From: Bacteroidota bacterium
Lineage (GTDB): Bacteria > Bacteroidota > Ignavibacteria > UBA10030 > UBA6906
Direction of reading: 5' to 3'
Length of the DNA: 64,000 bases
NCBI GenBank assembly: GCA_030835135.1
Contig: JAUQWO010000076.1
Location: 203,102-267,101 of the forward strand
A program made the translations under genes and the position numbers. Under the pieces are notes generated by a model, which ran no database searches, had not been told where the DNA came from, and worked only from the letters and a program-made list of their open reading frames with translations. The stretch's first letter is position 1, and each line of letters opens with the position of its first letter. Positions 1 to 64,000 of the stretch are shown piece by piece.

Positions 1-210
1 TCCGTGGACGGCGGGACATCCTGGAAGCGTATGAATGAGGGCCTGTCCGTTCTTTCCTTCAAATGTCTTGCTGTGGATCCGCGCGACAGCCGTCGCGTCT
101 ATGCCGGTGCGTACTGGGGCGGCGTCTGTGTGACCCGGGACCGGGGGGAGCACTGGCGGTCCGTCGGTCCTCCGGATTCGCAGGTGTGGTCCATTTCCAT
201 TCAACCGTAG
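1..210 (+). CDS. C-terminal fragment of Asp-box (BNR/sialidase-like) propeller protein
   Basis: The reading frame is open from the first base, so the N-terminal part lies outside the window. The 70 visible residues contain two Asp-box (S/T-x-D-x-G-x-x-W) motifs, SVDGGTSW at the very start and TRDRGEHW near residues 44-51. These are the beta-hairpin turns of sialidase/BNR and VPS10-like beta-propellers. The line VDPRDSRRVYAGAY is typical of the blade between two Asp-boxes. The function cannot be told from this piece; Asp-boxes occur in sialidases, xyloglucanases and many non-catalytic exported propellers. It is followed after 15 bases by a secreted protein on the same strand, so it is probably the upstream member of the same polysaccharide operon. 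Confidence 0.8.
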   Translation, partial: SVDGGTSWKRMNEGLSVLSFKCLAVDPRDSRRVYAGAYWGGVCVTRDRGEHWRSVGPPDSQVWSISIQP

Positions 211-225
211 AGAGTGAGAGCTGCC

Positions 226-2112
226 ATGACTGTTCGATCGTTCCTGTGTGTCATCCTTCTTCTCGCCGGCGTCGGCTCCTCCTCTGCGCAGACCCGTGAG
301 GAGTATCTGAAGGCCTATACCGCGCGTGCCTCGGAGATCCGTCATTCCTTCGACACATCGACCGCGGTGTCGTACTACACCATCGCTGCCCGGTATGCGT
401 CCCGGCGTGGCATTGCGACCGCCGACAGCCTGTTCCAGATCGCGCTGCGCGAACCGCGGGGCGACATGTTCTGGATGTTCCCCGTGATCGGTGCCTATCT
501 GCACGGGAAAGACATCATGTCGGGCACGACGAAAGCAGCGGTCCGCAATGCGTGGAAGACCTACGCGCCGTACCGCGGTGACACCGAAAATCACTGGGCG
601 ATGTATTACTCGACCTTGTACCTGGCGGCCGAGCAGTGGCCGGATCTGCCGGGAACGGAGTGGTTCAACGGCAAGAGTTCGCGGGAAAATCTCGATGAGG
701 CGCGTGACTATCTTATCCACTGGATGAAGATCACCACCACCATCGGGCAGGGAGAATTCGACTCGCCGGACTACTTCCCGGAATATGCGATCTCGATGAA
801 CCTGCTATCGCAGTTTGCGCAGGACCCCGTGATGAAGAAGCGCGGCGAGATGATGTACGACTATATCCTCGCTGATTTCGCCGCGGAGCATCTGAACGGC
901 CAGTACCTGGGTGGGTTCAGCCGTATCTACCAGCCGGCCGTCTATAAGCCGCTTCTCTCCGGGGCATCCGGATTCGCATGGCTCTACTTCGGCACGGGGG
1001 AGGCGCAGGACACGTCCGTGGGACATCTGCCGCCCACGCCCAAGGCCCGGCCACCGGGAGAATCACCCTATTCCGGATGGCAGTTGCTTCCCGCCTTGAG
1101 TGACTACCGTCTCCCCGAGATCATCTATCGTATCGCCACGGACCGGTCGAAACCCTACCTGCACAAGGAGCGGAAACGTGTCCGCAACGTGATCCGGTTC
1201 GGCACCGAAAAGAATCCCCCGGTGTACAAGCAGACCTATGTCACCGCGGACTACGGTATCGGTGCGCTGCAGGGTGGGCTCCTCCAGCCGATCCAGCAAC
1301 ATACGTGGTGCGTGCGGTTCACGGCCGGCCGTCCGTACACGACGATCTTTGGTCTGCACCCGTACTGGTCCAGCTACGAACTCGGCATGTTCTTTCCCGA
1401 GGAGATCAAGCCGCTCATCGCCGATGTGGTGGCGTCCAAAGGGACGTACAACAATCCCGACAAATGGACCGGTGGGTCGCCGTACGAGCGCACATTCCAG
1501 AGCAAGAATACGCTGATCGTCCTGTACGACATCCCGGCAGGAACGATGACGGAACACATTGATGGCTTCTTTCCCGGAACGCTGGACACGCGCACGACCG
1601 ATGCTTCGGGATGGATCGTGTGTAAAGCAGGCAGGACATACGTTGGCTGGTATCCGCTGCAGCCGGCGGAATGGATCCCGGAGACCGACCCCCCGGGACA
1701 GCAGAAGAATGTGATCGGGAGGCCTGAGAGCATGCGCGACCAGAAGACGGGCCCGGTCAACTGGCGCCTGCGCAGTCACAAGCTCCAGAACGGCTATGTG
1801 GTAGAAGTGCGATCCGAAAAGGAGGTCGGAAGCTTCGAGGCGTTCGTTGCTCAACTCCGCACGCACATCCCGCGGGCGACGCTTCTGCCGGGGAAGGTTG
1901 CGGTCGAGTACACATCGATCGGCAAGGACCGGATGGTGTTCGGATTCCCTGAACGCCGCATGCTCAATGGCACACCGGTGGATCTCAGTACGTACCGGCT
2001 GTTCGATGGCCCCTTCCTGCGGGCCGATGTCGGCAGTGAGACGTTGACCATGACCTGGGGCGGGAAGACCCGCACCCTCAATTTCAAGAACGTGACGATC
2101 TCCGAGAAATGA
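226..2112 (+). CDS. Secreted alpha/alpha-toroid plus beta-sandwich protein, possible polysaccharide lyase
   Basis: A 628-residue exported protein of no family I can name. The ATG at 226 is preferred over the GTG at 214 because GAGAG at 216-220 is well spaced and the product then begins directly with a signal peptide (about residues 1-21, ending SSSAQ). Residues 30-260 are helix-rich and look like an (alpha/alpha) toroid; the second half is beta-rich. Candidate active-site positions are N122-H123, E177 with S180-P181-x-Y183, and R233-x-Y235. The same constellation recurs at nearly the same spacing in the cytoplasmic protein at 17554-19455, so the two are distant paralogues. Asn/His, Tyr and Arg are the usual catalytic set of toroid lyases (PL8, PL12, PL15), which is why a lyase is inferred; this is not proven. 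The stop overlaps the next start by four bases. Confidence 0.7.
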   Translation: MTVRSFLCVILLLAGVGSSSAQTREEYLKAYTARASEIRHSFDTSTAVSYYTIAARYASRRGIATADSLFQIALREPRGDMFWMFPVIGAYLHGKDIMSGTTKAAVRNAWKTYAPYRGDTENHWAMYYSTLYLAAEQWPDLPGTEWFNGKSSRENLDEARDYLIHWMKITTTIGQGEFDSPDYFPEYAISMNLLSQFAQDPVMKKRGEMMYDYILADFAAEHLNGQYLGGFSRIYQPAVYKPLLSGASGFAWLYFGTGEAQDTSVGHLPPTPKARPPGESPYSGWQLLPALSDYRLPEIIYRIATDRSKPYLHKERKRVRNVIRFGTEKNPPVYKQTYVTADYGIGALQGGLLQPIQQHTWCVRFTAGRPYTTIFGLHPYWSSYELGMFFPEEIKPLIADVVASKGTYNNPDKWTGGSPYERTFQSKNTLIVLYDIPAGTMTEHIDGFFPGTLDTRTTDASGWIVCKAGRTYVGWYPLQPAEWIPETDPPGQQKNVIGRPESMRDQKTGPVNWRLRSHKLQNGYVVEVRSEKEVGSFEAFVAQLRTHIPRATLLPGKVAVEYTSIGKDRMVFGFPERRMLNGTPVDLSTYRLFDGPFLRADVGSETLTMTWGGKTRTLNFKNVTISEK

Positions 2113-3053
2113 AAAATCCGATCCCGCGCACCGATGTCGTGCTGGCCGGCCTTGCCCTCGTGGATGTGATCGGGAGGCCTGTGGACATCCAGCACCCGCC
2201 CCGTAAGGGCGGACTGCAGGTCCTGGAATCCATGACGCTCACCACGGGAGGCAATGTCGCCAATTGCGGCATCGACCTTGCGAAACTCGGCTTCCGTGTG
2301 GGCGCCATTTCCCGGGTTGGCGATGACCCGCTGGGCGATTTCGTTCTGCGCCATCTGGCGAAGTACCGGATCCAGACTTCGGGTGTGACCATCGACCGGA
2401 AGGCGCAGACCTCGGCGACGTTCGTTGCGGTGGAGAAGGGGGGCGAGCGGACGTTCTTTCATACGCGGGGATGTCTGACGCATTTCCGGGTCAAGGACAT
2501 CATGAAGCATCTCCCGCTGATCGCGCGGACGAAGATCTTTGCGCTGGGCTACCTGGGTCTGCTCCCGGAATGCGAGCCGCATCTGCCCCGGCTGTTCGCC
2601 GCGGTGAAATTGCGCACCGGGGTGGCGACACTTCTGGATACGGGAGGGAATCCGAGGAGGGATCCCTTGCTCCTCAAGCGGATGCTGCCGTACGTGGATT
2701 ATTTCATACCAAGCCGCGAAGAGGCGGCGGTCCTGACCGGCGCCACCTCGCCTGCCGCGATGGTAGCGAGCTTCCGGGCCTGGGGTGCGCGGGGCGTCGT
2801 GGGTATCAAGCTCGGCGCCGATGGCTGTTATATCACCGACGGTGACCGCGAGGCCACCGTTCCTGCGGTGAAGATCCGCCGTGTCGTGGATGCAACGGGC
2901 GCCGGCGACGCGTTCGTGGCCGGGTTCCTGGCAGCCACCCTTCGTGGGTTCGCGCCGATCGATGCAGCACGCCGGGCCAACGCCATCGCCGCATCCTGCG
3001 TGACGGCCGTCGGTGCTTCCACCGCGATCAAACATTTCGATGACTACCGATGA
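2109..3053 (+). CDS. PfkB/ribokinase-family sugar kinase
   Basis: A 314-residue carbohydrate kinase of the ribokinase fold, which phosphorylates a sugar or sugar acid with ATP in the cytoplasm. The N-terminal glycine-rich region (TTGGNVANCGIDLAKLG) and the C-terminal DATGAGDAFVAGF signature are both present; D267 of GAGD is the expected catalytic base. The substrate is not readable; members include ribokinase, fructokinase, 2-keto-3-deoxygluconate kinase and adenosine kinase. In a cluster with heparinase-like and GH88 proteins, 2-keto-3-deoxygluconate kinase is one reasonable idea, but that is inference. The start overlaps the stop of the secreted protein upstream (ATGA), and its own stop overlaps the mannosidase start, so translation is probably coupled. 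Confidence 0.9.
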   Translation: MKNPIPRTDVVLAGLALVDVIGRPVDIQHPPRKGGLQVLESMTLTTGGNVANCGIDLAKLGFRVGAISRVGDDPLGDFVLRHLAKYRIQTSGVTIDRKAQTSATFVAVEKGGERTFFHTRGCLTHFRVKDIMKHLPLIARTKIFALGYLGLLPECEPHLPRLFAAVKLRTGVATLLDTGGNPRRDPLLLKRMLPYVDYFIPSREEAAVLTGATSPAAMVASFRAWGARGVVGIKLGADGCYITDGDREATVPAVKIRRVVDATGAGDAFVAGFLAATLRGFAPIDAARRANAIAASCVTAVGASTAIKHFDDYR

Positions 3054-5731
3054 CCCCTACCTATCATATCGTTTCGCATTCCCATTGGGACCGCGAGTGG
3101 TACAGGAGTTTCGAACAGTTCCGTTCGATGCTGGTGAACATGGTTGATGACCTGATCGATCTGCTCGAGCGCGATCCGGATTACCGGTGCTTCACTCTCG
3201 ACGGGCAGACCGTGGTCGTGGACGACTATCTGGCCGTCCGGCCGGAACGTGAACCGACCCTCCGCCGCCTGGTGGAACAGGGCCGTCTCGTGATCGGGCC
3301 CTGGTACGTCCTCCCCGACGAGTTCCTGGTGAGCGGCGAAGCGACCGTACGGAATCTGATGCACGGGACGACGACGGCACGCCGGTTCGGTGGCACGATG
3401 AATGTCGGGTATATCCCCGACAGCTTCGGCCACATCGCCTCGATGCCGACGATCCTTGCGGGCTTCGGGATACCGACGGCACTGGTGTACCGTGGATTCG
3501 GGGGCGAACCCGGTCAGAACTCTTCGGAGTACCGGTGGCATGCGCCCGATGGGACCGAATGTCTCATGGTGCACCTGTTCCGGCATGGATACAGCGCGGG
3601 ATATTTTCATCAGGAGACGGACGAACAGATCATCGGCCGCTTCGCAGGCCTCAAGGCGGAACTGGACGCACGGGCTACTACATCGCACCGCCTCATCATG
3701 AACGGCGGTGACCATCACTGGCCGGACCCGAAACTGCCGCACACGCTCCAGCTCCTCGGATCCAATTTCGACGGTCATTTCGTGCATAGCACCGTTCCGG
3801 CGTATGTCGATGCCGTCCGCCGTGAGGTCGGCGACCTTCCGCATGTGTACGGCGAGCTGCGCTTTGGCTACCGGTATGCTTTTGCGGTGCTCGGTGGCGT
3901 CTATTCCAGCCGCATGTATCTCAAGCAGGCGAACTGGCGCGCGCAGACGTTGCTTCAGCGGTATGCGGAACCATTGAATGCCCTGGGCGTGCTCGCGGGC
4001 ATGCGGTCGCAACTTCCCCTCGTCCGGCAGGCCTGGCGCACACTGATGCAGAACCATCCGCACGACAGCATCTGCGGCTGCAGTATCGATCCGGTGCACC
4101 GGGAGATGATGACGCGTTTCGCCGCCGTCACCGATATCGGCAATGCCATCGTTGATGAAGGGGCGCATGCGCTTGTCCCCGTGGACGACCTCGCCGCGGG
4201 CGACGACCGGGCAGTGTTCTTCATGAATCCGGGAGTGCTGCCGCGCACCGCGGTGGCGAATGCCGAGGTCCGCTTCTATCTTCAGGACATCGTGGTGGGT
4301 CTGAACCCCGATGTCCAGGTCGCCCCCAAGCTGCCACCGGTCAAGGCATTCGGACTCTTCGATGCCACGGGCCGCGAAGTGCCGATCCAGGTTCTCGGCA
4401 GGACGCAGGGCTATGATATCACGTATACCCGGTACAACTATCCCAAGCAGACCTACGCCGAGCGCTTCTCACTTCTCGTCGATGCCACTGATGTGCCACC
4501 CATGGGCTTCAAGGGGTTGACCGTCCGGAAGAAGAACACCTTCACCCGGTTCGCGTCGGCAGTGAAGGCGGGTCCCCGCTCCATCGAGAATGACCATCTC
4601 CGTGCGGAAGTGAAGGGCAACGGACAGGTCGTTCTCACGGACAAGGCGACGGGCGCCGTGCTGCAGGGATTGCACCTCTTCGAGGATACAGGCGACGTCG
4701 GGGACGAATACAATTATTCGTATCCGAAGAAGGACCGGAGGATCCTCACCACGGCATCGCGTGCGCGGGTTGAACGGCTCGAACGGGGGCCACTGCGGGC
4801 AGCCCTCAGGATCACCATCACCATGATGGTACCCGAGGCAGCGACCGCGGCACGCACCTCCCGGATGGCACGCCGGATCCCCCTGACGATCTCGACCACG
4901 ATCGCGCTCACGCGGACATCGCGCAGTCTCTCCTTCGAGACGACGGTCGTCAATGATGCATCCGACCATCGGTTCCGGGTGCTGTTCCCTTCGGGCATCG
5001 ATACCGATTCGGTGCTCGCCGATGGCCAGTTCGCCGTGATCGAACGGACTCAGAAGACGTTCGCGACAAAGGAGTTCGCGATCGAGCATCCTGCGGCGGT
5101 CGCTCCGATGCAGCGATTCGTGGCGGTCCGTGATGACCGGCGTGCCATGGCGGTGATCACCGACGGCCTGCCGGAATACGAGTTGCTGCTTGACGGCAAG
5201 GGGACCATCGCGCTGACGCTCCTGCGCTGTGTCGGGCTCCTGGCGGGAGAGGACCTCATCACCCGGCCGGGTGGGAAGGCCGGCTGGCACAACGAGACTC
5301 CCGATGCGCAATGTCACGGGACCCATACCTTCCGGTACGCGGTGATGCCGCTGTCCCGCACGGCACTGGACGGGAGGTCGGACCTCGAGGCGGAGCTCGA
5401 GCAGTTCCATGTTCCGCTGCTCGCCTTCCGGAGGAAGAATGAAGGGGACCTGCCGTTGGAGTCCTCCCTCCTGCGTCTGGAGAGCGGCCGGTGCACGATG
5501 AGCGCATTCAAACAGAGCGAGGATGGCGCGGCATTCATCCTGCGCTTCTACAACTCCGGCGCCACGGCGTGTGATGAGACCATCCGCTGTGCACGACGGG
5601 TCCGTCAGGCGGAACTCGCGCGGCTCGATGAGACGCCGGTACGAGCGCTGGCGGTGGAAGCGGACGGCGCCGTGCGCTGCACGGTACCGCCGGCAGGCAT
5701 CATCACCCTGCGCATCAGCGTTGATGCATGA
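3050..5731 (+). CDS. GH38-family alpha-mannosidase
   Basis: An 893-residue cytoplasmic glycosidase (no signal peptide) of glycoside hydrolase family 38, retaining enzymes that cleave alpha-mannosides using a bound zinc ion. The family opening HSHWDREW is at residues 10-17, giving zinc ligands H10, H12/D14. The nucleophile motif PDSFGH places the catalytic aspartate at D124. The block NHPHDSICGCSID at about 335-347 carries further conserved His/Asp residues. The C-terminal half is the usual beta-rich region. Length is normal for bacterial members. GH38 proteins in glycan clusters can act on alpha-mannosyl or related alpha-linked residues; the precise linkage is not visible. It is ATGA-coupled to the kinase before it, suggesting that released sugar is phosphorylated in place. 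Confidence 0.93.
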   Translation: MTPTYHIVSHSHWDREWYRSFEQFRSMLVNMVDDLIDLLERDPDYRCFTLDGQTVVVDDYLAVRPEREPTLRRLVEQGRLVIGPWYVLPDEFLVSGEATVRNLMHGTTTARRFGGTMNVGYIPDSFGHIASMPTILAGFGIPTALVYRGFGGEPGQNSSEYRWHAPDGTECLMVHLFRHGYSAGYFHQETDEQIIGRFAGLKAELDARATTSHRLIMNGGDHHWPDPKLPHTLQLLGSNFDGHFVHSTVPAYVDAVRREVGDLPHVYGELRFGYRYAFAVLGGVYSSRMYLKQANWRAQTLLQRYAEPLNALGVLAGMRSQLPLVRQAWRTLMQNHPHDSICGCSIDPVHREMMTRFAAVTDIGNAIVDEGAHALVPVDDLAAGDDRAVFFMNPGVLPRTAVANAEVRFYLQDIVVGLNPDVQVAPKLPPVKAFGLFDATGREVPIQVLGRTQGYDITYTRYNYPKQTYAERFSLLVDATDVPPMGFKGLTVRKKNTFTRFASAVKAGPRSIENDHLRAEVKGNGQVVLTDKATGAVLQGLHLFEDTGDVGDEYNYSYPKKDRRILTTASRARVERLERGPLRAALRITITMMVPEAATAARTSRMARRIPLTISTTIALTRTSRSLSFETTVVNDASDHRFRVLFPSGIDTDSVLADGQFAVIERTQKTFATKEFAIEHPAAVAPMQRFVAVRDDRRAMAVITDGLPEYELLLDGKGTIALTLLRCVGLLAGEDLITRPGGKAGWHNETPDAQCHGTHTFRYAVMPLSRTALDGRSDLEAELEQFHVPLLAFRRKNEGDLPLESSLLRLESGRCTMSAFKQSEDGAAFILRFYNSGATACDETIRCARRVRQAELARLDETPVRALAVEADGAVRCTVPPAGIITLRISVDA

Positions 5732-5773
5732 ACGCAGGCCCGCTGTGGTCCCGGACCAAGGAGATGATCGATC

Positions 5774-6670
5774 ATGAACGTAGCGCAATGTGAAAGCGAG
5801 AATGGGCTTTTTGTCGGGCTGGAGGTGGACGGTCGATGGATCAATTACAGCAAGGCGAGCGCGATCTACTATGCACTGGTCCATGATCTGAGGCTGCCGC
5901 CACGGCCGACCATCGAGGTCCTGCTTGAACAGGGGCAGTTCGACGTAAAGGAGTTCCGGACCGTAGCGTCGTTTGTCCGCAAGAATGCGTTGCAGCGGTA
6001 CATGGTCCCGGCCGGAGAGATCCTGTTCCGTGCGCCGCTCATGCGACCGAGGAAGATCGTTGCGCTGGGTCTGAACTACAGTCTTCATGTGAAGGAGGGG
6101 TCGCTCGCGAAACCCTCGGAGCCGGTCCTGTTCATGAAGGCCGGTTCGAGCGTCATCGATCCGGGAGCACCCATACGAATACCCCGTGGGCTCGGGAGGA
6201 TGGATCATGAGGTGGAACTGGCCGTGGTGATCGGGAAGGCGGCGAGCGGGGTTCAGCGGAAGAAGGCCCTCGACCACGTGGCGGGCTATACGATCTGCAA
6301 TGATGTCACGGCACGGGCGCTGCAGACGGAGGATATCAATCGCCGGTATCCGTGGTTCCGCACGAAAAGTTTTGATACCTTTACACCATTGGGTCCGTGG
6401 ATCGTGACGGCGGACGCCATCCGCCAGCCCGTGCGCCTGGACATCGAATGCCGGGTGAATGGCAAGGTGCGGCAACGCTCGAATACCAGGCACATGCTGT
6501 TCGATATCCCTTCGATCATCGCATATGTGAGCCGGTACATCACGCTGGATCCCGGGGATATCATTTCCACCGGGACCCCGGAGGGGATCGGCCGGATCGA
6601 ACACGGCGATACGGTCGTGTGCAGGATCGAAGGCATCGGTGAATTGAAGAACCCTGTCCGTCATCGGTGA
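5774..6670 (+). CDS. Fumarylacetoacetate hydrolase (FAH) family protein
   Basis: A 298-residue member of the FAH superfamily, divalent-metal enzymes that hydrolyse or decarboxylate 2-oxo acids and diketo acids. The core VALGLNY (about 96-102), the metal ligands E146 and E148 in DHEVELAVVI, D177 in CNDVTAR and the C-terminal STGTPEGIG motif are all present. A strong ribosome-binding site (AAGGAG) precedes the ATG. Sugar-acid clusters often hold such proteins: examples are 2,4-diketo-3-deoxy-L-fuconate/rhamnonate hydrolases, which split the diketo acid to pyruvate and lactate after an SDR dehydrogenase step. An SDR (32648-33442) and a rhamnulokinase (62506-63993) occur elsewhere here, so this route is possible but unproven. 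FAH proteins are hard to assign from sequence alone. Confidence 0.9.
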   Translation: MNVAQCESENGLFVGLEVDGRWINYSKASAIYYALVHDLRLPPRPTIEVLLEQGQFDVKEFRTVASFVRKNALQRYMVPAGEILFRAPLMRPRKIVALGLNYSLHVKEGSLAKPSEPVLFMKAGSSVIDPGAPIRIPRGLGRMDHEVELAVVIGKAASGVQRKKALDHVAGYTICNDVTARALQTEDINRRYPWFRTKSFDTFTPLGPWIVTADAIRQPVRLDIECRVNGKVRQRSNTRHMLFDIPSIIAYVSRYITLDPGDIISTGTPEGIGRIEHGDTVVCRIEGIGELKNPVRHR

Positions 6671-6751
6671 GGTCCCGCGGGAGTTCTCCGGGGTACGGCC
6701 GCACCGTTCACTGACACTCGAGGTGTGTCCGGAGAGGGAGCAGATGGGAGC

Positions 6752-7903
6752 ATGAACAGCATCGCGCATATGAACGATCCGGCTGCCCGGCTGCTCGCGG
6801 AACTCGTGCGGATCCCGAGCGTGAATCCGATGGGTCGCGCCGTGAGTGGCGGCGAGTATGGCGAGTCCGCCCTGGCAGAACACGTCGCGGCCTTTCTGCA
6901 CCGGCATCGTATCGATGTCCGCGTCACGGAGGTCAGTCCCGGGAGACCGAACGTCACCGGCTATATCGATGCGGGTGCCGAACGGACGCTGATGCTGCAG
7001 GCGCACCTGGACACCGTGCATGTTGGGGGGATGACGGTGGCGCCGTTCGGTGCGGAGATCAGGGATGGCTGTCTGTACGGCAGGGGGGCATGCGATACGA
7101 AAGGTTCGTTGGCGGCATTCCTGCAGGCGGCGGTCGAAGCTGTGCAGGCTCCGAAGAACTTGCGCTACAATGTCATCCTGCTGGCAACGGCGGATGAGGA
7201 GTATCAGTTCACCGGTGCCCGGCATGCGGTGCGGTCGGGATTGAAGGCGGATATGGGGATCGCCGGCGAGCCGACCTCTCTGCAAATCATCCGGGCGCAC
7301 AAAGGAGTGGTGCGGTGGCACCTGCACACCAGGGGCACGGCTGCTCATGCGGCGTACCCGGCCCGTGGTGACAACGCGATCTACCGGATGGGACACATAC
7401 TGACCCGTCTGGAATCGTATGCGCGTGGCCTGACGGCCGGAGTTGCGCACCCGCTGCTCGGAACGCCGAGCCTGAGTGTCGGGGTGATCGCGGGAGGAGA
7501 GGCGGTGAACATCGTCCCTGATGCGTGCAGCATCGAGATCGACCGGCGAACGATGCCCCATGAGGATGCCGACGGGGTGATGGCCGACGTCCAGGAATGT
7601 CTGGCAGGTATCGAAGGGTGGGAACTGGCGCCGCCGCATCTGGTTGCGAGCGGTATGGACATACCCGCGGACGCGCCTGTGGTGCGGGAGCTGTCGCAGG
7701 CCATCAGCGGGGTGACCGGCACGGTGGCGATCGAAGGCGCATACTACGCGACGGATGCCGGCACATTCAACGCTGGCGGGATCCCGACCGTGGTCTTTGG
7801 CCCGGGCGATATTGCGCTGGCACATACGGTCGCAGAACACATCCCGCTTGCCGAACTCCGGCAGGCGACGGATATCATCCGCTCACTTCTTGTGGCACAC
7901 TGA
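6752..7903 (+). CDS. M20-family metallo-amidohydrolase (ArgE/DapE/CPG2 type)
   Basis: A 383-residue di-zinc hydrolase of the M20 family, which cuts amide bonds of N-acylated amino acids or small peptides. The metal site is complete: H85-x-D87 in QAHLDTVH, D115 in RGACDTKG, and the catalytic/metal pair E149-E150 in TADEEYQ, with the dimerisation lid domain between. The ATG at 6752 follows a GGGAG at 6736-6740; a second in-frame ATG at 6770 lacks a site. Its place between a FAH protein and a ROK sugar kinase is unusual for an amino-acid enzyme and hints at removal of an N-acyl group from an imported amino-sugar or aminoacyl derivative; that is inference only. Its stop overlaps the next start by one base (TGATG). 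Confidence 0.9.
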   Translation: MNSIAHMNDPAARLLAELVRIPSVNPMGRAVSGGEYGESALAEHVAAFLHRHRIDVRVTEVSPGRPNVTGYIDAGAERTLMLQAHLDTVHVGGMTVAPFGAEIRDGCLYGRGACDTKGSLAAFLQAAVEAVQAPKNLRYNVILLATADEEYQFTGARHAVRSGLKADMGIAGEPTSLQIIRAHKGVVRWHLHTRGTAAHAAYPARGDNAIYRMGHILTRLESYARGLTAGVAHPLLGTPSLSVGVIAGGEAVNIVPDACSIEIDRRTMPHEDADGVMADVQECLAGIEGWELAPPHLVASGMDIPADAPVVRELSQAISGVTGTVAIEGAYYATDAGTFNAGGIPTVVFGPGDIALAHTVAEHIPLAELRQATDIIRSLLVAH

Positions 7904-8832
7904 TGATCCTGGGATTCGATATCGGTGGGACGAAGACGGCCGCCGTGTTGGGGACGCGTGAGGGGAATATCATCCAGCGCCTGGAGATGCGGACCGAGCC
8001 TGGGCGTGGCTTCACGACCGTGTTCGAAGAGTTATGCCGGCTTGGTGAAGATCTCCGCATCACGAGCGGTCACGACATCGAGGCGGTGAGCGTGTCCATC
8101 GGCGGTCCGCTGGATGTTGGCCGTGGCATCATCCTGTCGCCCCCGAATCTTCCCGGCTGGGATGCGATCCCCCTCAAAGAGCTGCTTGCCGGACGCTTCC
8201 TGCTCCCCGTGTACATCGAGCATGATGGGAATGCCGGAGCGCTCGCCGAATGGAAGTTCGGGGCAGCGCGGGGGATGAGGAATGTGATCTTCCTGACCAT
8301 GGGGACAGGATTCGGTGGCGGGTTCATCCTCGATGGCCGGCTGTACCGTGGCACGACCGACATGGCGGGAGAGATCGGCCACCTGCGCATCGCGGAGGAA
8401 GGTCCTCCCTGTTATGGAAAATCGGGATCGCTCGAGGGCTATGCGAGCGGCACGGGCATCGCGCTGCTGGCACACCGGATGTTTCCCGGACACTGGCCGC
8501 AGATGCTGAGCGTGCGTGAGCTCGCCGAAGAGCAGCGGTCCGGCTCGGCCGAAGCAAAAGCGGTATTCACCATGGCCGCAAAGCGGTTCGGCCGCGGACT
8601 CGCACTGCTCATCGATACCCTTAATCCGGAGTGCATCGTGCTCGGGGGACTCGGGATGCGATTGCAGGATGTGCTGGTGGAACCGGCACTGCGGACGGCG
8701 AAAGAGGAATCACTCCCGCGGGCGTGGGAAGCGTGCCGGGTCGTCCCCGCCCAGCTCGGAGAATCGATCGGTGACCTTGCGGCCCTCTGTGCTGCCATCG
8801 ACCAGGCACAACAACAGGAACAGAAGACATGA
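7903..8832 (+). CDS. ROK-family sugar kinase with degenerate zinc motif
   Basis: A 309-residue ROK protein. The phosphate-binding DIGGTKT loop is at residues 6-12, the catalytic aspartate is D108 in EHDGNAG, and MGTGFGGG (133-140) follows, so kinase activity is expected (glucokinase, N-acetylglucosamine or N-acetylmannosamine kinase are the common activities). The EIGH motif (157-160) is present, but the following zinc-binding signature CxCGxxGCxE is broken: at 168-178 all three cysteine positions are replaced and only C170, at a variable position, remains. There is no DNA-binding N-terminal domain, so it is not a ROK repressor. Start at 7903 gives the DIGGTKT motif its normal position near the N-terminus. 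It is coupled by overlaps on both sides. Confidence 0.9.
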   Translation: MILGFDIGGTKTAAVLGTREGNIIQRLEMRTEPGRGFTTVFEELCRLGEDLRITSGHDIEAVSVSIGGPLDVGRGIILSPPNLPGWDAIPLKELLAGRFLLPVYIEHDGNAGALAEWKFGAARGMRNVIFLTMGTGFGGGFILDGRLYRGTTDMAGEIGHLRIAEEGPPCYGKSGSLEGYASGTGIALLAHRMFPGHWPQMLSVRELAEEQRSGSAEAKAVFTMAAKRFGRGLALLIDTLNPECIVLGGLGMRLQDVLVEPALRTAKEESLPRAWEACRVVPAQLGESIGDLAALCAAIDQAQQQEQKT

Positions 8833-9932
8833 TGTCGCGCTACCCCCATATCCCCCTGGGCAACGCCCGGCCGGACATCACCCGGTTCGTGGACACCTTG
8901 ATGGGCCGTCGCACGGGTCAACGGCCCCCGCTCGTGGAGTACATCGTCGATGATGTGGTGATGCGCCCCGTCCTCCATGAACTGATGGGGCGGGAGTGGG
9001 TCCTGCCCGGTCCGGAGCGTGCTGATCTGGAGAAGTTCCTGGACAACTTCATCGCCTTCTGGCATGGCATGGGGTACGACTTCATCCGCTTCGAACAGAG
9101 CCTGCCATTTCCCGAACATCAGACGCTGATCCCGGATGCAGCACCCGGTTCTCCCAAGGACCGCGCCTGGCCCGATGAACATCATGGCGCGATCATGTCG
9201 TGGGCTGATTTCGAGCGTTATCCCTGGCCGACCGTGGAGGCGTTCGACTTCTCGCAGTTGGAATATTTGAACGCCCATGTGCCGGACGGCATGGGGCTCA
9301 TCAGCAGTCACGGTGGCGGCGTGTTCGAGCACCTCTCCTGGATCATGTCGTTCGAAGGGCTCTGCACAGCGCTGTATGAGGCGCCCGACCTGGTGCAGGC
9401 GATCACCGACAAACTCGGTACGCTCATGACCGGCTTCTATGCGCATCTTCTGGACCTTGACCGTCTGGCCGTGGTGTTCCCCGGGGATGACATGGGGTAC
9501 CGCTCGGCGACGATGATCGCTCCGCGTGACCTGCGCACGTATGTCCTGCCGTGGCACAAGAAGTTTGCGGCGATGGCGCATGCCCACGGCCGGCCGTACT
9601 TCCTGCATTCGTGCGGGAAGGTCATGGCCATCATGGACGACCTCATCGAGGACGTCGGCATCGACGGCAAGCACTCCTACGAGGACGCGATCATGCCTGC
9701 CGAAGAGTTCCAGCAGAAGTACGGACACCGCATCGCGGTCCTGGGAGGCCTCGACATCAATATCCTGTCCGGCGCGACCCCGGATGATGTCCGCGCCCGG
9801 GTGCGTGCGCTGATCGATGTCTGTGGCCCCCACGGCCGGTACGCGGTCGGTTCCGGCAATTCCGTTCCGAGTTATGTTCCCGTAGAAAACTATCTTGCCA
9901 TGATCGATGAAGCCCATGCCCCGAACCATTGA
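8829..9932 (+). CDS. Uroporphyrinogen decarboxylase (URO-D) superfamily protein, function unknown
   Basis: A 367-residue cytoplasmic TIM-barrel protein of the URO-D/MtaA superfamily. It is unlikely to be the haem enzyme HemE, since it sits in a sugar operon and lacks the HemE N-terminal signature. Methyltransferases of this superfamily (MtaA, MtbA, CmuA) hold zinc with an HxC pair and a distant Cys. Here H260-S-C262 (HSCGK) is present but the C-terminal Cys region reads GSGNS (341-345) without cysteine, so the zinc site is incomplete. Similar proteins are common in glycan clusters without known role. ATGA overlap links it to the ROK kinase. Two further superfamily members lie in the corrinoid operon on the other strand (34916-35905 and 39793-40842). 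Confidence 0.85.
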   Translation: MMSRYPHIPLGNARPDITRFVDTLMGRRTGQRPPLVEYIVDDVVMRPVLHELMGREWVLPGPERADLEKFLDNFIAFWHGMGYDFIRFEQSLPFPEHQTLIPDAAPGSPKDRAWPDEHHGAIMSWADFERYPWPTVEAFDFSQLEYLNAHVPDGMGLISSHGGGVFEHLSWIMSFEGLCTALYEAPDLVQAITDKLGTLMTGFYAHLLDLDRLAVVFPGDDMGYRSATMIAPRDLRTYVLPWHKKFAAMAHAHGRPYFLHSCGKVMAIMDDLIEDVGIDGKHSYEDAIMPAEEFQQKYGHRIAVLGGLDINILSGATPDDVRARVRALIDVCGPHGRYAVGSGNSVPSYVPVENYLAMIDEAHAPNH

Positions 9933-12186
9933 GTATACCCGTTCCCTCCGTTCCGCGGTGATGTCCGTCGTCCTGTGTTGCACCCTGGTCGGCGCCGTGC
10001 AGGATGCGTCCGCGCAGAAAGCGCGTTACCTTGGAGAGATCCGCGAGGCCGCGGAGAAAGGGTGGCGCGAACTCCCGGCCGCTCTCCAGCGGTGGAGGGA
10101 GAACCCGAACCACAGCGTGCTCTGGGGATACAATTCCCCGCCCCAGCCTCTCTATCTCGCCGGGGTGTATGCGTACCTGTACAGGGTGACCGGAGAGGAG
10201 TTCTACGCCGAGCGCGGAGTGGCCCTGCTGGCGGCGTATGGGGATCTGCGCCAGACGCTGCCTGCGGGATTCGAAGCGACGCGGGCGGAATATGAGCAGG
10301 GGGTCCCGCCCGTGTCGAACTTCTTCTTCCTCGCCCCGTTCGTCCGCGCAGTGCGCGAGCTGAAGGGGAGCGTGGCGTTCCGGGGGGCGGCACGCGAGAA
10401 GATCGAACGGGACCTTGCCGAGAGCATCGACTTCATCTTCCGGTTCCCGGAATGGGGCGCGCATAACCGTGCCGCATTGCGTGCCGAGGCGCTGCTGGGT
10501 GCCGCAGAGGCGATGCCGGAGAACAAGCACAGCGCCCGCTGGCGGGCGATGGCCCTGGGTATCGGCGCCGACAACGTGCGGCACTGGGAGATCGAGGATG
10601 CCACGGTCTACCATCCGGTGTGGCTCCATGCCGTCTTCTCCTTCGGTGACCTGGCCGGCCGTACGGATGTCGCCCGTTCGCCGATGATGCATTTCTATAT
10701 GGAGTACTTCTCGCGGCTCATCGCTCCCAGCGGATTGATCCCGGATTTCGGCGATGCGTACTGGCTGTCGTCCCTCGAGGGACTCCGCATGGTCGCGATC
10801 TTCGAACGGATGGCTGCAACGTTCAGGGACGGGGGGGCGAAGTGGAGTGCCCTGCGCCTGCTCGAAACGGCGAAAGACAGGTACGATACACTCAGTGCCG
10901 GCGATGCCTACTATCTGTGTGATGCACACCGCTGGGCGGACGAGACGATCGTTCCCCGGCATCCGGAGGGAGGGAGCGAAGAGGTGCTCGATGATGTCAT
11001 CGGCAAGAAGGTTGTCTTCCGGAGCGGGTGGAACCCTGCGTCGACCTATTTGCTGTTGAACTACCGGGATGAGGGGGATGGTGGCTGGTTGGGTCGCTCC
11101 TACCTCCGGAACACCATCTCGGTCGAAGAAGAGAAGATGCATCACGGACATGCCGATGAGAACAGCATCGTCCTCCTGATGGACAGTTCTTCGGTGCTGC
11201 TCCACGATGCGGGCTACCGGAACGACCTCCCGAGCGGCCCCTATGGCGCCTGGCGGCAGGATTACTTCCACAACCGGCTCGTGGTGCGGAACGAAAAACG
11301 TGACCAGCGGCAGAATGTCCTCGCGTTCGTGCAGAATGCCGGCGCATATCATCCGGTCCGGACGCAGAAGATCGATTTCGTGAACCTGCGCGATGCGGAC
11401 ATGAGCCGCACGCGCGTGACGGATGAGACGCGCGGCTACGTCTGGGACCGCATCCTGGTCTATGCGCGCGACGCCGGGGTGTTCATCGTGGTGGATGCGG
11501 TGAAGGCCACGCGATCGGACTACTTCACGTTCACGAATTTCTGGCATGCAGGGGCCGTGCTGGATTCGAACAGACATGCATTCACCATCGCGGTGGACTC
11601 CATCGGGGATCATCCGGTGGCCGGGCACCGGGCGCTGAAGGTGCTGTTCCTGGAGAATACGGCAAAGAGTGAAGGGTATAGTCCCATCAGCAGACACTCC
11701 CGTACCGAGCAGGCGTTGTATCAGACCATCTCGTCACAGTACAAGACGGGCGACATGGAGGTGTTCGTCACGGCACTGATCCCTGTCGACCGCGTCGCAC
11801 GGGGCGCGAGGATCCCCCGTGTGAGCCTGGTCCCGACATCGCGTCCGATGCAGGCGGTCGCGGTCCGCATCGATGTCGGCGAGGACCGCCTCACCCTGGG
11901 GATGAAGCTGGACCTGGAATCTGAACTGGCACGCGAGAACATCCGGCCACGGTATCAGTACGATCTGGGGCGGACCACGTACGGCGGGGCAGAAACCGAC
12001 GCGCACTTCTTCACCCTGCGTGAAACCAATGGCGAGGTCCAGGTCTCTGCCGTCAATGTGCTCAAGTTCGCCTATGCAGGGACGACCATGATGACCGCAC
12101 TCCCGAACACGCATGGACTGCAGCTGGACGGCAGCAAGCCGCGGGTGGGATTCTCGAAGTGGAGGGTGTGGGAAAGCACCAATTAA
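9907..12186 (+). CDS. Secreted heparinase II/III-like polysaccharide lyase
   Basis: A 759-residue exported protein with an N-terminal (alpha/alpha) toroid and a C-terminal heparinase II/III beta-sandwich. A signal peptide ends near QDASAQ (about residues 31-36). The start is uncertain: ATG 9907 overlaps the previous gene by 26 bases, and ATGs at 9916 or 9961 would also leave a signal sequence; none has a clear ribosome-binding site. The lyase-type block MHHGHADENS carries H412, H413, H415 and D417, followed by HDAGYRNDLPSGPYGAW, as expected for this superfamily, which cleaves uronic-acid-containing chains by beta-elimination. The polymer (glycosaminoglycan-like, alginate-like or other) is not readable. 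It is one of only two complete enzymes in the operon with a classical signal peptide. Confidence 0.87.
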   Translation: MKPMPRTIEYTRSLRSAVMSVVLCCTLVGAVQDASAQKARYLGEIREAAEKGWRELPAALQRWRENPNHSVLWGYNSPPQPLYLAGVYAYLYRVTGEEFYAERGVALLAAYGDLRQTLPAGFEATRAEYEQGVPPVSNFFFLAPFVRAVRELKGSVAFRGAAREKIERDLAESIDFIFRFPEWGAHNRAALRAEALLGAAEAMPENKHSARWRAMALGIGADNVRHWEIEDATVYHPVWLHAVFSFGDLAGRTDVARSPMMHFYMEYFSRLIAPSGLIPDFGDAYWLSSLEGLRMVAIFERMAATFRDGGAKWSALRLLETAKDRYDTLSAGDAYYLCDAHRWADETIVPRHPEGGSEEVLDDVIGKKVVFRSGWNPASTYLLLNYRDEGDGGWLGRSYLRNTISVEEEKMHHGHADENSIVLLMDSSSVLLHDAGYRNDLPSGPYGAWRQDYFHNRLVVRNEKRDQRQNVLAFVQNAGAYHPVRTQKIDFVNLRDADMSRTRVTDETRGYVWDRILVYARDAGVFIVVDAVKATRSDYFTFTNFWHAGAVLDSNRHAFTIAVDSIGDHPVAGHRALKVLFLENTAKSEGYSPISRHSRTEQALYQTISSQYKTGDMEVFVTALIPVDRVARGARIPRVSLVPTSRPMQAVAVRIDVGEDRLTLGMKLDLESELARENIRPRYQYDLGRTTYGGAETDAHFFTLRETNGEVQVSAVNVLKFAYAGTTMMTALPNTHGLQLDGSKPRVGFSKWRVWESTN

Positions 12187-12219
12187 GAATGAAGAACCAG
12201 GAATTCTTGATTCTTGATT
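12181..12219 (+). repeat. AT-rich imperfect inverted repeat (hairpin) in the only AT-rich gap of the operon
   Basis: Arms 12181-12196 and 12204-12219 pair over 16 positions with one G/G mismatch and one wobble, around a 7-base loop (CCAGGAA). The right arm is itself a tandem TTCTTGA heptamer. The left arm begins in the last codons of the heparinase-like gene and includes its TAA stop. It has no U-tract after it, so it is a weak terminator at best. Its base composition differs sharply from the GC-rich surroundings. It may be a REP-like or MITE-derived element, or an mRNA-stability hairpin. Confidence 0.6.
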
Positions 12220-12249
12220 GTATTCACAATTGGAAAGGTACAACTCCGA

Positions 12250-13077
12250 ATGATGACCGGCAAAGAGGTCCGGCTGCAGAAGATCTGGAAACACCGTCGC
12301 GCGGTGATCGTGCCGTTCGATCACGGTGGGTTCAGTGGCCCACAACCTGGCATCGAGGACCTTCTCCGTCTCACCGAACGGGTGTCACGGACGCAGGCTG
12401 ATGGCATCCTGGTCGCGGGGGGCATGATCCCCCACATCGCTCCGGCCGTGGGAACGCTCGGGATCATGGCACGGCTCGATGGCGGATTCACGAAGTTTGC
12501 ACGGGAGGTCACGGACTACCGGCAAATGATGTCGGTGCAGGATGCTGTCGCCCTGGGCGCCGATGCGGGCATCGTCTTTACCCTCGTGGGAACACCCGTT
12601 GAATCTGCCTCGCTCCACCGGCTTGGTATGACGGCAGGCGACGCCCTGCGCGCCGGATTACCGCTCGCCGCCGAGGTCATCCCCCCCTCTCTGCTCAACA
12701 ATCACTTCGGCATGCAGATCTTCCCGAAGCCGCCGAAGAACGCCAGCGTAGACGACGAGATCGCGCAAACCGTCCGGATCGGCGCAGAGGCGGGTGCGGA
12801 TATCATCAAGACCCGGTATAGCGGCGATGCGGACAGGTTCCGCCGGGCCGTGAAATCCGCGCATGCGCGCGTGATCGTGGCAGGCGGACCCCTGAGCTCG
12901 GGCTCCGATGAAGCGGTCCTGGAACTCGCCGCAGATTGTGTGAACGCGGGGGCGGATGGCATCGTCTTTGGCAGGAATGTGTGGCAACATCCGCGGATGG
13001 AGAAGATGCTCGCTGCGCTCTGTGCGATCGTGCACGAGGAAGAGACCGTCGCCCGCGCCCGGAAGCTTCTCCGATGA
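12250..13077 (+). CDS. Class I (DeoC/FbaB/LsrF-type) Schiff-base aldolase
   Basis: A 275-residue TIM-barrel aldolase of the DhnA/FbaB family. K187 in DIIKTRYSGD is the expected Schiff-base lysine, and PFDHGGFSG near the N-terminus matches the family's conserved D-H. Relatives cleave fructose 1,6-bisphosphate, or act as 2-amino-3,7-dideoxy-hept-6-ulosonate synthase or in autoinducer-2 degradation. An upstream TTG at 12214 would extend the frame, but the ATG at 12250 (or 12253) is the natural start, with GGAAAGG at 12232-12238. The following gene is a 1-phosphofructokinase-type kinase joined by an ATGA overlap. The pair resembles the LacC/LacD arrangement, where a kinase makes a ketohexose bisphosphate and the aldolase splits it to triose phosphates. 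Confidence 0.85.
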   Translation: MMTGKEVRLQKIWKHRRAVIVPFDHGGFSGPQPGIEDLLRLTERVSRTQADGILVAGGMIPHIAPAVGTLGIMARLDGGFTKFAREVTDYRQMMSVQDAVALGADAGIVFTLVGTPVESASLHRLGMTAGDALRAGLPLAAEVIPPSLLNNHFGMQIFPKPPKNASVDDEIAQTVRIGAEAGADIIKTRYSGDADRFRRAVKSAHARVIVAGGPLSSGSDEAVLELAADCVNAGADGIVFGRNVWQHPRMEKMLAALCAIVHEEETVARARKLLR

Positions 13078-14003
13078 TCACCACCGTCACCCTGAATCCG
13101 ATGCTGGATAAGACCGTGTCCGTTCCCGGCATCCGTCACGGTGCGATCGTGCGTGCCTCGGGGATCGACATGGTGGTCGGTGGCAAGGGAGTGAATGTCT
13201 CACGGCAGCTCGCGCGTCTCGGAGCGTCCACGGTGGCGACGGGATTTCTGGGTGGCGAGATCGGTACGCTCCTCGAACGGTTGCTGGATGAAGAGGGGCT
13301 GCATCATCGATTCGTGCGGGTTGATGGCATGACGCGTGAAGGCGTGACCTACCTGGACGAGACGGGCCAGATGACCAGCGTGTTCGAACCGCCCCACGCC
13401 GTCACCCCCGGGGACGTGGAGCGGCTGGTGACCGTCTGCGCGGACCTCGCGCAGAACAGCGCGTGGGTCGTCTGTTGCGGCAGCTCTCCGTCGGATGCGG
13501 CGGATCTGGTCTATCGTGACCTGATCAGCAATGCCCGGGCCTCCGGGAAACGGACGGCGCTGGACTCCTATGGGGCCCCCTTGCGCGCGGGGATCGACGC
13601 CGTGCCGGACCTTCTGAAGATCAACAGACATGAGTATGAGCAGACCTCGGGGAACAGTGCCGGGACCGAGCGCGAGGTCCTTGCCGCCCTCGATGCTCTT
13701 CGCAATGCGGGGATCCGCTTGGTGGTTCTGACCGACGGCGAGCGCGCCGTGTATGCTGCCGATACAGCATCTGTCTGGCGCGTGGCACCCCCGGTGATCA
13801 CCAGTGTCAACCCTACCGGTTCGGGCGACAGCATGCTTGCCGGCATGCTCTTCGGCATCGAGCAGGGATGGGACATGCCGGTCTGGCTCTCCTTTGGCGT
13901 CGCTGCCGGCGCGGCGAACGCCGCTGTGCGCGAGGTCTCTGCGTGTCCCCGCGCGGCCATCGATGGCTTGCTGGACAGGATCCAGCCACAACGTATTCTC
14001 TGA
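13074..14003 (+). CDS. 1-phosphofructokinase/tagatose-6-phosphate kinase-type hexose-phosphate kinase (PfkB family)
   Basis: A 309-residue member of the PfkB subfamily that contains FruK, LacC and PfkB, ATP-dependent kinases of ketohexose phosphates. The opening TVTLNPMLDKTVSV is the subfamily signature, followed by VVGGKGVNVSRQLARLG (about 28-44), and the C-terminal NPTGSGDSMLAGML block puts the catalytic base at D252. The frame stays open upstream, but this start gives the family N-terminus and overlaps the aldolase stop by four bases. The product would be a ketohexose bisphosphate, the natural substrate for the aldolase encoded just before. Which hexose phosphate is used cannot be read from sequence. 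Confidence 0.9.
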   Translation: MITTVTLNPMLDKTVSVPGIRHGAIVRASGIDMVVGGKGVNVSRQLARLGASTVATGFLGGEIGTLLERLLDEEGLHHRFVRVDGMTREGVTYLDETGQMTSVFEPPHAVTPGDVERLVTVCADLAQNSAWVVCCGSSPSDAADLVYRDLISNARASGKRTALDSYGAPLRAGIDAVPDLLKINRHEYEQTSGNSAGTEREVLAALDALRNAGIRLVVLTDGERAVYAADTASVWRVAPPVITSVNPTGSGDSMLAGMLFGIEQGWDMPVWLSFGVAAGAANAAVREVSACPRAAIDGLLDRIQPQRIL

Positions 14004-14037
14004 TCCTCACCACCCGTTCAACAGGAAAGGCATTGTC

Positions 14038-16374
14038 ATGGCAACGCTGCAGCAGTATCTCTCACAGCTGAAGAAAGCCGAGTGCACTCCCGGCGGGCCG
14101 CTCGTAGAAGCGACGGTCGCGCGGGAGTTCATCGCTGGGTGGGCTCCGGATGCCGGCCTGTTCGCGACCCCCGGCACAGCCGCTCCTGCCGGAACCATGC
14201 GCATCGGTGTGACTGGCAGCGGCGTTGCGGCGCGCACGATCCATCCCGCGCTTGACGGCAAGAGCCATTGGATGATGTTGCGCTGTGCCGACGGACAGGG
14301 CGCGGAGCTGCTCGCCTCGCATCCCCACCTGCTGTACCAGCTCTGGACACTCGTTGCCGGCGAATGGAAAGACCTCGATGCAGCTTCATTCCGGCAGGGC
14401 CGGATCGTCGTCCCGACGTTCCCCGGCATGCGTCCGGTGTATGATATCTTCCTGACCCAGATCGCACGCACCGTCCGGTGGTTCGACCGGGATGAACACT
14501 TCCGCACGATCGCCCGGATGGGGTCGTCATACGCCGAGGTCAACGGACTCGCCTTCCCCGTGCCCTTCGAAACCGGACCGAAAGGAGAACTGCTGCATCG
14601 GTTCTACACGTACTGTCCCGCGTTGGACCAGTTCGTCACGAGCCGGTTGAACAAGGGCTTCTACGATCAGGATTATCTCCAGGCCAACCTCAACAATCTG
14701 AAGACCAATGCCGGGTATGCGGAGAAGTATGGCCTGACCCCGGGGATCGTCTGCTTCGAGCCGCGCTCGGTACCCGATGAACTCCTGCAGCGCTACCCGG
14801 TGCTCCGCGGTGCGCGCGTCGATCACCCTATGCGCAGCTTCCGTCCCCGCTTTAACCTGTCCGTTGCCCATCCGGTGGTGCTCGATCACTACGCCGAAAT
14901 GATGGTGAACCTCATGAGTGAGGTCCCGAAGCTCGGCTACATGTCGATCTGGTCGAACGACAGCGGTGCCGGTTTCGAATATACAAGCTCGCTCTATGTC
15001 GGCCGGAATGGCGGCGGCTATCTTGTCCGCGAATGGCTGGCGGCCAAGGATATCGCGGCTGCAGCAGCATTCAACCTCGTCCGGTTCATGAAGACCCTGC
15101 GGGATGCAGGCAGGAAGGTGAATCCCGCCTTCCGCACCCTCATCCGCCTCGAGCCGTTCTGGGAAGAACACGATCATATCTGGAAACTGCTGGAAGATGG
15201 TCTGGATGTCGAGGTATCGTCCCTGCTCACCAAGGGGTGGGACCTTGCCTACAAGCACCCGAAGTATGAGGAGGTGCCCCAGATCCATGGCACGGCACTC
15301 TATAATACATTCGTGGAAAAGGAACGCGAGATCATGACCGATCTCGAGTCCAAGGGTTCCTCCGCGGACATCTATTTCGTCCCCGGCATCCTCGGCAACC
15401 ATGAACCGCTCATCGGCATCCCCTTCCCCGGCCTCATTCACCGCAAGCTGCAGGAAATGGCGGAGCGCAAGGTGGAGACCGCGGCGTATCAGGGAGGCGC
15501 GACACAGCCCTCCTTCGCGCCGTACAACATCAACCAGGAGGTCATGCGTGCGTTCCAGTTCGACAGGTCCATGGATCTGAAGGCGTTCGTGCGGTCGCGC
15601 GCCGTCGCATGGATCGGCGAGGAACTGGCCGACGATCTGGTGCAACTCTGGGCCATGTCTGAAGATGCGTACACCTCCTTCCCGATCCCCATCTGGATCT
15701 ATTCGGGCTGGGGTGTGTGGTACCGATTGGCGATCCGACCCATCGTCCCCAACATCGAGGCGATCCCGGAAGCCGACCGAGCATACTACGAGGACTTCCT
15801 GCTGGCCACGACGCACAACAAGACGCGCGTCGATCTTCGCTGGGACGTCGGGTTCGATCTGCTGGAGCCGGAGCGGGGCTGGAAGGCGGTCCAGCATATG
15901 ACCGACGACCTCTTCCCCGTCATGGAGAAGGCGGTCGCACACGCCGGGGCCATGCTCCGGAAGGCAACGACCGCAACAGCGCGTGCGTGCGCACAGGATC
16001 AATACGACAGGATGCGGGCGTTGCTCTGCTGGTACCGGACGCAGTATGCGACCACGGCGTGGGTGTCGGCGGTCCATACCTACCTCGGGACCACGGATGC
16101 GAAGGAGCGTGCCCGGTGCAAGAGCGTGCTTCGTTCGATGGTGCTCGGGGAGATCCAGAATACGAAGGACCTGCTCCACCTCTGGGAGAACTCCACGACG
16201 AACTGGATGATCATCTCCGACGTTGCCGAGACCACTTTCATCTATTACAGGAATTTCGGCGAGCTGTTGAAGAAGAAGATCGCGCTCATGACCGGCCACG
16301 AGGATGACGATCCGTACGTGGATCCGGACTTCCAGTGGCGCGTGCCGGGATTCACGCCGGAACCGCACGCATGA
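14038..16374 (+). CDS. Large cytoplasmic glycosidase-like protein (predicted TIM barrel), family unassigned
   Basis: A 778-residue protein without signal peptide. I do not recognise a named family. The order of segments resembles GH20/GH67-type glycosidases: an N-terminal alpha/beta part (about 1-160), then a barrel with EYA-like text YAEKYGLTPGIVCFEP, a run where DHPMRSF is followed by a LSVAHPVVLDHY strand, and then YMSIWSNDSGAG at about 300-315, where a catalytic acidic pair would be expected. The last 250 residues are helical. The ATG at 14038 is preceded by ACAGGAAAGG; the frame is open further upstream but overlaps the kinase gene there. Placement between sugar kinases suggests that it releases a sugar from imported oligosaccharides; this is inference. 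Confidence 0.6.
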   Translation: MATLQQYLSQLKKAECTPGGPLVEATVAREFIAGWAPDAGLFATPGTAAPAGTMRIGVTGSGVAARTIHPALDGKSHWMMLRCADGQGAELLASHPHLLYQLWTLVAGEWKDLDAASFRQGRIVVPTFPGMRPVYDIFLTQIARTVRWFDRDEHFRTIARMGSSYAEVNGLAFPVPFETGPKGELLHRFYTYCPALDQFVTSRLNKGFYDQDYLQANLNNLKTNAGYAEKYGLTPGIVCFEPRSVPDELLQRYPVLRGARVDHPMRSFRPRFNLSVAHPVVLDHYAEMMVNLMSEVPKLGYMSIWSNDSGAGFEYTSSLYVGRNGGGYLVREWLAAKDIAAAAAFNLVRFMKTLRDAGRKVNPAFRTLIRLEPFWEEHDHIWKLLEDGLDVEVSSLLTKGWDLAYKHPKYEEVPQIHGTALYNTFVEKEREIMTDLESKGSSADIYFVPGILGNHEPLIGIPFPGLIHRKLQEMAERKVETAAYQGGATQPSFAPYNINQEVMRAFQFDRSMDLKAFVRSRAVAWIGEELADDLVQLWAMSEDAYTSFPIPIWIYSGWGVWYRLAIRPIVPNIEAIPEADRAYYEDFLLATTHNKTRVDLRWDVGFDLLEPERGWKAVQHMTDDLFPVMEKAVAHAGAMLRKATTATARACAQDQYDRMRALLCWYRTQYATTAWVSAVHTYLGTTDAKERARCKSVLRSMVLGEIQNTKDLLHLWENSTTNWMIISDVAETTFIYYRNFGELLKKKIALMTGHEDDDPYVDPDFQWRVPGFTPEPHA

Positions 16375-17537
16375 ACGATGGCCGGCCGTTGCGCGTGATC
16401 GTCGCCCCGGATTCCTTCAAGGGGTCGCTTGATGCCGCCGCGGTCGCCGATGCGGTCCGGTCCGGGATTCTCGATGTCCTCCCCGATGCGGAGGTGACGG
16501 TGGCGCCGGTCGCTGATGGAGGAGAGGGGCTGCTGGAAGTCCTGGCCCCCGTGCTCGGAGCAGCTCTCCAAACGACGAGGGTCGCCGGGCCGCTTCCCGG
16601 ACAGTTCGTGGATGCTGCGTGGGGCTATGTGGACCGCGACCGCCTTGCGATCATCGAGATGGCGTGTGCCGCCGGTCTGCTGCTCGTGCCACCGGAACAG
16701 CGTGATCCGCGCATCACGACGAGCTACGGCTTCGGCGAGGTCATCCGCGCGGCGTTACATGCCGGCGCGAAGCGCATCCTTGTCGGCATCGGAGGGACGG
16801 CAACCAACGATGGCGGTGCGGGGATGGCGCAGGCGCTCGGCGTACGGCTCCTTGCGGATGATGGCACTCCCATCGGGCGGGGTGGTGTTGCGCTGGGCCT
16901 GCTTGCATCGATCGACCTCTCGGAACGGGAACCGCTTCTGGCCGGGGCAAGGGTCGTGGTCGCGTCAGATGTCAGCAGCCCGTTGACGGGTCCGAACGGC
17001 GCGTCGCATGTCTATGGTCCACAGAAGGGGGCAACGCCGGCGATGGTTGCAGAACTCGACCGCGCCCTCGAGAACTATCGTCAGGTGATCGTGCAGTCGA
17101 CGGGGGTCGATGTGCAGCAGGTGCCGGGGAGCGGCGCGGCAGGTGGGGCCGGAGCGGCACTCGCCGTGTTCTGCAATGCGGAGATGCGCCTGGGGATCGA
17201 CGTGGTGCTGGATGCGATCGGGTTTGACGAACATCTCTCCCACACAGACCTTGTGATCACCGGCGAAGGCCGGCTGGATGACCAGACGAGTGCCGGAAAG
17301 GCCATGGCCGGGGTGCGGGCACGCGCGCATGCACGGGGTGTGCCCGTCGCGGCCATCGTCGGGTCGGTGCAGGGTGATCCGGAACGGTTCAAGGGCCCCG
17401 ACGGGTTCTGCGATGTCCGTCCGCTCGTGGATGGCACGATCACCGTCGACGCAGCGATCCGTGATGCCAGCCGGCTCATCCGTATGCGGACCACGCAACT
17501 GATCCGCGGTCTGGACCCTGGCGGGCGTCGATCGTGA
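16371..17537 (+). CDS. Glycerate kinase (GlxK/GarK family)
   Basis: A 388-residue glycerate kinase of the GlxK/GarK (type 1, PF02595) family, which phosphorylates D-glycerate with ATP. Recognised stretches are VAPDSFKGSL near the N-terminus, VADGGEGLLE (about 48-57), GIGGTATNDGGAGMAQALG (about 140-158), and GAAGGAGAALAVF toward the C-terminus. Length matches the family. D-glycerate arises from tartronate semialdehyde in glucarate/galactarate breakdown, or from glyceraldehyde after non-phosphorylated 2-keto-3-deoxy acid cleavage, so it fits a uronate-catabolic cluster. The start overlaps the stop of the previous gene (ATGA). Confidence 0.93.
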   Translation: MNDGRPLRVIVAPDSFKGSLDAAAVADAVRSGILDVLPDAEVTVAPVADGGEGLLEVLAPVLGAALQTTRVAGPLPGQFVDAAWGYVDRDRLAIIEMACAAGLLLVPPEQRDPRITTSYGFGEVIRAALHAGAKRILVGIGGTATNDGGAGMAQALGVRLLADDGTPIGRGGVALGLLASIDLSEREPLLAGARVVVASDVSSPLTGPNGASHVYGPQKGATPAMVAELDRALENYRQVIVQSTGVDVQQVPGSGAAGGAGAALAVFCNAEMRLGIDVVLDAIGFDEHLSHTDLVITGEGRLDDQTSAGKAMAGVRARAHARGVPVAAIVGSVQGDPERFKGPDGFCDVRPLVDGTITVDAAIRDASRLIRMRTTQLIRGLDPGGRRS

Positions 17538-17553
17538 TACACACAGCCTCAAC

Positions 17554-19455
17554 ATGACGAACGGAACAGGTGTGACCACCATCTCCGCTCCCGACATGAA
17601 TGTCCGGCACTGGCTCCTTGATCAGGCCCGCGCATGTGGTGACCGGCACTTTGATCCCGCCTCGGGGCTGTGCCTCATCCCCCGCGATACTCTCTGGTAC
17701 GCCATCGCGCTCCTGCTGGAGCACCCCTCCTCCCGTCGTGAGCTTGCCCTCCGTCTCATGGGAACCATCGTGGGTGGGGACGGGACACATACACCCGCGA
17801 CCATGCTGGCGGTCCTCCATGGTGTGGGAGACGATCTCGACCAGAAGGTCCGGCAGCATATGCGCGATGCGATCGGCGCGGATCTCGTCGCTGCGGCAGG
17901 AGTCCAATGGCGGGACGGCAACGTGAATCATCCGCTCGGGGCGTATGCAACACTCATCCTCGGGGGTGAGTTGTGCGCAGCGGGATGGGCGGTCGATCTC
18001 GGCCTCCGGCGCCTCCGTGAGTTCCAGCGCCTCACCGGTGACCGGCGCGGGAGAGGCAAACGCCAGGCGGGGATGTCGGAATACAACAGTCCGACGTATA
18101 CCGCGCTCGATCTCGTCTTTCTTGCGTTGATCGCGGCATATGCCTCCGACCCTCGGGCACGGGCGTTGGCGCTCTGGCTCGAGCAGCGGCTCTGGATCGA
18201 TTGTGCCCTCCATTATCATGCACCGAGCCAGCAGTTCGCCGGACCACATTCGCGGTGTTATCAGGAAGACTCCACCGGCGGGTTTTCCTCGCTCCATGCG
18301 GTCCTCTTCGCGGCCACCGGTTGGCCGATCCACCGTGACCCTTCGCTGTGTGTGCGGTTCGACCATCCATCGACGCTGCTTCAGTGTGCGCTGACCGCGA
18401 TCACACCGTTCCATGTGAACGATGAGATCATCCGGCTCTTCACGGACAAGCCACTACCTTTATCCGTCCGTATGACCACGTACTCCGAACAGTATCACGA
18501 GAACGCGACCGGGCAGGGGTTCCCCTTCGATCATGAGGTCTACCCGGGTGGATGGCGCGAGCTGACCACGTTCATGAACGGGGAATGGGCGTTGGGCACC
18601 GCCTCGCTCCCGTACGTCAATGGCGGACAGACCGACGGGTTCATGCTGCGTATCCGGCGCTCCACCCCGGTGACAGAGGCATCGTCATTCCGCTCGGTCT
18701 ATATGCGGGGAGTCTTTAACGGTGCGGTGGTCGGACAGCCGAACCAGTGTCATGTCACCGGCGGGCAGATCGATGCCAGCTACCTCTACGAAGAAGCGCG
18801 TTACGGCATCCATCAGCACGAAGGCATCGCGATCGTCATGGTCACGCCCAAGCGCGTCGGGCATCATGGGATCACCAGCTTCCGCCTGGACCTGATCGGG
18901 GGGTGGGCGGTTCCGTTCGATGAACTCTTCATCGATGGCCGGGCCATCACATCGTTGCCGGCCGATGCCGCAGGCACGAGTCGCGTGTACTTCCGGGACG
19001 CGCGGACCTTCGGCGCGCTGATCCCGCTCACGCTGGCGCCGGCCCCGGCAACACCTGTGCGGATCTGGCAGGCGAACGGCCACGTGATGATATCGCTCTT
19101 CAATCATGACGGTCCGCCCGTGAATGTGGCACGCGAGGAACTCACCGGTTGGCGCAATGGGTGCATCGTGCATCTGTCCACCGCCGATGCATGGCCTTCC
19201 TTTGAAGCGTTCCGCGCGATGGTGGCCTCGGGTCAAGTGACGGACGCGATGGGTCCCGACCGCATCCGGCGCGTGCAGTACGCGTCGGCGCAGGGCTCAC
19301 TGGGGGCGGCGTACGATCCCGGACGGGAACGGTTCCTCTCCCGGACCTGGAATGGTCGCGAAGAGACGCTCGAACATCTTGTGATCGAATCCGGTCCCGC
19401 GCGCGAACCACTTCTGGACCCGCTGACCATCTACGGGTCGGAGGCAGGTGCGTGA
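17554..19455 (+). CDS. Cytoplasmic paralogue of the secreted toroid/beta-sandwich protein, possible lyase
   Basis: A 633-residue protein with no signal peptide and no family I can name. Residue-by-residue reading shows it to be a distant paralogue of the secreted protein at 226-2112. N125-H126 matches N122-H123; E176 with S179-P180-x-Y182 matches E177/S180-P181-x-Y183; S233-R234-x-Y236 matches S232-R233-x-Y235. The beta-rich C-terminal halves also align, for example around PSFEAFRAMV here and GSFEAFVAQL there. Both therefore share an (alpha/alpha) toroid plus sandwich fold, with a conserved Asn/His-Glu/Tyr-Arg/Tyr set that would suit a lyase. Its stop overlaps the first ABC permease start, linking it to transport of its substrate. 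Activity is inferred only. Confidence 0.65.
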   Translation: MTNGTGVTTISAPDMNVRHWLLDQARACGDRHFDPASGLCLIPRDTLWYAIALLLEHPSSRRELALRLMGTIVGGDGTHTPATMLAVLHGVGDDLDQKVRQHMRDAIGADLVAAAGVQWRDGNVNHPLGAYATLILGGELCAAGWAVDLGLRRLREFQRLTGDRRGRGKRQAGMSEYNSPTYTALDLVFLALIAAYASDPRARALALWLEQRLWIDCALHYHAPSQQFAGPHSRCYQEDSTGGFSSLHAVLFAATGWPIHRDPSLCVRFDHPSTLLQCALTAITPFHVNDEIIRLFTDKPLPLSVRMTTYSEQYHENATGQGFPFDHEVYPGGWRELTTFMNGEWALGTASLPYVNGGQTDGFMLRIRRSTPVTEASSFRSVYMRGVFNGAVVGQPNQCHVTGGQIDASYLYEEARYGIHQHEGIAIVMVTPKRVGHHGITSFRLDLIGGWAVPFDELFIDGRAITSLPADAAGTSRVYFRDARTFGALIPLTLAPAPATPVRIWQANGHVMISLFNHDGPPVNVAREELTGWRNGCIVHLSTADAWPSFEAFRAMVASGQVTDAMGPDRIRRVQYASAQGSLGAAYDPGRERFLSRTWNGREETLEHLVIESGPAREPLLDPLTIYGSEAGA

Positions 19456-20360
19456 TGACCTCTGGCCGCGACGGACGGACCGGGTATCTGTACATTGCCC
19501 CATGGCTCATCGGCTTTCTTCTGCTGACGGCAGGGCCGATGTGTGTTTCCCTGTATCTGAGCACGACATCGTGGACCATGCTGACCCCGCCGGTCCAGGT
19601 GGGTTTCAGGAACTATGCGGCCATCCTGACTGACGATCCGATCTTCACGGTGAGCCTGCTGAATACGCTGGTCTATGTGGTGCTCTCCGTCCCGCTCGGT
19701 CTTGCCGTCGCCCTTGGCCTCGCGCTCCTGCTCGACCAGAAAGCAAAAGGGGTCGCGATATTCCGAACCGCGTTCTTTCTCCCATCGATCACGAACATGG
19801 TCGCGGTGGCCATGCTCTGGCTCTGGATCTTCAACCCGGAATATGGCCTGTTGAATGCGCTCTTGCAGCATGTCGGTATCGCGGGGCCGCTCTGGCTGCA
19901 GAGCGAAGTGTGGGCGAAGCCCTCGCTCGTCCTCATGTCCCTCTGGGGCGTTGGCGGCACCATGATGATCTTCCTTGCGGCACTGCAGGGTATCCCGCAG
20001 GAATTGTATGAGGCAGCGGAACTCGACGGGGCCGGCCCTCTGAGCCGCTTCATCCATGTCACCGTCCCCATGATCTCACCAGCAGTGCTGTTCAATCTCG
20101 TGGTCGGGATCATCGGCACGTTTCAGGTGTTCACCCAGGCGTTCGTGATGACCGGGACCGCACAGCCCGGGACCGAGGGCGGGCCGAACAATGCAACGCT
20201 GTTCGTGGTGCTGTACCTGTATAAGAAGGCCTTCCAGGAATTCCGCATGGGCTATGCATCGGCGCTCGCGTGGGTCCTGTTCTTCCTGATCCTCGCAGCA
20301 ACGGTCGCGCAGATGCGCATGGCAAAGCGCTGGGTGCACTATGAGGGAGGCGAACGGTGA
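19455..20360 (+). CDS. ABC sugar transporter permease (MalF/UgpA type)
   Basis: A 301-residue inner-membrane permease of the carbohydrate uptake-1 (CUT1) ABC family. It shows six hydrophobic segments beginning with YIAPWLIGFLLLTAGPM, and the cytoplasmic EAA loop YEAAELDGAGPLSRFIHVTVP (about 182-202) that docks the ATPase. The ATG at 19455 is chosen over the GTG at 19452; GGAGG at 19440-19444 lies upstream. With the second permease and the binding lipoprotein that follow, it forms an importer for oligosaccharides. No ATPase gene is found in the window, so a shared MsmX-like ATPase encoded elsewhere is expected. The EAA region lacks any sign of disruption. Confidence 0.93.
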   Translation: MTSGRDGRTGYLYIAPWLIGFLLLTAGPMCVSLYLSTTSWTMLTPPVQVGFRNYAAILTDDPIFTVSLLNTLVYVVLSVPLGLAVALGLALLLDQKAKGVAIFRTAFFLPSITNMVAVAMLWLWIFNPEYGLLNALLQHVGIAGPLWLQSEVWAKPSLVLMSLWGVGGTMMIFLAALQGIPQELYEAAELDGAGPLSRFIHVTVPMISPAVLFNLVVGIIGTFQVFTQAFVMTGTAQPGTEGGPNNATLFVVLYLYKKAFQEFRMGYASALAWVLFFLILAATVAQMRMAKRWVHYEGGER

Positions 20361-21226
20361 GGCGCATGGACACATCGTGGAGGGCGACACTGACGATGAC
20401 CCTCCGGACAAGCCTGCTGTACGGCATCCTGAGCGTTCTCGGGGCGGCGTTCACGCTCCCACTCGTATGGATGCTCTCTGTGTCCCTGCAGGATGCCTCA
20501 GGCGTGTTTGCCCAGCCCTTCCAGTGGATACCCCCGTCCCCCCGGTGGGAGAACTATATCGATGCGGTGACGCTGTTCCCGTTCAGCCGGTATCTCTTCA
20601 ATACATCCGTGATCACCGTGAGCGTCGTGGTCCTCACCGTGCTGTCCTCGTCCCTCGTGGCATATGGATTCTCCCGGCTGCGCTTCCGCGGGCGTGATGC
20701 CCTCTTTGCGGTCTGTCTGTCCACCATGATGCTGCCGGGGCAGGTGACGATGATCCCGCTGTACGCCGCATATGCGCGGCTCGGGTGGATCGATACGTGG
20801 TATCCCCTGATCGTCCCGGCTGTGTTCGGATCGCCGTTCTACATCTTCCTGTTCCGGCAATTCTTCATGACGATCCCGCGGGAGTATGACGAAGCGGCGC
20901 GGCTCGATGGCGCGGGACGGTTCAGGATCTACTGGAGCATCATCCTGCCACTCGCCCGTCCGGCGGTCGCAACGGTGGCACTCTTCTGTTTCATCGGGGC
21001 ATGGAATGATTTCTTCAACCCGCTGATCTATATCAATAGCCCGGAGAAAGCCACGCTGACCCTCGGGCTCCATATGCTGAAGAACCAGATCGTGGGCTCC
21101 GGCTCCGTCCAGTGGCACGTCCTGATGGCCGCCGCACTGGTGGTGATGATCCCGAACGTCATCGTCTTTATCGCGGCGCAGAAGCATTTCGTCAAAGGGC
21201 TGCAGATGGGAGGGCTCCGCGGATGA
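20357..21226 (+). CDS. ABC sugar transporter permease (MalG/UgpE type)
   Basis: A 289-residue CUT1 permease, partner of the preceding one. Hydrophobic segments start at about residue 20, and the EAA loop YDEAARLDGAGRFRIYWSIILP is at about 176-197. A GTG start at 20357 is chosen because GGGAGG at 20345-20350 is ideally spaced and the codon overlaps the upstream stop; an ATG at 20366 would remove only three residues. The C-terminal end matches the family (FVKGLQMGGLRG). The gene is coupled to the binding-protein gene by another ATGA overlap. Confidence 0.93.
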   Translation: MRRMDTSWRATLTMTLRTSLLYGILSVLGAAFTLPLVWMLSVSLQDASGVFAQPFQWIPPSPRWENYIDAVTLFPFSRYLFNTSVITVSVVVLTVLSSSLVAYGFSRLRFRGRDALFAVCLSTMMLPGQVTMIPLYAAYARLGWIDTWYPLIVPAVFGSPFYIFLFRQFFMTIPREYDEAARLDGAGRFRIYWSIILPLARPAVATVALFCFIGAWNDFFNPLIYINSPEKATLTLGLHMLKNQIVGSGSVQWHVLMAAALVVMIPNVIVFIAAQKHFVKGLQMGGLRG

Positions 21227-22563
21227 GAGCATGCATCGGTGTTGTGATCCTCGCGGTCTTCGTTGCGGGGTGCGGCGGCAACCAGCAGTCCGCTCCGGGC
21301 ACGGTGACCTATAACTGCCCCGCGAATGCCGTGGAGGTCGCCGTACTGCAGAAGGAGATCCCCGCATTCGCGGAGACGTCCGGTGTGACCATCGTCCTGC
21401 ATCCGTTCTCGGGACAGGAAAAACTCTATGCGATGATGGCAGCGGACAAGGCGCCGGATATCTTTTATACGAACAGCACGATGCGGGATGAACTCGCCGC
21501 GAGCGGACGGTTGCTCGATCTGCGAACGGTTGCGGCGCATGATCCGTTCGTCGGGCGGCTCTGGCCGCACGTTGTCGACGGTGGCATGGCGGCGGATAGC
21601 GGGTGGTATAGCGTCGGGAACTGGGAATTCACCTGCGGCGTGTACTACCGCAAAGACATGTTCGATGCCGCGGGGATAGCGTATCCCGACAGTGCCTGGA
21701 CCTGGGATGAGATGGTCGCGGCGGCGCGGGCATTGACCCGGCGCAGCGGACCAGGGGGAGCGCCTGCCCGGTATGGGATCTACTGTGGCAGCCATTTCGT
21801 GGAAGCCCTGGAGATCATGAATGGCAGCCGTTTCCCACGGGGCGGTACGCGTCTGGAACTGCCGGCAACCTCTCGTGAAGTCTATCGCCGGTATCTCGAC
21901 CTCATGAACGATGGGCTGATGCCCGACCTGCGCACGGTCCAGGCATTGGGCATGCAGGCACCACAGCTCCTGCAAACAGGGCGGGTGGCGATGCTCGTGG
22001 AGGCCGTTCCGCATCAGTCCCTGATCGAAGCACTGACCGTTCCCTGGGGCGTTGCGCCCCTGCCGCGGTTTCCCGGGAAGGCACCGGCCTATTTCCGATC
22101 GGCGAGCGGAGGGCTATCGATCTCATCCCACACCGCCGATGCGCGCGCTTCCTGGAAAGCACTGAAATGGATCATCGGAGGTGCGTCGACCTATCAGCCG
22201 AATCCCGTCCTGCGTGACGTGGATTTTGTGGGTGGTTGGGAGAGCAGATATGCCGCTCTTCGGGGGAGCGGCTTCCGTGAGGTGTGGGATCTGAGTCTGC
22301 GCCATAACGGCGGCGATCCACGGTTCTTCGTCCGGTTCTCGAGTTGGGCGTCCGCTCCGATCATGGAGAGGCTGCAGCCACTGCTCGACCGGGTGTGGGC
22401 ACGCGAACTCCCGGTGGATGAACTCGCAGCGCATGTGGATGAGATCAACCGCGCAGCCCGCACACAGATCGAGACCTCACTGCGCACGTCCGTGTACGGG
22501 TCATCGTTCCGCGCACGCATTGAAACGGACCTGCAGACGATGGAGGTCGCTCCTGCGCCTTGA
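21223..22563 (+). CDS. ABC sugar transporter substrate-binding lipoprotein
   Basis: A 446-residue extracytoplasmic solute-binding protein of the CUT1 family (family 1 binding proteins). The N-terminus MRACIGVVILAVFVAGC is a lipoprotein signal with lipobox VAGC. Further on, FAETSGVTIVLHPFSG and the stretch TWDEMVAAARALTR are typical of sugar-binding proteins, as is the use of aromatic residues. The frame is open further upstream, but the ATG at 21223 gives the lipoprotein signal and overlaps the permease stop. Unusually it is encoded after the permeases instead of before them. Ligand specificity cannot be read; an oligosaccharide from the polymer degraded by this operon is likely. Confidence 0.92.
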   Translation: MRACIGVVILAVFVAGCGGNQQSAPGTVTYNCPANAVEVAVLQKEIPAFAETSGVTIVLHPFSGQEKLYAMMAADKAPDIFYTNSTMRDELAASGRLLDLRTVAAHDPFVGRLWPHVVDGGMAADSGWYSVGNWEFTCGVYYRKDMFDAAGIAYPDSAWTWDEMVAAARALTRRSGPGGAPARYGIYCGSHFVEALEIMNGSRFPRGGTRLELPATSREVYRRYLDLMNDGLMPDLRTVQALGMQAPQLLQTGRVAMLVEAVPHQSLIEALTVPWGVAPLPRFPGKAPAYFRSASGGLSISSHTADARASWKALKWIIGGASTYQPNPVLRDVDFVGGWESRYAALRGSGFREVWDLSLRHNGGDPRFFVRFSSWASAPIMERLQPLLDRVWARELPVDELAAHVDEINRAARTQIETSLRTSVYGSSFRARIETDLQTMEVAPAP

Positions 22564-23902
22564 GCTGACAGGGCCGGCTGCGTGCCGGATATGGGATGGC
22601 GAAGAACTCGTCGCGGAGATCCACGCGCTGCGCATGACGTTCTTCAGGACCCGGGTGGGACAACCGCCACTTCTCGGCTCCACATTCCCATTGGCGCTCT
22701 ACTGGCAGCAATATGCTGACCATGAGCACCCGGAACGGAATATGTCGTCGATGGCAACGGTCACTGCCGGCACCACCACCGCACGTTCCGTTGCGGTCGT
22801 CTGCACGGGAACAACGGCATCCGGCGTCGCAACGAGCACGTACCATCTCAACGTGACAGCGGAGGACGATGGCCGGTATGAGGTCCATGTGGAGGCAGAG
22901 CTTCACGTCACGGGAGCCGCCGGGTGGCGGGTGACACCGAATCCGCACCACGGTGAGCTGGAATTCTGCGATCTGTGGGTCGAGGGGAGTTTTGTTCCAG
23001 GAGATGGCGGGACGAAGCGGTATCAGAGGCATGCCGTGCGCCGTGCCGGTGACGTGGTGCTGATCCCACACCATCATTGCGAATCGGATGACAAACATAA
23101 CATCCTGATGCATGCGGGCGATGAAGCTGCCTGGCTGACCGAAGACGATAACCCCGTGGTGCGGATCGAATCCTCTTCCGGGGTCGCGGCGGGGATCTGT
23201 GCATATATGTGGGATATGCACTTCGCTTATACCGTGTGCCAGGGAGGCGAGCCGGTGACGCTGCCCCGGGGCTTCATCGCCCGGGCACGCTTCTCTCTCC
23301 GGAGCATGCCGCGGAACGAGGCAGACCTGTGGTTGCGGGTGGCCAGAACTGCCCGTCCGGGCGGACTCGCCGATGTCCCCGTTCATGTCCGTGGTGTGCA
23401 CACATTCACCGACACGTTCGCCAGTGCGGATCTCACCAGGACCGACCTCTGGCCATGGGCGTTCGAAGTGCTGGAAGGTGGAAGGACACTGGTCGAAGGG
23501 AAGATCGACAGGGAGGTGGGGTTTGACGACTCCGCCTCGCTCAAGATCGGCGCGTCTGCCGGGGGGAGGGGCCGCTGGGTCCTCACGACGATCGGCCCGG
23601 CATTCAGCGGTCCTCCGTTCATCCCGGGGAGACACTATCGCCTGTCCGCACGCGTCCGTACGCGCGGTGGCACCGCCACCGTTGCTCTCGCACTTCATCG
23701 TTCGGATGCGCCGGGAGTGTACGATCCGTCGGGGTATGAAGAGTTCACGGGTCAGACACGATCCGTGGAGAATGGATGGGCCCTGGTGGTCGTGGAGACG
23801 CCCCCGATCGCTCCCGCACCCGACCGGGTTCATTGCCGGCTGTATCATGCCGGCGAAGGCATAGGCTGGTTCGACAACGTTCTTTTCGAGGAGTACGACT
23901 GA
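22553..23902 (+). CDS. Unassigned beta-rich protein with C-terminal carbohydrate-binding-like domain; probable CTG start
   Basis: A 449-residue protein of unknown function without signal peptide. The last 150 residues, with GRHYRLSARVRTRGG and the ending GIGWFDNVLFEEYD, resemble a carbohydrate-binding jelly-roll of the CBM4/9 type. The N-terminal 300 residues are beta-rich and histidine-rich (PHHHCESDDKHN at about 176-187). No ATG, GTG or TTG lies in frame between a TTG at 22520 and an ATG at 22634. The sequence GGAGGT at 22542-22547 lies five bases before an in-frame CTG at 22553, so a CTG start overlapping the upstream stop by 11 bases is the best reading. A TTG start at 22520 is possible. 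It may be a lyase or a glycan-binding accessory protein. Confidence 0.6.
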   Translation: MRLELTGPAACRIWDGEELVAEIHALRMTFFRTRVGQPPLLGSTFPLALYWQQYADHEHPERNMSSMATVTAGTTTARSVAVVCTGTTASGVATSTYHLNVTAEDDGRYEVHVEAELHVTGAAGWRVTPNPHHGELEFCDLWVEGSFVPGDGGTKRYQRHAVRRAGDVVLIPHHHCESDDKHNILMHAGDEAAWLTEDDNPVVRIESSSGVAAGICAYMWDMHFAYTVCQGGEPVTLPRGFIARARFSLRSMPRNEADLWLRVARTARPGGLADVPVHVRGVHTFTDTFASADLTRTDLWPWAFEVLEGGRTLVEGKIDREVGFDDSASLKIGASAGGRGRWVLTTIGPAFSGPPFIPGRHYRLSARVRTRGGTATVALALHRSDAPGVYDPSGYEEFTGQTRSVENGWALVVVETPPIAPAPDRVHCRLYHAGEGIGWFDNVLFEEYD

Positions 23903-23905
23903 TCC

Positions 23906-25921
23906 ATGAATCGTGAAAAGCATATCCTTCCTGTGACCCCCATGGTGTGGACCATCCCCGATGCCGTGATCGAGGACGCGGTGTTGCGCGAGACGCAGTT
24001 CCGGGCGCTCGTGGCTGCCGGGTTCGATGGTGTGGCGGTGTTCGTCCGTTGCACACGGTACACGTGGGACGACCCCGAGGCCCGCGCGGCCGTTGCACAC
24101 ATCAGCAGAATGTGCAAGGCGTCCGGCCTGAAACTCTGGATCGGTCCGGACCCGCGGTTCATCTCGCGGACGCTGATCGGGGAGCACGGGGGGGCTGAAG
24201 TTCTGTTGTTCGGGAACGCAAGCCGTGCATCCGTCTTTCCCCACCGTGTGCCTGTCGAAGCTGGCCGCTTCTCGGTCCGGTGTGAACTCACACCGCGGCA
24301 CGGTCACATGTTCCACGAGGTCGCCCTGGAATACCTGCCGCTGGGATTGGCGCGCGTGTATGCCGTGAGGAGTGGCGTCACCTCCATCGCCCATGATGAT
24401 ATCACGGACATTACCGCCTCGTCCCGCATGTTCTACAACGCGCGTGACAGATATGTGGAAGCATTCGGGACCTTTGCGCCGCCGGACGGTGGGGCCTGGG
24501 ACATCCTCGCGTTCTTCCGTGTGCGCTCGTCCCATATGGACTACTCCAGCCGGGCGCAGATGCGTGCGTATGCGCGCCGGCTGGCAGCGCAGAAGAAAGC
24601 AGGGATCCACCCGCAGGGCCTCATGTGGGATGAACCCGGATACACCTGCACGTATGGCAGCCTTCCGTTCACCCCGGTGATCCGTACCGCGTGGACGGAA
24701 TCGCTCGGGCTCTCACCGGAGAAGGTGCTCTGGAAGCTCGCACTTGACGCTGCCGATGGTTCCCATTCCCACGTGCGCCAGTCGTACTACCGCATCGTCC
24801 AACAAACCGTCGTGGATGCGCAGCGCGCGACGAACCGGGTGATACGGCGCCTCTGGGGTCAATACTGCGTGGCCGGGATCCACGACACCTGGCACTTTGA
24901 ATCCGGCGACATGTGCGACATGAACCATGGCAGCATGGACCTCTGGAAGGGGGGCGAGGCCAAGAGCGGTGGCTTTGTGGACGTTGGCGGCGTGAACGAC
25001 CTCCGTCTTCCGGGCTCGCCCTATTACGCGAACCTTGCCGCACTCAGTGTCATCGCGGCATCGTTGGGGCGGCACTCACCCGGGAAGTTCGCGTACAACA
25101 ATCTGTGGACCGTCGGCGACGACGACGGCGAAGGGTGGCAGCTGTCCGTGATGGACCATTGCGTGGATGTGCTGGCGTTCGCCGGCAACCGATGGCTCGC
25201 CCATGCCTACGGGCCGGTCGGCACGATCGGGCAGGAACGCTCCTTCCTCGGGTCGCCGCCGTTGCCGGGATATCCCGACCACAGCACGTGGCCGGGCTTT
25301 CCGGTCTGGAACAAACGCCTGCAGGATCACGTGCAGGCTACGGGTGGGGCGCTTCCCGTGGCGAATGTGTTGTTGGTCTTCCCCGTGGATCTTCTCCACG
25401 CGCTCGCCGACCCGCGTGCGGACCGGCTCGCGGCGGAGGTGTTTGCTGGTGTCCTTGCGCTGCTGGATGATCACTTTCACCCGGATGTCATCTCGCCACT
25501 CCTTGCATCGCGTGGACGGTGGATCAACGGTTCGTTCGTTCTGGGTCGGCACCGGTATGACGCCGTCGCTCTCCCGTACGCGAAGGAGGTCGATAAGAAC
25601 ATGGCAGCCGCGATGCGCAACGGGGGCGACCTGGTGATCCGGTTCGATCCCACCGCGGCATCGGCACTGCCGAAGCATCTTGCACTGCTCGGTATCCCGC
25701 GTCCAGCCCGCGGCCCTGCGGGAAGTTGGATCAGCATGACCGCCGGTTCGCAGGAATCGGTCGTGACCGTTATTCCCTCCCGTCATACCGGTGTCATGGA
25801 AGGCAAGGTCACCTGTGGCGGGGCCGAGGTATTCCTGCCGCGGACATCGGGGCTGGTACGCGTCCATTTCCGCGAAGGCTCCACCCCTCTGGTGAGATCG
25901 GACGTCCATCGGCTGCCGTGA
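23906..25921 (+). CDS. Glycoside-hydrolase-like protein (TIM barrel plus trimerisation-like domain; GH106/GH42-like)
   Basis: A 671-residue cytoplasmic protein with no family I can assign firmly. The N-terminal half looks like a TIM barrel. PQGLMWDEPGY carries E243, a candidate catalytic acid, and further acidic/aromatic positions follow in HDTWHFESGD (about 330-340). After about residue 480 a flavodoxin-like segment appears (VANVLLVFPVDLLHALADPR, then a long helix and YDAVALPY). Such a segment follows the barrel in GH106 rhamnosidases and in the trimerisation domain of GH42 galactosidases. This supports a glycosidase of that broad group. Four bases overlap the next gene, a heparinase-like protein. 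Substrate is unknown. Confidence 0.6.
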   Translation: MNREKHILPVTPMVWTIPDAVIEDAVLRETQFRALVAAGFDGVAVFVRCTRYTWDDPEARAAVAHISRMCKASGLKLWIGPDPRFISRTLIGEHGGAEVLLFGNASRASVFPHRVPVEAGRFSVRCELTPRHGHMFHEVALEYLPLGLARVYAVRSGVTSIAHDDITDITASSRMFYNARDRYVEAFGTFAPPDGGAWDILAFFRVRSSHMDYSSRAQMRAYARRLAAQKKAGIHPQGLMWDEPGYTCTYGSLPFTPVIRTAWTESLGLSPEKVLWKLALDAADGSHSHVRQSYYRIVQQTVVDAQRATNRVIRRLWGQYCVAGIHDTWHFESGDMCDMNHGSMDLWKGGEAKSGGFVDVGGVNDLRLPGSPYYANLAALSVIAASLGRHSPGKFAYNNLWTVGDDDGEGWQLSVMDHCVDVLAFAGNRWLAHAYGPVGTIGQERSFLGSPPLPGYPDHSTWPGFPVWNKRLQDHVQATGGALPVANVLLVFPVDLLHALADPRADRLAAEVFAGVLALLDDHFHPDVISPLLASRGRWINGSFVLGRHRYDAVALPYAKEVDKNMAAAMRNGGDLVIRFDPTAASALPKHLALLGIPRPARGPAGSWISMTAGSQESVVTVIPSRHTGVMEGKVTCGGAEVFLPRTSGLVRVHFREGSTPLVRSDVHRLP

Positions 25922-28269
25922 TCACGCGTCCGCGACATATCGCAGAGTGTGATCTGCAGCCGGTCGGGAGCAGCGCAGCTGACTGTGCGAGTACCCCGGT
26001 CGGTCCGTATGCGCATGATGTGCGCATCGTGGTCATGATCGATACGAAGGAATTCCCCCTCTCCGGACTCTGCCGCTATGCACGCTGGCGTGATCCCTCC
26101 GGTCCGGCCACGTTCTCCAATCTTGATTTCGCGGCCGAACTCCCGGGCGTGCGTGTCGGACCCTGGCCGGGATGGAGGGGCATCCCGGATGTTCCCCGGA
26201 TCACCGTCACCTGGGGAGCGTTGGCCCGTGATGCGATGGTCCAATGGTGGGGTGATGAAGCCGACTGCGGGTGGCTCCGGGCAACCGTCTGGTTTCCTCC
26301 CGCGTGCAGCGGTGAGATCCGGTGTACCGCCGCCGACCCCCGTCTCCATCCTCGTACGGTTGCGCTCATCCAGGATGCGCCTGTCCGCAGTACACCCCGT
26401 CCGGTCCGCCTCCGTCCGTCGATCGGAGGATCACACCCGCGTCTTCTGATCACGCGCGATGATATCGCGGAACTCCGGTCCCGTGCGGGTTCGTCCCATC
26501 ACGCACACTGGGATCTCATTCAGGCACTACTGGCATCCCCGGCTCTTCCCGCGGTGGTGACGCCCGAATCGAAGGTGCCGGCAGGCCCTGAGCGCGTACG
26601 CCCCGAAGATCGCGCGGTGCTGGCCGCCTTTGTTGCCGTACTGGATCCGTCTGCAATGTCGCAGAAGGCTGCGCTGGCCGCGCTGAGAACTTTCGTCACC
26701 GAAACCCGCCGTCCGGACTTTGAACCGTGGGGGATCGACACCCAGGCCGGCGAGATGCTGTTCCTGCTGTGCCTGGTGTATGATTGGATGCACGACGTGA
26801 TCCCGGAGAGTGAACGGGACGAGGTACGCAGGTGGATCTGGAATGCCGCGGAGATCGTGCGCGGGCATCTGTCACCCGCGCGCACCGATCTGGCCCAGGC
26901 GCATTATCTCGGATGCGGCCTTGGCCTGCTTGCTTTCGCGTGCCTGTTTCACGAAGACCACCCGCATGCCGATGCATGGTTGGCGGAATGCCGGGGATCG
27001 CTCGATACGATCCTTACGATGCTTCCTGACGATGGATTCCATCCCCACGGGACGAATCTCTGGATCTATGAGTATGGATTCCTTCTCCGTTGGGTGGAGA
27101 TCATCCGGGTGTGTACCGGGGAGCACCTGTGGCACCTGCCGCACTGGGAGCAAGCGTCCGCGTTCCGCTCAGCGACGATGTCACCGGATGCGCTTCGCGG
27201 CATCACGTTCGGCGATCCACAATTCCGCGTCGGTGGCGACGCATGGTGTCATTATCTGATCGCTGCGCGTACGGGATCACACAGGGCCAAGGCCACCGCA
27301 CACGCTCTGGTGGACGGCCCGCATGAGGGGATCGACTTCCGCGGCGTGCCCCCGCGCCGGCGCGTCTATGAATTCCTCTACGATGATCCCACGATACCGC
27401 CGGAGGGCAGCTTCTCCACCATCGATCACTTCGCCGATGGAGGGCAGGTCACGGTCCGTACCGGCAGAGATCGAAGCGGCGTGTTCACGTTCCGTGCCGG
27501 GCCTCCGATCGGCGCCGCTCGGTACGCTGCAGGAGAACGTGGGGGGTACGGGCATGCCGATCCCTGCAATGGCTCCTTCCTGTGGTACGCCGATGGGACG
27601 TTGCTCGCTTCCGGCCCCGGTCCCGTGTACCGCCGCGATTCGTCGCTGCACAACATCGTGACCATCAACGGGCGAGGGCAGATCGGCGACAGTACCGTGT
27701 GGCTTCCCGATTTCTTTCCTCCCGGATGTCTTGCTCCACGGCCTCAGGTCGTGTCGGATGACGGCGTGGTGTCGCTTTCCGTGGATCTGGCGCGTGTCTA
27801 TCTCCCGCATCTGGGGGTGCAGCGCTGTCACCGTTCCCTGCTCGTCGATGCGGCGCATGAGCGTGTCGTTGGCATCGACGTCATTGCTTGCCGGGCGGAA
27901 GCGGACATCGCCTGGAACCTCCATAGCCATGCACCATTCACGGCCGACGCCATCTCCGGTATGACCGTTTGGAGGGCGGGATCCGCCGGGAAAACGATGT
28001 CCGTCTTCCTGCTCGCGCCTGACGGTGGATTGGTCACGACCGGGTCCGACGAATGTGTGCCGGCGTATCCGAATGATGGCACCCGTCAGTATTTCCTCCG
28101 GTGGAGCCATGCGGGCACCTATCGGCACCTGGTCTGGTGTTTGTCCCTGGCCCGCGATCCCGTGCCTCCGGTCGTGCGGATGTTCGATCATGTCGTCGAC
28201 CTCCGGTTCACCGATGGCAGCCATGTGTTCTTTGATGGCACGCGCCTGTCGGAAGGGGTCCGCCTATGA
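25918..28269 (+). CDS. Cytoplasmic heparinase II/III-like protein
   Basis: A 783-residue protein starting at a GTG that overlaps the previous stop (GTGA). An N-terminal beta domain is followed by an (alpha/alpha) toroid (MLFLLCLVYDWMHDVIPESE, about residues 280-300) and then a heparinase II/III sandwich with YGHADPCNGSF, placing H546 and D548 at the usual His/Asp lyase motif. Members cleave uronic-acid glycans by beta-elimination. There is no signal peptide, whereas most heparinase II/III enzymes are exported; the enzyme would therefore act on imported oligosaccharides. The secreted member at 9907-12186 could produce those oligosaccharides outside the membrane. Substrate not determined. Confidence 0.8.
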   Translation: MITRPRHIAECDLQPVGSSAADCASTPVGPYAHDVRIVVMIDTKEFPLSGLCRYARWRDPSGPATFSNLDFAAELPGVRVGPWPGWRGIPDVPRITVTWGALARDAMVQWWGDEADCGWLRATVWFPPACSGEIRCTAADPRLHPRTVALIQDAPVRSTPRPVRLRPSIGGSHPRLLITRDDIAELRSRAGSSHHAHWDLIQALLASPALPAVVTPESKVPAGPERVRPEDRAVLAAFVAVLDPSAMSQKAALAALRTFVTETRRPDFEPWGIDTQAGEMLFLLCLVYDWMHDVIPESERDEVRRWIWNAAEIVRGHLSPARTDLAQAHYLGCGLGLLAFACLFHEDHPHADAWLAECRGSLDTILTMLPDDGFHPHGTNLWIYEYGFLLRWVEIIRVCTGEHLWHLPHWEQASAFRSATMSPDALRGITFGDPQFRVGGDAWCHYLIAARTGSHRAKATAHALVDGPHEGIDFRGVPPRRRVYEFLYDDPTIPPEGSFSTIDHFADGGQVTVRTGRDRSGVFTFRAGPPIGAARYAAGERGGYGHADPCNGSFLWYADGTLLASGPGPVYRRDSSLHNIVTINGRGQIGDSTVWLPDFFPPGCLAPRPQVVSDDGVVSLSVDLARVYLPHLGVQRCHRSLLVDAAHERVVGIDVIACRAEADIAWNLHSHAPFTADAISGMTVWRAGSAGKTMSVFLLAPDGGLVTTGSDECVPAYPNDGTRQYFLRWSHAGTYRHLVWCLSLARDPVPPVVRMFDHVVDLRFTDGSHVFFDGTRLSEGVRL

Positions 28270-30701
28270 TGCGCGACCTTGGACGGACAGCCGACCGTTC
28301 CTGCTGGATCTCGGGGGACCGTGTGAACGCCTGCATCGGTGACGGTGGGAACGGGATCGTCGACTTCGGCTTCCATGGGCTGCAGCCCGTCAGCCGGAAT
28401 TCCCGGTTGCTCGTGAGGCCGGAGGGCGTGGTGACCATGGTACTCCACGGCCCCGGGGGGTGGGTGATGCCGGTCACCTTCGACACGGTTGACCATCACC
28501 CGCACAGCGTGTCCACGGTGGGCTCGATCCCGGGTGGCCGCTTTGTGTGCGAGATCGTTGCGGCCGATCGCGCCGTGCATGTCTACGTCCGGTGCGACGT
28601 GCCGCATGTGAGCGTCATGGTTCGATTCTCAAAGGATGCCGTGTTCACCGATGTGCGCGGCGACCGGACGTGGGAAGAGGCAGTGGTGCGCGGGCCCTGG
28701 CTCACATGGTGTTGCCGCGACCGCATTGAGCTCGGTCCCTGGCTGAAGCGCACGGGTCCGTACGCAGGCGATTTCCTGATTCCCGAGCACTGGCGCAGAA
28801 TGATCTTCAACCGGCCGATCCGCTCCGGACTTGCCACGCCCGAGGATCTCCGGCCGGAGTACCGCGATACGTCGATCCCGATCTGCGATGCGAGGACCTG
28901 GATCGTCGCCGGATCTCAGAGGTCCATGCCCTCCGTGGATGATCGGTGGATCACGTTCGTGGTACCTCTCGATGGATCCGATCCCCGGGAGCCGATATTC
29001 GTTATCGCAGGCAGTGAGAACGACCCCACCGGACGGGAAACTGAGCTTCTTGATCACGAAACGGTGGAACGTGTGCGCAAGCGATCGGCAGCGGCGAGTG
29101 CATCCGCACCGCGTTTGAGCTGTGCATCCCTGCCGGAACTCAGCGCGTTCATGAGCACCGTGCCCGGTCTGGTGCGCTCCGCTGCTGTGCATGATGCCGG
29201 CATGACGCGGGCCACACCGGGGGCCTACTACTGGTTATGGGCCTGGGACAACCTCGTGACGGGACACGAGTGTCTTCGGTGGGGCGCCGGGGATCTGGCA
29301 GGATCGATGGTACGGTATGTGCACGCGCACCGGGATGTCGACGGCAGTATCCCGGCACGCTGGACGAGGTCCCACGAGCCGATGGACACGCCACCGCACG
29401 GCGCTCTGGACTTTCTTCTGTTGCACCTTTCGTACGAGCATGCGCGGGCGACGGGAGAGATGACAGGGTTACTATCCGTCTACCCACACGCCGTGGCGCA
29501 TCTCCGCCGATCGATGGCGGCGGATCCGGATGGACTCGTCCCGAATTTGAGTTTCTACCCGGACCGGCCCGTTGCATTCGGGCGGAGTGACGAGAGCGTG
29601 GTGGCGCTGGAGACCGGATGTCTGTATTCCTTTGCGCGGCTGATGGACACTGTGGCGGTCATGATCGGGGATGATGCGGTGCGGAAGGATGCGTGCCAGT
29701 ACGCCTCCGCCATCGAGCGCGTGTTCCTGGCCAGGTTCTGGGATCCGGCCGTTGGTTTCCTGGTTGACAGCTATGACCGCGTGACCGGCCAGCGCAATCA
29801 CACGTTCCCTTCGTTCTCGCTGCTCTTCCTTCAACATGCCCCGGGCCTCCATCTGCTGCGGGGGATGGTGCCGGCCATGGGACGGTTCATCACCGAGCAT
29901 TTGCAGACGCTCAGGGGGATGCGGATGTTGTCTGTTCGCGATGACCGGGGTTCGGGAGAGGATGCCCTTGGTGCATGGTATCCTCACTGGGACATCTATC
30001 TGGTGAAGGTGCTTCGCCGAGCAGGTAACGCAGAGGCGATCGGCCGGTGGGCGCGTTCAGCGGAACTCGTGCTTGGCCGCCTGGGCTTCGTTCCGGAGTT
30101 CCTCGCGCTCGAGGGATTGACACAGGAACCGGGTCCGGCGTGGAGGAGGCATGGCGCGGTATCCAATCTGAATTGCGTCACCGGATGGCACAGAGCCATC
30201 GTTGAAGGGCTGTGTGGTATCGAACTGGATCCGGGCGGGATGTCGGTCATCCCTCTTGGCCTGGATATCGGGCCGGTCACGCTGCGGGGCTACGACGTGC
30301 GCGGCACGATCTGGGACGTGGAGATCGACCACGCGGGGCCGTGCCTGGAAGAGATACGCGTCGATGGCCAGGTGCTTCGGGGATGTCTGAAGATCCCCGC
30401 GACGTATCAGGACCGGGGTCACCATACGCTCACGATACGGTACGGCACGAACGCCTGCGCCATGCCGGTGCGCGAGGTGGGAAACGGGGAGGTCCTCGAG
30501 GTACGCACCGGGTCTGCCGGTACCATCGTACGGATCCGTGCCATGGGGATGACGGACGTGGTCATCGGGGATCCTGCTGCCCGGGGGATCACCATCGATG
30601 GCGTCCCGGGGCATCCGCAGATCGATCCTGCCTCCGGGTTCGGCTCGATCCGGATCGAGGATCCCGGTATCCATGAACTTGAATTCTCCATACTGTCGTA
30701 A
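28266..30701 (+). CDS. (alpha/alpha)6-barrel glycosidase-like protein (GH78/GH63/GH133-like)
   Basis: An 811-residue cytoplasmic protein. A beta-rich N-terminal region (1-270) is followed by a six-hairpin toroid from about residue 290 to 650. The toroid opens with YYWLWAWDN, where D328 sits as in GH63, GH78 and amylo-1,6-glucosidase-type enzymes. Later, GSGEDALGAWYPHWD (about 560-574) offers the second acidic residue. The C-terminal 170 residues form a beta domain like the cap of alpha-L-rhamnosidases. It is therefore probably an inverting alpha-glycosidase; an alpha-rhamnosidase would agree with the rhamnulokinase further along, but this is inference. ATGA overlap couples it to the heparinase-like gene. 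Confidence 0.7.
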   Translation: MMRDLGRTADRSCWISGDRVNACIGDGGNGIVDFGFHGLQPVSRNSRLLVRPEGVVTMVLHGPGGWVMPVTFDTVDHHPHSVSTVGSIPGGRFVCEIVAADRAVHVYVRCDVPHVSVMVRFSKDAVFTDVRGDRTWEEAVVRGPWLTWCCRDRIELGPWLKRTGPYAGDFLIPEHWRRMIFNRPIRSGLATPEDLRPEYRDTSIPICDARTWIVAGSQRSMPSVDDRWITFVVPLDGSDPREPIFVIAGSENDPTGRETELLDHETVERVRKRSAAASASAPRLSCASLPELSAFMSTVPGLVRSAAVHDAGMTRATPGAYYWLWAWDNLVTGHECLRWGAGDLAGSMVRYVHAHRDVDGSIPARWTRSHEPMDTPPHGALDFLLLHLSYEHARATGEMTGLLSVYPHAVAHLRRSMAADPDGLVPNLSFYPDRPVAFGRSDESVVALETGCLYSFARLMDTVAVMIGDDAVRKDACQYASAIERVFLARFWDPAVGFLVDSYDRVTGQRNHTFPSFSLLFLQHAPGLHLLRGMVPAMGRFITEHLQTLRGMRMLSVRDDRGSGEDALGAWYPHWDIYLVKVLRRAGNAEAIGRWARSAELVLGRLGFVPEFLALEGLTQEPGPAWRRHGAVSNLNCVTGWHRAIVEGLCGIELDPGGMSVIPLGLDIGPVTLRGYDVRGTIWDVEIDHAGPCLEEIRVDGQVLRGCLKIPATYQDRGHHTLTIRYGTNACAMPVREVGNGEVLEVRTGSAGTIVRIRAMGMTDVVIGDPAARGITIDGVPGHPQIDPASGFGSIRIEDPGIHELEFSILS

Positions 30702-30722
30702 CCATCCACTCAGCAGGTGCAT

Positions 30723-32504
30723 ATGAACCTTGTCGTCAAGCAGGTCAACGTTCTCGACATCCTTGTGGTCGTCATGTATCTGTTGATGCTCACCGGCGTC
30801 GGCATCTATCTCACGCGCTTCAACAAGACCGTCGATGATTTCTTCAAGGGGGGAGGGAAAATCCCGTGGTGGATCTCCGCTCTGTCCACGTTCGTCGCGG
30901 GGTTCTCGGCGTTCATGTTCGTGGGCGCCGCGGGGTATACGTACCTTCACGGGGCGGGCGCGATCGTCCTGTTCACTTCCGCCGCATGGGGCTACGCCCT
31001 CGGCTACATCGTATACGCGGTGCGCTGGCGCAGGGCACGACTCTCGTCGCCCATGGAATTTCTGACCCGGCGCTTCTCGCAGTCCACGACCTACTACTAT
31101 ACCTTCCTGTCCATCATCCCCGCGATCATGGGCCTCGGTCTCATGATCTATACGCTCTGCAAATTCATCGCCGCGGCGCTCGGGATCGTGGCCTTCACCG
31201 TCTCCCTTGGTCCCATCACCCTCACCGGTCTGGAAATGTCCATGATCGTCACGGGACTGGTGATGCTCATATATACCAGTGCGGGTGGCCTGTGGGCGGT
31301 GGTGATCACGGACTCGTTGCAGTTCTTCATCATCCTGATCGTGTCGTTCCTTGTCTGTCCGCTCGCGTTCGTGGCGTTGGGCGGCAGTTGGGACCTGACG
31401 GTGGGATTCCAGCGCCTCATTGCCGAGGCTCCGGCGGGGTATCTTGGTTTTTCGGAGGTGTGGACGAAGCCGTGGTTCTACATCGCGTATCTCCTGAGCA
31501 CGTTCATCGGGTACAATGCCGCATGGCATATCGGGCAACGGTATTACAGCGTGCCCACCGAGCACGACTCCCGGAAGATGGCGTTGCTCTGTGCCGGACT
31601 CAGCCTCGTACTGCCGTTCCTCTGGATCGCGCCGACCATGGCAGCGCGGGTGCTGTTCCCGGACCTCGCGTCAATGTGGCCCGGCGATCCGCATCCGGAA
31701 GAGTCCGCGTTCGTTACCCTTGCCCTCACGCTCCTCCCGAACGGTTTGATCGGCCTGACACTGTCGGCGATCCTGGCGGCGGCAATGACCTCGATCGATA
31801 CGCAGTTGAATTACCTCGCGTCCATCCTCATCCGGGATGTCTATGTGCGATTCCGGACCACGCCGGCGGGTGTTGCACCGGACGAAAAGGAACAGCTCAC
31901 GGCCAGCCGTATCACCGCGATCATCCTGGGGGTGCTCGCAACGGCCACCGCGCTCTTCTTTCAGCGATGGAAGAGTGTCTTCGATGTGGCGCTCAACTAC
32001 TATTCGTGGTTCGGGCCTTCCATGCTGACGCCGGTGATGCTCGGCTTCCTGATCCGCCGCACCCCCTCGTGGTCGGCGATCGTAGCATCGACCGCCGGGC
32101 TCGTCATCGTGCTGATCGTGAACGTCCTCTTCTCCTTTGACGGATATCAGTACGAAGCGAACATCATTGCCGGTGTGGGGGTCTCGTCCCTGGTGTTCCT
32201 GCTTACGGCCCTTTGGCCGGAACGTTCGGCAGCCACCCTGGAGCGGATCAGGGTGTTCTTCGTCGATCAGGACACGCCGGCAAGCGACGAGAGCCTCCGG
32301 TGGTCAGGGAACGCCCTGTCCTCGTATCAGATCGTTGGTGTCCTCACCGCGAGCATTGGGACCGTGGTCGTTCTGCTGGGTATCGTCCCGGCTTCGGTCC
32401 CGGTCCATGTTCTCACGATCGGGCTCGGTGCCGCTACCGCGTTCATGGGCTGGTTGATGACATGGTACTTCCGGCGGCAGTCCAGGATCATCAACGAAGG
32501 GTGA
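30723..32504 (+). CDS. Sodium:solute symporter (SSS family)
   Basis: A 593-residue inner-membrane transporter of the SSS (LeuT-fold, SglT/PutP) family, with about 13-14 hydrophobic segments. Family text includes FFKGGGKIPWWISALSTFVAGFSAFMF near residues 40-66 (the sodium-site helix start) and ALGYIVYAVRWRRARLSSPMEFLTRRFS. The ATG at 30723 is chosen over the GTG at 30717; CAGGTG precedes. Substrates of the family in glycan clusters are sugars, sialic acid or uronates. It is the last gene of the long + strand run and gives a second uptake route besides the ABC importer, perhaps for the monomeric or unsaturated uronate product. The region after it holds a separate promoter. Confidence 0.93.
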   Translation: MNLVVKQVNVLDILVVVMYLLMLTGVGIYLTRFNKTVDDFFKGGGKIPWWISALSTFVAGFSAFMFVGAAGYTYLHGAGAIVLFTSAAWGYALGYIVYAVRWRRARLSSPMEFLTRRFSQSTTYYYTFLSIIPAIMGLGLMIYTLCKFIAAALGIVAFTVSLGPITLTGLEMSMIVTGLVMLIYTSAGGLWAVVITDSLQFFIILIVSFLVCPLAFVALGGSWDLTVGFQRLIAEAPAGYLGFSEVWTKPWFYIAYLLSTFIGYNAAWHIGQRYYSVPTEHDSRKMALLCAGLSLVLPFLWIAPTMAARVLFPDLASMWPGDPHPEESAFVTLALTLLPNGLIGLTLSAILAAAMTSIDTQLNYLASILIRDVYVRFRTTPAGVAPDEKEQLTASRITAIILGVLATATALFFQRWKSVFDVALNYYSWFGPSMLTPVMLGFLIRRTPSWSAIVASTAGLVIVLIVNVLFSFDGYQYEANIIAGVGVSSLVFLLTALWPERSAATLERIRVFFVDQDTPASDESLRWSGNALSSYQIVGVLTASIGTVVVLLGIVPASVPVHVLTIGLGAATAFMGWLMTWYFRRQSRIINEG

Positions 32505-32542
32505 CAGTCATGCCGCACAGGGCCCGCACGACCGGCGCATCA

Positions 32543-32571
32543 TTGCCTCTCGGCGTCCTGAGTTGTATACT
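32543..32571 (+). promoter_or_regulatory. Sigma70-type promoter for the SDR-GH88 unit
   Basis: TTGCCT at 32543-32548 and TATACT at 32566-32571 are separated by exactly 17 bases. Matches to the consensus are four of six and five of six. The start of transcription would be near 32578, leaving a leader of about 70 bases to the SDR gene with AAAGGAG before its ATG. It is the clearest promoter in the window and shows that the SDR and GH88 genes can be transcribed apart from the long operon. Confidence 0.6.
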
Positions 32572-32647
32572 ATAGTGACCGATCCGGCAACGCGGACGCG
32601 CCGCCGCGGGCCGGAGAAGACCAGCGAACGAAGAAAAGGAGTGTGAG

Positions 32648-33442
32648 ATGGCAGCATCGTTACCCGTCGCGATCATTACAGGCGGAAGCCGTGGCCTCGG
32701 CAGGGGGATCGCACGACGGCTCGCCGAGCAAGGTGTCTCGCTCGTGATCAACTACGCCGGCAACGCGCAGGCGGCAGCGGAAACTGTCGAGATGTGCAAG
32801 GCCCGCCAGTCAGAGCTGGACCAACGATTCGTGACATTCCAGGGGGATATGGCGATCCAGGAGGACCGTCAGCGGCTCGTGGACCAGACGCTGGAGGCGC
32901 TGGGGAGGATCGATGTTCTCGTGAACAATGCAGGCATCGGCCCGCGCGTCCGTGCCGATGTCACCGAGACCACGCTCGAATCGTTCCAGCACGTGCTGCA
33001 GGTGAACCTCGAGGGACCGTACTTCCTGACCCAGGCGGTGGCGAAGTACTGGCTCGAGCAACGTCCCGATCCGATCCTCCCCCATGGGTTCGTCGTGGTC
33101 AACGTGTCATCGATCTCCGCCAACACCGCCTCCCTCAACAGGGGCGAGTATTGCGTGTCCAAGGCCGGACTCTCCATGGTGACGCAACTCTGGGCCTCGC
33201 GCCTGGCGCAGTCGCGTGTGCATGTGTTCGAACTCCGGCCGGGCATCATGGCGACCGACATGACCGCCGGCGTGAAGGAAAAGTATGACCGGCTGATGGG
33301 CGAGGGGCTTGTCCCGCAGTTTCGCTGGGGACAGCCGGATGATGTCGGGAAGGCGGTGGGCTCGCTCGTCAAGGGCGACTTCCCGTATTCGACCGGGGAA
33401 GTCATCTACCTCGACGGTGGCATGCACATGAGAAAGCTGTAG
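32648..33442 (+). CDS. Short-chain dehydrogenase/reductase (SDR), sugar-acid dehydrogenase candidate
   Basis: A 264-residue classical SDR. The nucleotide-binding TGGSRGLG is at 11-18, NNAG at 93-96, and the catalytic set S154/S155, Y168 and K172 (EYCVSKAG) is complete; the C-terminal GEVIYLDGGMHM is typical. It reduces or oxidises a hydroxyl/carbonyl group using NAD(P). The next gene is an unsaturated glucuronyl hydrolase, so a KduD-like role (5-keto-4-deoxyuronate pathway) is attractive. Alternatives are 3-oxoacyl-ACP reductase (FabG) or the dehydrogenase step of a diketo-acid pathway feeding the FAH protein. A strong ribosome-binding site (AAAAGGAG) precedes the ATG. Confidence 0.9.
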   Translation: MAASLPVAIITGGSRGLGRGIARRLAEQGVSLVINYAGNAQAAAETVEMCKARQSELDQRFVTFQGDMAIQEDRQRLVDQTLEALGRIDVLVNNAGIGPRVRADVTETTLESFQHVLQVNLEGPYFLTQAVAKYWLEQRPDPILPHGFVVVNVSSISANTASLNRGEYCVSKAGLSMVTQLWASRLAQSRVHVFELRPGIMATDMTAGVKEKYDRLMGEGLVPQFRWGQPDDVGKAVGSLVKGDFPYSTGEVIYLDGGMHMRKL

Positions 33443-33485
33443 CGTTGAGGGTTCCACACGACACAAGCAGGAAAGCAGAAGCTCC

Positions 33486-34856
33486 ATGAAGATCGATACC
33501 ACACTCTCCCCGCGGGCACTCGCACCCCAGACCACACGGTTGTTCGAGCTGGCGGGGCAGAAGATCACCCTCCTTCAGAAGACCTGGAATCCGCACCACG
33601 GGACCCCTGTGTTCACGGTGAACGGCGTGTATACATCGCGCGGATGGACCGAATGGACGCAGGGGTTTCAGTTCGGTGCCGCGGTCCTGCAGTTCGATGC
33701 GACCGGGGACGCCGGTGCGCTTGCGATCGGGAGGCAGGCGACCGTGGACCATATGGCGACGCATGTCAGTCATGTCGGCGTGCACGACCACGGGTTCAAC
33801 AATATCAGCACCTATGGGAATCTGCGCCGCCTGATGCTCGAAGGGAGGATCCCCGAGAACACATGGGAACGCTCGTTCTATGAACTGGCCCTGAAGGTGA
33901 GTGGCGCGGTCCAGGCGGCACGGTGGACCGACCTCGGGAACGGCGAAGGATACATCTACTCATTCAACGGGCCGCATTCGTTGTTCGCCGATACCATCCG
34001 CTCGTTGCGCGTGCTCGCGCTCGCGCACCAGCTCGGGCATGTGCTCATGGGAGAGAAGGACCGGAAGATCTCGCTCCTGGAGCGTCTGGTCACGCACGCG
34101 TTCACGACCGCGCGGTACAACGTGTATTTCGGTGAAGGGCGTGATGCGTACGATGTCCGCGGACGCGTGGCCCATGAATCCATCTTCAATCTGAACGACG
34201 GCTCGTACCGCTGCCCGAGTTCACAGCAGGGCTATTCGCCGTTCTCCACCTGGACGCGCGGGCAGGCATGGATCCTCTGCGGGTTCGCCGAGGAGTTGGA
34301 ATACCTGGCGGCACTGGACGAGGGGGCGATGCCGAAGGGACGGAAGAAGGCTGAGGTTCTGTCGACATTCCTGGCCACGGCGGAAGCGGTCGCGGACCAT
34401 TACATCGGGCAGTCGCCTCTCGATGGCATCCCCTACTGGGACACCGGTGCACCGGGGCTGGCGCATATGGGCGACATCCTGGGCCGTCCGGCGGATCCGT
34501 TCAATGCGCATGAGCCCGTGGACAGCTCCGCGGCGGTGATCGCTGCCCAGGGGCTCCTCCGCCTGGGCCTCTATCTGCAACAGCATGGAAAGAAGGAGCA
34601 GGGGACGGCCTACCTGCAGGCCGGACTCACCGTGGCGAAGCATGTGTTCGCCGAACCGTACCTTTCCCTCGATCCGAAACATCAGGGACTCATTCTCCAC
34701 TCGGTCTATCACCGTCCGAACGGCTGGGACAACATCCCCGCGGGCCGGTCGGTGCCGTGCAACGAGGCCACCATGTGGGGAGACTATCACGCGATGGAGC
34801 TCGCTCTTCTGATCGCCCGGATGGCGGAGGGGAAACCCGCGCTGAAGTTCTGGTAG
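33486..34856 (+). CDS. GH88 unsaturated glucuronyl hydrolase
   Basis: A 456-residue cytoplasmic enzyme of glycoside hydrolase family 88. It removes the 4,5-unsaturated uronic acid left at the non-reducing end by polysaccharide lyases, through hydration of the double bond. The two family aspartates are D101 in GVHDHGF and D169 in LFADTIRS (D88 and D149 in the Bacillus enzyme). The stretch SQQGYSPFSTWTRGQAW (about 241-257) is the conserved substrate-binding part. No signal peptide is present, so it acts on imported disaccharides. It confirms that at least one lyase product is handled by this locus. It is 43 bases after the SDR gene and ends just before a hairpin terminator. Confidence 0.95.
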   Translation: MKIDTTLSPRALAPQTTRLFELAGQKITLLQKTWNPHHGTPVFTVNGVYTSRGWTEWTQGFQFGAAVLQFDATGDAGALAIGRQATVDHMATHVSHVGVHDHGFNNISTYGNLRRLMLEGRIPENTWERSFYELALKVSGAVQAARWTDLGNGEGYIYSFNGPHSLFADTIRSLRVLALAHQLGHVLMGEKDRKISLLERLVTHAFTTARYNVYFGEGRDAYDVRGRVAHESIFNLNDGSYRCPSSQQGYSPFSTWTRGQAWILCGFAEELEYLAALDEGAMPKGRKKAEVLSTFLATAEAVADHYIGQSPLDGIPYWDTGAPGLAHMGDILGRPADPFNAHEPVDSSAAVIAAQGLLRLGLYLQQHGKKEQGTAYLQAGLTVAKHVFAEPYLSLDPKHQGLILHSVYHRPNGWDNIPAGRSVPCNEATMWGDYHAMELALLIARMAEGKPALKFW

Positions 34857-34857
34857 G

Positions 34858-34896
34858 AAAAAGGACCGCCGGAAGGGCGTCTGCTCCCTCCGGCGG
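34858..34896 (-). terminator. Intrinsic terminator of the corrinoid operon (possibly bidirectional)
   Basis: Arms 34866-34877 and 34886-34896 form an 11-bp GC-rich stem (one bulged A) with an 8-base loop. Read on the - strand the stem is followed by a T5 tract (A at 34858-34862 on +). It lies between the convergent ends of the GH88 gene (34856) and the URO-D gene (34916), so it stops the - strand operon and may also hold back + strand transcripts. Confidence 0.8.
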
Positions 34897-34915
34897 GGTC
34901 GCTGTGTGTGGCCGG

Positions 34916-35905
34916 TCAGCGGCCGACGGTCGTGAAGAATTCCGCGAGGTTGGCCGGGGGTGCGGCCGCCGGGATATCGCATCCGGAAGAGATGACGAAG
35001 TTCTTGTACGACGCTGTCGCAGCAAGCAATGCAGACGTTCTCGCCGCAACATCACCCACTGTCGATCCCACGAAGATCTCCGATGGATCCAGGTTTCCGC
35101 ACAGAATGGTATCGCCAGGTACCTGCGCAAGTGCCGCAGGGAGGTCCATGGGCTTTCCGAAATGCAGGATCTTCGCGCCGGAGGCCAGCGAAGCCTGGAG
35201 ATGGCCGATCCGTGCGCCGCAATTGTGCAGGATGATCGTGAAGGTGCCGTCCTCGACCGCCTCACGGATCTGCTTCACATACGGGGAGGAGAATTCCGAC
35301 GTCGATGCGGGCGACATCAATCCCGCCGTCGGTTCTGCGATGATGAGCCCGTGTGCCCCGGCCGCCTTGAACGCGCGGGCATAGGCCGTTAGGTATGAGG
35401 TCGTCTTCTTCACCAAGGCATGCATCATTGCCGGTTCGCCTGCGGTCTCTGCCAGCGCTTCGCTCACCCCGAACAGGCGTCCGGCCAGCGAGAACGGACC
35501 GATCATCCCACCCAACACAACGGCGTCCGTGCCGGCCGCACGCAGCTTCTCGATGGTCTTCAGATATACCGTTGTCCGCTTCGCGCCAACCGGGGGGACG
35601 CGGAGCTGATCGATGCCCGGCATGTCGATCACGAACCTGCCGGTTACGGTGGGTACCTCCCAATCATCCATCATGATCGATGCCCCGAACTCCTCTGCTT
35701 CAACGCTGAGGTCCATGGCGGACATGATGAACGGGGTTGCGTACTTCGTATGCAGGGCCAATTCGGCCGCGGCCTGGGCATCGGGGTTGGTGACCATCCC
35801 GCGGACCGTGGTGCCCGCGAGTGATGCCCCGGGAAACGAAAGTACCGGCATGGCGAGCCGGCGTGGGGAGGTGAGGATGCGTTGTGCGACGATGGACATG
35901 GTCAT
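34916..35905 (-). CDS. URO-D-superfamily corrinoid methyltransferase with complete zinc site (MtaA/MtbA-like)
   Basis: A 329-residue TIM-barrel protein of the MtaA/MtbA/CmuA group. These enzymes move a methyl group between a corrinoid protein and a thiol held on zinc. The zinc signature is complete: H227-x-C229 in LHNCGAR and C309 in VISSGCDIP. The ending CDIPAAAPPANL is typical of the family. It is the last gene of the operon, 30 bases behind the corrinoid-activator gene and followed by the terminator. In archaea the thiol is coenzyme M; what it would be in this bacterium is unclear, since a homocysteine methyltransferase is encoded in the same operon. It may alternatively serve as the demethylating enzyme. 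Confidence 0.88.
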   Translation of the reverse strand: MTMSIVAQRILTSPRRLAMPVLSFPGASLAGTTVRGMVTNPDAQAAAELALHTKYATPFIMSAMDLSVEAEEFGASIMMDDWEVPTVTGRFVIDMPGIDQLRVPPVGAKRTTVYLKTIEKLRAAGTDAVVLGGMIGPFSLAGRLFGVSEALAETAGEPAMMHALVKKTTSYLTAYARAFKAAGAHGLIIAEPTAGLMSPASTSEFSSPYVKQIREAVEDGTFTIILHNCGARIGHLQASLASGAKILHFGKPMDLPAALAQVPGDTILCGNLDPSEIFVGSTVGDVAARTSALLAATASYKNFVISSGCDIPAAAPPANLAEFFTTVGR

Positions 35906-35935
35906 TGCCTTCAGTGCGATGTCGTGGACAGGGTG

Positions 35936-37456
35936 TTACGGTGTCTCCGGCTCTCCGCCGGGGAAGATCATCTCGTCAACATAGATATCCTGGAATCCCT
36001 CGAGTTCGCTGAGGGAGACATGAGCGATCCGTTTCGCCAGCGCGTCGAATGTGCCTGCGGGGGCGAACAGCGCCATCTTTGCTCCCAGCAGCGCCGTATT
36101 CCCGGAGGGCTGGATCTGTTCCGCCGCGAAGGGGAGCAGGCCGATGCGGCGCGCGCTGCCTGTATCGACGTAGTTGCCGAAGGCGCCGGCCAGGAGCACT
36201 TCGTGGACCGCGGGAGGCTCGACACCGAACTCGCGGGTCAGAAGGCGGATACCAGCCGCGATCGCGCCCTTGGCAAGTTGGAGTTCACGGATGTCGGTCT
36301 GTGAGATCTTCACGGGCGCAGCGAGCGTGAGTGACGACCCGCCGTCTTCGAAGCGGCCGCCAGCACGGATGAGACCGAGGCGGAGCGCATTGGCGACCGC
36401 ATCCACGAGTCCGCTTCCGCAAATGCCGCGGGGTGGGACGTTGCCCAGCACATGGCAGACCAGCGTATTCTGCTCGATCCGGACGGCGGAGACCGCGCCG
36501 GTGGCGGCACGCATGCCCATGTAGATCCGTGCCCCTTCGAAGGCGGGGCCTGCGGCCGTGGACGCACAGATCATCCGATCACGATTGCCAACGACGATCT
36601 CGCCGTTCGTTCCGAGGTCCACGAGCACCCGGGTCTCGGCACGCTCATGCATCCCGGTGGCGAACACCCCGGCGAGGACATCGCTCCCCACGAATCCGCC
36701 GATCCCGGCAAGGAAACGCACGGGAGGATCTCCCGGGACCTCCCAGCCGAGCCCCGACGCCGTGAATTCCACGGTGGCGAGGGAAACGGGCTCGAAGGGA
36801 TAGTAGGAGAGCGGTGTCACATCGACGCCGCAGAAGAGATTGTGCATCACGGTGTTGCCCACCAGGACGACATCCGTGACCGTCCGCGTGGGGTCACCCG
36901 CGGCCTGCAACAGTTCGGCGATCATGGTGGCGATCTGTTCGCGGATGACGTCAGCGAGCCGTTCGCGCCCGCCGGGTTCCACGGCAGCGGAGACGCGGCT
37001 CATGATATCGGCGCCGAACCGTGCCTGGGGGTTGAGTGCGCTCCGGACGGCAAGGACCTCGCCGCGCGACATATCGAGGAGCTGGGCGACGATCGTGGTG
37101 GTGCCGACATCGATGGCAACGCCGAACCCTGTGCGGGGCGTGAAGGAGAAGCGCGACGTGTCCGCGAGGATCTGGGCTTCCCACTGTGCCAGCTCGAGCG
37201 TGAGGTTGTCCGCGGTGCACTGACATGACAGCCGCCAGCCGGCATCCCGCTCCGCCTGGCTGAGCATGTGCTCCTGGGCGGGGGAGAGGGGGAGTGAGCC
37301 TTCGAGGACGCGGACGCGGCACCCTTTACATTTGCCATGCCCGCCACAGGGGAACTCCACGCCGTACGAGAACAGCAGGTCCTGGAGCGGGGTGCCTTTC
37401 GCGGACTCGATGTCCACCCCCATGGGGCGGAGGCGGATATGGACCGGTTCGCTCAC
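35936..37456 (-). CDS. Corrinoid activation protein (RACo-like: 2Fe-2S ferredoxin plus ASKHA domains)
   Basis: A 506-residue protein that, by family, re-reduces the inactive Co(II) corrinoid to Co(I) with ATP. The N-terminal ferredoxin has C37-x5-C43-x2-C46 and C78 for a plant-type 2Fe-2S cluster (FPCGGHGKCKGC). A linker leads to the ASKHA ATPase domain, beginning FGVAIDVGTTTIVAQLLD (about 110-127), with further phosphate-binding segments DLGTNGEI and LLAGAFGNY. This is the arrangement of RACo of acetogens and of activators in O-demethylase systems. Its presence is the strongest sign that the whole cluster runs a low-potential corrinoid cycle. It overlaps the DUF1638 gene by four bases. Confidence 0.93.
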   Translation of the reverse strand: MSEPVHIRLRPMGVDIESAKGTPLQDLLFSYGVEFPCGGHGKCKGCRVRVLEGSLPLSPAQEHMLSQAERDAGWRLSCQCTADNLTLELAQWEAQILADTSRFSFTPRTGFGVAIDVGTTTIVAQLLDMSRGEVLAVRSALNPQARFGADIMSRVSAAVEPGGRERLADVIREQIATMIAELLQAAGDPTRTVTDVVLVGNTVMHNLFCGVDVTPLSYYPFEPVSLATVEFTASGLGWEVPGDPPVRFLAGIGGFVGSDVLAGVFATGMHERAETRVLVDLGTNGEIVVGNRDRMICASTAAGPAFEGARIYMGMRAATGAVSAVRIEQNTLVCHVLGNVPPRGICGSGLVDAVANALRLGLIRAGGRFEDGGSSLTLAAPVKISQTDIRELQLAKGAIAAGIRLLTREFGVEPPAVHEVLLAGAFGNYVDTGSARRIGLLPFAAEQIQPSGNTALLGAKMALFAPAGTFDALAKRIAHVSLSELEGFQDIYVDEMIFPGGEPETP

Positions 37457-38202
37457 CTGCTCTCGGGCTCTGCGGCGATGATACGTTCATCGTAGGTGCT
37501 GATCACGCGGTGTCCGGGTGGGACGACGAGGAAGTCCTCGCTGTTCCAGTTCCCGGAGATCAGACGTTCAAGAAGGGACATCGAACCTTCCACTTTGTCG
37601 AACGCCCATCCGCGTTCTTCCGCCCGGCCACGGGCGATGGCTTCGAACTGGCCCGGAGGTTCCACACCCATGGTGATGAACGAGATCTGCTTGTAATGCC
37701 TGGTGGTGTCGCACAACTCGTCGTACAGGAACCGCGCGTTCTCTTCACCGTATTTGGCGGCGAGATCGTCGAACGACATGTCCATGCCGTTCTTGTTCTG
37801 GATCGAGAGTTGTTTCAGTTCGCCACTGGCTTCGCCGCGTTCGATCCACCCCGAGGTCAGGAAGTACGTTCCGGGGTTGTCGTTGAAGTACTGCATGTAC
37901 CGGCCACGGCTGCCGAAGAACATCGTCATGCAGTCGTGGCCACGGGGAATGACGAGGGGCAGGGTCCGGGCGCGGAGGCCGGCCACGCCGTTGTTGCAGA
38001 GCGCATAGCCCATGACGATCGCATCGTACCCCGGGAGGTCGGCGGCATCCACGGCGGCCTGCAGCCGTTCGACCATGCCGGCGGACCCTATGTCATGGAG
38101 CCCTTTCCCGAGGAACCGGGAATCGATCTGGTGCGGCGAACGGGCGATGAGGTGAGACAGCTCCCGGTAGAGGACTTCGCAGGAGACGAGGTTCAATTTC
38201 AT
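37453..38202 (-). CDS. DUF1638-family protein
   Basis: A 249-residue cytoplasmic protein of DUF1638, a family of unknown function often found next to corrinoid methyltransferase genes. The start is placed at MKLNLVSCEVLYREL; the frame continues 42 residues upstream, but that part runs into the neighbouring gene and does not look like the family. Visible conserved points are C9 in VSCEVLYREL, GYALCNNGVAGL and the stretch PRGHDCMTMFFGSR. The cysteines and histidine could bind a metal or corrinoid, which is inference. It lies between the homocysteine methyltransferase and the corrinoid-activator gene, and overlaps the latter, so it is translated as part of the methyl-transfer operon. Confidence 0.88.
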   Translation of the reverse strand: MKLNLVSCEVLYRELSHLIARSPHQIDSRFLGKGLHDIGSAGMVERLQAAVDAADLPGYDAIVMGYALCNNGVAGLRARTLPLVIPRGHDCMTMFFGSRGRYMQYFNDNPGTYFLTSGWIERGEASGELKQLSIQNKNGMDMSFDDLAAKYGEENARFLYDELCDTTRHYKQISFITMGVEPPGQFEAIARGRAEERGWAFDKVEGSMSLLERLISGNWNSEDFLVVPPGHRVISTYDERIIAAEPESR

Positions 38203-38230
38203 GCAGGACCGCCGTGGTGCAATGGTCGGA

Positions 38231-39100
38231 TCACCGGAGCGTGCGGGTGAGGGCGGCGACGAAGTCGGGTGATGTTCCGCAGCACCCGCCAACGAAGGCG
38301 ACTCCCGCCTCGCGGAGCTGCTGCGCAAGGGCAGCGAACTCTTCCGGCGTTGTACGATAGGTGATCGTGCCGTTGGTCATCTCGGGCAGGCCGGCGTTGG
38401 CCTTGATCCAGACGGGCAACGAGGTTGCTGCCCGCATGCGGCGGGCGATGGGGATATACCCTTCGATGCCGAGGCCGCAGTTGGCGCCGATGACGTCGGC
38501 GCCGGCGGCGGTCAGTTCCGTGGCCACCGTCTCGGGGGTGGTCCCCATCATGGTCCGGTCCTTGTCCTTGCCGGAGTCGAAGACCATCGAAGCCACGACC
38601 GGGAGGCCGGTGGCGTGCGCCGCCGATACCGCGATCCTGGCCTCTTCGATGTCCGCCATGGTCTCCACGACGATGGCATCGGCCCCGGCCGCGGCGAGTG
38701 CCGCGGCCTGTTCCGTGAATGCTGTGGCAAGGTCCTCTTCTGTCACGTCGCCGGACATGAGCATCTTGCCGGTGGGACCGACCGATGCGAAGACCATGGC
38801 GCGCGTGCCTGCGGCCTCTTTCGAGATCCGGACGCCCGCGGTATTGATCTCCTTGACCTTGTCCGCCAGATTGTGACCTGCCAGCATGATACGGTTCGCG
38901 CCGAACGTGTTCGTCAGGATCACCTGGCTGCCGGCATCGACGTAACGCTGGGCCACCTTCCGGACCTCATCGGGATGCGTGAGGTTCCAGTGGTCCGGAC
39001 AGTCCCCCGGCGTGAGGCCGAGGGACTGGAGTTGGGTCCCCCACGCGCCATCGGTGATGATGGGCGTGGCGGTCAGAAGCCGTGCGAGCGTCGGATGCAT
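38231..39100 (-). CDS. Homocysteine S-methyltransferase family protein (MetH N-domain/BHMT-like)
   Basis: A 289-residue TIM-barrel methyltransferase. The zinc-binding cysteines of the family are present: C208 in GANCGLG and the pair C273-C274 in GGCCGTSP. The N-terminal DGAWGTQLQSLGL and TNTFGANRI stretches match the Hcy domain of methionine synthase. It equals only the first module of MetH; the corrinoid domain is supplied by the separate gene next to it (39131-39766). Homocysteine would be the methyl acceptor and methionine the product. Family members can also use other thiols, so the acceptor is inferred. It lies 30 bases after the corrinoid gene on the same strand. Confidence 0.92.
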   Translation of the reverse strand: MHPTLARLLTATPIITDGAWGTQLQSLGLTPGDCPDHWNLTHPDEVRKVAQRYVDAGSQVILTNTFGANRIMLAGHNLADKVKEINTAGVRISKEAAGTRAMVFASVGPTGKMLMSGDVTEEDLATAFTEQAAALAAAGADAIVVETMADIEEARIAVSAAHATGLPVVASMVFDSGKDKDRTMMGTTPETVATELTAAGADVIGANCGLGIEGYIPIARRMRAATSLPVWIKANAGLPEMTNGTITYRTTPEEFAALAQQLREAGVAFVGGCCGTSPDFVAALTRTLR

Positions 39101-39130
39101 GACGATGGTCCTGTGCTGAAGAGTGAGGGA

Positions 39131-39766
39131 TCAGGCCGCAACGAGCTTGCGTGCCAGTGCGACCGCGCCGTTGGCGTTGGTGCTGTACCCATCGGCACCG
39201 ATCTCTTCGGCATACTTCTCGGTCACGGGTGCCCCGCCGATCATGACCTTGATGTTCCCGCGGATGCCGGCCGCCTTGAATGCTTCGATAGTGGTCTTCA
39301 TCGAGTTCATGGTCGTGGTCAGCAGGGCGGACATGGCGACGAGGTTCGCCTTCTTCTCGTTCAGCGCGGCGATGAACTTCTCGGGCGGCACATCCACGCC
39401 GAGATCGATCACTTCGAAGCCTGCGCCTTCCAGCATCGCGGCCACGAGGTTCTTGCCGATATCGTGCAGGTCACCTTTCACCGTCCCGATCACCACGCGT
39501 CCGGCAGGTTCGGCACCCCTGGCAGCGAGGAGCGGGCGGATCAGCTCGAGCGATGCCTTCATCGCGCGCGCGGAGATCAGGAGCTCGGGAACGAAATACT
39601 CGTTCGCTTCGTAGCGGCGGCCGACCTCATCCATGGCCGGGATCATGTACTTCTGGACCAGCGCCTGGGGATCCGATCCGGCGGCGAGGGCCTGCTGGGT
39701 GACTTCCTTTGACACTTTTGCATTGCCCGTGAGGATGGCATCGTACAGCTTCTGCAGATCTTCCAT
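39131..39766 (-). CDS. Methyltransferase corrinoid protein (MtaC/MtbC/MttC type)
   Basis: A 211-residue protein made of a helical cap (about 1-85) and a B12-binding Rossmann domain (90-211). The corrinoid signature is D99-x-H101-x-x-G104 in GTVKGDLHDIGKN, with H101 the lower cobalt ligand, followed by SALLTTT (S146) and IGGAP (176-180). This is the methyl carrier between donor-specific and acceptor-specific methyltransferases. The frame is open for another 95 residues upstream, but that would overlap the URO-D gene; the ATG at 39766 has AGGAG upstream. It sits second in the operon, between the URO-D methyltransferase and the homocysteine methyltransferase, the order expected of a three-part system. 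Confidence 0.95.
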   Translation of the reverse strand: MEDLQKLYDAILTGNAKVSKEVTQQALAAGSDPQALVQKYMIPAMDEVGRRYEANEYFVPELLISARAMKASLELIRPLLAARGAEPAGRVVIGTVKGDLHDIGKNLVAAMLEGAGFEVIDLGVDVPPEKFIAALNEKKANLVAMSALLTTTMNSMKTTIEAFKAAGIRGNIKVMIGGAPVTEKYAEEIGADGYSTNANGAVALARKLVAA

Positions 39767-39792
39767 GATGCTGGTTCTCCTGAAATGGTGGG

Positions 39793-40842
39793 TTACATTC
39801 GTCCGAATTCGTGTATGGTCTCGTACATCGTTGTGATATTCACCGTCGGGGTGACCGGTTGAAGGTTGTGGCAGGGAGCGCAGATCCACCGCGCACCGCT
39901 GAAGATGCGGATGTTGTCGAGGATCTCCTGACGCACTTCGGCTGCCGTGCCGAAGGGGAGCGTGAACTGGTTGTCCACGGCCCCGTGGAAGATCACGCGC
40001 CGGCCGTACGCCTCCACCAGCCGTTCCCGTTCCATGCCGGGGCACCGCCACTGGATCGGGTTGAGGAGTTCGATCCCGGTGACGTCCAACAGGTCCGGGA
40101 TGATATCGAACGCCGCACCGTCGGTGTGATAGAAGATGTGCACGCCGTAACTCCGCGCGAGATCGGCCATCTTCTTCTGCCGCGGGAGGATGAACTTGCG
40201 GATCTCAGGGATGCCGAACAGCAACGCCGTCTGTCCACCCAGGTCTTCCGCAACGTAGGTCACGTCGATCCTGCCTTTGCCGATCTCAAAGATGCGTTCG
40301 TTCACCGCGTGGTGGTACGTGAAGATGTACTCGAGGGCGGTGTCGACGAATTCCTGCTCCACGAGCAGATCCATCATCGCGTTCTCCATCCCGCGGAGCG
40401 CGCAGTACATCAGGAACGGTTCGAACTCACCGGACCGGACCCAGCGATGGCGCGGTGCGGCCGCAAGTTCCTTCCGGAACCGCTCGTAGTCCAGATCATC
40501 CGGGCTCGGCCAGGGGTAGGCATGCAACTCCTCCACCGTGGTCATGTCCGCGAGCGGATGGTTCGCGAACTCATCATACGATCCGGCGCCGTACTGGATC
40601 GCCGTGCGCCGGAGTCCCCAGATGTCGGCCTGCGGATCACCCGGGAAATGCTTCACCGTGCGTTCCGGATTGACGTGGATGACGCCGTCGATGTTGAGTC
40701 TGGTATACAGTGCTTCCTTGTCGGCACACCCGAGTTCCTTGCAGAGGCGGCTCGTGACCTCGTCGGTGGCCCAGTAGTCAGTGGGAATGCGGTCCGGTTT
40801 CTCACCGGCAAAGATGGCTGTCCAGCGTTCGCGGGGGGTCAT
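39793..40842 (-). CDS. URO-D-superfamily methyltransferase, probable donor-side enzyme
   Basis: A 349-residue TIM-barrel protein of the URO-D superfamily and the first gene of the corrinoid operon. The usual HxC of the zinc-thiol type is replaced by H239-x-D241 (FYHTDGAAF), while cysteines C321 and C324 lie near the C-terminus (WICAPCHN). It therefore probably does not activate a thiol. Some corrinoid O-demethylase methyltransferases belong to this superfamily, so a role in taking a methyl group from an unknown O- or N-methyl donor is likely; that is inference. Its leader carries a tandem repeat and an inverted repeat, suggesting regulation of the whole operon here. Confidence 0.85.
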   Translation of the reverse strand: MTPRERWTAIFAGEKPDRIPTDYWATDEVTSRLCKELGCADKEALYTRLNIDGVIHVNPERTVKHFPGDPQADIWGLRRTAIQYGAGSYDEFANHPLADMTTVEELHAYPWPSPDDLDYERFRKELAAAPRHRWVRSGEFEPFLMYCALRGMENAMMDLLVEQEFVDTALEYIFTYHHAVNERIFEIGKGRIDVTYVAEDLGGQTALLFGIPEIRKFILPRQKKMADLARSYGVHIFYHTDGAAFDIIPDLLDVTGIELLNPIQWRCPGMERERLVEAYGRRVIFHGAVDNQFTLPFGTAAEVRQEILDNIRIFSGARWICAPCHNLQPVTPTVNITTMYETIHEFGRM

Positions 40843-40861
40843 AATGCTGTAAGATGCACCA

Positions 40862-40878
40862 TGATTACGAGATAATCA
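40862..40878. promoter_or_regulatory. Inverted repeat TGATTA-N5-TAATCA, candidate operator
   Basis: A perfect 6-bp inverted repeat with a 5-bp spacer lies 20 bases before the start of the corrinoid operon (40842). It is AT-rich against a GC-rich background. Its position between the presumed promoter and the first codon would suit a repressor site. No regulator is known for it. Confidence 0.4.
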
Positions 40879-40886
40879 ACCGAATT

Positions 40887-40928
40887 CAGCGGCTGTTTAC
40901 CTAATGAACCAGCGTTTTACCTGAGAAC
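40887..40928. repeat. Tandem direct repeat upstream of corrinoid operon, candidate activator site
   Basis: Two abutting units, 40887-40909 and 40910-40928, share the order CAGCG, then TTTACCT (40896-40902 and 40916-40922), then GAAC. The TTTACCT cores are 20 bp apart, about two helical turns, so a dimer could bind one face. LytTR regulators bind paired direct repeats with about this spacing, and a LytTR gene starts at 41983. The block ends about 45 bases before the operon's first codon. Confidence 0.45.
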
Positions 40929-40970
40929 TGAAGCCAGATGGGGCCATTCGGCCCGTTGGACGTCCCGGGG

Positions 40971-41801
40971 TCACTCGGAGGCAGAATACAGAAGCGGATT
41001 GAGGGCGCTTGCCGCGCGTTCTCCCGGGCGCTGCCCCGGGTGGAAAGCGACCAGGTCGACCGCCCGCATCGATGAATCCGGTTCCATGATCGTTGCGCCA
41101 TCCTCGTAGTAGATGATGGTCATCACTTCACGTTCCACCGTGCTGCTGTTCGGGTGCGTTGCATGCGCGGTCCAGCCCGTGTGGAACGTCGCATCTCCCG
41201 CCACAAGATCATAGCTCGTCAGCGCGAATCCACGTTCCCGGACGAGTCCGGAAAAGAACGCGTCGGAGTCTCCGGAGATCGCGAGGCCGCTCAAGGATCC
41301 GTCGCGATGCGATCCCGATGCAAAAACCATCGTCCCCATCGCGCGCGTGAGGTCCATCAGGGGCATCCAGAGGGTCACCGCGCGCGGGGTTGCGAGTGGC
41401 CAGTACACCTGGTCCTGATGCCACGGGGTTCCCGGACCCGAGGGCGGTTTGAAGAGTGCCTGATCGTGATAGAGGCGCACGGCTCTGACGCCAAGGAGGT
41501 CCGCTGCCGCGCGGGCGAAGCGCCGGCTGATCACAAACCGGAGAACACCATCATGCAGTCGCCACAGATTCGTGACCTGGGTGAAGAACGACGCGTAGCC
41601 GCTCACCTTACCCGCCGTACGCCGCTGATCGCTGATGGTGGTCACGACCTCCCGGATGAGCGGCCGGTACGCGGCAACTTCCGCAGGCGAGGCCAGGGCA
41701 CGGATGACGACATGCCCGTCCCGTGCAAAACGTTCGCGGTCGATCGGATCGAGAGGATGCGCGTCGTCAAGAGGGGGAAGGTCGGCATACTGCGTGTTCA
41801 T
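40971..41801 (-). CDS. PhyH-family Fe(II)/2-oxoglutarate-type dioxygenase
   Basis: A 276-residue oxygenase of the phytanoyl-CoA dioxygenase family. The iron-binding H128-x-D130 lies in TPWHQDQVYW, and the distal histidine is probably H213 in TAHATHPNSST, with R224 for 2-oxoglutarate. The ATG at 41801 has GCAGGTG at a suitable distance; a GTG at 41810 is a weaker choice. Members hydroxylate small molecules or remove alkyl groups oxidatively. It needs oxygen, which is curious beside a corrinoid system. It lies upstream of that operon on the same strand, separated by 128 bases that hold regulatory repeats, so it is likely a separate transcription unit. Confidence 0.87.
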   Translation of the reverse strand: MNTQYADLPPLDDAHPLDPIDRERFARDGHVVIRALASPAEVAAYRPLIREVVTTISDQRRTAGKVSGYASFFTQVTNLWRLHDGVLRFVISRRFARAAADLLGVRAVRLYHDQALFKPPSGPGTPWHQDQVYWPLATPRAVTLWMPLMDLTRAMGTMVFASGSHRDGSLSGLAISGDSDAFFSGLVRERGFALTSYDLVAGDATFHTGWTAHATHPNSSTVEREVMTIIYYEDGATIMEPDSSMRAVDLVAFHPGQRPGERAASALNPLLYSASE

Positions 41802-41982
41802 CCGGTGCACCTGCGATCAATGGGTGAGGGTGATGATGCAAGGTACTGATCCCGGAGGTGTGCCGCAAGGACCAGGCCCGAAGGGCCAGGGGGTGAAACA
41901 TTGCGCCGGGCCGGGCGTATCTATCAGTGGTCCACATCCGGGCCGTTTACTGTCCTGCCTGTTCTTGCTTCAGGAGAACGCC
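41802..41982. promoter_or_regulatory. Divergent intergenic region between PhyH and LytTR genes
   Basis: This 181-bp gap must hold the promoters of both divergent genes, but no good -35/-10 pair was found. It contains a small GGCCC-GAA-GGGCC hairpin at 41875-41887 and a single GTTTAC at 41945-41950 that resembles the cores of the repeat at 40887-40928. AGGAG at 41972-41976 is the ribosome-binding site of the LytTR gene. Confidence 0.4.
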
Positions 41983-42753
41983 ATGCGAACGAGTAGAGAT
42001 CTGCAGTTGGTGATTGCGGGGGGAAACGACGACATGCGCGCCGGTGTCAGGGCCTGTCTTGCGAATCTCGAAGGGATCCATGTGGTGGCCGAGTGTTCGT
42101 CGGGCGAGGAGGCCAGAGGTGTTCTCGCGACCGTTTCCGTGGACCTGCTGATCCTCGATACCGATCTTTCGGACCAGGGCGGCCTGGATTTCCTGGGCAC
42201 GCTGACCACAGGGTATCCCGGGGCGGTCATTTTTACATCCTCATCCAAAGACCAGGCAGTTGCCGCATTCCAGTTCCATCCCGTCGACTATCTGATGCAT
42301 CCGGTCAACGATGAGAGGCTCAGGGCTGCCCTTTCCCGCGTCAGCGATCAACGTGAAGCACATGCCGATGCCGGACCGTCAGCCCCGCGCGTACCGGCCA
42401 GGGAGCACGCGGAATTGAAGACCAAGCGCCTCATGGTCAAGAGCGGTGGCAGGATCTCATTCGTTAAAGCGGAGGAGATCGATTGGATCGAAGCGGACAG
42501 AGATTACGTCCGCCTGTACAATGGGCAGAAGAAGCACCTTCTCCGGGGAACCATTTCGGGGATGGAGCGGCAGTTGCAGGGTGAGCGGTTCATTCGTATC
42601 CACCGTTCCACGATCGTGAATGTGGACCGGATCCGCGAAATGCAGCCGCTCAGCTACGGTGAATACGCCGTGATCCTGCATGACGGCACACGTTTGACGT
42701 TGAGCCGTTCTTTCCGTGAACGGGTGTTCGAGCATATGATGACCGCGGCCTGA
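41983..42753 (+). CDS. LytTR-family regulator with degenerate (pseudo-)receiver domain
   Basis: A 256-residue response-regulator-like protein: receiver fold at 1-120, LytTR DNA-binding domain at about 150-250. The phosphoacceptor position D59 (LLILDTDL) is kept. The acidic pair that holds magnesium is lost (G13-G14 where the paralogue at 45979 has D10-D11), and the conserved lysine is H106 (LMHPVNDERL against LLKPYEDDRL). Phosphorylation in the normal way is therefore unlikely. The LytTR part is close to that of the paralogue (HRSTIVNVDRIREMQP against HRSTMVNVTRIREMQP), so both may read the same DNA sites. The ATG at 41983 has AGGAG six bases upstream. It is encoded just before the sensor kinase. 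Confidence 0.93.
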   Translation: MRTSRDLQLVIAGGNDDMRAGVRACLANLEGIHVVAECSSGEEARGVLATVSVDLLILDTDLSDQGGLDFLGTLTTGYPGAVIFTSSSKDQAVAAFQFHPVDYLMHPVNDERLRAALSRVSDQREAHADAGPSAPRVPAREHAELKTKRLMVKSGGRISFVKAEEIDWIEADRDYVRLYNGQKKHLLRGTISGMERQLQGERFIRIHRSTIVNVDRIREMQPLSYGEYAVILHDGTRLTLSRSFRERVFEHMMTAA

Positions 42754-42769
42754 CCCGCAGAAACACCGT

Positions 42770-42797
42770 TTCATCGCTTCCTTACGCGCTTCATCGC
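42770..42797. repeat. Direct repeat TTCATCGC with 20-bp period, candidate LytTR site
   Basis: TTCATCGC occurs at 42770-42777 and again at 42790-42797, exactly 20 bp apart, in the 160-bp gap between the first LytTR gene and the sensor kinase. Flanks agree partly (a pyrimidine-rich CTTCC/GCGCC follows). LytTR proteins bind paired direct repeats about two turns apart, so autoregulation of the sensor/regulator pair is possible. No core promoter was recognised. Confidence 0.4.
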
Positions 42798-42913
42798 GCC
42801 CGCCAGGCATTCCGTCCGGAAATCGGCTACGTTTCTTCCAGTGTGCGACACCGTGCCGCTCCACTACGCCGGTGCCGTACCCCGGTGGACAGGCGTCCAT
42901 CGGTCCTTATCAC

Positions 42914-45900
42914 ATGATGGGTGCGATGATGCAGACGATCCGCCTCCTGATAGTCTGTCTGTTCGCCGCTACCGCCCTCGGCACGGCCGGTGAGCGTCCC
43001 CTGAACGGGCTCGATCCTGCGCGGGAGATCTCTCACTATGCACATCGCGCCTGGACCAAACGGGACGGGCTTCCGCAGAACACCGTCGAGGCCATCGCGC
43101 AGACCCACGATGGCTATCTCTGGTTCGGTACCGTAGAAGGTCTTGTCCGCTTCGATGGCACCTCGTTCCGCGTCTTCTCGGTGCGCAACACGCCCCAGCT
43201 CGGGATGAACTACATCTCGGCGCTGTCCGTCACCCGTGATAGCAGCCTGTACGTCGGGACATATGCGGGCGCTCTCCTGCGCATGCGCGATGGGAACTTC
43301 CGGAGGGTGGCGCCCCTCAAAGGTGCCGACCATATGATGGTCCGCCGGATGGTCGAGGATGCGAAGGGCAACCTCTGGGTCGCCACGACCAATGGCCTGT
43401 ACGTTGTCCGCGGCGATTCGGTCGTTCGCGTGTACACGGTCGCCGATGGTCTCCCTCTCAACGTCGTGATCTCCGTGTGTGAAGCCGCCGATGGGCGCAT
43501 CTTCGTTGCGACCGTGGCCGGCATCTGGGTCATGAACGGCGATTGTTTCGAGCCCTGGATGCGGGGCCTCACGTCGAAGACGGCGCTACCGTTCGACTAC
43601 ACGTTCCTGCGACAGGAGTCGCTCGAATCGATCCCCACCGACCTTCTCTGTGACCGTGATGGCTCTCTCTGGATCGCAACGCGTTCGATGGGCCTCTTCC
43701 GGTACCATGGGGGGGCGCTCACCTCGTACCGCACGGTGGACGATGGGCCGCGTGACGCCGCGATCCAGCGACTGTACAGGGACCAGCGTGGCACGATCTG
43801 GATCGGCACTGTCGGCTATGGACTCTGGCGGTATGCGGGGGGAAGGTTCTCTTCCTACACGTCCGAGGATGGACTCTCCGCGGACGAGGTCATGAGCATG
43901 TTCGAGGACCGCGAAGGCAATCTCTGGGTCGGGGTCTCGTCGGCAGGCGTGAACAGGTTCACCAATAGTACGTTCACGACCTTCCGCGCGGGTTCGTCGG
44001 TCGTCGAGAACATGATCTGGTCGCTGGGGGAAGGCCCGGGCGGTAAGATCTATGCGAGTTCGGCGGCAGGCTCCATTTTCGTCCTGGACAAGTCCCGCTT
44101 CATCCCCGTGCCGGCATTGAGTGCCGTGCATAACGGGATCATCGCCGCGTACCACCAGGACCGGCAGGGTACCTTCTGGCTGGCCGGGAGCGATGGGCTG
44201 GTTCGTGTGAGGGATGGGAAGCCCGTGCGCATCGCGCCCTATGCCGTGAGTGCGCTGGCCGGAGACCGGTATGGCCGCCTCTGGGTGGCGGGTGCGAAAG
44301 GGATCGGGATCATTGCGGACGATGCGATCGTTCCGGTGGTCCTCGGCACGATGAAAGCGCAGCATGATGTCCGGCAGATCCTCTTCGACAGGCGGGGCCG
44401 TGTCTACCTCGTGACGCGCACGTCCGGTCTCGGGTGGTTCACACTCCCTCCGCCCGGCGGAGGCAAGATCGTCGTCGATCCGGCCTCGGTGCAGTGGTCG
44501 ACGCTGGACAACGGGTCGGCAGCGCCCTGGGTGATCGCGGCGACCATCGACACGATGGGGACGGTCTGGATCACGACCATGGGGTCCGGTCTGAAGGTGT
44601 TCCGCGGTGATTCGACGCGCACCCTGACCCCTGCCGATGGTCTTCCGGAGGAAGTGATGTATACCGGTCTGGATGATCGGGCGGGCTGGATGTGGTTCTC
44701 ATCCAACAGTGGCGTCCACCGGGTACGCACGTCCGACCTGTATGAACTGTTGAAGAACGCGGTGCGACACGTCCGGTTCGAATCGTTCGGCATCAGCGAT
44801 GGCATGTACAGCGACGAATGCAACGGCGGACATCAGGCGGGTGGGCTACGGTCCGCGGATGGCAGGCTCTGGTTCCCGACGACGGCAGGAGTGGTGATGG
44901 TGGATACCCACCGCATGCCGCTGAATGCCGTGCCCCCGGCCGTGGTCATCGAGAGAGTGCTGGTCGACAATGTTGAAGGCGTGGCGCGGTCCGGGGCCGA
45001 GTACCCGCCGGGCAATGGTGAGCTCGAATTCCATTTCATGGGGATGAGTTATGGCGCGCCCGAGCGGGTGCGCTACCGGTATCTCCTGGAGGGTTTCAAT
45101 CGTCAGTGGATCGATGCGGGCGACCGGCATGATGCGTTCTATACGAACATCCCGCCCGGCACCTACCGGTTCCGTGTGCAGGCGGTGAATGGAAGCGGCA
45201 CGTGGAACCTCGACGGGGCCGCGGTGACGTTCACGCTCCGTCCGCATTTCTATCAGACCTCCTGGTTCATCCTGCTCGTGGCGGCGGGGATCATCGGCGC
45301 CGTGTTGCTGGGCATGTACATCTACAAGCGCTACCGCGACCGTGAGGTCATCGCATCGCAGCTGGAGTCCGAACTTGCCCGGGCCCAGGTGCAGATCCTG
45401 GAGATGCAACTGCAACCGCATTTCCTATTCAACACGCTGAACAGCATCATGGTGCTCATCCGGCAGGAGCCCGATATGGCGAGCCGGATGGTGGCACGCC
45501 TGAGCGAGTTCCTCCGGCTGACGCTGGATAGCGCCGGGATGCAGGAGGTGACCCTGCGCCGTGAGCTGGAGTTCCTGGAGAAGTACCTGCACATCGAGCG
45601 GATCCGGTTCGGCGACCGTCTGCAGATCGAACAGCATGTCGACCCGGGGGCCCTGGATGCCCTGGTCCCCAATCTCCTCCTGCAGCCCATCGTCGAGAAT
45701 GCCATCCGCCATGGCGTGTCACGGAAGCGCGGGCCGGCGATGATCGCGATCTCCGCGGAACGGCACAATGGGACGGTCACGCTGCACGTGCGGGACAATG
45801 GTGTGGGGCTTCCCACCCGGACCGGCGGAGGGCTCAAGGAAGGGATCGGTATCCGGAACACGCGGCAGCGGCTGCAACATCTGTACGGCAAGGAATTCTC

Positions 45901-45976
45901 GTTTGCCCTCGACAGTCCCCCGGAAGGCGGCGTCGATGTCGGTCTCACGTTTCCGTTCCACAGTGGGAGCACCTGA
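42914..45976 (+). CDS. Beta-propeller sensor histidine kinase (Reg_prop/Y_Y_Y, LytS-type kinase)
   Basis: About 1020 residues. A signal sequence (MMQTIRLLIVCLFAATALG) leads into a long periplasmic domain of two-component-regulator propeller repeats, seen as recurring DGYLWFGT/GNLWVATTNGL-like motifs to about residue 700. A Y_Y_Y-like domain (YRYLLEGFNRQW) follows, then one membrane helix (about 784-805), a short coiled coil and a LytS-type kinase. The phosphorylated histidine is H836 in QLQPHFLFNTLN, and the ATP-binding N-box is LLLQPIVENAIRHG. The start is uncertain between ATGs at 42914, 42917, 42926 and 42929. Such sensors in Bacteroidota often detect oligosaccharides. There is no receiver or DNA-binding domain, so it signals to the regulator encoded two bases downstream. 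Confidence 0.92.
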   Translation: MMGAMMQTIRLLIVCLFAATALGTAGERPLNGLDPAREISHYAHRAWTKRDGLPQNTVEAIAQTHDGYLWFGTVEGLVRFDGTSFRVFSVRNTPQLGMNYISALSVTRDSSLYVGTYAGALLRMRDGNFRRVAPLKGADHMMVRRMVEDAKGNLWVATTNGLYVVRGDSVVRVYTVADGLPLNVVISVCEAADGRIFVATVAGIWVMNGDCFEPWMRGLTSKTALPFDYTFLRQESLESIPTDLLCDRDGSLWIATRSMGLFRYHGGALTSYRTVDDGPRDAAIQRLYRDQRGTIWIGTVGYGLWRYAGGRFSSYTSEDGLSADEVMSMFEDREGNLWVGVSSAGVNRFTNSTFTTFRAGSSVVENMIWSLGEGPGGKIYASSAAGSIFVLDKSRFIPVPALSAVHNGIIAAYHQDRQGTFWLAGSDGLVRVRDGKPVRIAPYAVSALAGDRYGRLWVAGAKGIGIIADDAIVPVVLGTMKAQHDVRQILFDRRGRVYLVTRTSGLGWFTLPPPGGGKIVVDPASVQWSTLDNGSAAPWVIAATIDTMGTVWITTMGSGLKVFRGDSTRTLTPADGLPEEVMYTGLDDRAGWMWFSSNSGVHRVRTSDLYELLKNAVRHVRFESFGISDGMYSDECNGGHQAGGLRSADGRLWFPTTAGVVMVDTHRMPLNAVPPAVVIERVLVDNVEGVARSGAEYPPGNGELEFHFMGMSYGAPERVRYRYLLEGFNRQWIDAGDRHDAFYTNIPPGTYRFRVQAVNGSGTWNLDGAAVTFTLRPHFYQTSWFILLVAAGIIGAVLLGMYIYKRYRDREVIASQLESELARAQVQILEMQLQPHFLFNTLNSIMVLIRQEPDMASRMVARLSEFLRLTLDSAGMQEVTLRRELEFLEKYLHIERIRFGDRLQIEQHVDPGALDALVPNLLLQPIVENAIRHGVSRKRGPAMIAISAERHNGTVTLHVRDNGVGLPTRTGGGLKEGIGIRNTRQRLQHLYGKEFSFALDSPPEGGVDVGLTFPFHSGST

Positions 45977-45978
45977 GC

Positions 45979-46749
45979 ATGGACCGTATTCGCACACTGA
46001 TCGTCGATGATGAACCGCTCGCGCGGCGCGGGCTTCGCACCGCGCTGGAAAAGGACCGGGAGATCGAGATCGTGGATGAGGCCGCCGATGGGCCCGAGGC
46101 GCTCGAGAAGATCAGGAGCATCAAGCCCGACCTCGTATTCCTGGACATCCAGATGCCCGAGTTGAACGGGTTCGAGGTGCTGGACAGTCTTGGCGCGGAT
46201 GAGATCCCGATGGTCGTGTTCGTCACCGCCTACGACCAGTATGCCTTGAATGCATTCCAGGTGCACGCACTGGACTATCTGCTCAAGCCGTATGAGGACG
46301 ACCGTCTGCTGGAAGCCGTGGACCGGGCAAAGGGGCAGTTGCGTCAGAAGAATGGCTCTTCACCGATGAAGCGCGTCCAGGAGATGCTCGACACCACGCG
46401 CGCGGAGCGCTCCCGCGTTGGCCGCATCATGGTGCGGAGCGGGGGGCGCATCACGTTCGTGCGCGTGGAGGACGTGGACTGGATCGAAGCCCAGGGGGAT
46501 TACATCTGCCTGCATACGCAGGGGAAGAAGCATCTCATCCGCGAGAAGATCAGTGACATGGAGACCCAGCTCTCCCCGGAGCATTTCCTGAGGATCCACC
46601 GGTCGACGATGGTGAACGTGACCCGTATCCGCGAAATGCAGCCCATGTTCCATGGAGAGTATGCGGTCGTCCTGCAGGACGGGACCCGGCTCACGATGAG
46701 CCGCTCCTTCCGGGACAGGGTGTTCGAACGGTTGACGGGGACGCAATGA
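45979..46749 (+). CDS. LytTR-family response regulator (intact receiver)
   Basis: A 256-residue response regulator. The receiver has all key residues: acidic D10-D11-E12, phosphoacceptor D56 in VFLDIQMPE, T83 and K103 in LLKPYED. The C-terminal LytTR domain (about 148-250) binds DNA as a dimer at direct repeats. It starts two bases after the sensor kinase stop and is its obvious partner. Same length as the degenerate-receiver paralogue at 41983-42753, which points to a local duplication followed by loss of phosphorylation residues in the other copy. Confidence 0.95.
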   Translation: MDRIRTLIVDDEPLARRGLRTALEKDREIEIVDEAADGPEALEKIRSIKPDLVFLDIQMPELNGFEVLDSLGADEIPMVVFVTAYDQYALNAFQVHALDYLLKPYEDDRLLEAVDRAKGQLRQKNGSSPMKRVQEMLDTTRAERSRVGRIMVRSGGRITFVRVEDVDWIEAQGDYICLHTQGKKHLIREKISDMETQLSPEHFLRIHRSTMVNVTRIREMQPMFHGEYAVVLQDGTRLTMSRSFRDRVFERLTGTQ

Positions 46750-46759
46750 ACAGGCCGGA

Positions 46760-46795
46760 CGCGGATGGCGCCCGGGAGGAGTGGGGCCATCCGCG
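46760..46795. terminator. Strong hairpin between convergent genes, probable bidirectional terminator
   Basis: Perfect 10-bp arms at 46760-46769 and 46786-46795 can be extended by three more G-C pairs past a bulged G, leaving a 9-base loop. It lies between the end of the response-regulator gene (46749) and the end of the HEAT-repeat gene (46814, other strand). Neither side has a clear T-tract. Confidence 0.55.
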
Positions 46796-46813
46796 CTGAG
46801 GGTCCGACCCGCG

Positions 46814-47266
46814 TTACCGGCTTCCGTATTCGACCGGAGCCGCCGGTGTGACCGCAACAAATTCGAACGATCCGGGCTGGACGTACTGGTTGTAGAACCA
46901 GGCACAGAGTGTCCTGACCCGTTCGCTCGCATCATATTTGGCCGCCTGTTTCACCGCATACACGCCCCGGGGTTCTCCGATCCGGCACAACGACAGGGCT
47001 GCCACGATCCGCGATGATTCTTCCTGCTCGCTCCGCAGCATCTGCATCAGCGGCACCACCGCACGGGTGGCCTTCTCTTCGCCAAGCATGAATGCGGCAC
47101 TCTCCTTCAGACCCTTGTTCTGGGCCGCAAGGCCGTTCATCAGGTTGCTGACGACGATATCGCGGGTGACCTTCGGGTAGACCATCACCTTGTCCTCTGC
47201 CACGGCCGGTATCGCGATCGCGATCAGCAGCGCCGCGACGATCCCACGCTTCCACGCTGTTCTCAT
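46814..47266 (-). CDS. Small exported HEAT-repeat protein
   Basis: A 150-residue protein with a signal peptide (MRTAWKRGIVAALLIAIAIPAVA, cleavage near residue 23). The mature part is helical and shows HEAT-like units, for example GLKESAAFMLGEEKATRAVV followed by EESSRIVAALSLCRIGEPRG and a third unit. HEAT repeats mediate protein binding; no catalytic motif is seen. The start at 47266 has a very good GGAGGG site; the frame continues far upstream but without coding character. It stands alone, convergent with the two-component genes and divergent from the TonB receptor. A possible TATATT -10 element lies at 47309-47314 on this strand, with a weak -35. Confidence 0.8.
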   Translation of the reverse strand: MRTAWKRGIVAALLIAIAIPAVAEDKVMVYPKVTRDIVVSNLMNGLAAQNKGLKESAAFMLGEEKATRAVVPLMQMLRSEQEESSRIVAALSLCRIGEPRGVYAVKQAAKYDASERVRTLCAWFYNQYVQPGSFEFVAVTPAAPVEYGSR

Positions 47267-47798
47267 GTTGCCCTCCTTTGATGATGTACCGCTCCTGGTC
47301 TCTGCCTGAATATACAGCATCAGTTCCGGAATGGATGCGCGAATGGGACAGAGCCGCCGAATCCTGAGACGAATGTGTCGCGAAACAGGATGAGCGTGTG
47401 CTCCGTGTCGCTGTACGCACCTGCCGGACGTGTTCGGCTTCTCCATTCCGGCGTTGAAAACACGCAACTCATCGCAAACGCGTTGTCGGGGCAGCACGCA
47501 CATCGTACCATGTGCTACCATGCGAACCTGAGAGACATGACACCCGCCGGGCAGCATCCGGGGGACGAACAGTCCTGGTGAGTGGAGACGGAGAGCCGCT
47601 CCGGCGGGTGCGTGTACAGGGCATGGCCAGGGAGGTGATGCAGTGCACGAATTGCTACTCCTTTCGTAGTACCGGTGGTTCCCCCAGTACCCGTCGTCGT
47701 TCCGGCCGCATGAGGGTGCGGGCGCACGCGCATGTGTCCTGTCATTCATGCGCCCGGGCGTCGACACAGTCATTCACTATCCCCAAGGGAGATATCCC
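47267..47798. other. 532-bp intergenic region upstream of TonB-dependent receptor
   Basis: No gene is recognised here. A possible promoter for the receptor is TTGTCG (47483-47488), a 17-base spacer and TACCAT (47506-47511), of moderate quality; TACCATG is repeated at 47506-47512 and 47516-47522. A perfect 10-bp inverted repeat follows at 47541-47610. If this promoter is used, the leader of the receptor mRNA would be about 280 bases long. No cobalamin-riboswitch box was found. Confidence 0.4.
47541..47610 (+). repeat. Long-range perfect inverted repeat in the leader of the TonB receptor
   Basis: CACCCGCCGG at 47541-47550 pairs perfectly with CCGGCGGGTG at 47601-47610 across 50 bases. The interior can form a small GGAC/GTCC hairpin. 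A folded RNA element in the long leader is possible, but the interior pairing is weak and GC-rich DNA yields such repeats by chance. Confidence 0.35.
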
Positions 47799-50700
47799 AT
47801 GAAGTCACAACGGATACTGCTTGTGACGCTCCTGCTGTTGATGCCGGCGCTCGTGCTGGCTTCCGGCAAGATCCGTGGCAAGATCGTCGATAAGGACAGC
47901 CGCGATGCGCTCGTCGGCGCGAATGTGTCGATCATCGGCACGGCGCTCGGCGCGGCAGCGGATGTCAACGGCGATTACATGATTCTGAATGTGCCCCCGG
48001 GCCTCTACACGGTCAGGGCGACATTTGTCGGGTATGCATCGACCACCGTGTCGAACATCCGCGTGAACAACGATCTGACCACCACGCTGGACCTGGCGCT
48101 CTCCACCGAAGCGGTTGCGCTGCAGGCCGTGGAGATCGTCGCGGAGCGCCCGCTGGTGAACAAGAACGCCACGAACGCGGTGCGCATCAACACCGCTGAA
48201 GACCTTGCCGCACTGCCGGTCCGGGGCGTCAATAACATCCTGGCCCTGACGCCGGGGGTGGTTCTTCAGGACGGCGCCGTGTTCATCCGGGGCGGCAGGC
48301 AGGACGAGACCGGATATTATCTGGAAGGCGTGAATATCCGCAACCCGCTCACCGGTGCGCGCGCTGTGACACTGGTGCAGGATGCCATTGAGGAGATCCA
48401 GGTGCAGGCCGGCGGCTACAGCGCGGAATTCGGCGGGGCCAATGCCGGCATCATCCAGCAGCAGCTCAGGACGGGCTCGTCCCAGTGGAAGGCCAGCCTG
48501 CAGTACATCACGGACAATGTGACGCTCAAGCCGAAGAGCAGTGCCCTCGACGGGAAAAAGCGGCTGGGCGCGAACTGGTTCGGATATAACGAACTGACCG
48601 CGAGCGTGAGTGGCCCGGTGTCGTCGGACAGGATCCGGGTGTTCGGGTTGTTCAACTATCTGTACCAGCGCGACCAGAACCCATTGCCGTACGCAGGCAT
48701 CGACGTCGGACCTGTCGTCGGACAGACAGGCGATACGATCAATCTGACCTACCCGGCCGGTGCCCTCCGGAGGAACCCGCGTTTGGATCTGACCGGAACC
48801 GCGACCGTCATGATGGACCTGTCGCCGGTCACGCTGCGCCTCGCCGGCACGTTCACGGCGACGACGCAATACAATGCGTACAATTCGCACCGGAACGCAG
48901 GGGCGATCTCGAACATCTTGAACGAGGCACGCATCGAGGAGATCAATCAGCGGAATGGCTCCGCCAGTCTGAAGATGACCCACCTGCTGTCGCCGAACTC
49001 ATTCTATGAGGTGACGCTGGGCTATTTCCTGCAGACGCAGAAGCAATGGGACCCGTATCTGCAGGACGATTTCCTGCACTATGGCGACAGCGTGGCCAAC
49101 GCGAATGCCGGCTGGGTGTGGAACCGGACGGCAGCGGACGTGGCCAGCGGCCAGACGGGCCGCTATCTCCGCCCGACGCGCAAGATCCTGTACGACTTCG
49201 CGTTCAATGCGCCGGGTGATGTGCTTTCCGCCTATGCAAAATTCCGCCGCGAGAACATAAGCGCGAGCGGCGCCTTCGTCACCCAGATCGGCAAAGAGCA
49301 CTCGCTCAAGATCGGCGGCGATTTCCAGCGCTATACGATCCGCAACTATTCCTGGGGCAACGAAGCGGTGTTCACGATCGCCGGCTTGATGGCGGCAAAT
49401 GACGCGCTCGCGGACAACAATCCGAACAAGGTATCGCGCGAGCAGATCCTGATCAATTCCGGCGTGAACAACTATGGGTACGATGTGTGGGGGAACGAGG
49501 TCTCGGCGGACGGATTCCTGGGTGCGCGTCATCCGGTGTTCGCCTCCGCGTACATCCAGGACAAGATCGAGTACAACGATCTTGTCATGAACATCGGGGT
49601 GCGCTACGATTACATCAACATCGACAACTACGCCTATCTGGATCCGTCCCGGCCCGAACTGGCGATCGATCCGTACAATGGCGCCATCAATCAGGCGGGG
49701 CTGGTCAAGACCGGTGCGTTCCACGGGATCAGCCCGCGTATCGGTCTGTCGTTCCCGGTGACCGACCGGACGGTGTTCCACACACAGTTCGGGCAGTTCG
49801 TCCAGCAGTCGCGCCTGGCCGACGTGTACAACGGGCTCTACTTCATCGGGAACAATGTCCGCGGCGGCTTCTACATCCACAGCCCCGTCGGCTATGATGT
49901 CCGTCCGACGCGCACGACACAGTATGAGGTGGGCTTCACCCAGCAGATGGGCGATTTTGCATCCTTTGATATCACGGCATACTACAAGGATATCAAGGAC
50001 CAGGTGGTATATGAGCAATGGGACACCGCGCCGAGTTCACCGATCGGTGCCTACTCGGCGCTGGCGAACGGTGACTTTGCGACCACCAAGGGCGTGGAGG
50101 TGACGTTCACCATGCGGCGGACGAAGCGTCTGCAGGCGAATGCCTCGCTGTCCTTCCAGGATGCGCGCGGCACGGGTTCCTTCCCGAACTCCGCCCGTGG
50201 GATCGTGGGTGCGCCGCTCGACGGCGTGACCCAGTTCAAGCCGTTGTACGTGTCGCCGCTGGAGTACAACAACGCCATCCGCGGCAACGTGAATCTGGAT
50301 TACCGGTTCGGTGACAATGAAGGCGGACCGGTGCTGGAGCGCCTGGGTGCCTCTGCGCTGATCTCGTTCAACAGCGGTCACCCCTACACGCGCGGCGTGG
50401 GCGGAGCGGACCTCGAAGGCGAGGCCCGGAGCCGCACTCCTGTGGAGGCGTTGAATGCATCGACGACCCCCTGGGTGTTCCAGGTGGACCTGCGGATCGA
50501 CAAGACCGTCCGCCTGTTCAATACGCTCAACGCGAACCTGTTCATCCATGTCATCAATCTGTTCGATACGAAGAACGTCCAGAATGTCTTCCTGCGCACG
50601 GGTTCCACCGATGACGACGGCGTGCTGAGTAATCCGTCACTGGGCGGTGCGTTGGTGAACACGTACGGCCCGCGGTATGCTGATGTCTATCGCGCCATCA

Positions 50701-50807
50701 ACGTCGACTATTACGAACGCTACCAGAACGCCGTCGCTCTGCAGACCGTGCCGTTCTTCTACGGCCCGCCGCGCCAGATCCGCTTCGGCGTGCGGCTTGA
50801 GTACTAA
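47799..50807 (+). CDS. TonB-dependent outer-membrane receptor with carboxypeptidase-regulatory-like N-terminal domain
   Basis: A 1002-residue outer-membrane protein. A signal peptide (1-22, ending VLAS) is followed by a carboxypeptidase-regulatory-like beta-sandwich (GKIRGKIVDKDSRDALVGAN). Next come the plug domain (about 110-230, with DGAVFIRGGRQDETGYYLEG) and a 22-strand barrel ending in the aromatic C-terminus IRFGVRLEY. This arrangement is common in Bacteroidota/Ignavibacteria. There is no SusD partner, so it is not a classical glycan SusC. The ATG at 47799 has AAGGGAG at 47785-47791. The two following genes encode a T9SS-sorted protein and a PorV-like protein, suggesting a surface complex. 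The ligand is unknown. Confidence 0.92.
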   Translation: MKSQRILLVTLLLLMPALVLASGKIRGKIVDKDSRDALVGANVSIIGTALGAAADVNGDYMILNVPPGLYTVRATFVGYASTTVSNIRVNNDLTTTLDLALSTEAVALQAVEIVAERPLVNKNATNAVRINTAEDLAALPVRGVNNILALTPGVVLQDGAVFIRGGRQDETGYYLEGVNIRNPLTGARAVTLVQDAIEEIQVQAGGYSAEFGGANAGIIQQQLRTGSSQWKASLQYITDNVTLKPKSSALDGKKRLGANWFGYNELTASVSGPVSSDRIRVFGLFNYLYQRDQNPLPYAGIDVGPVVGQTGDTINLTYPAGALRRNPRLDLTGTATVMMDLSPVTLRLAGTFTATTQYNAYNSHRNAGAISNILNEARIEEINQRNGSASLKMTHLLSPNSFYEVTLGYFLQTQKQWDPYLQDDFLHYGDSVANANAGWVWNRTAADVASGQTGRYLRPTRKILYDFAFNAPGDVLSAYAKFRRENISASGAFVTQIGKEHSLKIGGDFQRYTIRNYSWGNEAVFTIAGLMAANDALADNNPNKVSREQILINSGVNNYGYDVWGNEVSADGFLGARHPVFASAYIQDKIEYNDLVMNIGVRYDYINIDNYAYLDPSRPELAIDPYNGAINQAGLVKTGAFHGISPRIGLSFPVTDRTVFHTQFGQFVQQSRLADVYNGLYFIGNNVRGGFYIHSPVGYDVRPTRTTQYEVGFTQQMGDFASFDITAYYKDIKDQVVYEQWDTAPSSPIGAYSALANGDFATTKGVEVTFTMRRTKRLQANASLSFQDARGTGSFPNSARGIVGAPLDGVTQFKPLYVSPLEYNNAIRGNVNLDYRFGDNEGGPVLERLGASALISFNSGHPYTRGVGGADLEGEARSRTPVEALNASTTPWVFQVDLRIDKTVRLFNTLNANLFIHVINLFDTKNVQNVFLRTGSTDDDGVLSNPSLGGALVNTYGPRYADVYRAINVDYYERYQNAVALQTVPFFYGPPRQIRFGVRLEY

Positions 50808-50825
50808 ACGGGAGGATCACCATCC

Positions 50826-53800
50826 ATGAAACGTCTTCTCTTCATACTTCTTACCCTGACGCTGGCAGGTGCCGTGGTGTCCGCCCGTGACAACGGACGG
50901 AAGGCAACCGGCGCGGCGCAGCTCGCAAAGACCGCGGGCGCTCCCGTCTACACGTACATGAACATCAACAACATCTCCACGGTGTACAGGAACGACGGCA
51001 CCTCGGACATCGACGTTGCCCAGCAGAATTCCGGACTGGTGTTCCCGAAAGGGAGCCGGAAGACCGCGATGTACTCGAGCGGACTGCTGTGGGCGGCACG
51101 GATCGCGGGTGATCCGCAGGTCCGTGTCGGTGGTTCCGGCCACCGTTCCGGGCTCCAGCCCGGCAGGATCCTGCCCAACGGCTCGCCGGAGGATCCCAAT
51201 CTTCCTCATGTGCGGATCTATCGCGTGCGGCCCGACTACAGGACCGCCGATCTGAGTGCGGAGATCGCGGATGAGGACAGGAGCGCCTCGGAGATCCGTA
51301 CGCAGTACGAGACCGACTGGAGGGAATGGCCGGCACAGTACGGTGCGCCCTACAAGGATGTCGACAGCAATAAGGCCTACGATCCCACGATCGATATCCC
51401 GGGATTCCCGGGTGCGGATCAGACCGTGTGGTATGTGGCGAACGACCAGAACTCCACCAACACGGCGAATCTGTACGGCACCCAGCCGCTCGGCGTCGAG
51501 TGTCAGGTGACCAGCTGGGCGTATGCGCAGGAGGGCCCGCTCGGCAACATGGTGTTCCGCAGCTTCCTGCTCATCAACAAGAGCAGCCAGCGGTTGGACA
51601 GCATGATCGTCGCAATGTGGGCCGATCCGGACCTCGGGTTCGCGGATGATGACTTCGTGGGGTGCGATACCTCGCTGAGCCTGGGCTACGTGTACAATGC
51701 GCAGAACGTGGACCAGACCTACGGCGAGCTTCCGCCCCCCGCAGCCGGGTTCGACTTCTTCCAGGGTCCCATCGTTGCGGAGGCGGGTGCAACCGCCGTG
51801 TTCCGCGGGAAGGAGATCCAGGGCTACCGCAATCTTCCGATGACCTCCTTCTTCTATTTCATCAAATCCGACCAGACGCTGGCCGACCCCGTGCAGGGCG
51901 ATCCGGCGGGTGCAACGCAGATGTACAACTTCATGCGGGGCAGGATCGGATTGACGGGACAGTTCTTCCAGGACCCGCAGGGGAATTCGACGACGTTCGT
52001 TCTGCCGGGAGACCCGGTGGCGGGCAGTGGCTGGCTCGATGGTCAGCAGTATCCGATGGGTGACCGCCGTCTTGGCCTCGCCTCCGGACCATTCTCGATG
52101 GCGCCGGGCGATACGCAGGAGGTCGTCGTTGCGGAGATCTGTGCGGGTGCCATTCCGGGAGTGGACCGTCTGACGGCCATCAACCTGCTGAAGTTCTATG
52201 ACAAGTCGGCCCAGCTCGCCTACGACAACTTCTTCAGCCTGCCGGCACCACCGGCAGCTCCGAAGGTGACCGTCACCGAGCTGAACGAAGAGATCCTGCT
52301 CAACTGGGGGAGCGATCCTGCGGCCGTGGCAGCGACGGAAGGGACCGACAACCGCGGGTTCAAGTTCCAGGGATACAACGTCTATCAGTTGCCATCGGCG
52401 GGTGCCACGATCACGGAAGGGAAGAAGATCGCGGTGTACGATCTCGCGGGTGACGGTGTCACGCGCATCACCGATCAGGTCTTCGATGCGTCTGTGGGCG
52501 TGGTCACCTCGAAGGTCGTCCAGCTCGGCACCGACAGCGGCCTCAAGCGGTTCATCAGCGTCAGGGCGGATGCCCTCAAGGGCGGAATCCCGCTCGTGAA
52601 CGGACTCCGGTACTACTTCGCCGTCACGTCGTACGCCTACAATGCCGATCCGAATGCCGTGCCGAACAATCTGGAGAACCCGCTACAGATCTTCACTGCC
52701 GTGCCTCACGCGAATAACCCCGGCGTGCGGTATGCCGGTGCAGCCGGGGACACGGTGACGCCGGTGACCCACACGGGCAACAGCGATGGCAGTGTGCTGC
52801 CGATCGTCGTGGATCCCGGACGGACCACGGGCCAGAACTACCGGGTGCGGTTCGAGGACAATGGCGGCACCGTGACCTGGAAGCTGGTGAATACGTCGCG
52901 TGGCGACACCGTATTGCGCGGGCAGACGAACCAATCCGGTGACGATGACTACCTGGTGGTGGACGGCATGCAGGTGAAGGTGCTTGGGCCGCCGGCGGGG
53001 ATGAAGGGGTACGCGACGGCGTCCAACAACCAGCGCGATATCACATTCGCCGGTGCTGATCCTTCGGGCATCTTCGCGGACCTGGAGGGGTACTCCCATG
53101 CGATCGGGAATGCCTTTGACCATTGGTTCAGCAGCTCATCCGTGACTCCGGACAGGCTGAAGAACGTTGAGCTCCGGTTCGCGGATGCGGATGGGACATG
53201 GGATCCGAAGGCAACACAAAGCGGCAATTTCTCACGCGCCTACCGGTATGTGCGCAGCGCGGCCAACGCACCGGCAAAGCCGGAGTTCGGCCCCTGGATC
53301 GTGAATGCGGGGGCAGGATACGCGTACCAGGACTTCAACTATAGCGTGCCCTTCGCGGCGTATGACATGGAATCGAATCCCCCGCGGCGGCTCGCGGTCG
53401 GTCATCTCGAGAACAACCAGGCGAATGGGACCGTCGATGGCCGGTACTGGCCACCGGCGCACACCGACACGGATGTGGACAACAGTGCGGGCACGCGGAC
53501 CCGCGAGTGGTTCTTCATCTTTGATACGCCGTACACCGAGACACCGGACGCTGCGCTGCAGGTCGATATCCTCAACGAGACCACACCCATGTTGTGGTGG
53601 GGGATCGTGACCCGCCGGGCGGTGGCCCCGAACACCGCGGGCAATTTCCGGTCGGCCACGGTCTTCACGATCGAGGCGAACCATGTGAACGGCGTGAATG
53701 ATGAATTCGCCTTCACGGCACCGGCGGTCACGTACGACGCGGCGGCCGCAAAGGCGGATGTCGGAAAGATCAATGTCTTCCCGAACCCGTACTACGGGGT

Positions 53801-54077
53801 GAACACGGAAGAGATCAACAAGTATAACCGGTTCGTGACGTTCTCCCATCTGCCGCAGGAAGCAAGGATCCGGATCTATAACCTTGCGGGCGTCCAGGTG
53901 CGGGAGATCAGCAAGAACTCCGCTTCGCAATTCGAGCGGTGGGACCTCGCGAATGAATCCGGGTTGCCCGTCGGGAGCGGACTCTATATCGTGCACATCG
54001 ACATGCCTGCCGTCGGATCGACGAAGATCCTGAAGCTTGCGATCGTGCAGGAACAACAGATACTCGACCGGTTCTAA
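50826..54077 (+). CDS. Large secreted protein with C-terminal type IX secretion sorting domain
   Basis: A 1083-residue exported protein with a signal peptide (about 1-19). Most of its length is beta-rich and not assignable to a known enzyme family. A fibronectin-like segment occurs near residue 475 (APPAAPKVTVTELNEEILLNW). The last 95 residues form a type A sorting domain of the type IX system: VFPNPYYG (about 985), the core RIYNLAGVQVREI, then GLPVGSGLYIVHI and the basic end IVQEQQ. Such proteins are moved across the outer membrane and released or anchored. It is 18 bases after the TonB receptor and 13 before the PorV-like gene. No catalytic motif was recognised. Confidence 0.88.
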   Translation: MKRLLFILLTLTLAGAVVSARDNGRKATGAAQLAKTAGAPVYTYMNINNISTVYRNDGTSDIDVAQQNSGLVFPKGSRKTAMYSSGLLWAARIAGDPQVRVGGSGHRSGLQPGRILPNGSPEDPNLPHVRIYRVRPDYRTADLSAEIADEDRSASEIRTQYETDWREWPAQYGAPYKDVDSNKAYDPTIDIPGFPGADQTVWYVANDQNSTNTANLYGTQPLGVECQVTSWAYAQEGPLGNMVFRSFLLINKSSQRLDSMIVAMWADPDLGFADDDFVGCDTSLSLGYVYNAQNVDQTYGELPPPAAGFDFFQGPIVAEAGATAVFRGKEIQGYRNLPMTSFFYFIKSDQTLADPVQGDPAGATQMYNFMRGRIGLTGQFFQDPQGNSTTFVLPGDPVAGSGWLDGQQYPMGDRRLGLASGPFSMAPGDTQEVVVAEICAGAIPGVDRLTAINLLKFYDKSAQLAYDNFFSLPAPPAAPKVTVTELNEEILLNWGSDPAAVAATEGTDNRGFKFQGYNVYQLPSAGATITEGKKIAVYDLAGDGVTRITDQVFDASVGVVTSKVVQLGTDSGLKRFISVRADALKGGIPLVNGLRYYFAVTSYAYNADPNAVPNNLENPLQIFTAVPHANNPGVRYAGAAGDTVTPVTHTGNSDGSVLPIVVDPGRTTGQNYRVRFEDNGGTVTWKLVNTSRGDTVLRGQTNQSGDDDYLVVDGMQVKVLGPPAGMKGYATASNNQRDITFAGADPSGIFADLEGYSHAIGNAFDHWFSSSSVTPDRLKNVELRFADADGTWDPKATQSGNFSRAYRYVRSAANAPAKPEFGPWIVNAGAGYAYQDFNYSVPFAAYDMESNPPRRLAVGHLENNQANGTVDGRYWPPAHTDTDVDNSAGTRTREWFFIFDTPYTETPDAALQVDILNETTPMLWWGIVTRRAVAPNTAGNFRSATVFTIEANHVNGVNDEFAFTAPAVTYDAAAAKADVGKINVFPNPYYGVNTEEINKYNRFVTFSHLPQEARIRIYNLAGVQVREISKNSASQFERWDLANESGLPVGSGLYIVHIDMPAVGSTKILKLAIVQEQQILDRF

Positions 54078-54090
54078 AGGACACCATCCC

Positions 54091-55125
54091 ATGAAAACTA
54101 CCTATCGTTGTGTCAGCATCCTTGCCCTGGCGGCCTGCATGGCGTCGGCGGCGATGGGCGGCGCCGGGAACCGCGCGGGTACCAGCGGGGCAACCGAGTT
54201 GCTCATACCAGTCGGCACGCGTGACATCTCTCTTGGCGGTGCCACGATCGCTACCACGCGCGGCATCGAGGCGCTCCATTACAATCCGGCCGCGCTCGGC
54301 CATATGAAGAATAACGCCACGGTCTATGTCTCGCACATGAGCTACATCGCGGATATCGGCATCAACTACGGCGCCATCGCTGCGAATTTCGAAGGGTTCG
54401 GCGTTGTGGCATTGAACCTGAAGGCCCTGGACGTCGGGGATATTCCGGTCACGACCACGACAAACCCGGACGGCACGGGCAAGACGTTCACGCCCCAGTT
54501 CTTCAGCGTCGGTCTGACGTTCTCCCGCATGCTGAATGACCGCATCGGCGTTGGCGTGACCTCGAAGATCATCACCGAGCGGATGGGTGATGTGAGCGCG
54601 TCCGGCGTTGCGTTTGACATCGGCGTGATGTATGATAACATGGCGGCGATCAACGGGCTGAGTCTTGGCATCGCCGTGAAGAACATCGGGCCGTCCATGC
54701 AATTCGGCGGGTCCGGACTCCTGACGCAGGCAACCGTCGACGCGCAGCACCGGCCGAGCGGGCTCTATCAGGTCCAGACCGCCGCGTTCGAACTCCCCTC
54801 ATCGATCGAGTTCGGGCTCGGCTACCACCAGAGCATCGACGACGCGAATTCCCTCCAACTGTCGGGGGCATTCCAGAGCAACAACTTCTCCGACGACGAG
54901 TATAAGCTCGGGATGGAGTACTCGTATCAGGACCTCTTCTTCGTGCGTGGCGGCTATAACTTCGCGCAGAAGGAATCGGATGAGCGGCAGTTCCTCTTCG
55001 GTGGAACCGTGGGAGCGGGTGTGAAGTACGCGCTCGGGAACATGGACATCAGCGTGGATTATGCATACCGCGCCGTGCGGGTGTTCGATGCCAATCACGT
55101 CTTCTCCGTGAAGCTCGGGTTCTAG
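54091..55125 (+). CDS. PorV/PorQ-family outer-membrane beta-barrel protein
   Basis: A 344-residue FadL-like barrel of the PorV/PorQ (UPF0164) family. A signal peptide (about 1-23) precedes RAGTSGATELLIPVGTRDISLGG, the family signature. The stretch GIEALHYNPAALGHM is the conserved NPA motif of the plug, and the end KLGF suits a beta-barrel. PorV shuttles type IX cargo on the outer membrane to its anchoring machinery. Its position directly after a protein with a type IX sorting signal supports a dedicated cargo/PorV pair. The ATG at 54091 follows AAAGGA. It could also be a related barrel of other function. Confidence 0.9.
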   Translation: MKTTYRCVSILALAACMASAAMGGAGNRAGTSGATELLIPVGTRDISLGGATIATTRGIEALHYNPAALGHMKNNATVYVSHMSYIADIGINYGAIAANFEGFGVVALNLKALDVGDIPVTTTTNPDGTGKTFTPQFFSVGLTFSRMLNDRIGVGVTSKIITERMGDVSASGVAFDIGVMYDNMAAINGLSLGIAVKNIGPSMQFGGSGLLTQATVDAQHRPSGLYQVQTAAFELPSSIEFGLGYHQSIDDANSLQLSGAFQSNNFSDDEYKLGMEYSYQDLFFVRGGYNFAQKESDERQFLFGGTVGAGVKYALGNMDISVDYAYRAVRVFDANHVFSVKLGF

Positions 55126-55338
55126 GAGAAAGGAACCGGGAAGCAGACACGGGGGAAGAGGAAGAACACGAAGCGGAGAGGCCGCACTTGGGGCGGGTGG
55201 AACGGATAGGACACGGACCACCTGCCCCGGCCCCTCTCCTGCACATGCGTGCAGTGCGTGAAGAGGGTCACCCCTGCTCTTTGTGCGCTGCACGCTTCTC
55301 ATTCCACATACCGTTCATGCACAACGGAGCAGCTCGCG

Positions 55339-56169
55339 ATGACGATGCTCGTGATACTCCTGGGTTTCCTGGGAGGACAGCCGGATACCACGTCGCTGTT
55401 CCGGGCGGAACGCGAGTTCGCCGCCAGTGCCCAGGTGCATGGCGTGGATTCCGCGTTTCTTGGTGCGCTCGCTCCTGATGCCATTCTGTTCCGCCCCGGA
55501 CCGGTGAATGGTCCGCGATGGATCCGCGAGCATCCGGGAAGGCCGTCCTCACAACTTCAGTGGGAGCCTTCGGCCGGCGCTGTGGCCGCGTCCGGTGATC
55601 TGGGGATCACGACAGGACCCTGGATCTTCCGGGATGGTGCGAAGACGGAAGCCCCATCGCGCCACGGCCACTTTGTTTCGATCTGGGAGCGGCAAGCGAA
55701 CGGAAGGTGGAAGGTGAAAGTGGATATCGGTATCGCGCATCCCGCGGCTTCTTCCGCGGCCCTCCGCGGTCGGTTCGATCAGCATGTGTGGGGTACGCCA
55801 CCGTCCGGACCCGAAGGCAGCAGCACGAGTGATGCGCTACTGAAGGCGGAGGAAGAGCTTCTGATCGCGATCGACCGTGCGGGCACGCGCGCCCCGTTCC
55901 TGGATCGTGTCGCCCCGGATGCTGTGTTCTTCCGGAACGGCGAACCACCCATCACCGCTCGTGAACGCATTCGGAAGACCGTGGAAGAGGCAATGCCGCC
56001 GTTCGCATGGAAGCCGTCCGGAGCGGGGATCGCCTCATCCGGGGATCTGGCCTATTCGTACGGATCGTACGTTGCCGGTACCGAGCGCGGGAATTACCTC
56101 AGGGTGTGGAGACTTTCGGCGAAGGGAGAATGGCTGATCCTGATCGACCTGACCGATCCGGATGCCTGA
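55339..56169 (+). CDS. Tandem SnoaL/DUF4440-like (NTF2-fold) protein
   Basis: A 276-residue protein made of two NTF2-like domains. Residues about 17-135 (FRAEREFAASAQVHG, LAPDAILFRPG, SGDLGITTG, GHFVSIWERQANGRWKV) are echoed by about 160-272 (LKAEEELLIAIDRAG, VAPDAVFFRNG, SGDLAYSYG, GNYLRVWRLSAKGEW), so this is an internal duplication. A short hydrophobic N-terminus (TMLVILLGFLGG) may be a weak signal sequence. DUF4440 proteins are small exported ligand-binding or unknown enzymes; no catalytic residues are evident. The ATG at 55339 has GGAG upstream. It stands alone 213 bases after the PorV-like gene. Confidence 0.75.
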   Translation: MTMLVILLGFLGGQPDTTSLFRAEREFAASAQVHGVDSAFLGALAPDAILFRPGPVNGPRWIREHPGRPSSQLQWEPSAGAVAASGDLGITTGPWIFRDGAKTEAPSRHGHFVSIWERQANGRWKVKVDIGIAHPAASSAALRGRFDQHVWGTPPSGPEGSSTSDALLKAEEELLIAIDRAGTRAPFLDRVAPDAVFFRNGEPPITARERIRKTVEEAMPPFAWKPSGAGIASSGDLAYSYGSYVAGTERGNYLRVWRLSAKGEWLILIDLTDPDA

Positions 56170-56178
56170 TCCGGGAGG

Positions 56179-56643
56179 TCAGCCGATCGCCTGATGTGCG
56201 AGATGTCCGCCGGGGAGCCAGTCCTCGCCGACACCGTAGATGTGACGCAGATGCCAGAGCACGCCGGGTTTCGGGAGGCACACGTCCTTCTCCCACCGTT
56301 CGACGGCCACCCAGGAATACCCGATCTTCCCTGCCACCTCACGGAGCGTCATACCGGCGCCGATCCGTGCCCCGCGCAGCCGCTGACCGAACGAAGCACC
56401 ATACCGCCGGGCGCTCATGATCCGGTCGATGATCGCGTCCACCTCGGCGCGCTTCCCATCGGAGACCGGGATCCGTTCGTACACTACCTGCCACACGTAC
56501 TGCCGCGAGACCCCGAGTTGCATAGCGACGTCGGTGATCGTGATCCCCCAGGGGCGCATGCGGCTCCGCGCACTGGCGCCCCAGGAATCGCGATGCGTGG
56601 ATTCCCTTTTTCGGAGGGACAGGATGGGCGTGGCGTGTTCCAT
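56179..56643 (-). CDS. Small transcriptional regulator with two helix-turn-helix domains
   Basis: A 154-residue cytoplasmic protein. The first HTH lies at about 33-60 (TDVAMQLGVSRQYVWQVVYE). The second, XRE-like, is at about 85-120 (LRGARIGAGMTLREVAGKIG then SWVAVERWEKD) and is followed by a C-terminal tail. Two complete HTH units in so small a protein is unusual. The start at 56643 is only tentative; an internal ATG at the codon of MRPWGITITD would keep both domains. It lies nine bases from the convergent tandem NTF2 gene and is transcribed away from the amidase lipoprotein. Target genes are not known. Confidence 0.7.
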   Translation of the reverse strand: MEHATPILSLRKRESTHRDSWGASARSRMRPWGITITDVAMQLGVSRQYVWQVVYERIPVSDGKRAEVDAIIDRIMSARRYGASFGQRLRGARIGAGMTLREVAGKIGYSWVAVERWEKDVCLPKPGVLWHLRHIYGVGEDWLPGGHLAHQAIG

Positions 56644-56754
56644 GGATACTGCATGATACCATCCATGACGCCGGTTCCCAAGGCGAACGAGACGGAATGC
56701 AGTGGGATGAGACGAATTGCCGGAAAAGCCCGACGACCTCCCGTACCCTTTCCG

Positions 56755-59754
56755 TCAGCGCAACAGGAACCTGATCGCTGCCTTGATCACCGCATCGCGA
56801 TCCGATCGTCGCAGCAGCGTTTCCAGCGGGAACCCGAAGAGCGCCAGGGACGCATCGCCCTTGTACCCGACCGCGGCGCTGACCCCGTTTTCCGTATACC
56901 GCATGAGGGTTCGTCCACCGCGCACGGGCCCGATCCCCTCGGGGGCGTCCACCTGGTAGATCGAATCGTTCAGCGCCGTATTGAACTGCACCGTCGTTCC
57001 CACCGGAAGAAATTGCGTGTCCACTCCTGCTACCATGCCTCCCCATGAGGCATGGTCCGCCACCAGGACCGTTTTCAATGTCTCACGGCTGAAGCGGATC
57101 CCGCTGCTGTCGCCATGGGGCGCGGCCCACAGATCATCCGCCCAGCGGCTCCCGGAGACCAGGAGGCGGCCTCCCGCGGTCAGGTAGTTCGTGATCGCGC
57201 TCCGGAGCGGGACCGGGAACGCTTCGAACCTGACTCCGTACAGTGAGTCAAGTCCCGGTCGGACCCGCGGGGTGGCGCACTCCTTGCCAAGGATCAGGTC
57301 CACAATGGGATACTGCTGGAGGAGGACCATCGAGTCCATGACCGCTTCATCGCTGCACGAGACGAACGACCTCCCGGCTGCCCGGATCGATGCCCCATGG
57401 ATCGCAGGGAAATCGAATGTGTTGCCTGCCACGACACGTGTCTCGTCATCGGCATGGCTTGCCCCGAAGCCCGGGTCATCGTTGGACCTGAAGGGCGAGC
57501 CGGGGCGGAAGTCATGCTGTCGACCGCTGAAATTGAAGTCGATCCGGTCCGGCACCCCCGCGTCGACCATGTTCAGGAATCCCGCGAACTCCGGCGTCTG
57601 AACAGTGGCGGGGGCCGCGATCCGGTCGAACCCGTTCACGATGAGGATCGGTCGCTCGTCGCCGGGAACGCGGCACACGGACACGATCTCCGAGGGCATG
57701 CTGTGTCCGCCATCGTTCACGGCACATACCTTGAATCCATACAGGACTCCGGGACGTGGATCGGGCATGGTCCACATGGGCGACTCGACCAGGTGTCCAT
57801 TGTCGAACCCGCCGTCGTTCGTGCGCACATACACGACATACCGGTCCGGCATCGCGCCGGGCTCCAGAGGATCGTGCACCGGTTGCCAGCGGAGGAGCAC
57901 ACCGCCCGCCGGCGTGAATTCAGCCGCAAGGTGATCGACCGGGAGCGGCGCTATGGTCGGCGCCGGACCGGCAGGATCGGCAAGGAACCGGGCCATCGAC
58001 TTGTAGATCGCGCGCGAGACATCGAAGCGGAATTGCGGGTCCAGCATGAACCGCATGTCCAGGAAGTTCTGATGCGAGAGAAGCTCGAGCAGCACCCCGG
58101 GGAAATTCGGCCGCACCGCCTCGCTGTAGTCCGCGTTCCGCAGATCGCGCCGCCGCCAGGCGGGGTCGTGTAGCCGGCGAATGTCGTCCACGATCTGCGT
58201 CTGCATGATGTCCGCCAGGTCCCGGTTGGCCAGGCGCGAGACACCATCCGGGAATACCCGGGCGGAGTCATATCCTTCCACGCTGTAGATGAGCAATGTG
58301 CCGATCGTCGTGTCGTTCTTTGTGATCCCGGCGTCCGTGTGGAAGGCAAGCGACAGGTCGATCGGAATGCCCAGGCCGGGCACGCTCCGGTCGCGGTTCG
58401 GACCGTACGGCGCACCATACAGGAAGTTGCCGTATTCCGCCCGGCTCTGATAGTCGTCCTTGTAGTCGTTGGCATTGCCGTTCATGTTGTAGACCAGCGT
58501 GTCCGGCATCCCGGAGAATTGGAGATAGTAGCGGGCTCCTTCGAGGAACCGGGGACGGCCACTGGTTGCGCCTTCGCGTTCCACCACACCCACGCCTCCT
58601 CCGAAACGCACTGCATCTGCACTGAGTCGCAACCCGGGAATGGAGCCGGCCGTCGTCAGGAGCACGCTGCCGCTATCGGGGTGTGCGCCCTTCCGGAATG
58701 TGAACGTGCCCAACGTGTGCCATGTGCCGCTACCCACATGCTGGTCGACCCTGAACGACGTGCTGCCGCCGGCATGATACACGGTGTACCGTGCATCGCG
58801 CGTGCTGCTGTCCGATGATTGCCACGTGATGGACACGGCATAGGTACCACTCGCCGGGATGTCCGGTGTCCATCGGATGCTCCCATTCCCCTGCAGATCC
58901 GTGCGCGCCCAGCGCGATGTCCCGAGCATGAACGGGTTGATGTTCGCCGGGTAGGAGCGCGCCGCACGGAAACCGGCAGCGAGGGGATGCCACGTGTCGG
59001 GGCGCGGCAGGATCGTTTCCAGCGATCCGGCCGGGACAGAGTCGTTGTCAATGATCACTTCCTGTGTCTGAGTATCCCGCTCCCGCGGGAGGAACACGCG
59101 CGCTCCTGCATTCTCGAGCATCGGGACGAGATAGGGGAGTGTGAACGACAGGGGGCCGAGATCTTCGACGGACTGAAAGAGGCGGGGCCGCTGCCACTCC
59201 CAGCGCCGCTCACCCGCGTTGTAGTACCAGCCGTGACTGTGCCAGAGGAGGATATTCCTGTTCTGCAATCCGCGTGATGGATAGACGGGCTGGCTGGTAT
59301 TGAGGACGACGGGTTCGGGGCGTGGCCGGCGATAGCGTGCGATGCGCAGGGTGTCGACAGTCGCGGGTGCTTTCCGGTACACATTGGGGACGAGCTCGGC
59401 GAGCGGCACTCCGAGGGCGCGCACATCGAACTGATAGGTCGCGAATTCTTCACCGAAGTGGCTTCGCACCCCGGCAAAGACGCGGTCGACCAGTTCCGGT
59501 CGCACCGGCTGACCGGCGAACTCCTTGCTCAGATAGACGTGCACCACGCGTGCGGAGTCATCGACCCGCATCGAATCGAGTTTCGATCCGGCAGGTGCCG
59601 GGAACGGGACTTCCGCTCTGGTGAGTGCTGTTCCGAACGATCGCTCACGTTCCTGGCGCGTCGGTTCCGTGGTGACGCATCCCGCCAGTATCAGCGCAAG
59701 GAGGAGTGCAACGATGCGGTGATGGGACGACAGGTGTGATCGTGTGATGCTCAT
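56755..59754 (-). CDS. Large lipoprotein: Amidase_3-like zinc amidase with inserted golvesin domain
   Basis: A 999-residue lipoprotein (lipobox LAGC, C26). An amidase_3-type N-acetylmuramoyl-L-alanine amidase can be read in pieces. H172/H174 lie in LLWHSHGW, E225 in LPRERDTQ is a second zinc-ligand candidate, H472 lies in LSLAFHTDAG, and the catalytic glutamate is E557 in GVLLELLSHQNFLDMRFMLD. Between the first and third blocks a golvesin/xanthan-lyase-type beta-sandwich is inserted (about 286-385). A fibronectin-like domain follows (about 600-690), then a Rossmann-like C-terminal part (DERPILIVNGFDRIAAP, LTAGGRLLVSGSRW). It would act at the cell envelope on peptidoglycan or another amide substrate. 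Proteins of this design are found in Bacteroidota, often labelled xanthan lyase. Confidence 0.78.
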   Translation of the reverse strand: MSITRSHLSSHHRIVALLLALILAGCVTTEPTRQERERSFGTALTRAEVPFPAPAGSKLDSMRVDDSARVVHVYLSKEFAGQPVRPELVDRVFAGVRSHFGEEFATYQFDVRALGVPLAELVPNVYRKAPATVDTLRIARYRRPRPEPVVLNTSQPVYPSRGLQNRNILLWHSHGWYYNAGERRWEWQRPRLFQSVEDLGPLSFTLPYLVPMLENAGARVFLPRERDTQTQEVIIDNDSVPAGSLETILPRPDTWHPLAAGFRAARSYPANINPFMLGTSRWARTDLQGNGSIRWTPDIPASGTYAVSITWQSSDSSTRDARYTVYHAGGSTSFRVDQHVGSGTWHTLGTFTFRKGAHPDSGSVLLTTAGSIPGLRLSADAVRFGGGVGVVEREGATSGRPRFLEGARYYLQFSGMPDTLVYNMNGNANDYKDDYQSRAEYGNFLYGAPYGPNRDRSVPGLGIPIDLSLAFHTDAGITKNDTTIGTLLIYSVEGYDSARVFPDGVSRLANRDLADIMQTQIVDDIRRLHDPAWRRRDLRNADYSEAVRPNFPGVLLELLSHQNFLDMRFMLDPQFRFDVSRAIYKSMARFLADPAGPAPTIAPLPVDHLAAEFTPAGGVLLRWQPVHDPLEPGAMPDRYVVYVRTNDGGFDNGHLVESPMWTMPDPRPGVLYGFKVCAVNDGGHSMPSEIVSVCRVPGDERPILIVNGFDRIAAPATVQTPEFAGFLNMVDAGVPDRIDFNFSGRQHDFRPGSPFRSNDDPGFGASHADDETRVVAGNTFDFPAIHGASIRAAGRSFVSCSDEAVMDSMVLLQQYPIVDLILGKECATPRVRPGLDSLYGVRFEAFPVPLRSAITNYLTAGGRLLVSGSRWADDLWAAPHGDSSGIRFSRETLKTVLVADHASWGGMVAGVDTQFLPVGTTVQFNTALNDSIYQVDAPEGIGPVRGGRTLMRYTENGVSAAVGYKGDASLALFGFPLETLLRRSDRDAVIKAAIRFLLR

Positions 59755-59778
59755 AGCGGATGCCCTGGAGAAAGACGA

Positions 59779-59823
59779 AACCGTCCGGTCTGACCATCGG
59801 AGGCTCTCCGAAACCGGCCGGTT
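59779..59823 (-). terminator. Hairpin downstream of aldo/keto reductase, weak terminator
   Basis: Outer arms 59779-59789 and 59813-59823 pair over 11 bases with one mismatch, and a nested CGGAG/CTCCG hairpin (59798-59810) sits inside. On the - strand it follows the end of the aldo/keto reductase gene (59881) and precedes the lipoprotein gene (59754). Only a short T-rich stretch (TCTTTC) follows it. Confidence 0.5.
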
Positions 59824-59880
59824 GTATCATTGTTGTGTGAAGAACGGTTCCGCCCCGGGAGCGGTTGTGGTGGTGGGGGA

Positions 59881-60870
59881 TCAGTCCGGTTCAGAGTAGA
59901 AATTCTTGTCCCATGCATGATGCCGCAATTCCCTGATGATCGCCGCGGACAGCGGGCGGTCATCCGAGACCGCGCAATTGGCCTCGACGTTCCGGACCGA
60001 GCGCATCCCCGGGATCACGGTGGCGACAGCCGGGTGATGAAGGCAGAACCGGAGAGCGAGTTCCGGCAGCGTTGCTGCTTCTTTCCCGAGCAGGGCACGG
60101 AGCTTCTCTGCCCGATCGAACACCTGCTGCTTCCGGTCCCCCCGGAAATACCGGTTTCGCCAGTCGCCGTGAGGGAAGGTTGTATCCGGACGGATGGTAC
60201 CCGTCAACGCGCCCTCATCGAAAGGACAGCGAACGATGACGCCCACGTTGTTGGCATGGCACACGGGGAACAGGTCGTCTTCGGGTTCCTGATCGAAGAT
60301 ATTATAGATGACCTGGACCGCATCGATCTTGCCGGACCGGACGGCCTTTACGGCATTCGCAGGCTGGTGATCATTGATGGAAATGCCGATATTCCTGATC
60401 TTTCCTTCGGATTTCAGAGTGCTGACCGCTTCGTACCACTCCGCGGCGTCGGTCCAGTCATCGAGCCAGACATGAAGCTGCTGCAGGTCGATCGTCTCGA
60501 CCCCGAGGTTCTTCAGGCTCTTCTCGGTCGACTCTATTATATGGCTGTACGGAAAGGCCTTCCCGAGGGGGGTACCGGTGCGGGCCGGCCACCCCATGTT
60601 CTTCGGAGGGATCTTCGTGGCCACGTACATGGGGCCCGTGTGTTCCTGGAGAAACTTCCCGATCAACTGTTCGCTGTGCCCCTCCCCATAGACCAGTGCG
60701 GTATCAAGGAAATTCATACCGAGGTCCGCGGCGCGATGGAGGGCATTCAGAGATTCCTTGTCTTCAGCCCCGAGCCACATCGTTCCCCCCAAGCCCCACG
60801 TGCCGAACCCGATCTCTGAGATCTTGAGGCCGGTCCGGCCCAGTATACGCTCTTGCATTCGCTGATCCAT
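59881..60870 (-). CDS. Aldo/keto reductase
   Basis: A 329-residue TIM-barrel NADPH-dependent oxidoreductase. The catalytic tetrad is complete: D56 and Y61 in LDTALVYGEG, K86 in VATKIPP and H133 in LQQLHVW. GFGTWGLGG near the N-terminus and the C-terminal VIPGMRSVRNVEANC are family features. It would reduce a sugar or small aldehyde. The ATG at 60870 (alternative 60858) starts the family sequence; the frame continues 48 residues upstream but through the leader hairpin. There is no ribosome-binding site, and a terminator-like hairpin lies 13 bases before the start codon. It is divergent from the FHA-transglycosylase gene. Confidence 0.92.
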   Translation of the reverse strand: MDQRMQERILGRTGLKISEIGFGTWGLGGTMWLGAEDKESLNALHRAADLGMNFLDTALVYGEGHSEQLIGKFLQEHTGPMYVATKIPPKNMGWPARTGTPLGKAFPYSHIIESTEKSLKNLGVETIDLQQLHVWLDDWTDAAEWYEAVSTLKSEGKIRNIGISINDHQPANAVKAVRSGKIDAVQVIYNIFDQEPEDDLFPVCHANNVGVIVRCPFDEGALTGTIRPDTTFPHGDWRNRYFRGDRKQQVFDRAEKLRALLGKEAATLPELALRFCLHHPAVATVIPGMRSVRNVEANCAVSDDRPLSAAIIRELRHHAWDKNFYSEPD

Positions 60871-60882
60871 GTGATAGGAGAC

Positions 60883-60910
60883 AAAAAGGCCCGGTTCTGG
60901 CGGAACGGGC
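60883..60910 (-). terminator. Terminator-like hairpin in the leader of the aldo/keto reductase
   Basis: On the - strand, 60910-60903 pairs with 60897-60889 (eight base pairs with one bulged base, 5-base loop), and is followed at once by CTTTTTG (T5 at 60887-60883). The T-tract ends 13 bases before the start codon. This has the form of an intrinsic terminator, so it may act as an attenuator of the reductase gene. Confidence 0.6.
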
Positions 60911-60969
60911 AGTCGAGAGACGCACGTACCGTCTCCAGGGAGTAAAGTATAGCAACAGGACCTTACAAA

Positions 60970-61000
60970 CACAAGCCTGCTGCAGGAATCTCTGCTTGTG
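60970..61000. promoter_or_regulatory. Inverted repeat CACAAGC-N17-GCTTGTG in divergent intergenic region
   Basis: Perfect 7-bp arms (60970-60976 and 60994-61000) lie 30 bases before the FHA-transglycosylase start and about 100 bases before the reductase start. A shared operator for the two divergent genes is possible. It could equally be a leader hairpin. Confidence 0.3.
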
Positions 61001-61029
61001 CATTGATCTCGCATTTAGTAGATTGCGCC

Positions 61030-62463
61030 ATGGAAATCAACCCTGCCGATGCGATCAAGACAGTTGTTCGCCCGAAGATCCATGTGACCCTCGAGCGGGA
61101 CGGTGTCCCGGAACTTCGCCTCAAGTTCACGGATGAATTCGTCATCGGCAACGATCCGTCCTGCGATATCGTCCTCCCTGATACCGATGTCAGCCCCCAG
61201 CACGCCAGGGTGTGGTACGCCAAAGGTGTCTGGCATATCAAGGATCTGGGGAGCCGGACCGGCACGTATATCGATGGGAAGCAGATCAAAGAGGCGCAGA
61301 TCACGGACGAATGCCGGGTCCTGTTCGGCCTCGGCGGGCAGATCCTCACCCTGGATGTTGCCGAACTTCCCCATCAGACGGTCTCACGACAGCTCCGCGA
61401 GGTGTTCCGGACGTCGGGTTACGTGCCGATCGCGCTCTATCGTGTTGTGCTCCGGCGCCTTCTCCGGAGAGTGCTGCGCCTGCACTCGAAACGCTATGTC
61501 CGGATCATTGGTGTGCTTGTGGTCTTCGGCGCCATTGCGGCATGGATCGCGTACCAGAAGCAATCGGAATTGAATGAGACCCGGGACCTTGCCCAGTCCG
61601 TCTTCTACAGGATGAAGACGTTCGAGCTGACGCTGTCGCAGCTGGAAGAGGACCTCCGCGACACGACCGCGTCGGGGCGCATTGTCGGGCAGAAGGTCGA
61701 GTTGCAGCAGTTGAGCGACGAATACGACAAATTCATCGGGCAGCTCGGCGTGTATGATGGCATGGATGAGACCGATCGATTGATCTACAAGACGGCACGT
61801 ATCTTCGGGGAGTGCGAGCTGTCCATGCCGTCCGGATTCGCGGACGAGGTACGGCGGTACATCGACATCTGGAAATCCTCCAACCGGCTGCCGAAGGCGA
61901 TCGAGAAGGCCACAAAGGCGAAGTATCCGGACCGCATCACCGGGGCCTTACTGGACCAGCAGATGCCTCCACAGTTCTTCTTCCTGGCCCTCCAGGAGAG
62001 TGAATTCGACAGCACCGCGGTAGGTCCATCGACCAGGTATGGCATCGCGAAGGGAATGTGGCAGTTCATCCCGAGTACGGCGAAACAGTTCGGCCTCCGG
62101 ACCGGCCCCCTCGTCGCGTTCTCGCGCATGGATCCTCTGGATCAACGACACAATGTGGACCTTGCCTCTGCCGCGGCGGCACGGTATCTTCGCCGGATCT
62201 ATCGGGGGGAGGCGCAGGCATCCGGACTGCTTGTGCTGGCGTCGTACAATTGGGGTGACAACGCGGTGCGGGGTTTGATCAGGGCGATGCCCGAGAACCC
62301 CCGGGAGCGCAATTTCTGGAAATTCCTGGAGGCCCACCGCAAACGGATCCCCAAAGAGACGTATGACTATGTGTTCCTCATCTTCTCTGCTGCCGTGATC
62401 GGCGAAAATCCGGCCCTGTTCGGGTTTTCGTTCCCCAATCCGCTGCGTGATGCAGCGCACTAA
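61030..62463 (+). CDS. FHA domain-transmembrane-lytic transglycosylase fusion
   Basis: A 477-residue protein with an unusual order. A forkhead-associated (FHA) domain at about 15-115 has the core VIGNDPSCDIVLPD, SPQHARV and DLGSRTGTYIDG, which recognises phosphothreonine. One membrane helix follows (159-177, IIGVLVVFGAIAAWIAY), then a coiled linker and a soluble-lytic-transglycosylase (SLT) domain at 310-470. The catalytic glutamate is E323 in ALQESEFDS; GIAKGMWQFIPSTAKQFGL and ASYNWGDNAVRGLI are SLT motifs. The FHA part would face the cytoplasm and the SLT part the periplasm, cutting the glycan chain of peptidoglycan. This suggests control by protein phosphorylation, which is inference. The ATG at 61030 starts the first clear family sequence. 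Confidence 0.9.
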   Translation: MEINPADAIKTVVRPKIHVTLERDGVPELRLKFTDEFVIGNDPSCDIVLPDTDVSPQHARVWYAKGVWHIKDLGSRTGTYIDGKQIKEAQITDECRVLFGLGGQILTLDVAELPHQTVSRQLREVFRTSGYVPIALYRVVLRRLLRRVLRLHSKRYVRIIGVLVVFGAIAAWIAYQKQSELNETRDLAQSVFYRMKTFELTLSQLEEDLRDTTASGRIVGQKVELQQLSDEYDKFIGQLGVYDGMDETDRLIYKTARIFGECELSMPSGFADEVRRYIDIWKSSNRLPKAIEKATKAKYPDRITGALLDQQMPPQFFFLALQESEFDSTAVGPSTRYGIAKGMWQFIPSTAKQFGLRTGPLVAFSRMDPLDQRHNVDLASAAAARYLRRIYRGEAQASGLLVLASYNWGDNAVRGLIRAMPENPRERNFWKFLEAHRKRIPKETYDYVFLIFSAAVIGENPALFGFSFPNPLRDAAH

Positions 62464-62505
62464 ATATGTAACCTCATCCTTCGTATCTTATCCCATTGAA
62501 ATACT

Positions 62506-63993
62506 ATGAACGGACGCGATCTTCTTGCTTTTGATCTTGGAGCAAGCAGCGGCCGGGCCATCCGCGGGACGTTCGATGGCAAACGGCTCGACTGCACGAC
62601 GGTACATCAGTTCCCGAATGGGCCTGTTGAATTCCAGGGGCATCTCTACTGGGACTTCCTCAGGTTCCTTGTTGAAATAGAGGAGGGTATCCGGCGCTCG
62701 ATCCGGTCTGCCGGACGTCCGATCTCCTCCATTGGCATCGATACCTGGGGCGTCGACTTCGGGTTGCTCGACCGTCAGGGCGATCTGCTGGGGAGTCCGT
62801 ATCACTACCGGGACCGTCGGACCGAAGGGATGCTCGAGACGGCCTGTGCGCGGGTCCCGAAGGAGGAGATCTTCCGGACCACGGGCATCGCGTTCCAGCC
62901 GTTCAATACGCTGCTCCAGCTTCTTGCTATGAAGGTGCAGAAGCCGGAGGTCCTGGAACAGGCAGGCACGTTGCTGATGATGCCCGACCTCCTGGCATAT
63001 GCACTGACAGGAGAGCGCGGGACCGAGTATACGGATGCCAGCACATCGCAACTCCTGGATGCGTCGGCCCGGACGTGGAGCGACAGTCTGCTGACGGCCA
63101 TGGGATTCCCACGGGAGATCTTCACCCCCATCACGCCTCCCGGCACGGTCCGTGGCGCGTTGCGTGGGTCCATCGCGGGAGATACCGGTGCGGGGCCGGT
63201 GCCAGTCATCGCCGTGGCAGGACATGATACAGCCTCTGCCGTCGTCGCGGTGCCACTGTCCGGTCCGCGGTCGGCATATCTGAGCAGCGGCACATGGTCC
63301 CTGCTCGGACTCGAGACCGCGACTCCGTACGTTGATGTGGCAAGCATGAAGGCGAACCTCACGAACGAGGGGGGCTTCGACGATCGGATCCGGCTGCTCC
63401 GCAACGTGATGGGACTCTGGATGGTTCAGGAGTGCAAACGCGAATGGGAGGCGGCCGGCGACACCGTCAGCTATGAGGAACTTGTCCGGAAAGCCGGGCA
63501 GAGTGCCTCGCTTGTGTCGTTCGTCGACCCCGATGATCATGTGTTCTACGCGCCGGGACCGATGGTGCACCGTATCCGGGAGTTTTGCCGGTCGACCGGC
63601 CAGGTGGTACCCGATGGACAGGGTGCGATCGTCCGGTGCATCTATGAAAGCCTTGCGCTGAAGTATCGCTGGGCGGTCGAACAGCTCGAGGCCGTCACCG
63701 GGTCCCACGTGGATGAACTGGTCATCGTGGGCGGCGGGGCGCGCAACGTGCTGTTGAACCAGCTGACGGCGAATGCATTGAAGCGTCCGGTGGCCGCGGG
63801 ACCCTCCGAGGCCACGGCCATCGGGAATCTGCTCGTGCAGTTGCATGCGCTGGGTGAGGCGCGCGGGCTGACCGAAATGCGGGAGATCGTACATGCGTCA
63901 TTCCCTGTGACGCGGTTCGACCCCGGAGATGCCAGTGCATGGGACGGCGCCTACGACCGCTTCCTGCGACTCATCAAGGCCAATGGTGCATAG
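62506..63993 (+). CDS. rhaB: Rhamnulokinase (FGGY family)
   Basis: A 495-residue FGGY carbohydrate kinase of the rhamnulokinase subgroup, which phosphorylates L-rhamnulose at O1 before aldolase cleavage. LAFDLGASSGRAI (about 7-19) binds phosphate, IDTWGVDFGLLD (about 78-89) and YHYRDRRTEGM are characteristic of RhaB, GHDTASAV and YLSSGTWSLLGLE (about 265) follow, and VIVGGGARNVLLNQLTANA lies in the ATP-binding half. Length is normal. No rhamnose isomerase or aldolase is seen, but the window ends seven bases later. It implies rhamnose (or a related methylpentose) is used, fitting rhamnosidase-like proteins in the long operon. It starts 42 bases after the transglycosylase gene. Confidence 0.92.
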   Translation: MNGRDLLAFDLGASSGRAIRGTFDGKRLDCTTVHQFPNGPVEFQGHLYWDFLRFLVEIEEGIRRSIRSAGRPISSIGIDTWGVDFGLLDRQGDLLGSPYHYRDRRTEGMLETACARVPKEEIFRTTGIAFQPFNTLLQLLAMKVQKPEVLEQAGTLLMMPDLLAYALTGERGTEYTDASTSQLLDASARTWSDSLLTAMGFPREIFTPITPPGTVRGALRGSIAGDTGAGPVPVIAVAGHDTASAVVAVPLSGPRSAYLSSGTWSLLGLETATPYVDVASMKANLTNEGGFDDRIRLLRNVMGLWMVQECKREWEAAGDTVSYEELVRKAGQSASLVSFVDPDDHVFYAPGPMVHRIREFCRSTGQVVPDGQGAIVRCIYESLALKYRWAVEQLEAVTGSHVDELVIVGGGARNVLLNQLTANALKRPVAAGPSEATAIGNLLVQLHALGEARGLTEMREIVHASFPVTRFDPGDASAWDGAYDRFLRLIKANGA

Positions 63994-64000
63994 GTCATTC

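Follow-up and report, generated by a model that had tools for sequence, protein, structure and literature searches.

The window analysed here, a 64,000-nucleotide stretch of an Ignavibacteria genome, carries on its minus strand an operon of six intact, co-directional and tightly packed open reading frames (34916-40842), which stands beside sugar genes on the plus strand:

39793-40842, minus strand: UroD_A, putative O-methyl donor:corrinoid methyltransferase (MT1) of the URO-D superfamily with the site H239-x-D241...C324 (Pfam URO-D, 3.4e-13; AF2/Foldseek; motif invariance)
39131-39766, minus strand: Corr, corrinoid (B12-binding) protein of the MtgC/MtbC type (Pfam B12-binding_2, 1e-22, and B12-binding, 2e-32; motif D-L-H-D-I-G at residue 100)
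38231-39100, minus strand: HcyMT, homocysteine S-methyltransferase, the methyl acceptor enzyme (Pfam S-methyl_trans, 5.6e-69; zinc cysteines intact in GANC and GGCCG)
37453-38202, minus strand: DUF1638 protein, B12-reactivation accessory protein (Pfam DUF1638, 1.4e-33; role from PMC5764234, PMC12478193)
35936-37456, minus strand: RACo/RamA-like ATP-dependent reductive activase with [2Fe-2S] and ASKHA domains (Pfam Fer2, RACo middle and RACo C-terminal, 5e-68; motif C-x5-C-x2-C)
34916-35905, minus strand: UroD_B, MtaA/HemE-like URO-D protein with a His-Cys-Cys (thiol-type) zinc site (Pfam URO-D, 2.1e-50; H227-x-C229 and C309, conserved)
33486-34856, plus strand: GH88-like unsaturated glucuronyl hydrolase, a conserved convergent neighbour ending 59 bp from UroD_B (match of a profile built from five orthologues to 1VD5, E 3e-14)
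32648-33442, plus strand: SDR oxidoreductase of the glycan operon (annotation and conserved neighbourhood)
30717-32504, plus strand: SSF sodium:solute symporter of the glycan operon (annotation and conserved neighbourhood)
5774-17537, plus strand: sugar cluster core, with FAH hydrolase, M20, ROK, a third URO-D (8829-9932), a heparinase-like protein (from 9907), PfkB (from 12936), an unknown protein and glycerate kinase (16335-17537)

The gaps from each stop to the next start in the operon are 23, 30, 19, -4 and 30 bp with the starts first used, and a few bp larger with the likely ATG starts at 39766 and 38202. The Pfam matches and cofactor motifs bear out the six component assignments of the initial annotation, as well as its claim of an intact zinc site in the second URO-D protein. 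DUF1638 and the RamA-like activase are known parts of B12 reactivation (PMC5764234, PMC12478193), and UroD_B is putatively an alternative methyl acceptor enzyme or an S-methyl donor enzyme. The heparinase and a 777-aa protein (14041-16374) were considered as pointers to the glycan and dropped; the model of the latter is poor (pLDDT 56) and it had no Pfam or PDB match. The protein at 28266-30698 had no PDB match either.

The URO-D superfamily has 21 matches in the genome of the window. In UroD_A, the H239-x-D241...C324 site is invariant in 22 homologues, down to 42% identity. Published URO-D methyltransferases of the thiol type have a His-Cys-Cys site, while those of the O-type present a carboxylate in place of a Cys (PMC10418091). 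The AF2 model of UroD_A (pLDDT 93) has as its best Foldseek match the M. mazei MtaA (4ay8/4ay7), to which it is only 17% identical, and at E <= 0.01 its profile matched only MtaA 4ay7. A corrinoid-binding protein other than MetH was present in all 29 genomes tested, in one of them only as a fragment where the contig ends. Relatives of UroD_A also occur in Aminicenantes, Anaerolineae and Bathyarchaeota.

Conservation in related genomes gave the most informative evidence on the context of the operon. The initial annotation had proposed to look for it beside GH88 genes elsewhere, homologues lying mostly beside unrelated genes speaking against a link. In nine of the ten informative genomes of the family (G000, which is that of the window, G355, G356, G345, G346, G349, G350, G354 and G361), the same GH88 gene stands opposite the operon, usually with the SDR and the SSF; the exception is G344, whose operon is without HcyMT, DUF1638 and the GH88 neighbour. 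GH88 and UroD_A co-occurred in 11 of 11 genomes versus 1 of 10 (p = 3.4e-5). A corrinoid operon headed by UroD_A persists across several genera, and the linkage to sugar genes is kept in differing arrangements; common descent accounts for part of the synteny among related genomes. On a single contig, G350 presents FAH, an MR_MLE dehydratase, M20, MtaB, two URO-D genes, a heparinase-like gene, GlyK, SSF, SDR and GH88 facing the operon, and UroD_B is absent from this locus, i.e., dispensable. In G354, the order is SSF-SDR-GH88-rhamnulokinase-like-UroD_A, and a 99-bp contig overlap leads to Corr-HcyMT-UroD_B-aldose epimerase. In a second family (f2), UroD_A lies within a rhamnose operon, RhaB-RhaA-UroD_A-GH78-permease-RACo, 15 bp from the L-rhamnose isomerase (RhaA). 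In the family of the window (f1), UroD_A is without an immediately adjacent rhamnose isomerase or kinase except in G354, and the rhaA neighbourhoods of the window's own genome (L232 and others) have no UroD_A beside rhaA. Across 296 genomes of the phylum, the sole match of DUF1638 was the window's own genome, so that a wide sample of the phylum alone would miss the orthologues found in the order. No relative of the operon was found in a plasmid collection.

Because of the GH88 synteny in relatives and the presence of UroD_A inside the f2 rhamnose operon, the link to sugars, which the initial annotation had offered as speculation, goes beyond that. The methyl-uronates it had suggested as substrate fare less well: the adjoining rhamnose isomerase, rhamnulokinase-like kinase, rhamnosidase and aldose epimerase fit O-methyl-6-deoxyhexoses better. 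We propose, with a probability of about 0.57, that the operon performs corrinoid-dependent O-demethylation of methyl sugars derived from glycans, perhaps O-methyl-6-deoxyhexoses, with homocysteine as acceptor. Since its company in relatives consists of enzymes for complex sugars and rhamnose, it probably removes methyl caps which block the digestion of these sugars. As to where the methyl comes from, which way it flows and what accepts it, we infer the following scheme: UroD_A would transfer the methyl of an O-methyl (ether) group of a sugar derived from a glycan, the likeliest candidates being O-methylated 6-deoxyhexoses such as O-methyl-rhamnose, to the Co(I) corrinoid of Corr, from which HcyMT would pass it to homocysteine, giving methionine. 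UroD_B would act as a second, thiol-type transferase, and RACo with DUF1638 would bring the oxidised Co(II) corrinoid back to Co(I). The demethylated sugar would then enter the adjoining isomerase/kinase or dehydratase/hydrolase pathways.

An explanation we regard as unlikely has methanol as the methyl donor, or a methyl ester set free from the glycan (e.g., from methyl-esterified uronic acids), in which case MtaB and UroD_A would share one corrinoid protein and the methanol carbon would be recycled into methionine. The initial annotation had reported MtaB, MtbB and MttB as lacking, which holds for the operon but, as to MtaB, not for the genome, where it is found on another contig (G000:C31:202094-203449). 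MtaB also lies inside sugar clusters of relatives homologous to the cluster core of the window, those of G350 (L241), G352 (L248) and the f2 genomes (L201, L204, L205, L208, L211), and in G000, G349, G350 and G352 no corrinoid protein for MtaB was found besides that of the operon. Against methanol, UroD_A is distinct from MtaB and is a conserved member of the operon, a search for MtaB in G344, G346 and G354, which all retain UroD_A, found none, and no methylesterase was identified among the Pfam-annotated genes of the window. Compared to the methanol methyltransferase MtaABC, the system shares an MtaA-type best structural match and the company of MtaB in relatives, but the window itself is without MtaB, and the acceptor would be homocysteine, not coenzyme M.

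That the operon is an accessory methionine synthase of the split type, with one of its URO-D enzymes (UroD_A or UroD_B) using an ordinary donor (methyl-THF, betaine or S-methyl compounds) and with accidental sugar neighbours, is rather improbable. The separate corrinoid protein, homocysteine methyltransferase, RamA-like activase and DUF1638 are indeed components of the split methionine synthase/MtgBCDE of Phaeobacter and Ruegeria (PMC5764234, PMC12478193). However, the operon is without the pterin-binding subunit (MtgD), presents URO-D enzymes at the donor position and keeps its sugar-gene linkage across genera. Elsewhere in the genome are a complete MetH and an HcyMT fused to MTHFR, and because MetH is complete we rejected a housekeeping methionine synthase. 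PF00809 has two matches only in the genome, one within MetH and one in a DHPS-type ORF, and no separate methyl-tetrahydrofolate methyltransferase (PF00809 MT2) was found there.

A thiol- or selenol-type donor (methyl-thiols, methyl-selenols) is very unlikely: UroD_B, on the MtaA-like side of the superfamily, has the His-Cys-Cys site, as do the URO-D methyltransferases of the type 1 mlp gene clusters (Kountz and Balskus 2023), which share with the operon a corrinoid protein and a Ram-type activase, but UroD_B can be dispensed with, UroD_A has His-Asp-Cys, HcyMT and DUF1638 are present, and the annotated neighbours are sugar genes with no sulfur or selenium genes among them. Those clusters have at least two Mlps with His-Cys-Cys, whereas of the two URO-D proteins of the operon only UroD_B has this site. 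That UroD_A is a non-methyltransferase TIM-barrel enzyme acting on sugars, its corrinoid linkage being confined to these lineages, is equally hard to credit, for its low identity to MtaA and its close Planctomycetota relatives (54-67% identical), mostly stand-alone beside housekeeping or Gfo/Idh genes, are set against the invariance of its zinc-type motif, a best Foldseek match to MtaA and its place at the head of the operon. These stand-alone copies nevertheless show that UroD_A can occur apart from sugar operons, which tempers our claim.

The O-demethylation of methyl sugars that we favor resembles the URO-D-type O-demethylases of aromatic compounds (MtvB/OdmB/VdmB/MtoB), in which a donor enzyme of the URO-D fold, a corrinoid protein, an acceptor enzyme and an ATP-dependent activase also act on an oxygen-type donor, as predicted here. 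URO-D donor enzyme, corrinoid protein and reductive activase are all in the operon, as in the aromatic clusters. The acceptor enzyme differs, being a homocysteine methyltransferase and not a PF00809 methyl-THF enzyme; the surroundings are sugar, not aromatic, genes; and the UroD_A profile did not reach their relative CdmB (9rui, present in the set) at E 0.01. No description of a corrinoid system demethylating methyl sugars or polysaccharides was found in the open-access literature.

Polysaccharides of algae, plants and bacteria contain O-methylated sugars, and a methyl ether on a sugar can block ordinary isomerases and kinases; a known route for removing it is an oxygen-dependent P450. More tentatively than for the operon itself, we suggest that a B12-dependent, oxygen-independent O-demethylation of methylated 6-deoxyhexoses (of the O-methyl-rhamnose type), with transfer of the methyl to homocysteine, may be built into polysaccharide-degradation clusters of Ignavibacteria-related bacteria, perhaps reaching further through the UroD_A relatives in Planctomycetota and the other lineages named above. 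A handful of proteins and a set of methyl sugars would suffice for a direct test of this prediction. If true, such a corrinoid route would explain how anaerobes of peat, groundwater and sediment use methylated glycans. It would also tie the breakdown of glycans to methionine and one-carbon metabolism, and part of the URO-D superfamily, large and unassigned as it is, would gain a function.

The initial annotation had described a six-gene corrinoid methyl-transfer operon, and this description holds: the genes are intact and closely spaced, none has an internal stop, a clear Pfam match was obtained for all six, and the cofactor motifs are present. The operon and its surroundings in the window are as follows.

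34916-40842, minus strand: the operon, from first to last gene UroD_A (URO-D protein), Corr (corrinoid protein with a DLHDIG motif; probable start 39766), HcyMT (homocysteine methyltransferase with motifs GANC and GGCCG), DUF1638 (probable start 38202), RACo (RACo/RamA-like activase, [2Fe-2S] cysteines present) and UroD_B (second URO-D protein)
40971-41810, minus strand: PhyH-family dioxygenase upstream of UroD_A, also found near UroD_A in genomes G356 and G361
41635-46749, plus strand, directly upstream of the operon: two LytTR-like regulators flanking a 1034-aa sensor-like protein (read by eye)
5774-17537: sugar cluster
8829-9932, plus strand: third URO-D protein, flanked by ROK and heparinase-like genes; its orthologue occupies the same place in G350 and G352
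14041-16374, plus strand: protein of 777 aa that shares 62% identity with its counterparts in the homologous sugar clusters from two families

In G345 and G355, homologues of the sensor-like protein lie close to the operon, and the protein may therefore act as its regulator. The 777-aa protein, with neither a Pfam nor a PDB match and no confident predicted model, is probably an undescribed carbohydrate-active enzyme.

On the acceptor side, Corr and HcyMT correspond to the corrinoid and homocysteine parts of a split methionine synthase, and the operon shares with such systems DUF1638 and a RamA-like activase, the B12-reactivation pair in Phaeobacter (PMC5764234) and Ruegeria (PMC12478193), but it has no pterin-binding part. 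In the whole genome, PF00809 (the methyl-THF-type methyltransferase family) was found only in the complete methionine synthase MetH and one DHPS-type ORF; MetH and an MTHFR-fused HcyMT both lie outside the operon. By its gene content the operon reads most simply as a split methionine synthase in which a URO-D donor enzyme has taken the place of the methyl-THF arm. Since the operon lacks UroD_B in G350, and HcyMT and DUF1638 in G344, HcyMT and UroD_B may be interchangeable acceptor modules.

The UroD_A model (pLDDT 93) has an MtaA-type methyltransferase of M. mazei as its top Foldseek match (VIA-align Z 24.0, rmsd 3.3 Å, 304 aligned), but HemE structures score similarly (Z 24-26), so that the fold alone cannot tell the two apart. 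Candidate zinc ligands were found in both operon URO-D proteins. In UroD_A, H239, D241 and C324 are invariant in 22 homologues with identities down to 42%; profile alignment with 4ay7 places H239 and D241 on the His and Cys of the MtaA His-x-Cys, and C324 close to its C-terminal Cys. The intact zinc site proposed for UroD_B is consistent with candidate ligands H227, C229 and C309. Thiol-type URO-D methyltransferases carry His-Cys-Cys, while in O-type enzymes one or both Cys are replaced by carboxylates or non-coordinating residues (Kountz and Balskus, PMC10418091). By this rule UroD_A resembles the oxygen-type donor enzymes and UroD_B the thiol-type ones, which we infer with caution because not every O-demethylase contains zinc (PMC13222342). 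In the alignment made here, no other URO-D protein of the genome shares the His-Asp-Cys pattern of UroD_A. URO-D family matches occur in 21 places, 3 of them in the window, with widely varying active-site motifs and, for some, neighbours resembling sugar genes; the protein at 8829-9932 has His-x-Cys and no C-terminal Cys.

UroD_A orthologues were found in 17 further genomes of the order (62-83% identical, best segments); the named records are mostly Ignavibacteriae or Bacteroidetes MAGs, several with isolate names pointing to fen, groundwater, lake or soil. The operon had been linked, as a speculation, to the facing GH88-like gene, which ends 59 bp away on the plus strand and whose profile matches 1VD5 (unsaturated glucuronyl hydrolase). 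This adjacency, usually with SDR and SSF genes, recurs across the family of the window's genome, in G000 (own genome), G355, G356, G345, G346, G349, G350, G354 and G361; it is missing from G344. GH88 orthologues are present in 11 of the 11 genomes of this family with UroD_A versus 1 of the 10 without it (Fisher p 3.4e-5, optimistic because the genomes are related).

In Planctomycetota and other phyla, most UroD_A relatives (42-67%) are solitary or have Gfo/Idh genes next to them, an assignment made from the sequence start and not by family search. All 29 such genomes tested hold a B12-binding_2 protein besides MetH (one a fragment at a contig edge), and in some Thermoguttaceae Corr, HcyMT, URO-D and DUF1638 lie together, away from the UroD_A gene. 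This fits a corrinoid function, and not an exclusive tie to sugar operons. Such groups of Corr, HcyMT and another URO-D, all distant from UroD_A, occur in Planctomycetota (Thermoguttaceae, Pirellulales) loci L264 and L265 (9.5-16 kb), where DUF1638 is included, and L260 (9.3-17 kb).

Other, independent arrangements bear on the methyl donor (neighbours in fetched loci were called by a simple script and, where unannotated, may be wrong in detail). In a second family the order is rhamnulokinase-like, L-rhamnose isomerase (RhaA, above the NCBIfam cut-off), UroD_A, alpha-L-rhamnosidase GH78, permease and RACo, with about 15 bp between the RhaA end and UroD_A in several genomes. G354 shows GlyK, an unknown, SSF, CN-hydrolase, SDR, GH88, a rhamnulokinase-like gene (492 bits, below the cut-off of 528) and UroD_A; a 99-bp overlap, meaning adjacency in the assembly graph and not certainty, leads to a contig with Corr, HcyMT, UroD_B and aldose 1-epimerase. 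We favour a glycan-derived O-methyl sugar as donor, with a probability slightly below 0.6; the direct neighbours of UroD_A favour 6-deoxyhexoses, and an O-methyl-6-deoxyhexose specifically is a tentative proposal. RACo and DUF1638 would bring Corr to Co(I), the predicted His-Asp-Cys metal site of UroD_A would bind the O-methyl sugar and pass its methyl to Corr, and HcyMT would transfer it to homocysteine, UroD_B possibly moving it to another thiol; the freed sugar would enter a rhamnose isomerase/kinase route or one of MR_MLE/FAH type.

A rival donor is methanol, given the presence of MtaB (methanol methyltransferase) in homologous sugar clusters. A single G350 contig carries FAH, MR_MLE dehydratase, cyclase-like, M20, MtaB, ROK, a URO-D, heparinase-like, DeoC aldolase and PfkB genes, then a second URO-D, the 777-aa unknown, GlyK, SSF, SDR and GH88, the last facing RACo, DUF1638, HcyMT, Corr and UroD_A. 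The window's sugar cluster is the same one minus MtaB, and the homologous cluster of the second family includes URO-D, a corrinoid protein and MtaB. In these polysaccharide-degradation clusters of Ignavibacteria-related genomes, MtaB lies at L201 9279-10652 (second family), L241 6471-7853 (G350) and L248 5442-6860 (G352).

For the glycan-linked operon, the component families are known; no known system shares every defining feature with their combination (oxygen-type URO-D donor enzyme, homocysteine acceptor, DUF1638, sugar context), and no paper on this combination was found in an open-access library. Across G350, the window and the second family, methyl transfer thus recurs in the same sugar cluster, in differing forms.
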